Below are positions 1 through 32,247 of a DNA stretch of 32,247 nt, one piece after another. Under the pieces are notes generated by a model. That model saw only the letters and a program-made list of their open reading frames with translations. It was not told the origin of the DNA and ran no database searches. A program made the position numbers and the translations under genes. The stretch's first letter is position 1; every line of letters starts with the position of its first letter. Source of the DNA: Rhodohalobacter halophilus (GTDB taxonomy: Bacteria > Bacteroidota > Rhodothermia > Balneolales > Balneolaceae); NCBI RefSeq assembly GCF_001715195.1, contig NZ_MDWE01000039.1, forward strand, positions 1-32,247. Direction: 5' to 3'.

Positions 1-295
1 CCTCAATCACAAAATCCTAACCAGGTATTTCGTTTTTGAGACAGATTCCAAACTTACGATTTTCTGACTCCCAATGTCAAGGAAAATGTCAGAAATATTC
101 AGAAAGTTTTTAAAGGAACATCTTCCGGGAGATTCGCGCAATAGTACGCAGATTGGCTGCAATTCTTGAGCATTTCGTTTTCCCGAAAGGATTGTCAATA
201 TAGGGGGTAAACCGTATCCAAGTCAACCCATTTCCTCAACTTTTTTCGACTATTTTTCCACATCTGACTAAGCCCCCAGAAAAGCGCTTTTTGGT

Positions 296-350
296 GCAGG
301 TCGCAGGTCGCAGGTCGCAGGTCGCAGGTCGCAGGTCGCAGGTCGCAGGT
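296..350. repeat. 7-bp tandem repeat, about 7.9 copies
   Basis: The unit GCAGGTC is repeated head to tail without a mismatch from 296 to 350 (55 bases). It lies in non-coding DNA about 600 bases upstream of the TetR-like gene. A heptamer is not a multiple of three and no reading frame uses it. It is likely a variable-number microsatellite that changes length by slippage; no function can be read from the sequence. Confidence 0.95.
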
Positions 351-607
351 AAAAGTTTTGTTATTGGAATGATTAAATAAAATCGTGCAATTGAACGTGA
401 TGATTTAATTAGTACTTATTGAATCATAATCATCAACGTTTGATTAAACCGTTTCTTTGTGTTTGAAATACCGGCTGAGTGGGTGCAGCTTTTTGCATGG
501 AGAAAACACGGTTATCTCAAGTATTAAATTTGCACCAAACAAATCAGGTTGGGAGAGTTTGTGCAGTAGAACTACAGGGCCACCGAGGATGATGAAAAAC
601 GAGGCTC

Positions 608-690
608 ACTGTGGTTAATCTTTTAACACAGATATTTAATTATCTCTGTGTGACTCTGTGTATTCCTCTGCGTAACACTATGGTTAAACT
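608..690. repeat. Possible dispersed intergenic repeat with internal hairpin
   Basis: The segment is built from variants of the words CTCTGTGTGACTCTGTG, CCTCTGCGTAAC and GTGGTTAA, and has an imperfect hairpin at about 626-651 (ACACAGATA against TATCTCTGTGT). From general familiarity, sequences of this style recur between genes in many unrelated bacteria; I cannot confirm copy number here because only one copy is in the window. It is not coding. Confidence 0.4.
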
Positions 691-949
691 ATTTTACCCG
701 TCAGCCTGCAACTACAGCATGCAGACGGGGTGTTGATTGACAATTACCGATATACGAACAGCCTCATGTAATTTGATAGAAAAGATCTGTTGCAATCCGA
801 ATAAATCTATACTGATTTTTTTCTTGACCTGAACCTTTCCCCCCTTCCGTTAATGTTATGTCAGTTGAAATAGTCTGATTCATACGATCTCTTAACGCCA
901 ATGAATCACACCCTCAACTCCCTTTTTATATTGAAATGTAATACAAGGG

Positions 950-1705
950 ATGAATTCTGTAGAGAAGCAACGCATTCAAAGAAAACAGACAATTATGACC
1001 ATAGAGACACGCTTAAAAATTAACATATCTGAAGCCGCAACGGAGCACTTTTTAATCAATCCGAGATTTACCATCCAATCGCTGGCCGGCTCATTAAACA
1101 TGAGTGCAGAGGATATTTTTGACCTGTTTCCAAACCGCCGGGCAATTCTAGAGTACTATTACGAGTCGCGTTTATACCTTTATCAAGATTCAATTACAGA
1201 AATTGACGGTTATGATCAGTACACCCTCAGCGAAAAACTGAGTCACCTTTTTTTAACTCTGCTCGACTCGTTTGAAGAGCAGAGAGAGTTTGTTCTCACT
1301 ACCTACAAGGAGTGGGTTGTTTGGAACAAGAGGAAAAGTGCGTTCATCGAGATCTTTTTGGACGAACTGAAAACCATCTTTACAAATGATCCGAAAACAT
1401 CTCGTTACTCAGCTATCATACAAAACCGGCTGCTTTGGAAATCGATCCTGCTTCAGTTCCACGGGTTAATAGCATTCTGGGCAAACGATTCGAGCCGGAT
1501 GAGGGAGAACAGCATGGCATTGGCCGACAAATGGACTTCGTTCATCGAAGAGATTTTCTACACCCACATTATCGACAAGGGATTTGATCTCGGAAAGTTT
1601 TTATGGATGAATGCATCCCTCAACAAATGTATAACCGGCGAAAATGTTACGTTTCCCACCCTATGTGGCCGAGAGCAAGAAATTCAGGAGAAAGATCATG
1701 AGTGA
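950..1705 (+). CDS. TetR-like transcriptional regulator
   Basis: Predicted DNA-binding regulator of the TetR/AcrR type. The N-terminal part carries a helix-turn-helix at about residues 41-64 (FTIQSLAGSLNMSAEDIFDL), followed by the family's typical F-x-NRRAIL and a tyrosine-rich helix. The remaining ~170 residues are helical and would form the ligand/dimer domain, which is too variable to name an inducer. The start is uncertain: the ATG at 950 has AAGGG immediately before it, too close for a normal ribosome binding site, and a second ATG at 995 begins right at the regulator domain and is equally plausible. The stop overlaps the ATG (1698) of the downstream ABC1 kinase gene by 8 bases, so the two were co-translated. 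The likely target is its own operon, by inference. Confidence 0.8.
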   Translation: MNSVEKQRIQRKQTIMTIETRLKINISEAATEHFLINPRFTIQSLAGSLNMSAEDIFDLFPNRRAILEYYYESRLYLYQDSITEIDGYDQYTLSEKLSHLFLTLLDSFEEQREFVLTTYKEWVVWNKRKSAFIEIFLDELKTIFTNDPKTSRYSAIIQNRLLWKSILLQFHGLIAFWANDSSRMRENSMALADKWTSFIEEIFYTHIIDKGFDLGKFLWMNASLNKCITGENVTFPTLCGREQEIQEKDHE

Positions 1706-3025
1706 TTTTCCATCCACCAAGTTTGACCGAGGGAAGATTTTTGCCAAAACCGGTCTTAAAGTGGGATCCAACTATGCAAAACACTATCTGAAATCCCTCA
1801 CAGACAAGAACGGAGACAAATCAGAACTGCATCGTCAAACCGCGGAAAACCTTTTAGTGAGTTTACGAAACTTCGGGGAACCGCACTGAAAATAGCCCAG
1901 TCGTTCAGCATCGATCAGGGGTTTTTACCCGATGAATTTGCTGAGGTAATGACCAAAGCACAATACAGCGTCCCGCCTATTAATCGGTCTCTGGTTCGCT
2001 CTATCATCAAAAAAGAACTTGGGAATTACCCGGAAAAGGTTTTCAAATCTTTCAACTCGGAAGCTGTTGCGGCAGCCTCTATTGGACAGGTTCACAGGGC
2101 CACCTTAATGGATGGGACGGAGGTTGCCGTAAAGGTTCAGTATCCGGGAGTTCGGGAGACCATCTCATCGGATATCGCCATTGCCAAATCGATCCTGAAA
2201 CGAATTGTTTCTAATGTAAACGCCCTCAATGAATACATTGATGAGGTCAGGAGCACTCTGCTGGATGAGACTGACTACCTCAAAGAGGGAACGTCGATGG
2301 AAACCTTTCACAATCGATTTGCTTCCGAACAGGTCGTAACGCCCCGGTGGATTGAAGAGCTCTCAACCGAAAGGGTATTAACAATGACTTACCTTGAAGG
2401 CAAACACCTAAAGGAGTTCCTGGAGTCTAATCCATCGGAGACAGAACGAAACCGGTACGGTCAACTGATGTGGGATTTTTTCCATACACAGATTGAAAGT
2501 GTGATGGACGGCCATTTTGAGTTTCATGCCGATACTCACCCGGGAAATTTTCTCTATACACCGGACGGTAAACTGGGTGTGATCGACTACGGATGTGTGA
2601 AAACATTTCCCAAAGACTTTTTCTACAACTACCTGTTGCTGCTCCCAACTCACATCAACCGGGATGAAGTGGCCATTGTGGAATTGTACAACAAGTTGGG
2701 AGTGATTGCCGGAGATCCTAATGAGAATAAGAAGGAGAAGCGTTTTTATGATTTCGCCCTGAACTATGGCTTCGCGTTTGCCCTGCCCTACCTGGAAAAC
2801 ACCTTTGATTTTGGTGATCCGGAGTACCGGGAGCTTATCCGACAGTACACCAAAAATACGCCCATAACCAATGAACCGCGAGGAAATAAGCATTTTATTT
2901 ATAGCACACGCGTTCATCTGGGACTATATCACTTATTGATGAAGCTGGGAGCTACAGTTCAAACTATAAAATCAAGAGAGGCAGTAGAGAGAACACTTGA
3001 AGGGTATGAGGAGAGATCTGCATAA
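1698..3025 (+). pseudogene. ABC1/UbiB (AarF) family kinase-like protein, frameshifted
   Basis: Member of the ABC1/AarF/UbiB atypical kinase family, linked in other organisms to quinone and lipid metabolism. The first 52 codons run from ATG 1698. The frame then breaks and ends at 1889, while the continuation lies in the -1 frame from about 1853 and runs to 3025. Adding one T to the TTTT run at 1852-1855 joins them into a 442-residue protein, a normal length for the family. In the joined protein I see the family KxGQ-like motif (KIAQ, ~65-68), the Ala-rich loop (AAAS, ~125-128), the ATP-site lysine in VAVKVQYPG (~146), the catalytic HADTHPGN (~277-284) and the metal-binding DYG (~297). The piece starting at ATG 1949 keeps the kinase core but lacks KIAQ. 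The cause is either a true mutation or a one-base sequencing error; all other motifs are intact, so any inactivation is recent. Confidence 0.85.
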
Positions 3026-3028
3026 AAA

Positions 3029-3058
3029 AAACCGCCCCGGTTTTACACGGAGCGGTTT
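3029..3058. terminator. Bidirectional intrinsic terminator between convergent genes
   Basis: A hairpin with arms AAACCGC (3029-3035) and GCGGTTT (3052-3058), extended by CC/GG inside, sits between the kinase gene stop (3025) and the lipoprotein gene stop (3082). Read on the - strand, the stem is followed by a run of eight T, a strong terminator for the SusC-SusD-lipoprotein operon. On the + strand the T tract is short, so termination of the kinase transcript would be weaker. Confidence 0.85.
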
Positions 3059-3081
3059 AAAGTATTTGCCTGAGAGTTTAA

Positions 3082-3531
3082 TCAATTACTAATGAAAGTA
3101 GTTGATGTACTTAAATTCCCTGCAGGTTCAACATCTTCTGCATCGGTTCCATCAAGATTTATGATCAGGCGTAATTCTTCACCTGGATCAACACTATCTT
3201 CGATGTACTCGATGACAATATCCGTTGCGCTGGTTCCGCTTTCAATCGTTACAGGTGATGGAGTCACTATTTCGTAATGTACCCCCTCCTCTGCTGTTGA
3301 CTCAGCATCAATACTGTATTCAACGTTCAAATTGTCGGACCGCTGCTCACCAATGAGCTGTACAGCTACACTGGTTCCGCCATCGGCAAGACTTGTCTGA
3401 TTTTGAAGCGGTTTGAGCTCAACCTGAGGATCCATGTCAAACACCTTTTCTGTATCCCCGGTGTCAAATACGTCGCATCCGGCAAAAAGTGCCGTGGCGA
3501 CTGCGAGTGCTATTAGTTTTCGTAACATCAT
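3082..3531 (-). CDS. Small beta-sandwich surface lipoprotein, third gene of Sus-like operon 1
   Basis: 149-residue lipoprotein with a signal peptide ending in the lipobox LFAGC (Cys19), followed by acidic residues (CDVFDTGD) as in surface-exported Bacteroidota lipoproteins. The mature part looks like one all-beta domain of the Calx-beta/DUF4843-like kind: VAVQLIGEQ, then EEGVHYEI, then the ITIPxGxS-like strand VTIESGTSATDIVIEYI, then LRLIINL. It follows the SusD gene after 20 bases and ends before a strong terminator, so it closes the operon. Position and fold suggest an accessory surface-binding protein (the slot used by SusE/SusF in starch systems), but no ligand can be named. A clear paralogue lies at 11126-11569 with shared IGEQR, GxHY and DIVIE motifs. 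Confidence 0.85.
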   Translation of the reverse strand: MMLRKLIALAVATALFAGCDVFDTGDTEKVFDMDPQVELKPLQNQTSLADGGTSVAVQLIGEQRSDNLNVEYSIDAESTAEEGVHYEIVTPSPVTIESGTSATDIVIEYIEDSVDPGEELRLIINLDGTDAEDVEPAGNLSTSTTFISN

Positions 3532-3551
3532 TTTTAGCGTTTAATTAATTC

Positions 3552-5012
3552 TTAATAATTCGGATTCTCTTCAAGTTCAGAGTTGGCATTGAGGTTGTTG
3601 TTCCCAATCGGCGCCAATATTCTGTACGAATCAAACCTGATTTTAATGTCACCGGTTATCGGGTCCGGGATGTGATTACCTGTTCGTTTCAGGTCCCAGA
3701 AACGATGTCCTTCCATGTGAAGTTCACGAACTCGTTCATCCATCACTTCATCTTCGAACGAATCGACATCTACAAGTGCAGCTGCCGGAATTGGACCTGC
3801 ATTTCTGGCATCTTTCAGTTCCTGCAGTGCATCCACTGCCGCAGGGGTAACAGCATTCGCATCTTTAACGGAAGCTTCAGCAAGTATCAGATACATCTCT
3901 GAAACTCTCATAAAAGGAAGGTCATCGGCAAGATTCCCTTTGTCGCCATTGTATTTTGTTGAAGCAACTTCCAGATCATTTGCATTGTCACAACCTGACT
4001 CCCCGCAAGGTTTGAACCACCCATTTCGGTAGTCATCTGCATCAAAGAGATCCAATACATATTGAGTAGGAAGCTGAGCAACCCACTGAGCCGAAGTATA
4101 AGCGGCCGGACCATTATTAACATTCGATCCTGCAATCGGTTCCGTATTTGGATCTATCTCAAGCAAAAACATCGCTTCAGGATGTGCCGCTTCATTCTCA
4201 TTGAACATCTCTACGATATCATCTTCATCCTCTGTAAGAGCGGGACTCAGATCTATCGCATTCTGAGCAGCTGTTGCAGCATCACCCCAGTTTCCCTGAA
4301 ATAGCTCAACTCGTGCTCGTAATCCTTCCACAAACATTTCGTTTGCAATCGTTGGATTACTTACACCGGCCAAGCGGGTTTCAGCCTCATCCAGATCGTC
4401 GCTGATCCGATTATAAACTTCGTCTACTGTAGAACGAGGCCTTTCATCAGCATCCTCTACAGAAAAGACTGATTCTGTGAAGATTGGAACTCCCAAATTC
4501 CAGTTTGACTCGGGGCCTATATCATAGTTTCCGGGCTCATAACCGTAAACCTTTACCAGCATATGGTAGGCATAGGCTCTTACAGCATAAGCTTCGCCCA
4601 TTACCTGTTCACGTAATCCTGAATCTACCGCATCCGGGTCAATATCATTGATCAACTGATTGGCAATTTGAATTACATTATAGGCTGCACCATAACTGCC
4701 GATATGCGCTGTTCCGGATGTACCGGTTGCAAAGTTAAGAGCATCATATCTCGATGCGCCAACCCGCGTGTAGCTCTCGTCGGCAAGGGCACTTGGCCCG
4801 AGAAGATTTTGAGTCGTGAATGATGCACTCGCTCTCATCTCAGAATAGAGTGCATTTCGCAGCAATTCTACACCATCGGGCGTACCAAGCGCCTCTTCAG
4901 GTGAGATCGACGTGGACGGATCCACATCTTCCAATAGGTCGTTACATCCGGCAAACAAAAGTCCGGCTGCAAGGACTATCACAAAACTTAACTTGTTCAT
5001 TGTTTTCATCAT
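3552..5012 (-). CDS. SusD/RagB-family outer-membrane lipoprotein (operon 1)
   Basis: 486-residue SusD-type lid lipoprotein; it covers the partner SusC barrel and captures substrate at the cell surface. The signal peptide ends in the lipobox LLFAGC (Cys23). The N-terminal half has the TPR-like helices with the family signature AYAVRAYAYHMLVKVYGYEPG. The C-terminal half carries the RagB/SusD hallmarks MRVSEMYLILAEASVKD, then MDERVRELHMEGHRFWDLKR, ending in NPNY. It follows SusC after 15 bases and belongs to the same transcript. A two-cysteine loop (PCGESGCDN, around residues 330-340) is also present, in longer form, in the paralogue at 11613-13106. Substrate unknown. Confidence 0.96.
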   Translation of the reverse strand: MMKTMNKLSFVIVLAAGLLFAGCNDLLEDVDPSTSISPEEALGTPDGVELLRNALYSEMRASASFTTQNLLGPSALADESYTRVGASRYDALNFATGTSGTAHIGSYGAAYNVIQIANQLINDIDPDAVDSGLREQVMGEAYAVRAYAYHMLVKVYGYEPGNYDIGPESNWNLGVPIFTESVFSVEDADERPRSTVDEVYNRISDDLDEAETRLAGVSNPTIANEMFVEGLRARVELFQGNWGDAATAAQNAIDLSPALTEDEDDIVEMFNENEAAHPEAMFLLEIDPNTEPIAGSNVNNGPAAYTSAQWVAQLPTQYVLDLFDADDYRNGWFKPCGESGCDNANDLEVASTKYNGDKGNLADDLPFMRVSEMYLILAEASVKDANAVTPAAVDALQELKDARNAGPIPAAALVDVDSFEDEVMDERVRELHMEGHRFWDLKRTGNHIPDPITGDIKIRFDSYRILAPIGNNNLNANSELEENPNY

Positions 5013-5027
5013 CTTATAAAATTTTTA

Positions 5028-8000
5028 TTAGAAGCGTACTTCAATTCCTGCATTGAATTGACGTTCTGTCGGATACGAAGCCGTGGTCACGTTTGTAAAG
5101 ATATCTGTCGTATCAAACGCAACTTCTGGGTCGTACCATGGCCATGCAGTCCACGTCAGCAGATTCACTCCGGACGCAAATACACTTACATTGCTCAATC
5201 CAAACTGATCTACAAATCGCTGCGGCAGATCGTAACTAACCGTCAGATTTTTCAACCGGATATAGCTTGCGTTGTAAACAGCTTGTGATCCCAGCTGAGT
5301 TCTGTAGTTATTGGTTTCTGCAAAATCAGAACCTGCAACAACAGCTCTTGGATAGTACGTCATATCGCCCGGCTCTCTCCATCGGTCTCTCGTTTCACTC
5401 GAAAGACTCCCGAGGAAATCGGGTGTGCGAGTAAAGTAGTAGTCGGTTGATGGGAATGCCCACTGGCCAAAACTAAAATTAAAGAATGCATCGACAGATA
5501 GCCCTTTGTAGCGAAATGTGTTACCAAATCCACCGACCGTGTTGGCAAATCCATCTTTGTAGTTCACGGCATCCTGGCTTTGTGTTGGCGTATAGGTAAT
5601 TTCACCATCTGCATCTAACCACATGGGTCGTCCGTCAGCCGGGTTTACACCTGCATAACGAGGAACCTGGATCTGACCAATGGTCTGACCCTCTTTCAGT
5701 GATTCAAACGTATCATCTGCATCTATGTCTTGCCCGTCGGGCAGCTCCTTGATTTCATTATCCATAAATGCCACGTTAAATCGGGTACTCCATACGAAAT
5801 CACGTGTTGACACATTTACCGTATTGATTTCAAATTCAAGGCCGGAGTTACGAACTTTACCAACGTTGTCTGTGTATTCTGTAAATCCACTTTCTGTTGG
5901 CAGCGGTCGGTCAAAGAGCAGCTGATTGTTATCCTTTACATAGTAATCAATAGAACCGGAAACACGCCCTTCAAGGAGTTCGTAATCAAGTCCTACATTA
6001 ATCTCTTGTGCTTCCTCCCAGGTAAGCAGCGGGTTTTGAAGCTGAGCCGGAACTACAGCCGTCCCACCCTGATAAGTTCCTGAAGCGGAATAAAGACTTC
6101 TGGAAGCGAAGTTTCCAATTGCAGAGTTACCGGTTAATCCAAATCCGGCCCGGAGTTTCAGGTCGCTGATATAATCGACATCAAAAAAGTCTTCCTGAGA
6201 AATCCTCCACGCACCCGATACAGATGGAAAGAATGCCCATCGCTGGTCATCACCAAATCTGGAGTGTCCGTCGTACCGGCCGGTAAAACTGATGTAGTAC
6301 CTCTCATCGTAGTTGTACTTCAGATTGGTAAAGTAACTTCCCAGTCTCCATTCGGAGTTTACACCGGCAGCCTGTGCAGGAGTAGCCGTCGCACTCAGTA
6401 CGCTGAAGAAAGGTACAATTCCCTCTCCCCTTGTTAGCTGGCTTTCGGCATAGTTTTGTCGATACTCAATTCCAACCAATCCGGATACATTATGAACTTC
6501 ATCAAACTGCTGGTTAAAGTTACCAACGAGGTTTGTACTGAAGTTTCTCACATTCCGGTTAGCAAAACTTACATATCCGCCCTGTGTTGGTGCGGCAATC
6601 GGAGAATCGTACCGTGTGTCCTCAGTATTTCTGTAGTCTACATTAAACGTACCGGTAAACGACAACCAGTCGTATGCGTTGTATGTAAGATTCGTGCTTG
6701 CAATAATCTGTGTTACAGCTATTTCCCGCTCCACTTCGTCCCGGATTACAGCCGGGTTATACTGTGTGGAGGTAGCTACAGCGAGGTTCGGGTTGTATGA
6801 CCCATCTGCCAAAAACGGAAAGGTGAACGGATTTTCAAACATCACCTGGGAAGTTGGACAGTTAACGAAGTTACCATCCTGGCAAACTCCAAACTGTGTA
6901 CTACGTGATACATTTGAACGAACCGACGCTCTGAACCTGTCTGATACCTGATGGTCTACGTTGGTCCGGAGATTCACACGAGAGAAATTAGAGTTCAGCG
7001 CTGTACCGTCTGTATCCTCATATCCACCAGAGAGATAAAATGTTGTGTTATCGTCACCGCCGGAAATATTAAGAGAGTACTTTTGGGTCACTCCATCTTC
7101 ATATACAAAATCCTGCCAGTTATAGTCCGACAGCTGTCCCGGATTATTGGGATCTTCTCCAAAGGTTCCTAAGTAAAAGGCTTCTCTATCCGCACGGAAT
7201 GCTTCAAATGCGGCTTCATCGGTTACGGGTACACCGGCTCGGTGCATCCACCCCTCAGCTGAATAGTCCAGGTATTCGTCTCTGTTCAGGTAATCCACAT
7301 TACGTGCCAGCGTACGCACACCGGTCTCTGCACGGGCAGTCACCTGAGTCTGGCCTGAGGTACCACCTTTGGTTGTAATAATGACAACACCGGCAGCCGC
7401 CTGAGATCCATAAATAGATGCAGCAGAAGCATCCTTCAACACCTCAATGGACTCAATATCGCTCGGGTTGATCGCATTCAGCGGAGAAGTACTTGTAAGA
7501 CCAGATTGCTGGTCAAATGACATCTGTACACCGTCAACAATGTAGAGTGGCTCTGTTGCGGCGTTGATAGATCCGTTACCGCGTACGGCAACTTTAAATG
7601 CACCGCCCGGGTTACCGGAAGTAGAGATAACATTCACACCGGCAGCACGACCCTGCAAGATCGATTCTGCATTTTGAAGTGAAACACTTTCTATTTCACT
7701 GGAACTAACACTGGTAATCGAACCGGTCAGTTCTCTACGGTTTGTAGGGGCGTACCCTGCAACCACAATTTCATCCAGTCCGGCTGCGTCCATCGACATG
7801 GCCAGATCAAATACATTTTCACCGGCCTCGATGTTTACTGTTTCAGTTACGGTTCTGTAACCTACATAGGAAAATCGCACCTCGTAGGTACCGACGGGAA
7901 CGTTGTCAATTCTGTACATTCCGTCTATATCTGTTGGAGCTCCTCGTTCGAGATCCAAGATCATTACTGTTGCACCCACAAGCGTTTCACCTGTAGACTC

Positions 8001-8097
8001 GTCAGTAACGGTACCCGTAAGGGTTCCTGTTTGTGCATGTGCCAGTCCGGCAAAACCGGAAATAGCCACAAGCAGCAACAGGCTCGTTAATGACTGA
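5028..8097 (-). CDS. SusC/RagA-type TonB-linked outer-membrane receptor, 5' end cut off by an IS3 element
   Basis: TonB-dependent SusC-family transporter, partner of the SusD at 3552-5012. In order: signal peptide core LLLLVAISGFAGLAHA, a carboxypeptidase-like beta domain (GTVTDESTGETLVGATV...), the LDEIVVAGY segment, the plug with LQGRAAGVNV, PLYIVDGV and IEVLKDASAASIYGSQAAAGV, then a large barrel ending in the aromatic VRF. The reading frame is open from 5028 into the IS end, but no ATG or GTG is available; the nearest possible start is a TTG at 8076-8078, which would remove the positively charged start of the signal peptide. Joining 8097 to 9446 (removing the IS and one TGA) gives M-I-Q-K-I-L-QSLTSLLLLVA, a 1028-residue protein. 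So the gene is most likely inactivated, and recently, because the rest of the frame is intact. A Cys pair (CQDGNFVNC) is shared with the paralogue at 13115-16270. Confidence 0.93.
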
Positions 8098-8125
8098 TGT
8101 TGATGCCTAAATACGGTTGACGGTT

Positions 8126-8989
8126 TTAGTTAACATGTACCATTTTGGTCGAAGTTAACTTCGACCAAATGTTGACACGATAATCAGGGTAGCTACCCTG
8201 ATTGAGTTCTTTAACAAATTGATCCGGAGACAACCTTGAGGGCAGTCCCCGGTGTGGTTTACTGCGGTTGTACAACCGCACCGCTTTGGCAACTCCTTGG
8301 CACAATGACCGGTAATTATCGGTTGTGTAATATGTCAGATAGTTGCTCTTGATCGTTCGATTGACCCGTTCACAGTAAGCATTTTGCCACGCGTAATGGG
8401 CCATACTATGCCTCAGATCCCGGCAGCTTAGATAGTTCTTATATTCCTCACTGGTATATTGAACTCCACGATCGGTGTGAATAATCAGCTTCCTGAGCTC
8501 TTGGCGATTCTGGCTGACAAAAGCCTTGTTCAAACAACGAATCTGGCTGGCACTACTCAAATCCCGGCTGCAATGACTGGCCAGTATCTGGCGGGTAAAC
8601 CCATCGATGACAAAACTCACGTAGTACCAGCGCCCACCACTCCAAACATAGGTGATGTCGGTTTGCCACACCTGATTCGCCCCGGTTATGCTTTTGCCCT
8701 CAATCAGGTTGGGTTTAACACCCTGCCCGGCCACAGTAAACGACCGTGGGGGTGTTTTTACCCGATAACCGCAATTAAGCAGCAACTGTTCGGTCCAGTC
8801 GCGCCCGCGAGGCATTTGCTCGCGCACCGCATAATAAATGTCCCGGCATCCCATTTGAGGGTGCTTCGAGCGCACCTGCGCTGCCAGCTCGGCAGTCTCG
8901 AGCAGATCACGCTGGGCTTTACGCAGTCGTGCAATACCCTGGTGGGCTCCCTGCCGGGTGATACCTTGCCAGTCAAGCATCTGCTTCAT
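8126..8989 (-). CDS. IS3-family transposase OrfB (DDE integrase core)
   Basis: 287-residue second frame of the IS3 transposase. It has the rve-type catalytic core with the three acidic residues visible: D111 in QTDITYVWSGG, D173 in IIHTDRGVQYTS and E207 in NAYCERVNRTIKSNYL, with the usual ~34-residue spacing between the last two. The N-terminal ~100 residues form the HTH_21-like linker region (HPQMGCRDIYYAVREQ). Its ATG overlaps the OrfA stop as ATGA (8986-8989). In this family the active protein is normally an OrfA-OrfB fusion made by -1 frameshifting; the OrfB frame is open back through the A9 run at 9047-9055, adding about 20 residues (KKVRLRCFEWFFSHKK...). Confidence 0.95.
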   Translation of the reverse strand: MKQMLDWQGITRQGAHQGIARLRKAQRDLLETAELAAQVRSKHPQMGCRDIYYAVREQMPRGRDWTEQLLLNCGYRVKTPPRSFTVAGQGVKPNLIEGKSITGANQVWQTDITYVWSGGRWYYVSFVIDGFTRQILASHCSRDLSSASQIRCLNKAFVSQNRQELRKLIIHTDRGVQYTSEEYKNYLSCRDLRHSMAHYAWQNAYCERVNRTIKSNYLTYYTTDNYRSLCQGVAKAVRLYNRSKPHRGLPSRLSPDQFVKELNQGSYPDYRVNIWSKLTSTKMVHVN

Positions 8990-9399
8990 TGGCCAGGGAA
9001 CCGTTTTTTTGTGCGAGAAGAACCACTCGAAGCAGCGCAGTCGTACTTTTTTTTTAAATCCTCGCCAACTTCCTCACTGGCCAGGTCGATAAACTTCTCG
9101 TAGTAATCGATCTGCATCTGTTTGTGGCCTACGGCCTGTTCCAGTTCAGCGATTCGCTGCTGCATCTGTTTGAGCTTTTCACTTTGGGAGTCTTTATCTA
9201 CCACAAGTACGGATCCTTTTTTATTATAGGTTGAGTATCGATAAATCCATCGGTAAATCGTGGTCGGAGAAACCATGTATTCACGTGAGGCAGCCGATGC
9301 GCTGAGTTTACCAGATTCTACAAGACGGACAACCTCTTTACGCAAGGTAGGTGAAAATGTGCGGCGTTGCCGGAGATATTTTTTTGACATAATATTCAA
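8986..9399 (-). CDS. IS3-family transposase OrfA (helix-turn-helix protein)
   Basis: 137-residue first frame of the IS3 transposase. The N-terminus is a HTH_Tnp_1-type DNA-binding domain (FSPTLRKEVVRLVESGKLSA, then VSPTTIYRWIYRY) that would bind the terminal repeats. It is followed by a coiled-coil/leucine-zipper region (KLKQMQQRIAELEQAVGHKQ) and the conserved YYEKFIDLASEE segment typical of this family. A second ATG three codons in (MSKKYL) is an alternative start. The last ~20 codons after the slippery A9 run are read only when frameshifting fails. Confidence 0.93.
   Translation of the reverse strand: MNIMSKKYLRQRRTFSPTLRKEVVRLVESGKLSASAASREYMVSPTTIYRWIYRYSTYNKKGSVLVVDKDSQSEKLKQMQQRIAELEQAVGHKQMQIDYYEKFIDLASEEVGEDLKKKYDCAASSGSSRTKKRFPGQ
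9045..9057 (-). promoter_or_regulatory. Candidate -1 ribosomal frameshift site of the IS3 transposase
   Basis: On the coding (-) strand the overlap contains a run of nine A followed by G (T run 9047-9055 on the + strand), giving the classic A-AAA-AAG slippery sequence in the OrfA frame. Slipping back one base here enters the OrfB frame with no stop before the OrfB ATG. This is the expected arrangement in IS3 elements. A second run of seven A (9004-9010) lies 40 bases further on and is a weaker candidate. Confidence 0.7.
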
Positions 9400-9442
9400 G
9401 TTACAAGTGAAAAATTATGTCAACCTATTTTAGGCACCTACA

Positions 9443-9462
9443 TGAAGTATCTTCTGAATCAT
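9443..9462 (-). pseudogene. Severed 5' end of SusC gene 1 (start codon and first codons)
   Basis: This is the start of the SusC gene cut off by the IS3 element. On the - strand it reads ATG (9460-9462) followed by codons for I-Q-K-I and then part of a Leu codon, before the IS boundary. A ribosome binding site (GAGGT) lies seven bases upstream of the ATG. Translation initiated here now runs into the element instead of the receptor. Confidence 0.9.
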
Positions 9463-9491
9463 AACTTACCTCATATGATGTTTTGATTAGT
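9463..9491 (-). promoter_or_regulatory. SusC leader element 1 with ribosome binding site
   Basis: On the - strand the leader contains ACTAATCAAAAC (9480-9491), then TGAGGTAAGTT directly before ATG. The same arrangement, with ATTAACCAAAAC and AGAGGT, precedes the SusC genes at 16270 and 27891. The spacing here is four bases shorter than in the other two. The leader still sits in front of the severed start codon. Confidence 0.6.
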
Positions 9492-10099
9492 GCAGAACAG
9501 AATCGATGAATGATTAGAGTGAACGATTTGATCACAAATGTCCTGCATTTTGGTTGATTTATATAGATGATTATTTCCTCCTTATAGCGGAGTCTTTTAA
9601 TACTATAGGGATATCATTTGATGAATAGATTGATGCAATGATCACTGTTTACAGAACATCAACCTCGTGGCAAGTATAGTTTTCGGTCAACCCTATGTCA
9701 AATATAATTCAACTTTTAAGACCTAAAGAAATATTCAATCCAGACTTGTAAAAGTGTATTAAACAACTACTCAAATAGATGAATTGCAGACAGATAGCTT
9801 TTTGAAACGTTCACTTATTTTAAATTTATACCTGATTTGTTTCACAATATTTAATGTGGATAAAAGAGAGTAAAAACGAAGTCACAAAAGTTTCTGTGGA
9901 TAAAACAGAATTTCTTTGCTTAACTCCGTTTCTATATAGACTCATCCTGATAATTAACTTTTATTTACAGACATTTTACTGCTGTATTAATATGTTACGT
10001 CCTGATTTATTGGTAATTTAGTACACAACTATTCAGCAAGGAGCTGGCCAATTCATTATTACAACTCTTACTTTTATATATCTACGATCGAACATCACT
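9492..10099. other. Divergent intergenic region
   Basis: About 600 AT-rich bases between the former SusC start (- strand) and the lipoprotein gene at 10100 (+ strand). It must hold the promoters of both, since they diverge. I find no open frame with a domain and no motif strong enough to call as a promoter. Confidence 0.6.
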
Positions 10100-10783
10100 A
10101 TGAGCATTAAATCTTTCTTCATTTGCGCTGTGGTTTTTCTATTTATCAATTCCTGCAATAACAACACCACACAAATTCTGCTTCAAGATGAAACGGATAC
10201 CAATCTCCAGGCACGGGAAACTTCCGTGTCTTTGCTAATTATTGAACCCGAACCTCTCTACAACTATTTTCCCGATCACGTTTATGGTGCCCTGCGTCCT
10301 ACTGAAAAAATGATTTTTGATAACGATTTGCTTCAACTTTTTCGCCAGCAAACCCAATCTCCGGTAGTTGGTAAGAAAATAAGTGAAGACCTGATTCCGG
10401 AGCAGCTCGAAAGCCGAAGATTTGATCTGGATGCTGGCCCCATAATTCTAATCAGTCCAAAACAGGGTACAGACTTATCAACTTCCAATATTAATTCCAG
10501 ATTTACAGTAATTCTGGATAAGTATCACTTTACTTCCTATCAAGTAGAGACGGGTGGAGGGTCTTACGCCGGGCATGAAGGAGATCCACAAAACAGGATC
10601 AGATTAGACACAGCATACATTATTTGGGATAATGATCAGAAAAGAGAAATCGGCTGGGGCATGGTGAATGCCAGCCATATTTTATATAGTGATGATGCAA
10701 CCACCAGTTATCAAAATGTTATCAAATCCACTTTTCAGAAAATTATTAAAGTAAGTCCATTTATAAAAAGTGATAGTGTTTAA
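10100..10783 (+). CDS. Putative lipoprotein of unknown function
   Basis: 227-residue protein I do not recognise. The N-terminus is a lipoprotein signal peptide (MSIKSFFICAVVFLFINSC, lipobox Cys19) followed by an Asn/Thr-rich linker. The mature part is mixed alpha/beta, with SVSLLIIEPEPLYNYFPDHV near the start and a segment IIWDNDQKREIGWGMVN near the end that looks like a beta strand pair. There is no catalytic motif or repeat. It sits between the two paralogous Sus-like operons but on the opposite strand, so it is not part of either. The start ATG is the first in frame after a divergent intergenic region. The late segment (a YxxWDN-like strand and a final alpha helix) is reminiscent of small envelope proteins of unknown function in Bacteroidota, no more than that. 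Confidence 0.75.
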   Translation: MSIKSFFICAVVFLFINSCNNNTTQILLQDETDTNLQARETSVSLLIIEPEPLYNYFPDHVYGALRPTEKMIFDNDLLQLFRQQTQSPVVGKKISEDLIPEQLESRRFDLDAGPIILISPKQGTDLSTSNINSRFTVILDKYHFTSYQVETGGGSYAGHEGDPQNRIRLDTAYIIWDNDQKREIGWGMVNASHILYSDDATTSYQNVIKSTFQKIIKVSPFIKSDSV

Positions 10784-11063
10784 AACCAGATTGGCTTAGC
10801 ACCATTAAAATGAAGGCCGTTTTCTGAATTTTAAAAGCCGGCTTTAGTATTGAATTGAGAAATACCTACCGGAACCTACACTGCCAACTGGTGGTAACTC
10901 CACAATCATACGAACCAAAGTTTCTTATTACAGCTTCAATCAACCTGGCGAAACACCGTCAGCTTTAGTAATCAAAACTCCATTCAGTCGACTTACTGCA
11001 CAATTGCAATAAAGTTCTCAATCCTTTCTTCAAATTTCAATTGCCTTTGATTGGAACATAAAA
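10784..11063. other. Intergenic region between convergent genes
   Basis: About 280 bases between the + strand lipoprotein gene and the terminator of Sus-like operon 2. No open frame with a recognisable product and no RNA gene is visible. A short AAGCCGGCTT palindrome near 10833 lies about 50 bases after the lipoprotein stop, but lacks a proper T tract. Confidence 0.55.
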
Positions 11064-11097
11064 AAAGGCTGTACTCAAATGAATGAGTACAGCCTTT
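11064..11097. terminator. Strong intrinsic terminator of Sus-like operon 2
   Basis: A perfect 13-bp stem (AAAGGCTGTACTC at 11064-11076 with GAGTACAGCCTTT at 11085-11097) encloses an 8-base loop. On the - strand it is followed by a long T run, so it ends the operon whose last gene stops at 11126. Confidence 0.92.
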
Positions 11098-11125
11098 CGA
11101 TTTATTCCTTAACTACAGGTTCAGA

Positions 11126-11569
11126 TCAATCCTGAATAAATATTCTGGATGTCTTATAGTTTTCAGCAACTTCTACGCCGTCTGCTCCTTCAAGATTGAG
11201 AATCAATTGAACTTCTCCTCCGTCAGGTACACTGTCGGCAATCAATTCAATGACGATATCAACCGTGCTGGTTCCGGCCTCTAAAGTAATGGGTGATGGT
11301 GTAGACACATTGTAATGTGTACCTGCCACCGCATCACCTTCAGTACTGAAAGAGACTGCTAAGTCGCTGTCACGTTGTTCTCCAATTAATTGGATTTCAA
11401 TAGACGTTGAACCGTCATCGTCACTCACTTCCCTTTCATCGGGAAAGAAAGCGACCTGTGCCGGCCCGTCATAGGTCTTTTTCGTATCGCCTTCATCGAA
11501 CAAGTCGTTCATATCACAACTCGCGAATAGAAGCGGCAAAAGTGCGAATATTAATAGTTTTACTTTCAT
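11126..11569 (-). CDS. Small beta-sandwich surface lipoprotein, third gene of Sus-like operon 2
   Basis: 147-residue paralogue of the lipoprotein at 3082-3531. It has a lipobox LLFASC (Cys18) and an acidic post-cysteine stretch (CDMNDLFDEGD) of the kind that directs surface export. One beta domain follows: IEIQLIGEQRDSD, AGTHYNV, ITLEAGTSTVDIVIELI and VQLILNL. The two proteins share the core strands but differ at the N-terminal segment (PAQVAFFPDE here) and the C-terminal end, so they probably bind different ligands. It is the last gene of the operon, 43 bases after the SusD stop. Calx-beta/DUF4843-like fold by motif similarity; function by position only. Confidence 0.85.
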   Translation of the reverse strand: MKVKLLIFALLPLLFASCDMNDLFDEGDTKKTYDGPAQVAFFPDEREVSDDDGSTSIEIQLIGEQRDSDLAVSFSTEGDAVAGTHYNVSTPSPITLEAGTSTVDIVIELIADSVPDGGEVQLILNLEGADGVEVAENYKTSRIFIQD

Positions 11570-11612
11570 AGGATAAAAAGATTTAGAAATTATCTTTGAT
11601 GATTATGAGAAT

Positions 11613-13106
11613 TTAGTATCCCGGATTTTCAACAAGAAGCTCATTGACATTAAGGAGTCCTGAACCAAGCTGAGGCAAAATTCGATAGTTTTCCGCTCTC
11701 ATCTTAATGGATCCGTCTGGATTCCGGATATCTCTTTGCAGTCTTTTCAGGTCATAAAATCTGTGACCTTCAAGAGCAAGCTCTCTCATTCTCTCATCAA
11801 GAATGAAATCTTCAAATGCAGTCATGTCAGTCAATGCAGTAGCCGGTACAGTTCCACCATTTCTGGCGTCCAGCAGATCTTGCAGAGGAGCAACTCCGGC
11901 TGCCGGGCTATCTACATCCTTAGCAGCAGCTTCGGCCCAGATCAGGTACATTTCTGCAAGTCTCATAAATGGAAGGTCATCTACGTGATTTCCTTTATCA
12001 CCATTAAATTTGACAAGTGAAAAACCATTATCATTAACAGCATCACAACCGGTTGGTTGGTTTAAAGCTATTCTCTGAGCTTCAACACAATCTCTGTACC
12101 AGCCAAGTCGGTAGTCACCCGCTTCATACTTATCAATTAAGAATTGAGTAGGGAGCTGTGCCAGGAAGCCGGTAGATGTATAGGTACCGGGTCCATCGTT
12201 ATTCCAACCGCCATTCTCTGTAGATGGATCAACCACCACTTTAAACAGGGCTTCCGGATGACCGCCGGTGTTTTCGTTAAACATTTCGGCAACACCGTCT
12301 TCAGTATTTTCGAGAGATCTGCCGCTATTTGTGATTGCATTCTGAGCAGAAGTGACAGCGTCACCCCAGTTACCGGCGTAGAGATGAACTCTTGCCAGCA
12401 TACCATCTACAAATGCTTCGGTAGCATAACGGTTATCTGAATTAATACCTGAAAGCAAAGCTTTTGCATCCGTCAAATCAGTGATAATCTGATTATACAC
12501 TTCAGTTACCGAGCTTCTTGGGCGAAGATCAGCATCAGTTACGTCAAGTACCGGTTCTGTTCTGACGATCACACCTTCCTCCCATGGATCCTCGATTTCA
12601 CCCTGGCTAAAATTACCCGGATCATATCCGAACACTTTTACCAGATTGTGCATAGCAAATGCGCGTAGTGCTAATGCCTCACCTCTATACCTGTCGTAGG
12701 TAGCGGCCGGTAGTACATCGGGTTCTACGGCTCCAATCATCAGATTGGCATCCTGTATCACTTCATAATGCGCATTCCAACTGGCAATGTGTGCCGTACC
12801 TACATTTTGAACCGCCTGGTTCAATGCTTGGTAACGGGTAGAACCGGGCCGGTTACGGGTTTCGTCCGTAAATGCACTGGGTCCAACAAAGTACTCAGTT
12901 TTATAGGCAAAACTACCGTGAATTTTTCCATACATCGAGGCTCGTAGTCCTTCAACTCCATCAGCAGATGTTAAGACCTGTTCACCTGATACGGATGTAG
13001 ATGGCTCTACATTCTCAAGCATATCGTTACAACCCGTATAAGCAAAAAGTAGGGCTATAACTGCAGTAAACTTAATTAGATTACTTAATTTCATAGTGTT
13101 CTTCAA
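11613..13106 (-). CDS. SusD/RagB-family outer-membrane lipoprotein (operon 2)
   Basis: 497-residue SusD-type lid protein paired with the SusC at 13115-16270. Lipobox AYTGC (Cys26), then NDMLENVEPSTSVSGEQVLT, closely matching the operon 1 paralogue (NDLLEDVDPSTSISPEEALG). Family motifs: GEALALRAFAMHNLVKVFGYDPG in the TPR-like half, and MRLAEMYLIWAEAAAKD, LDERMRELALEGHRFYDLKR and a final NPGY in the C-terminal half. A Cys pair (RDC...TGCDAVND) brackets a longer loop than in the paralogue. Only 8 bases separate it from the SusC stop. Confidence 0.96.
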   Translation of the reverse strand: MKNTMKLSNLIKFTAVIALLFAYTGCNDMLENVEPSTSVSGEQVLTSADGVEGLRASMYGKIHGSFAYKTEYFVGPSAFTDETRNRPGSTRYQALNQAVQNVGTAHIASWNAHYEVIQDANLMIGAVEPDVLPAATYDRYRGEALALRAFAMHNLVKVFGYDPGNFSQGEIEDPWEEGVIVRTEPVLDVTDADLRPRSSVTEVYNQIITDLTDAKALLSGINSDNRYATEAFVDGMLARVHLYAGNWGDAVTSAQNAITNSGRSLENTEDGVAEMFNENTGGHPEALFKVVVDPSTENGGWNNDGPGTYTSTGFLAQLPTQFLIDKYEAGDYRLGWYRDCVEAQRIALNQPTGCDAVNDNGFSLVKFNGDKGNHVDDLPFMRLAEMYLIWAEAAAKDVDSPAAGVAPLQDLLDARNGGTVPATALTDMTAFEDFILDERMRELALEGHRFYDLKRLQRDIRNPDGSIKMRAENYRILPQLGSGLLNVNELLVENPGY

Positions 13107-13114
13107 TTTTTTAA

Positions 13115-16100
13115 TTAAAACCGAATTTCAATTCCAGCATTTACCTGACGCTCGGTCGGATAGGAAGCTGAGGTTGAGTTGTTATAAATATCTGTCGGGC
13201 TAAATGCTACCTCAGGATCATACCATGGCCATGCCGTCCAAGTCAACAGGTTTACCGCAGAAGCGTAAACTCTCACGTTGTTCAAACCAATCTGTTCCGT
13301 GAGGTTTGCAGGGATCTGGTAGCTGAGTGATACGTTTTTCAATCGAATATAACTTGCGTTATACATTGACTGTGTACTCAGCTGTGTTCGGTAGTTAGCC
13401 GTCCCAGGGAAATCGGTTCCTGCTAACATAGCACGTGGGTAGTATGTTATGTCACCGGGTTGTTTCCATCGGTCTTCAACCTCTGTTGTCATGTTCATCA
13501 GGAAGTCCGGAGTACGTGTAAAGTAGAAGTCCGTACCGGCAAATGCCCACTGACCAAAACTGAACTGGAAGAACGCATTCAGTGTCAAGCCCTTGTAGGA
13601 GAGTGTGTTTCCAAAACCACCAACTGTGTTCGCTACACCGTCCTTGTATTCAATGGCGTCATCAGCCTGAACCGGGTTGTATGTGATGTTTCCATCGGCA
13701 TCATACCACATCGGACGTCCGTCGGCAGGGTTTACACCGGCCCAACGAGGTGTCTGAATCAAACCAATTGGTTTTCCTTCTTGCAGGGAATTAAATGTAT
13801 TGTCTTCCCGGATAGGTGTACCATCAGGCAGTTCCAGAATTTCATTGTCAACAAGTGCAATATTGAATCTTGAAGTCCAGCTAAAGTTGTTGGTAGAAAC
13901 ATTTACTGTACTAATTTCAAACTCAATACCGGAGTTTCTGACTTTACCGATGTTTTCGGTTATTTCATCGTAACCGCTATCGCTCGGAAGTGGTCTACCG
14001 AAGAGAAGGTTTTCATTATCTTTCTGGTACCAGTCAAGAGAACCAAAAATTCTTCCTTCTAACAATTCGTAATCCAATCCTATGTTAAGTTCTCTTGCTT
14101 CTTCCCAACTCAAATTCACGTTTGCAAGCTGAGTAGGTCTGAGACCCGTATTTCCGTTATAGGAACCTGACGCAGAATAGAGTCCTCTGGATGCAAAGTT
14201 ACCGATGTTTGAGTTACCGGTTACACCATAACCTGCTCTCAACTTCAACTCATCCACAAATTCAACATCAAAGAAATCCTCTTCAGAGATTCTCCATGAA
14301 CCGGATACAGACGGGAAGAAACCCCATCGTTTCTCATTACCAAAGCGAGAGTGACCGTCGTAACGGGCAACTACGTTCAAGTAGTACTTCTCATCGTAGT
14401 TATACTTCGCGTTTGCAAAATAACTTCCCCGTCTCCATTCAGTTTTTATACCTGAAGCATTTGTCGGAGTAGCCGTAGCACTCAACACCTTAAAGAATGG
14501 GCCCGGAAGTCCTTCACCCCTGGTCAACATACTTTCTGAGAAATCTCGTCTGTACTCAGTACCTATCAGACCCGATACATTATGAACTCCATCAAATGTT
14601 TGCCGCATGTTTGCTACCAAACTTGTATTGAAGTTTCGCACATTTCGATTGGCAAAGCTTACCCAGCCACCTTGGCCCGGAGCTGCAATAGCCGATCTCC
14701 ACTGCTCATCTTCTGTATTCCTGTAGTCCATAGCAGCTAAACCGTTAAAGTTCAGCCAGTCTGTAGCCAAGTATACCACGTTCAAATTTGAAAGAATCTG
14801 AGTAACAGAAACATTTCTTTCCACTTCGTTTTCTTGAACTGCAGGGTTGTTTGGAAGACCAAAACGAGTACCGGGGTTATATTCACCACTTGCAGAATAT
14901 GGGAAACTCATCGGTGCCTCAAACATCGCCTGTGATGGAGGACAGTTAATAAAGTTACCATCCTGACAAACACCAAACTGTGTACTTCTGGAAACGTTTG
15001 TACCCACGGATGTGCGGAAGCGATCACTAATTTGATGATCAAGATTGGTTTTCAAATTCAAACGTGAGAAGTCACTCTTAAATGCCGTTCCCTCGGTATC
15101 TTCAAAACCACCGGAAACACGGAATGTAGTTTCTTCGTTACCACCTGAAACTGATAAATTGTAACGCTGAGTTACACCTTCATCAAAAATAAAATCCTGC
15201 CAGTCTGTATCACCCAAATTGGTTGACACTCCGGTAGATTGTAGTGCATCACTTATTGATTGCCCACCATTTCTGGCAGCAAGATAAGCAGTTCTGTCTT
15301 CGTCAGTCCAATCTGGTGAGAAGAAGAAATCCAGAAGATAATTTCTTCTATTTTCTCTGTATGCATCAAAGTCAGGCAGTGCTCCTGGAGCAGCATATTG
15401 CAATCCTTCGGCTAAATAGTCTACATATTGATCTGGTGAAATATAATCTACGTTACGAGCCAACGAACGAACACCGGTTTCAGCACGTGCTGTAACTTGA
15501 GTAGCACCGGCACGACCTTTTTTGGTGGTGATAATTACAACACCGGCAGCTGCTTCAGCTCCATAGATAGCTGCAGAAGATGCGTCTTTCAGTACTTCAA
15601 TAGACTCAATATCATCCGGGTTAATTGTGTTTAATGGTGATGTACTGGTCAAACCTGATTGCTGGGCAAACGAGATCTGCACTCCATCCACAATATAAAG
15701 AGGTTCAGTAGCCGCGTTTACAGATCCGTTACCACGAATGTTTACACGGAATGCACCCCCGGGGTTACCGGATGTTGATGTAACATTTACACCGGCCGCT
15801 CTACCCTGAAGCAGGGATTCGGGGTTCTGCAGTGTAACATCCTGGATATCCTGTGAACGTACACTAGAGATAGAACCGGAAATTTCACGCTTTGTTTGAA
15901 CCGCGTAACCGGAAACTACCAGTTCATCCAGGCCAATCGCCCCAACTTCCATTGCAATATCGAGAGTGGTTGTTTGTCCTGCATTTACCTGAACGGTTTC
16001 TCTATAGGTACGGTAACCTACAAATGTAGCAGTAATATTGTACGTGCCCGCCGGGATATTTTCGATTTCGAATTCACCGTTAATATCACTGGCTGCACCT

Positions 16101-16270
16101 CGTTCTAGTTCAACGACCAATACACTAGCACCGGGAAGAGATTCCCCGGTTGCCTGGTCAGTAACTGTTCCTGTCAAAGTCCCTGTTTGAGCATTTGCAG
16201 TACTTGAAAAAGCACTCACAAATAGCACAAAAAAAAGAGCTGACAAGGATAATAGTATCCTTTTCATCAT
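13115..16270 (-). CDS. SusC/RagA-type TonB-linked outer-membrane receptor (operon 2)
   Basis: 1051-residue SusC transporter, the intact paralogue of the IS-disrupted receptor at 5028-8097. Signal peptide MMKRILLSLSALFFVLFVSA cut near SSTANAQ; carboxypeptidase-like beta domain GTVTDQATGESLPGASV; LDELVVSGYA; plug with LQGRAAGVNV, PLYIVDGVQ and IEVLKDASSAAIYGAEAAAGV; barrel ending INAGIEIRF. The start is the first of two ATGs, with AGAGGT eight bases upstream; the second ATG is equally possible. Compared with the paralogue it carries about 35 extra residues around SPDWTDEDRTAYLAARNGGQ, just after the plug, in a region expected to form an extracellular or plug loop. It also has the CQDGNFINC cysteine pair. 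Substrate unknown. Confidence 0.97.
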   Translation of the reverse strand: MMKRILLSLSALFFVLFVSAFSSTANAQTGTLTGTVTDQATGESLPGASVLVVELERGAASDINGEFEIENIPAGTYNITATFVGYRTYRETVQVNAGQTTTLDIAMEVGAIGLDELVVSGYAVQTKREISGSISSVRSQDIQDVTLQNPESLLQGRAAGVNVTSTSGNPGGAFRVNIRGNGSVNAATEPLYIVDGVQISFAQQSGLTSTSPLNTINPDDIESIEVLKDASSAAIYGAEAAAGVVIITTKKGRAGATQVTARAETGVRSLARNVDYISPDQYVDYLAEGLQYAAPGALPDFDAYRENRRNYLLDFFFSPDWTDEDRTAYLAARNGGQSISDALQSTGVSTNLGDTDWQDFIFDEGVTQRYNLSVSGGNEETTFRVSGGFEDTEGTAFKSDFSRLNLKTNLDHQISDRFRTSVGTNVSRSTQFGVCQDGNFINCPPSQAMFEAPMSFPYSASGEYNPGTRFGLPNNPAVQENEVERNVSVTQILSNLNVVYLATDWLNFNGLAAMDYRNTEDEQWRSAIAAPGQGGWVSFANRNVRNFNTSLVANMRQTFDGVHNVSGLIGTEYRRDFSESMLTRGEGLPGPFFKVLSATATPTNASGIKTEWRRGSYFANAKYNYDEKYYLNVVARYDGHSRFGNEKRWGFFPSVSGSWRISEEDFFDVEFVDELKLRAGYGVTGNSNIGNFASRGLYSASGSYNGNTGLRPTQLANVNLSWEEARELNIGLDYELLEGRIFGSLDWYQKDNENLLFGRPLPSDSGYDEITENIGKVRNSGIEFEISTVNVSTNNFSWTSRFNIALVDNEILELPDGTPIREDNTFNSLQEGKPIGLIQTPRWAGVNPADGRPMWYDADGNITYNPVQADDAIEYKDGVANTVGGFGNTLSYKGLTLNAFFQFSFGQWAFAGTDFYFTRTPDFLMNMTTEVEDRWKQPGDITYYPRAMLAGTDFPGTANYRTQLSTQSMYNASYIRLKNVSLSYQIPANLTEQIGLNNVRVYASAVNLLTWTAWPWYDPEVAFSPTDIYNNSTSASYPTERQVNAGIEIRF

Positions 16271-16303
16271 AGATGACCTCTATAAGTGTTTGTTTTGGTT
16301 AAT
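16271..16303 (-). promoter_or_regulatory. SusC leader element 2 with ribosome binding site
   Basis: On the - strand: ATTAACCAAAAC (16292-16303), then TATAGAGGTCATCT and ATG. The 12-base element and the AGAGGT match the leader at 27892-27924 exactly, with the same 21-base spacing to the start codon; the leader at 9463-9491 is a close variant. Confidence 0.65.
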
Positions 16304-16581
16304 GTTAAACTATTCAGCCTGAATTAACTGTGCTGTTGGAACTTTAATCTCGTTCTGAAACACCTGTTTAAATGAGCATGAATAGTTCATTGTTTAGCAG
16401 TTACGAATCTAATCGAAGAAATTACAAATTCAAAATTTTGTTAATGTTTTTTTAACATTTCAAATACCTACATAATCATCTATAAGTGTTAAAAAACTAC
16501 ATATCATGTTGTTAAAGGAAATTGAACAGAAATATGTTTTTTTTAGATCTGAGTTCAAGTAATAAGTGCAACACGAAAAGT

Positions 16582-16609
16582 AACCCTGAGGGGCGCGCCC
16601 CTCAGGGTT
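16582..16609. terminator. 28-bp perfect palindrome inside the IS30 left end
   Basis: A perfect palindrome whose half-site is AACCCTGAGGGGCG covers 16582-16609 and is followed by TTTT on the + strand. It lies between the left inverted repeat and the transposase ATG. It is nested in an outer 8-bp inverted repeat (AACACGAA 16570-16577 and TTCGTGTT 16629-16636). The likely role is a terminator or mRNA fold that shields the transposase from outside transcription. Confidence 0.7.
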
Positions 16610-16639
16610 TTCGGCCAAGCGGCTTATATTCGTGTTACT

Positions 16640-17493
16640 ATGCAAAAATACAAACAACTTGACCTTAACGCTCGTCATCAGATCAACGCCCTGCTGCAGG
16701 CAGGCCACTCACAAACCAACATCACGCAAATAATCGGAGTTCACAAATCAACGGTCTCCCGGGAACTTTCCCGCAACGTGCCCACCCGCGGACGCTATGC
16801 CAACGAGTATCGGCCGGAGGCGGCTCAGTGGACGCTGGAACGTTCAGGGTACTGGCGGGGTGAGCCACGAGGCGATTTACCAATGGATCTGGCGAGGGAA
16901 GGCCAGCAAGGACCCTATCACCGCCGGGCTTTACAAACACCTTAAACATGGCCGGAGACGGCGCAAAAGAGGTAATTATAACGACTCCAGAGAGATTCTT
17001 AATGGGCGTGTGGGCATCGAAAAGCGTCCGAAGGTCGTTGAGCAGCGCACACGTCTGGGAGACCTGGAAGCCGACTTCATGATGGGCAAAGCTCACAAGT
17101 CTGCCCTGCTGGTCATCACCGATCGGGCCACGCTTCTAACCCGGCTGAAGAAAGCCACCAGCCGGCAGACCGATTGCACCGAAGCCACTATTGAGCAGAT
17201 GCTGACCCCTCGACAGTGACAAGGGGTTTGCCAACCATCAGTCGATTGGCAGAACATTGGACGCGGATGTATACTTTACCCGCCCGTATACCTCCCAGGA
17301 TAAGGGCACGGTTGAAAACAGAATTGGAGTAATTCGACAGTTCTTTCCAAAGGGTACAGATCTGAGGGAGGTATCCGAGCGACAAATTAAAACCGTCGAG
17401 CGCCACCTCAACAATCGACCTATTCGAAAATTTGATTACCTTTCACCAATTCAACAAACCTTAAAACACCGCGCTGTTGCATTAGTGACTTGA
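16640..17493 (+). pseudogene. IS30-family transposase, broken in three frames
   Basis: Remnant of an IS30 transposase spread over three reading frames. The first frame (from ATG 16640) has the N-terminal HTH (LDLNARHQINALLQAGHSQT, STVSRELSRN). Around 16835-16850 the frame changes and about 50-60 residues normally found before VSHEAIYQWIW are missing. The second frame holds the first catalytic region (LGDLEADFMMGK) and stops at 17219. The third frame starts near 17209 with SDKGFANHQSIG (a damaged form of the usual SDNGKEFA motif) and continues through the Glu motif GTVENRIGVIRQFFPKGT to LNNRPIRKFDYLSP. Two internal deletions plus two frame changes mean it cannot make an active enzyme. Confidence 0.9.
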
Positions 17494-17760
17494 ACACAGC
17501 ATTTGCAATAATATCAGGCTCAAATATCACACACTCATTTTTATATAGGTCTTATGAAGCAAAGTCGATTATAAGATCAAACATTATGGTTCAATAGTAG
17601 TGTGAAGTAACGAACCGGTTCTGGTGTCTTTTGGGTGTTGTTATTGCTATTGCTTTTGAACTAATATCCATCCACGTAATATAATTTTGCCCCTGCCTTC
17701 TAACCGGTTAATTTTTATATTAAAATTTTTAATCAGGATTCTGAATTAATATTAAAGCGG

Positions 17761-18234
17761 ATGAAATACCTACTATTTCTATTATTCTTTATAACAGTCA
17801 GCTGCCAGCCTAACTCAAACTCGGTCTCAGCTATTGAGATTGATTATTTGCATGTCGATAACTTAGAGGAAGGGCATTGGATCGAAATAGACGGTGTGCG
17901 GTTTGAACATGTTAAAGCGTTCGAAGAAGTTGATGAACGGCTATTTACACTACCGGCTTCCAGAATAACAAGGGGAGCTGAATTCAGACAACAGGAGTTT
18001 ACAGAACCGATGGCCTCTATTAATATTGCTATTATGCTGGCCGGATACCTCCATAATATCAATGTTGCGGAAAATCTGAACGTCAGCCACGATCATACCT
18101 ACCGAATCATTAATACCCCGCTTCTTCATACTCAAGGAAAACTTCAATTTATCAGAACTGATTCCTCTGATATTGAGATATCCTACTCGGATGACTATCC
18201 GGCCAGAGTACAAGTCATAGATATTAACAACTAA
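17761..18234 (+). CDS. Putative small lipoprotein of unknown function
   Basis: 157-residue protein I do not recognise. It has a lipoprotein signal peptide with lipobox ITVSC (Cys15) and a Ser/Asn-rich linker. The mature domain is predominantly beta by appearance (GHWIEIDGVRFEHVKAFEEV, MASINIAIMLAGYLHNINVA, LQFIRTDSSDIEISYSDD). No catalytic motif is seen. It lies beside the decayed IS30 element, is preceded by 265 non-coding bases, and converges on the SGNH-lipoprotein gene, with only 32 bases between the two stops. It is single-copy in the window. Confidence 0.7.
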   Translation: MKYLLFLLFFITVSCQPNSNSVSAIEIDYLHVDNLEEGHWIEIDGVRFEHVKAFEEVDERLFTLPASRITRGAEFRQQEFTEPMASINIAIMLAGYLHNINVAENLNVSHDHTYRIINTPLLHTQGKLQFIRTDSSDIEISYSDDYPARVQVIDINN

Positions 18235-18266
18235 TATCTACCCGGCCATATCTGTTCAACATGGAG

Positions 18267-19718
18267 CTATTGAACTGAAAAAAGAGTTCCCGGGTAACTG
18301 TTCACATCAATAGGCTGAACTGACAACTTGAAGACCCGATTAATCAGGGTGATCAACTCATTGGTAACTAATGCCTGTCCGCGTGGATTTAGATATACAC
18401 CATCTGCAGAATAAATTCCATTTCGTGACCAATTCACACCGATATCCACTCCATCTATCAATATTTCTCCATCTGCTGCTTTTTGAATAGTGGCCGATAT
18501 GTCAAGCAGATGAACGCGATCACTATTTACAGACTGCATTTTTATCCAATCGTTGTACTCTGTTAAAATTTCCATGAAATAGGATTGCTGATTTTCTGTC
18601 AGCACGTGCACATCCGCTATCGGTTCTGTTTTTCCGTATTGATCGTTTTCTTTAAATAAATTCAGAAATGAATAGAGCAGCATTTCACCCTCCCTCATCT
18701 GGCGAATTTGTGGCAGCTCTGAACCATCTTCAAGAGTTACAACCGAAAGGTCAGAATCCTCGATTACCCTTGCACGAAATTGATCACCCCCATCACTGTC
18801 AAAGTCTATAAACGGTCTCTTCCCTCTCGTCTCACTTTCTTCAGACAAGTTGTACTCTCTCACTTGAGCATTAAATTCACGGTAGTAATCATTTAATGAG
18901 CCAATCTCTGAAAACGTAATATCAAATCCCGAAACCATATGATATGGAATTGTGGAAAAATAGGGGCCGTAGAGGGGATTAGAAACGGTCGTTACGATAA
19001 CATCACTCTCAGTTTCGCTCAGAATTCGTGTAATTAAGTCGTTAATTGAATCTCTGTATAGATCGAAGTGTGTGAAGCCAGTTTCCATGATTGTTTGCGG
19101 ATTGCTCCCACCGACACCTGTAGCACCATACATCAGGTAACCGATTAAATCGTCTGTCCCCTGGTTTAACAGAACAACAGACGGATCTGAATTAATCACA
19201 TGATCTGCTATCGATTGATCAGGAGTGATGGGAAGTCGGTCTGCAAATATATTCTCAACCTGATTACGCTCAGCATCCAATTGATAAGAGCGTAATCCCG
19301 GTACCGAATAGTTCTTTAAAAATTCGACCGGACCGTTCCAGACTTCAGGAAGTTCACCGTCAACTGTACTTCTAAAAGGAAAGTTTGATTGTCCAATCTC
19401 CCGGTACAGCTCATAAAAACCTGTTGTCTGCTCTTCAAATAGATTATAGCCGCGAGTGGATTGAACATCAGGTTGTAAAAACAGATCCGCTCCGTAGAAC
19501 TCATTAATCTTTATACCAAGCAGGTTGGGGTACGCAAAGTTCTGTTTGTCTGCAATTAAAACTCCATCCATAGCCCCGGAGCTAAATCCATCGCCAATCA
19601 CATAGAAACGTGAAAAATCGATTCCATCAAAATGATCCGCCTCCTCTTCGGGTTCAGGAAAGGTGTATGAACATCCTGTCAATAATATGAGTGCTATAAA
19701 AGATAGTGAGAGTTTCAT
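18267..19718 (-). CDS. SGNH/GDSL-fold lipoprotein with degraded active site, partner of the TonB receptor
   Basis: 483-residue lipoprotein. I start it at the ATG 19716-19718 because that places the signal peptide and lipobox (LLTGC, Cys16) at the N-terminus, followed by a very acidic linker; a longer frame to 19769 would bury the signal peptide. It resembles the Bacteroidota SGNH-hydrolase lipoproteins whose first block reads GNSLTAG: here VIGDGFSSG (~40-48) has Gly44 in the catalytic Ser place. Block II is SVPGLR (~138-143). Block III reads GTDDLIGY (~187-194) where the family has GNNDVLGY, so the Asn is Asp. Block V reads DGVYLNPRGQALVTNE (~439-454) with Tyr442 in the place of His. Fold kept, catalysis probably lost. 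The ATG is one base from the stop of the TonB receptor, so the two are translationally coupled; a substrate-binding lid role is inference. Confidence 0.8.
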   Translation of the reverse strand: MKLSLSFIALILLTGCSYTFPEPEEEADHFDGIDFSRFYVIGDGFSSGAMDGVLIADKQNFAYPNLLGIKINEFYGADLFLQPDVQSTRGYNLFEEQTTGFYELYREIGQSNFPFRSTVDGELPEVWNGPVEFLKNYSVPGLRSYQLDAERNQVENIFADRLPITPDQSIADHVINSDPSVVLLNQGTDDLIGYLMYGATGVGGSNPQTIMETGFTHFDLYRDSINDLITRILSETESDVIVTTVSNPLYGPYFSTIPYHMVSGFDITFSEIGSLNDYYREFNAQVREYNLSEESETRGKRPFIDFDSDGGDQFRARVIEDSDLSVVTLEDGSELPQIRQMREGEMLLYSFLNLFKENDQYGKTEPIADVHVLTENQQSYFMEILTEYNDWIKMQSVNSDRVHLLDISATIQKAADGEILIDGVDIGVNWSRNGIYSADGVYLNPRGQALVTNELITLINRVFKLSVQPIDVNSYPGTLFSVQ

Positions 19719-19719
19719 C

Positions 19720-22700
19720 TTAAAAGATTCCCGGATTATAGGTAAATGTTGCAAAAACGATAGAGCCAATTGCCGGACCGCCGAACATGTTGGTATATCT
19801 CCTCACGCCCATATTGGTAAATCCGGCTTTTATCAAACTGTTGAGCGCCGGAATCCCAACATTCAACTGAAAGTCGAAATGCCCGTACTGCTCAAGCCTG
19901 CCATCTAAAAAGGGACTTCGCCAGTTATGTGCAGCTCTGTGTCTGTAAATCATTTTGAAACCAATATTGGGAGCGATCTCCCGATTCCCCCACTCAACAT
20001 TAAACTTTAAAGGGGGTGTATTGAATCCCGGCACTAAGGGATCATCGGAATTATTTATCATTTCCGTTAATGTTCCGTTCAGCCCAAAAAAGAATGTTCC
20101 CGACTGCTGTTTCAAATCAAATGAGACCCCATGAATAGTTACCCAATCTGTGGCATTTCCGTAAACATAAAATCGATCGCTTTCAGCTGCACTGTTCAAT
20201 TGTCCCGCAGCAGCGTAAAGATCTATAGATGGGCTTGTTCGCGGCTTCACCACGCGGTGTAATCCAATAAATTGATCGTAAAAATTAACAAAATAGTTTA
20301 GATCCAGATAAAAATTGGAAGAGTAGAGACGTCTGTATCCAATTTCTATGGAGTGTGTTTTTTCCGGTTTGATACCATTAAAAAATCCCTCACCGATAAT
20401 ACCATTTTCAAGAGTATTTAGATGGATGAGCTCAGCCAGGGACCGCTCTACGTCACTTTTATTCAATTCGTTAATTACGATTTCGTTAAACTCTTCGAGA
20501 GACTGCTCAGTTACAGAGTTAAACTCCAGCTGATATGGCGATACAATTTGAGATAAACCTCCCAAGATTCGTGCATTTCCAATATCCTGGTTCAGAAACT
20601 GTTCACGTACCGTTGGAAACCTAAACCCATACTGATAGGAAAAAAGCAAATAGTGTTTATCAGCCAGCAAATAGTTTATTCCCAACTGCGGACTTACAGC
20701 CGTCCTAAAGTTTTCATTTTTATCTGCCCTTATAGCGGCAGATAATACGAGATTCTCATCTGATAGCTTTTTCACCGACTGTAGATAGGCACCATATTCA
20801 AAATTGGTAATTTCGTTACCGGTTGTGTCCGGGAAAAGCGTACCTCCTGAATTGAGCTCGTAATACCTGAATGAGATGGCTCCATTCAGTTCCAGTGAGT
20901 CAAATCTGTCTTTAGATTTAAACCCCGCCTCCACATGTGAGAGCTCAGAATTATCTCTGATGCCTGCTCCATCATCAAAATCATGACTCTTCTTTAACCT
21001 TTTAAACTCCGAGGCAAACTCTTCAGATCCCGGTTCAAGAAAGGGGCGAGCTGTTTGGTCCTGAATAAGGGTTACTCCGGAATTTGCAAAGTTTCGTGCA
21101 GCTATGCGATCACCCCTTGGTATCCCCATGAAAGGAATTCCTCTTTGGTAAGCCAAGCGATAGTCACGAAACCAGTCTTGATCGGATTTTGCAGATTCCA
21201 GTAACTGATCAGCCATTTTTACAACATCATACGAGTCACCCGATTGTTGCCAAGTTGTATAAGCTCTTGTGTACAGATATTCACTTCTCAATTCAGTGGT
21301 AAGCTGAAAAATTTCAAAACCCTCAAGCCTTATCCTGCTATCATCTGTATATAGGGTGTTCGTATATCCATATCTCCCTTCAAGTTTAAATTCCGAACTA
21401 TGCGTTGGCTTGAAATGAATTGAGCCTGCTGCTTTTCGGGTCTCTACATCATAATCTACCAGCTCATTTTCATTGTACCCGTTTCTTGTAACCGGCAAAT
21501 AAGAACCATCCGGTACACCGTCACGATCCACTGCCACGGGCAGATAGGTGAAGGACTCATCGCCATAAACATTTACTCCATTATACCCGTGTACGTCCCG
21601 ATGAGTCTCCCACGGTTCACCATATCCAATATTTTTGTAGTTATTTGCCTGCCAATCTGTACCCATGAGCCAGCTGCCGGTTATTTTTAATGCCAGACGG
21701 TCTCCAAATGATTCTGCATATCTGCCGCTAAAGTCAAACATTCCATCCCCCTCGGCAGCCCACTGGCTGCCGCCTCCCAATCTTAAATCATTGACTCCTC
21801 CTTTTACTTGTGCCGAGAAGCCGGGACTTTGAAATGGATTTTTGCTGTTAATATTCAGTACTCCGCCCATAGCACCCGGTCCGTGTAAAGAGGAAGCCGG
21901 GCCAAGAACCATCTCCATATTTGCAATATCCAGATCCGAAGGCCCCAATAGATTCCCTACCGGAAAACCTAATCCGGGTGCCTGGCTATCGATGCCGTCG
22001 GTAAGTTGAAGTACCCGGCTACTTGCCCCCGTGTTAAATCCACGAGTACTTATCGTCTGCATATTCATACTTTGTGTCGCTACATCCACCTCCCTGAGTG
22101 TGGATATCAGATCAAAAGCATCAAAAGAGGCCACCTGTTGTACATCTACACTGCTTACTCTTGAAATAGTCTGTGTAGACTGAAGTTCATCCCGGGTCAT
22201 CATATCTGCGGTTACGACAATATCCTCCTCCTGAAACATCCGTGGAGTCATCGACACTTCGATATTTGAAATATTATCAGAGTCAAAATTTCTTTCCGCC
22301 GGAAAATAGGCTACATGTGAAAATCGAATTTGAAAAGGCAGACTATAATTAAAAGTAAACCTAAAATGGCCATCTCGATTCGTAACCGTTCCAATTGGAT
22401 TTCCAACTACGATATCACTGTCATTTGAGAATATTTCAAGCTGAACATCACGTACCCGTTTTCCGGTTATCCCGTCTTTAACAACTCCCTCGATTTGAAT
22501 AGAATATGCCTTCTTCATTGTAACTATCTGAATACCATCACCGCCTGAATTGCCAAGATTAACCTCATTTCTCATGTAGTTTCTGTGAGTCAAAATAAGC
22601 CTGGTCTGATCTAAATTCTGAGCATCAATTATTATCACTCCATCTTCGCTTCCGGTACCCTCAGTAATTAATTCTCCGGTCCGGATGTTTACGAGACTGT

Positions 22701-22872
22701 ACATTACAGATGCTATTGGTAATCCTGTTTTATGATCCACAACTTCAATTATCATTTCTGAAGCACTATGCTGACCATATGCGACACTTTCAGATCTGCT
22801 CGTTTCTGAAAGGAAGATGGATAACAGAATAGTGAGGAACGATCCGGTTAGGAGTAAATAGTTTTTAGGCAT
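19720..22872 (-). CDS. TonB-dependent outer-membrane receptor (non-SusC type)
   Basis: 1050-residue TonB-dependent receptor, not of the SusC family. After a signal peptide (MPKNYLLLTGSFLTILLSIF) come two beta-sandwich domains in tandem, about residues 39-115 (MIIEVVDHKTGLPIASVMYS) and 128-210 (IEGVVKDGITGKRVRDVQLE), the second of carboxypeptidase-regulatory type. The plug follows (EDIVVTADMM, ISTRGFN, SDLDIANMEMVLGPASSLHG, GAMGGVLNINSK), then a long barrel ending in aromatic F. The SusC signatures are missing. The next gene is the SGNH-fold lipoprotein, one base downstream. Upstream, only about 60 bases separate it from the terminator after the SusD at 22995-24779, so it may have its own promoter there or be reached by read-through. 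Ligand not predictable. Confidence 0.93.
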   Translation of the reverse strand: MPKNYLLLTGSFLTILLSIFLSETSRSESVAYGQHSASEMIIEVVDHKTGLPIASVMYSLVNIRTGELITEGTGSEDGVIIIDAQNLDQTRLILTHRNYMRNEVNLGNSGGDGIQIVTMKKAYSIQIEGVVKDGITGKRVRDVQLEIFSNDSDIVVGNPIGTVTNRDGHFRFTFNYSLPFQIRFSHVAYFPAERNFDSDNISNIEVSMTPRMFQEEDIVVTADMMTRDELQSTQTISRVSSVDVQQVASFDAFDLISTLREVDVATQSMNMQTISTRGFNTGASSRVLQLTDGIDSQAPGLGFPVGNLLGPSDLDIANMEMVLGPASSLHGPGAMGGVLNINSKNPFQSPGFSAQVKGGVNDLRLGGGSQWAAEGDGMFDFSGRYAESFGDRLALKITGSWLMGTDWQANNYKNIGYGEPWETHRDVHGYNGVNVYGDESFTYLPVAVDRDGVPDGSYLPVTRNGYNENELVDYDVETRKAAGSIHFKPTHSSEFKLEGRYGYTNTLYTDDSRIRLEGFEIFQLTTELRSEYLYTRAYTTWQQSGDSYDVVKMADQLLESAKSDQDWFRDYRLAYQRGIPFMGIPRGDRIAARNFANSGVTLIQDQTARPFLEPGSEEFASEFKRLKKSHDFDDGAGIRDNSELSHVEAGFKSKDRFDSLELNGAISFRYYELNSGGTLFPDTTGNEITNFEYGAYLQSVKKLSDENLVLSAAIRADKNENFRTAVSPQLGINYLLADKHYLLFSYQYGFRFPTVREQFLNQDIGNARILGGLSQIVSPYQLEFNSVTEQSLEEFNEIVINELNKSDVERSLAELIHLNTLENGIIGEGFFNGIKPEKTHSIEIGYRRLYSSNFYLDLNYFVNFYDQFIGLHRVVKPRTSPSIDLYAAAGQLNSAAESDRFYVYGNATDWVTIHGVSFDLKQQSGTFFFGLNGTLTEMINNSDDPLVPGFNTPPLKFNVEWGNREIAPNIGFKMIYRHRAAHNWRSPFLDGRLEQYGHFDFQLNVGIPALNSLIKAGFTNMGVRRYTNMFGGPAIGSIVFATFTYNPGIF

Positions 22873-22932
22873 TTCGTAACAAATCGGTTGGAATGCTGTA
22901 AGTAGATAAAATTTCCACTAAAACGACAAATT

Positions 22933-22966
22933 AAAAAAAAGACCCGGAAGCAATTGCCCCCGAGCC
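22933..22966 (-). terminator. Intrinsic terminator after SusC/SusD operon 3
   Basis: On the - strand, GGCTCGGGGGC and GCTTCCGGGTC form an 11-bp stem (with G-U pairs) around AATT at 22941-22966, followed by eight T (22933-22940). It is 29 bases after the SusD stop and ~60 bases before the TonB receptor start, so it ends, or attenuates, the operon. Confidence 0.8.
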
Positions 22967-22994
22967 TTTTTCGGTCATCTATATAAAGTTGACT

Positions 22995-24779
22995 TTATTG
23001 GTTTCTTCTTGTCTCGTTACCGGAGTAAGTGGGTGCAGGGATATCACTGCCCATATAAGGACGGTATTTGCCTGCGGCCTCTGCATTTTCACCTACTGTT
23101 GGCAATGGTCCGCCGAAAACTTGTTCGGCCAGGTTTTTCCAGCTGTTTGAACCGGATGCAGTTCCGGGATCTCCGGCAAAATCTACCCCACCAAAGGTGT
23201 AGTTTTCTCGCTGAAGAAGTTCCAGCTCACTGCCGGGTACCGCAAAATGATTCGGCGTACCTGCTTGTAACAGATCATGCCTTCTCATGAAGAACCACTG
23301 TGTACCAACTCCACCCAGCTGATCAATCTCAATGGAGTACTCTCGTAAAAGAGCCCACTGAATTTCAGGTATGGATTCAGTACCCAGATAGTTATGACCA
23401 CCCGATAATCCATTGTAGTCAATAAATCCAATCTGGTTTGCGGGCAGATCGATACTCAACTCCATGACTCCTGTTCCTGCAGGTGTGTCATTCAGAATTT
23501 GAGCAGCATCAACTGCATTACCTGAGCTCATCAGACTTGCCTCAGCTCTGAGAAGGTCATTTTCAACGGAAGTAAACAGTGTTACCCCGTATGAAGACGG
23601 CCACCAGTCATTATTAGCAAAGAAACGAAGACTGAAGTAGTTCGTATAGAGATTAGCATTACGATTTGGATTCAAGAATCCGGGATTCGTTGTATATACG
23701 AAGTATTCAAGCCGCGGGTCATCGCTTTCAGCCGGCTCCAAACCTGCTGTGGCACCGGCCAGTTCAGCCGGATATTCAGTAGGATAGTCCGGATCCAGCA
23801 TATGCGCCATTTTTATATCTACCGGGTTATACCCAGCGCAACTACTTAAACCAGAACTTCCACAAGTAACCACGAAGTTTAGCCAGTCTGCCATATAGTT
23901 TGCAAATGTACCATCCGAACCAACATTACGTGCTGTAAAATCCGGAATAGATGAAAGAGCTTCAGGTCCGCCCAATCCTTTGTTTGCAAGTGACAGAATT
24001 TCACCCCAGTTCAATGTGGCAGCTTCATCAGCTGATCTTGCTTTACCTGCAGAAAATTTAGCTGCATAAGAGTGCGCAATATCACTGAATTGGGCAAAAT
24101 TCCAGCTATCCGCTGCATTTGGCATTGTGTTCAGTTGAAAATTAGGTGCGTTATTTGCCACAGTAACGGCATTTACGATATCGTCAACAGCTGCGTCAAT
24201 GAGATCAGAATATGGACTGAATTCAAAGCTGGTTGGATCCTGGGTCAAATCAGTGTTTTCATCAACCAGGTAAGCTTGATCATAAATCAGCCCAAGATAT
24301 CCGCGGGCGATTCCCCGGATAAAATAAGCCTGAGCCAGAACCTGATCAGTCACATCAACACCGTCTGATATAAATTCCTGACCATCATTTACTATGGCAT
24401 CTATAAGAATATTTGCAGTTGCAATACCGGAGTTCATTGCCCCCCAATATGCACTAAATGATGATGTAGCAGAATAGGAAGTAGTGTTATTCATCCGCAT
24501 CCTTGGTTCCTCCGCAAAATCCCAGTATTGACGGAAAAGGTTTGTCGATGTTGCCTGGTCGGCAAGCATATGCGGGGCTACTGCCCATGAAGTAACTACT
24601 CCTGCAAATACTTGCTGATATGCACCGTTCAGAAGTTTAAGGGTGTTTTCTACATCAGACAGAACTGCATCTCTGTCCGGCTCATTCAAGTTATCTACTG
24701 ATAGGTCTGCACAACTCTGTATAGAAAATGTGCTGACAATCAGTACAACAATCAGATATTTCAATTTTAGTAATTTCAT
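22995..24779 (-). CDS. SusD/RagB-family outer-membrane lipoprotein (operon 3)
   Basis: 594-residue SusD-like lid protein, about 100 residues longer than the two at 3552 and 11613. Lipobox SIQSC (Cys23), then ADLSVDNLNEPDRDAVLSD, the N-D-P/E-P-x-start typical of SusD. TPR-like helices include QAYFIRGIARGYLGLIYDQA, and WNFAQFSDIAHSYAAKFSAG corresponds to the helix where the family reads W-x-x-A-N-x-L-x-A-R. The C-terminal part has QWALLREYSIEIDQLGGVGT and FFMRRHDLLQAG, then RPYMGSDIPAPTYSG; the usual ER-x-EL-x-EG-x-R motif is altered. It lies 25 bases after its SusC partner and before a strong terminator. Confidence 0.93.
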   Translation of the reverse strand: MKLLKLKYLIVVLIVSTFSIQSCADLSVDNLNEPDRDAVLSDVENTLKLLNGAYQQVFAGVVTSWAVAPHMLADQATSTNLFRQYWDFAEEPRMRMNNTTSYSATSSFSAYWGAMNSGIATANILIDAIVNDGQEFISDGVDVTDQVLAQAYFIRGIARGYLGLIYDQAYLVDENTDLTQDPTSFEFSPYSDLIDAAVDDIVNAVTVANNAPNFQLNTMPNAADSWNFAQFSDIAHSYAAKFSAGKARSADEAATLNWGEILSLANKGLGGPEALSSIPDFTARNVGSDGTFANYMADWLNFVVTCGSSGLSSCAGYNPVDIKMAHMLDPDYPTEYPAELAGATAGLEPAESDDPRLEYFVYTTNPGFLNPNRNANLYTNYFSLRFFANNDWWPSSYGVTLFTSVENDLLRAEASLMSSGNAVDAAQILNDTPAGTGVMELSIDLPANQIGFIDYNGLSGGHNYLGTESIPEIQWALLREYSIEIDQLGGVGTQWFFMRRHDLLQAGTPNHFAVPGSELELLQRENYTFGGVDFAGDPGTASGSNSWKNLAEQVFGGPLPTVGENAEAAGKYRPYMGSDIPAPTYSGNETRRNQ

Positions 24780-24804
24780 AATCTTATCGTTCTACGATTT
24801 GGGG

Positions 24805-27800
24805 TTAAATTCGAACCTGTATAGAGGCACTGAACGTCCTGAAGTTTGGATAGGAGTATTCATCCAATCGGAAGTTTGTTGCATTAGTACGAAGTGCCAC
24901 TTCGGGATCAAACCCAGTATAATTGGTAAATGTAAGCAGGTTACGCCCGATGAGTGAAAACCTGACATCCTGTAAATAGTTACCAAAATATCCTAACTGT
25001 CTGTTATTAATTGTATAAGAGACAGAAAGCTCACGCAATTTCAGGAATGATGCATCCTCAACAAAGTATGATGTAGCCTGAGCACCATTGTATAAACCAT
25101 TTGCGGCCAGAAGATATTCAGGATCATATCCATTTTGTGTATAAGTTTCGAGATCTTTATGCACCAATCGGTTATAGAGTAGCTGGCGGGTATAGTTGTA
25201 GACATCTCCACCTTGTACCCAATCCCATGTCATAAATAAGCCGAGCCCCTTCCAGTTAAAGCTGGTAGATAGACCCATTTTGAAATCAGGTTCGGTATTA
25301 CCGATCATTACAACCTCTTTGTCGCCGTTCTCATCCACCAAATACATTGGACGCTCATTTGGAGTTCCGGCATCATCAGACAGAACCACATGCCCTAAAT
25401 CGTTGACTTCAAAGTCTTCCGGTGTGTAACCTCCTGCAATATTGGTTACAAAACCGTCATCGCCTACCGTCAGCTGGTCAATGGATGTAATGAGTTTGTT
25501 ACCATACATCGCACCGTAAGGAACTCCTTCCTCAAATCGGAATAGCGCAATAGCAGCTCCGCCCGGCTGTCGTGTGAATGGAGGCAATGGTCCTAAATCG
25601 GTCACTTCTTGACGATTTCTATCAAAAGACAGATTGAAATCCAACGTCATATCTCTTGTACTGATCAACTGTCCATTCAGTGCCAGCTCAAGAGTTTTAT
25701 TCTCGATCTCACCAATATTTTGCCATTGACTGCTATACGCAGATACACCTGTCAACGGAACATTCCAATAGTCATTGGTCACATTCGTTAATGCGTAATT
25801 CGCAGTAAAGTTGAAACGGTTCAGGAAAGAGATATCCAATCCGATTTCAGTTTCCGCAACGACAGAAGGCTTGATTGCAGAGTTACCCAAAACTACAGGA
25901 GTCACAGTTGTGGCAGATGCACTGTAGGTTTCGTACTGTGCCTGAAACGGCGGACGCTGTCCGGACACACCGTAGGATGCTCTAACCTTCATCTCCTGAA
26001 TATTGTTAATGTCAAAATCCTGTGTAATCCGATATGCTAAAGAGCCTCTGTAATACCACTGGTATCTCTCATCAGAACCAAAAGATGAGGAGCCGTCTCG
26101 TCTGAGCATCGCCCCGAGAATCACCTTATCCTGATAATCGATATCTGTATTAAAGATAAAATTCTCAGCTCTTTCAGTAGATTGAAATGAGGAAGCGCTA
26201 TACGTTCCCGGATCAACGGCACCTATGTTACGAATGTCAGGTACTGAATAGTTGAATCCGCTGACGGTCGTTCGAATATAATTTCTATCTTCGTACAAAT
26301 ACTTCAGAATTGTACTGAAATTGAAATCACCGACGCTGTTTACGGATTCTAACCACAATTCTGTTACTGCAGTAGACTGCTCAATATTCTCCCGCAGTTC
26401 ATAACCATTATTCAATGCCGTACTCGGTGTTGGAGTTTGGTAGCCGACAGGAGTATGGTCTGTGGTTAACTGGTATCTTGTATCTAAAGATTGACGCGCA
26501 TTGGCACTTAACCAGTCGGTTATATCATATCCGGCTGTCAATCCAAGTATATATCTGTCCCGATCTACATTTCGCTCACGATTCTGAGCAACATAGAGCG
26601 GATTCTGCCAGTTTGACCCGTCGATTGAATAACCGGTTGGATTGTTCGAGAATGTCCCATCCTCATTGGTTTCGGTCAGATCAATAAAAGGCACCGCACT
26701 CAGGGCAGAGTAGAAGTAATTTGCACCCTGTCCCTGTTCCGGGAAGAATGGATATTCTGCATTGATGTATGAACCGCTAAAGGAAACCCTGAAATTATCT
26801 GTTTGAGTGTAGTCGGCATTAAATCTTAGAGAATTTCTAACGTATCCGTCTAATCCTTCAACAACACCACCTTGGTTGTGATTTTCATAGGATGCCATAT
26901 AGGTAAAATCACTGGCTGAACTACCTATTTGCACATAGTTCGTATTGTATGGCTGACCTGAGAAAATATTATCAACATTGTCATAGGTCACAGGATAATC
27001 CTTATTAAATACTCGTTCTGTGTCATACACCTCATAACTTGGCCAAGAAGTTACAAAGCGGCCTGAAGCATCCAGCTCGGAATCATCAATCCAGGGATGT
27101 TTCTTCGTCAAAGGATAATCATTGGCAATTTCTGAAAAGCCATACTCGCTCCGTACTGTTACTCTCGGTCTGTCAATTGCATCAGAAGCTCGTTTGGTCA
27201 GAATCTGAATTACACCATTACCGGCCAATGATCCATAAATTGAGGCTGCTGCTGCTCCTTTAATGATCTCAATGGACTCGACATCCTGCATATTAATATC
27301 TTGTAGGTTACCATCTGTGATAATTCCATCAATAATAATTAATGGTGCCTGATCGCCCAGTAATGAAGTAGAGCCACGCAGGCGGATCGTAGCCGGGTTC
27401 GCCGGGTCACCCGAAGCATTTACGATGGTAAGTCCCGGTGTTTTGGATCGAATTGCAGCTCCCAGGTTTGATGCAGGTACCTCTTGGAGTTCACGCTCAC
27501 TCACTTTAGAAACTGAAAACCCAAGCTTGGTAGTTTGTGTACCCCGCCCTACACCGGTCACAACTACCTCTTCAAGGCCAAGGATATCCTGTTCAAGTGA
27601 AATATTTTGCGTTAAGGCTGTTGAACCAACCTGAATTTGTGTCGAAAACCTCTTATATCCTATATAGGTAACCGTTAATGTATAAGAGCCTTCCGGCACA
27701 TTTGAAATCTGGTATTCACCATCAACGTTTGTTGGTGCACCTCTTTGTAATTCAGCAATTACCACGTTCACTCCCGGCAATGGTTCACCGGTTCTTGAAT

Positions 27801-27891
27801 CGGTAACTGTACCCTGAACACTTCCCTGTGCTATTGCAGAGAGGGAGAATGCCAGAGATATGACTAACGATAGCAGTATCTGTCTAGACAT
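24805..27891 (-). CDS. SusC/RagA-type TonB-linked outer-membrane receptor (operon 3)
   Basis: 1028-residue SusC receptor. I start it at the ATG 27889-27891 (MSRQILLSLVISLAFSLSAI, a good signal peptide) rather than at the in-frame ATG 45 bases upstream, because AGAGGT lies seven bases before the chosen codon and the leader matches those of the other SusC genes. Domain order: carboxypeptidase-like beta domain (GTVTDSRTGEPLPGVNVVIA), LGLEEVVVTGVG, plug with GAAIRSKTPGLTIVNASGDP, PLIIIDGI and IEIIKGAAAASIYGSLAGNG, then the barrel ending SIQVRI. The plug sequence differs clearly from the operon 1/2 pair, so it belongs to a different SusC branch. SusD partner follows at 22995-24779. Confidence 0.96.
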   Translation of the reverse strand: MSRQILLSLVISLAFSLSAIAQGSVQGTVTDSRTGEPLPGVNVVIAELQRGAPTNVDGEYQISNVPEGSYTLTVTYIGYKRFSTQIQVGSTALTQNISLEQDILGLEEVVVTGVGRGTQTTKLGFSVSKVSERELQEVPASNLGAAIRSKTPGLTIVNASGDPANPATIRLRGSTSLLGDQAPLIIIDGIITDGNLQDINMQDVESIEIIKGAAAASIYGSLAGNGVIQILTKRASDAIDRPRVTVRSEYGFSEIANDYPLTKKHPWIDDSELDASGRFVTSWPSYEVYDTERVFNKDYPVTYDNVDNIFSGQPYNTNYVQIGSSASDFTYMASYENHNQGGVVEGLDGYVRNSLRFNADYTQTDNFRVSFSGSYINAEYPFFPEQGQGANYFYSALSAVPFIDLTETNEDGTFSNNPTGYSIDGSNWQNPLYVAQNRERNVDRDRYILGLTAGYDITDWLSANARQSLDTRYQLTTDHTPVGYQTPTPSTALNNGYELRENIEQSTAVTELWLESVNSVGDFNFSTILKYLYEDRNYIRTTVSGFNYSVPDIRNIGAVDPGTYSASSFQSTERAENFIFNTDIDYQDKVILGAMLRRDGSSSFGSDERYQWYYRGSLAYRITQDFDINNIQEMKVRASYGVSGQRPPFQAQYETYSASATTVTPVVLGNSAIKPSVVAETEIGLDISFLNRFNFTANYALTNVTNDYWNVPLTGVSAYSSQWQNIGEIENKTLELALNGQLISTRDMTLDFNLSFDRNRQEVTDLGPLPPFTRQPGGAAIALFRFEEGVPYGAMYGNKLITSIDQLTVGDDGFVTNIAGGYTPEDFEVNDLGHVVLSDDAGTPNERPMYLVDENGDKEVVMIGNTEPDFKMGLSTSFNWKGLGLFMTWDWVQGGDVYNYTRQLLYNRLVHKDLETYTQNGYDPEYLLAANGLYNGAQATSYFVEDASFLKLRELSVSYTINNRQLGYFGNYLQDVRFSLIGRNLLTFTNYTGFDPEVALRTNATNFRLDEYSYPNFRTFSASIQVRI

Positions 27892-27924
27892 AGACTTACC
27901 TCTAATGTTTAGGTTTTGGTTAAT
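27892..27924 (-). promoter_or_regulatory. SusC leader element 3 with ribosome binding site
   Basis: On the - strand: ATTAACCAAAAC (27913-27924), then ATTAGAGGTAAGTCT and ATG. Same 12-base element and same distance to the start as at 16292-16303. It also confirms the start codon chosen for the gene. Confidence 0.65.
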
Positions 27925-28516
27925 GAATGGTGTCATTTCAGAATCATTGAACCTAAAAAGGTTAACTTTTATTAGGCGCCTGACAATGACACCATGATTT
28001 TACAAAATATTTACATTTATGCAAATTTTTTACACCAACCGAATTCCTTGCCGAAACCGATACTGATCAACGAGTCCATTTTACCCCTAAATTGTTATAT
28101 TTTCATCATTATTGCATGTAAACGCCAATAAGTTGATCATTCTTTAAAACACCCTTTTGTTAATTTGTGTAAACAAATATTTTTCCAATATTTATCTTTT
28201 CGAGAGTGATTCGGACTGTTATTGACGCACTCCAACCCCTTAACACGATCAACACCAATCCGTTAAGTATATCTCAACACTCAAAATCCAATTCCATTCA
28301 TGAACGACCGGCTTGTTACCAAATCCTGTATCAGAATATTTCACCAATTATCTTCCACAACTCCAGCAAATCCATACCACCCCTCCTTAGAGTTGGAGTT
28401 GATACGGACTTGGTACGGAGATGGTATAGGCTTTTACCTAACCTGACTACCCACATTAAACCATCAAAAAAACACCGGCACCGAATTGTTCCTTAGAAGA
28501 GATTTGAGGTCTATCC
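27925..28516. other. Intergenic region upstream of SusC operon 3
   Basis: About 590 AT-rich bases between the SusC start and the repeat cluster at 28517. It should hold the promoter of SusC operon 3. I see one operator-like dyad, ATTTGT-GTAA-ACAAAT (28163-28178), and three tandem 11-bp units at 28395-28427. An open frame on the + strand at 28206-28496 has no domain, no ribosome binding site and a composition that looks random, so I do not call it a gene. Confidence 0.55.
28395..28427. repeat. Three tandem 11-bp imperfect repeats
   Basis: GGAGTTGATAC, GGACTTGGTAC and GGAGATGGTAT follow each other without gaps. One unit is about one turn of DNA, so a protein-binding array is conceivable, but chance or a decayed repeat is just as likely. 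Confidence 0.5.
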
Positions 28517-28549
28517 AAACCCGGCAGGTCTTGAAGACCTGCCGGGTTT
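28517..28549. repeat. Palindromic repeat, copy 1
   Basis: A 16-bp perfect stem with a single-base loop (left arm AAACCCGGCAGGTCTT). Two more copies lie within 160 bases (28573-28605 and 28670-28702), all intergenic, downstream of the SusD at 28721. It is like the short AACCTG-CCGGGTTT palindromes common between genes in Bacteroidota (general knowledge). Confidence 0.9.
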
Positions 28550-28572
28550 TGCACATCCGATCCCTGACTCAA

Positions 28573-28605
28573 AGACCCGGCAGGTTTTGAAAACCTGTCG
28601 GGTCT
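28573..28605. repeat. Palindromic repeat, copy 2
   Basis: Left arm AGACCCGGCAGGTTTT, single-base loop, right arm AAAACCTGTCGGGTCT, with one G-T mismatch. The changes relative to copy 1 near the loop and at the ends are compensated on the other arm, so the hairpin has been kept. Confidence 0.9.
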
Positions 28606-28622
28606 GGGTCATGCTCATAAAA

Positions 28623-28658
28623 AAAACCCGCCCCGGGATTGCTCCGAAGGCGGGTTTT
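28623..28658 (-). terminator. Intrinsic terminator of SusC/SusD operon 4
   Basis: A 10-bp stem (AAAACCCGCC at 28623-28632 with GGCGGGTTTT at 28649-28658) followed on the - strand by about ten T. It lies 62 bases after the SusD stop at 28721. Confidence 0.9.
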
Positions 28659-28669
28659 GAGTTTTATCT

Positions 28670-28702
28670 AAACCCGGCAGGTCACGGAGACCTGTCCGGT
28701 TT
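28670..28702. repeat. Palindromic repeat, copy 3
   Basis: Left arm AAACCCGGCAGGTC, 5-base loop, right arm GACCTGTCCGGTTT, with two mismatches. It is the most divergent of the three copies and sits between the SusD stop and the terminator. Confidence 0.85.
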
Positions 28703-28720
28703 TAAAAATATGAGATGAAG

Positions 28721-30205
28721 TTAATTCACATCCCACCAAACTCTGGTGTATGGAGTATCAGGACCTTGAGCCTGCACAGCAGCCTCATAGTTATCCTGAT
28801 TAATGGTAGCCTCAGATGTTGGATATGTGAATCGAACCGGAATTTCAGGTTCAACTCCCACACCAAATGGGTTTGGAGTCAGTTCCGGATATCCCAGTCG
28901 TCTCCACTCAGCCCATCCCTCGTATCCATGTGGGAAGAGAGCAATCCATTTTTGGTTACCAATTTTCTCATCCCAAACTGCAGGATCGTATGCAACTTCA
29001 GCTTGTGCAATATAATCTGCAAAATTGTCTGCATCATATACACCCCACTGATTCCAGGAAGCTTCGATACCTGCCAGATAGTGAGTTTCGGCATCATCTG
29101 CAATCCAGCCTCGTTCTGAAGCTTCTGCCATAGCAAAGTGCATTTCTGCGACTGTAATGATTGGCAGGTCAGCACCTTGATCACCAACAGCAGGTCCACC
29201 TCCACCGATTGCAGCACCGGGGAATGAAATCTCGTCGTTAGTCAGCTCACCTGCATCTTCCAGGAATGGCATTCCCTGAATTTCATCAAATGTCACTTCC
29301 GGATCATTATCCGAATAATTTGGTGCAGGATTTGCATAAACGAGGATACGATAATCTTCCAGATCTTTCATATAGTCAGCGATCGTTTTATGAATCGCAT
29401 AGTCTGTTCTTGTCTGGAAACGTGCATACCACGGATTCTGGTTGTTAGCCTCGGCCAGGTATGGATACATTACGTCTTCGGAAATCAATCCGTCTGACAC
29501 TGCATCCGCAAATTCAGATGCTGCCAGCGAAGGGTTAGCATCTGCAATACGCAGCGCGGCTCTTGCTCTCAGACTGTTTGCAAACAGTGCCCATTGATCC
29601 ATGTCTCCGTCAAAGAGAATATCACCACGCACACCGGTTCCACCGTCCATTTGATTGACAGCTTCCTTCAGTTCGTTAATGATATCCGCATAGATATCTT
29701 CCTGCAGATCGTATGCAGGTGAGAAGTTATCTCGTCCCTGCAGAGCTTCACTGTAAGGAATCATACCCCAGCGATCTGTCATCATCTGGTAGAAATAGGC
29801 TTTCAGAATTCTCGCTACTGCGATCTGATTTGCATTACTACCTCCTGACAATACATCGGGAGCTGTTTCCGGATCTGAGTTCAGATTTATAATGGTCTGC
29901 AAACTCTGAAGCGGACCGGTATACCAGCCGTTGAAGTTTGCATTCATGTTCCGGTATTCCTGGGCATCCGTATACTGGGTCTCTCCAATATACTGGACTA
30001 ACAGCGTACCGGTTGTGGCTCCTACTACATTATCGATGCTTCGTTCTGCATTTGTGAGAAGCAGTTCAGTACGAACTTGCGAAGGATTATTCGGGTCATT
30101 ATTCAAATTTCCGAAATCATCACAGCTCATAAACAGCACCGCAAAAAGAGTTACCAATGTTACGCTTTTGATCGGTGTCATAGCTTTGAAATTTAAGTTT
30201 TTCAT
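28721..30205 (-). CDS. SusD-like outer-membrane lipoprotein, SusD-like_2 type (operon 4)
   Basis: 494-residue SusD-like lipoprotein. Lipobox VLFMSC (Cys28) followed by DDFGNLNNDPNNPSQV, the acidic and N-D-P-rich start typical of this branch. Diagnostic segments are IAVARILKAYFYQMMTDRWG, YSEALQGRDNFSPAYDLQED, MDQWALFANSLRARAALRIA and ITVAEMHFAMAEASERGWI, then QKWIALFPHGYEGWAEWRRL and a C-terminal RVWWDVN. These fit the SusD-like_2 branch rather than the RagB branch of operons 1 and 2. It begins 18 bases after the SusC stop. Substrate cannot be inferred; peptide or glycan uptake are both known for the family. Confidence 0.94.
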   Translation of the reverse strand: MKNLNFKAMTPIKSVTLVTLFAVLFMSCDDFGNLNNDPNNPSQVRTELLLTNAERSIDNVVGATTGTLLVQYIGETQYTDAQEYRNMNANFNGWYTGPLQSLQTIINLNSDPETAPDVLSGGSNANQIAVARILKAYFYQMMTDRWGMIPYSEALQGRDNFSPAYDLQEDIYADIINELKEAVNQMDGGTGVRGDILFDGDMDQWALFANSLRARAALRIADANPSLAASEFADAVSDGLISEDVMYPYLAEANNQNPWYARFQTRTDYAIHKTIADYMKDLEDYRILVYANPAPNYSDNDPEVTFDEIQGMPFLEDAGELTNDEISFPGAAIGGGGPAVGDQGADLPIITVAEMHFAMAEASERGWIADDAETHYLAGIEASWNQWGVYDADNFADYIAQAEVAYDPAVWDEKIGNQKWIALFPHGYEGWAEWRRLGYPELTPNPFGVGVEPEIPVRFTYPTSEATINQDNYEAAVQAQGPDTPYTRVWWDVN

Positions 30206-30223
30206 AATTCTGTCTCCCTCGGA

Positions 30224-32247
30224 TTAAAAGTTAAGATTTACGTTGAATCCGATTGAGCGGGTACCCGGCAGGCCACCACCTTCCCAGAAGCCAAATCCGT
30301 TGGCATTGTTCTGAATCGCAGATGGATCCACTCCACTTGTAGTAGAATAGATCAACAATGGATTTTTCAGATCAAGTGAAACGGCAGCTCTACGGATAGG
30401 AGTGCTTTCGAGCAGGCTAACAGGAATGTTGTACGTAAATCGTACTTCCCGAAGCTTGATATAACTAGCGTCTTTCAGCCACTCTTCTTTGTTGAAGAAC
30501 TGGTCAATACCCCAGTTAGCTGCATTACGCAGGTAAGCAACTTCATTTCCGTTTGTATCAACACCTTCAACAAGCACACCACCGGATTCCGGTGCAGCCT
30601 GATCCAGAGGCACTGAAGACAATCCTGAATTACCATTAGAGTCAACAACAGGATCACGCAGTGGATTTCCAAGTGCGTTGTTTCCAACAGTATTCATGGT
30701 CAGTCCGGAATACGTTCCAAACATCTGAGACAGTGAGTAGAACTTACCGCCTTTCTGAAACTCAACAAAAGCTCCGAGATTGAAATCCTTGAAGCTTACG
30801 TCCAGATTGAATCCACCGTTCCAGTCAGGAAGGATATTTCCAAGTCTCTTGTTGTTTTCAAGTGCGTATGTACCGTTAGAGTTTACGATTCTACGGCCTT
30901 GCTCATCCAGTAAGTATCCACCGTAAGAGCTGGTCGTAATCGCTTCACCCCACTCTTCGCCTTCAACAGCAAAAAGCTGGATACCGAAGAATGCACTTTC
31001 CAGAAGACGTGTATCAATACCTTCAGCCAGTTCATTAACTACAGACTTGCTGGTTGACCAGTTTACGTCCACTTCAACATTCCAGTCAGAAGTCTGAACC
31101 GGAGTTGCTCCAAGCGATACTTCCCAACCGGTTGTTGTAAATTTACCTGCATTAACGAGCGAAAAGTTATAACCACTTGCTCCCGGCACTTCCAGAGACA
31201 GGATTTCGTTTTCACGAACAGAGTTATAGTAGTTAACGTCTGTTCTTAAACGTCCGTCCAGAAATCTCAAGTCGATACCAAATTCATAATCTGATGAAAT
31301 GGCCGGCTCAAGATCTGGATTTGCCAGAGTTGACGGTATTGTCTGTGTTGGCATTGATCCGTAAGGAGTTCCACTGTTAAATGTCTGGAATACTCGGAAT
31401 GGATCCAGGTCATTACCAACCTGTGCAACAGATGCACGCAGTTTACCAAAGCTCAGTAGGTTCTGATTCGCAAAAAAGTCGAATTCAGTAAATACCAAAC
31501 TACCTGACACTCCATAGTAGAAGTAAGAGTTGTTATCTGAAGGAAGTGCAGAAGACCAGTCATTTCGACCTGTTAAGTCAAGATAAACCAGATCCTGGTA
31601 ACCAAGCGTTGCGGTACCAAAAATACTTCTCACCTCTTTCTTCTCATTGTAGTTGGAAACTGCAGGCCTGTCGATAGAAGCATCTATATTGAAGAAATTC
31701 GGAACTGACAATCCACCCTGAGTCTGCTGTTGCAGAGAACTGTAGGTTTGTGTCAAAATATTACCCCCAAAGAATCCATTGAAAGAAACATCCTGGAAAT
31801 CTTCCTGATATCGTACACCTGCCTCGTAGTTAACTTCACGACGAGATCTTTGTGCAGTGTAGTACCAGTCTTGCTCCAGACCGCCGGTAGCAATTCTATC
31901 CTCAACATTAAAGCTGTACGCATCAAGGTGTAATTTACCCTGAATTTCAATGTTGTCGCGTACATTATATGTCATCTGATAGTTACCATAGAGTCGGTCC
32001 CTGTCATCGTTCTGACGGTTTTCATTTACGCTGAAAAACGGACTATCCCAATAAAGGGGACGAAGGTCTGTATTTGAACGAATGTTCCAGGACATCAGAG
32101 TACCATCTTCGGCACGATACTGACGCAGTTTGTCCATATCCAACTGACGCTGGAACCACTGATTCATCTGCTGAGCAGCATTACCCTGAGCGGCAGAATA
32201 TCCTGTAGCAGGGCGATTCTCAGTAGATGTATTCACATAGTTAAAGG
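30224..32247 (-). CDS. SusC/RagA-type TonB-linked outer-membrane receptor (operon 4), partial
   Basis: C-terminal 673 or so residues of a SusC receptor; the reading frame runs open through the window edge at 32247, so the signal peptide, beta domain and plug lie outside. Visible barrel features: ASVAQVGNDLDPFRVF, NPDLEPAISSDYEFGIDLRF (the SusC L-x-PE-x-S-x-x-x-EFG-x-D motif), DVNYYNSVRENEIL, LGNILPDWNGGFNLDVSFKD (late-barrel motif shared by the family), DASYIKLREVRFTYNIP and the end SIGFNVNLNF. There is no stop or frameshift in the part seen. Its SusD partner follows after 18 bases. Confidence 0.95.
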   Translation of the reverse strand, partial: FNYVNTSTENRPATGYSAAQGNAAQQMNQWFQRQLDMDKLRQYRAEDGTLMSWNIRSNTDLRPLYWDSPFFSVNENRQNDDRDRLYGNYQMTYNVRDNIEIQGKLHLDAYSFNVEDRIATGGLEQDWYYTAQRSRREVNYEAGVRYQEDFQDVSFNGFFGGNILTQTYSSLQQQTQGGLSVPNFFNIDASIDRPAVSNYNEKKEVRSIFGTATLGYQDLVYLDLTGRNDWSSALPSDNNSYFYYGVSGSLVFTEFDFFANQNLLSFGKLRASVAQVGNDLDPFRVFQTFNSGTPYGSMPTQTIPSTLANPDLEPAISSDYEFGIDLRFLDGRLRTDVNYYNSVRENEILSLEVPGASGYNFSLVNAGKFTTTGWEVSLGATPVQTSDWNVEVDVNWSTSKSVVNELAEGIDTRLLESAFFGIQLFAVEGEEWGEAITTSSYGGYLLDEQGRRIVNSNGTYALENNKRLGNILPDWNGGFNLDVSFKDFNLGAFVEFQKGGKFYSLSQMFGTYSGLTMNTVGNNALGNPLRDPVVDSNGNSGLSSVPLDQAAPESGGVLVEGVDTNGNEVAYLRNAANWGIDQFFNKEEWLKDASYIKLREVRFTYNIPVSLLESTPIRRAAVSLDLKNPLLIYSTTSGVDPSAIQNNANGFGFWEGGGLPGTRSIGFNVNLNF

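Follow-up and report, generated by a model that had tools for sequence, protein, structure and literature searches.

The window analysed here, a 32,247-nt stretch from Rhodohalobacter halophilus, is a whole contig (C33) of a draft assembly (G000; 3.12 Mb, 92 contigs, 97.8% complete), which we compared with relatives including the congeners G023, G015, G008, G009 and G021 within its Balneolaceae genus. It carries a SusC gene (susC1) with its SusD1 partner, the SusC body being cut off from its start codon by an IS3-family element (Table 1), and, next door, a paralogous pair, SusC2 and SusD2, both with open frames. SusC1 and SusC2 share orientation and are 67% and 65% identical over two matched stretches. 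An apparent ribosomal RNA operon end at window positions 1–362, guessed by eye, was dropped as Rfam gave no match at gathering score in the window.

Table 1 Features of the interrupted susC1 locus (window coordinates).
Feature	Position	Strand	Evidence
SusD1 partner gene	3552–5012	-	PF07980, PF14322
susC1 body, cut off from start codon	5028–8097	-	TIGR04056, 793 bits, profile positions 2–981 of 981; no internal stop
Target duplication TGA, left copy	8095–8097		
IS3-family element, 1345 bp, TG...CA ends	8098–9442	-	ends, IS3 profile, absence from G023 site
End repeat, orfB side, facing susC body	8098–8121		
orfB, integrase core with D, D and E	8126–8989	-	PF00665, 2e-21
Second palindrome, 26 bp, perfect, near 3' end of orfB	8144–8169	-	
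First palindrome, near 3' end of orfB	8181–8204	-	
orfA, transposase helix-turn-helix, ATG at 9390	8986–9390	-	PF01527
A9G run, putative -1 frameshift site, orfA to orfB	9046–9055	-	run also in 6/6 other full-length copies
End repeat, orfA side, containing TAA 9432–9430	9419–9442		
Target duplication TGA, right copy	9443–9445		
Native susC1 start, ATG 9460–9462 and first codons	9443–9462	-	same sequence in G023
GAGGT, ribosome-binding-like, 5 nt before susC1 ATG	9468–9472	-	
Promoter-like TTGACA-17-TATACT upstream of susC1	9673–9701	-	11/12; unchanged in G023
SusC2, intact paralogue	13115–16270	-	open frame with ATG, 1051 aa

Joining the two flanks with a single TGA gives MIQKILQSLTSLLLLVAISGFAGLAHAQTG, a frame of 1028 codons with zero internal stops which runs in frame to the ATG at 9460–9462 and opens with the signal peptide MIQKILQSLTSLLLLVAISGFAGLAHAQ, the insertion point lying six codons downstream of the ATG. 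An earlier note on this DNA had proposed just such a split by an IS3 element and such a join, and both proposals are confirmed by an exact empty site: a 46-mer across the join was found with 0 mismatches in congener G023, whilst none with up to 3 mismatches was present in the other 27 of the 28 genus genomes searched, the source genome included. The leader and gene head of the joined window align with G023 without a gap over 1042 nt (957 identical, 92%), the opening 120 nt of susC, taken in 40-base bins, agree at 40, 38 and 39 positions, and the G023 SusC is identical to the joined SusC1 in its first 52 residues. The closest full-length orthologue, from G015 (74% identity), begins MSKKILRSLSSLVFVLTFCAFSGLAYAQTG and has the same arrangement of ATG and signal peptide. 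The N-terminus is therefore shared with G023 and G015, and the earlier note's two counter-indications, a natural TTG start in relatives or a joined N-terminus without homologue, did not appear in a survey which took the first ATG at each locus only, so that TTG starts may still occur elsewhere. GAGGT lies near the first ATG at 12 of 29 homologous loci within 40 nt and at 11 of 29 within 20 nt (L007 and L017 are cut by contig ends). The locus is a clean case of an ancestral start that was deduced on sequence grounds only and then confirmed through the empty site of a relative.

Two details of the earlier description needed amending. The frame at 5028–8097 had been said to lack ATG and GTG, but a GTG at 8069–8067 and several ATGs (the first at 7964–7962) are present, although all of them fall inside or after the signal peptide. 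Similarly, the frame given as 1016 residues does run without an internal stop, but the stop-free frame extends into the element (5031–8129 in the list of open reading frames, 1033 codons).

The element itself is complete and codes in the direction of susC1, as had been claimed. Its terminal inverted repeats match at 19 of 24 end positions, compared with 18–19 of 24 in all six other full-length copies found in relatives, which share its ends and its A9G run and are within 1 bp of its length. A -1 frameshift at this run would join orfA and orfB, putatively, into an open OrfAB of 421 residues which scores 199 bits against the NCBIfam transpos_IS3 profile (cut-off 160), whereas orfB alone reaches 152.8 bits and falls below it. 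These features support membership of the IS3 family, and the element resembles IS911/IS2-type members in its TG...CA ends, overlapping frames, A-run/G site, integrase core and 3-bp duplication. It differs from usual IS3 elements in two respects, a pair of palindromes near the 3' end of orfB and the spacing within the DDE triad, where the second D and the E are separated by 33 residues, here and likewise in six of six full-length relatives (L112–L118 set). The usual IS3 spacing is 35.

Hits to orfB (E 1e-40) occurred in seven of 58 relatives and the element DNA found matches in 14 of the 128 genomes searched in the order, the source genome counting in both; in that genome there is a single full copy, besides which one end of the element has a partial match of 38 bases. 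The element DNA had no match in G023, nor in a plasmid collection. Among the five full-length copies in relatives with both flanks, three show target duplications (GCG, CCT and GAC) and two show no match, the sixth copy sitting at a contig end outside this count. By eye, none of the open reading frames listed at the insertion joins of these five copies (L038, L052–L055) was a susC, and we therefore claim no targeting of susC starts. A search around L003, L121 and L122 for small non-autonomous relatives recovered no second matching end, at any length, within 700 bases.

We know of no description of such paired palindromes where an IS3-family orfB ends. Across 14 distinct copies of the element tail, standard pairs occupy 91.8% of 279 cells in the two hairpins, and shifting the hairpin partners reduces pairing to at most 48.7%. 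Changes on both sides of a pair were seen in 4 of 20 pairs against a shuffle mean of 1.1, with 3 of 500 shuffles reaching four, and the window copy is predicted to fold with a z of -5.0. Conservation is not uniform, as L114 disrupts much of the first hairpin and several pairs are lost in L117 and L127. The comparison points to palindromes that are largely conserved, in part via paired changes; that they insulate the element from flanking transcription is a guess on our part. In copy L125 the palindromes are kept through paired changes which alter the encoded protein.

Translation from the native ATG of susC1 would read MIQKILHVGA and then meet a TAA inside the end repeat, after ten codons and 39 nt before the orfA ATG. 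Behind the element, the first in-frame start among ATG, GTG and TTG is the TTG at 8078–8076, followed by the GTG at 8069, both within the signal peptide; no in-frame ATG there preserves the signal peptide. As a scan for promoters found six sites against 5.6 expected, i.e. chance level, the 11/12 promoter-like site upstream of susC1 rests on its identity in G023, and because it is unchanged there, transcription probably enters the element. Read-through RNA into susC1, which the earlier note had raised, is possible, and would traverse the whole element and two hairpins; since it reaches no suitable start codon behind the element, it would yield no complete signal peptide. Weak initiation from TTG 8078 could occur.

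We consider it very probable that one IS3-family element transposed, in the ordinary way, into the codons for the susC1 signal peptide once this lineage and that of G023 had separated, duplicating 3 bp and leaving SusC1 lost or present in traces only. Transcripts from the susC1 promoter would run into the element, ribosomes starting at the native ATG would stop in the end repeat, and the remaining susC1 would have no start giving a full signal peptide, so the insertion is likely to amount to loss of this SusC. SusD1 would then be deprived of its channel, with SusC2–SusD2 next door still able to work, and no return is expected, save through rare precise loss of the element.

The timing can be constrained by the absence of stops in the susC1 body. 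The source genome differs from G023 at 30 of 636 intergenic positions and at 48 of 490 fourfold sites in SusC2, and a random substitution in susC1 has a 3.6% chance of producing a stop. Assigning half of this divergence to the source branch and counting substitutions only, 2.6 to 5.4 stops would be expected had susC1 been free over the whole branch; none was observed (Poisson chance of zero 0.074 to 0.004). Because no stops are found where 2.6 to 5.4 are expected, the insertion probably postdates most of the branch since G023, or else the susC1 body is still under selection. The recency asserted in the earlier note is therefore supported, both by the empty site in a congener and by the stop-free body, whilst continued expression would likewise leave a fully open body.

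An alternative is a rewiring, in which SusC1 would now be driven by the element's own or a hybrid promoter and start at TTG 8078 with a shortened signal peptide. The common direction of element and susC1 and the open body would suit this arrangement, as would the outward-facing -35 that an excerpt of PMC9330008 describes for the right end repeat of IS911. However, the promoter scan placed no minus-strand site between 8098 and the susC body, the two stable hairpins lie upstream, and the shortened leader would lack the N-terminal 12 residues together with their lysine, and we regard this rewiring as very unlikely. A fault in the assembly, by which the element was wrongly fused to susC, might be suspected in a draft of so many contigs, but the element is single-copy in the assembly, its target duplication is exact and the right flank runs collinear with G023 for 6757 nt (95.7%), which makes an artefact scarcely credible.

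The earlier note had also suggested an on/off switch, in which the element would precisely leave and return, toggling SusC1 within the population, and this suggestion found no support. It fits with the intact paralogue next door and the open susC1 body, and within the same family precise excision aided by an excision-enhancer protein is described for IS629 (passages of PMC9330008). Against it, the source assembly contains one full copy only and, when searched, no empty allele of the site. IS911 and IS2 transpose by copy-out-paste-in according to passages of PMC9330008 and PMC6350997, so the donor copy would stay and the donor gene would not be restored, and a review (PMC11868660, as excerpted) describes IS events as being of low frequency and running in one direction as a rule, an exception apart. 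In Bacteroides caccae, likewise a Bacteroidota-group bacterium in which an IS adjoins a susC at its 5' end, the frequency of IS614 upstream of susC varies across isolates (excerpt of PMC7260799), which might be taken to favour the switch, but that case is one of strain turnover with no excision. There the IS lies upstream of susC and is one of several promoter-adding insertions, according to the same excerpt, whereas here the signal-peptide codons are split and one assembly is known. Since B. caccae isolates with and without the IS are reported in that excerpt, it is plausible by analogy that the present insertion segregates in its source population. DNA rearrangement also selects the expressed SusC/SusD system in Bacteroides fragilis, as could apply here, but it does so by site-specific inversion (as mentioned in PMC12632263); a search for invertible repeats around the promoter and 5' end of susC1 found inverted repeats in 8000–9600 only inside the element or its ends, and SusC1 and SusC2 are co-oriented. 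Overall we hold a reversible switch to be highly improbable. A neat IS disruption does not by itself make a switch, and a complete element facing an uninterrupted site in a related species leads us to read the locus as an ordinary, fairly recent knock-out rather than a proven switch.

Comparison with G023 also revealed a sharp change of identity within susC itself. The promoter region and head of SusC1 are common to the G023 gene (L048 13779–16847), with 100, 87 and 75% identity in successive 40-residue blocks, but behind the head identity drops and the bodies share 34%. The G023 body is 62% like one in G008 (the one match among 27 other genus genomes at E 1e-150), and the adjoining G023 SusD shares 29% identity with SusD2 and 27% with SusD1. 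The SusC1 body is 76% like that of G015, whose head is only 58% like the SusC1 head. SusC2 shows the reverse, being 95% identical to its G023 counterpart, yet the DNA is collinear only to 16193 (codon 26), and its leader and signal peptide differ from G023 and resemble G009 (85% over 163 nt). Similarly, the genes of G009 (L022) and G021 (L025) share 87% identity in their bodies and 45% in their heads. In 496 non-independent pairs of 32 proteins (from the 33 nearest to SusC1, L028 being dropped for lacking the motif), the head-minus-body difference averaged 0.9 (sd 11.6), with extremes of +49 for SusC1/G023 and -42 for G009/G021.

In three comparisons head and body thus point to different closest relatives, and these mismatches suggest recurrent exchange, in which homologous recombination would supply an existing head with new SusC bodies and SusD partners, or an existing body with a new head. 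Whether susC heads in this genus (leader and signal peptide, either alone or together with the CarboxypepD-like domain) form an exchangeable module, allowing expression control and substrate specificity to be reshuffled, with the insertion having disabled one such head, seems to us evenly balanced. Such exchange bears on how uptake specificity may change while regulation is kept. Among the papers listed by our literature search, none described this locus or an exchange between susC heads and bodies in Balneolaceae.

Several smaller differences were noted around the two pairs. Upstream of SusC2, a 54-nt block (16405–16458) is kept at 93% in G023 and 85% in G009 within a leader that is otherwise not kept, and is possibly a promoter or operator. 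Beyond it, a stretch of ca. 12 kb (window 16459–28720; TonB receptor, lipoprotein, SusC/SusD) has no collinear G023 match between the same neighbours, and a partial IS30-family transposase (16797–17219) sits at its edge. In the window as well as in G015, G003 and G006, a TetR–ABC1 kinase pair (window 950–3025; L109 5929–7981) adjoins SusC/SusD genes, but in G023 it lies beside what appear by eye to be ribosomal protein genes, which points to local rearrangement.
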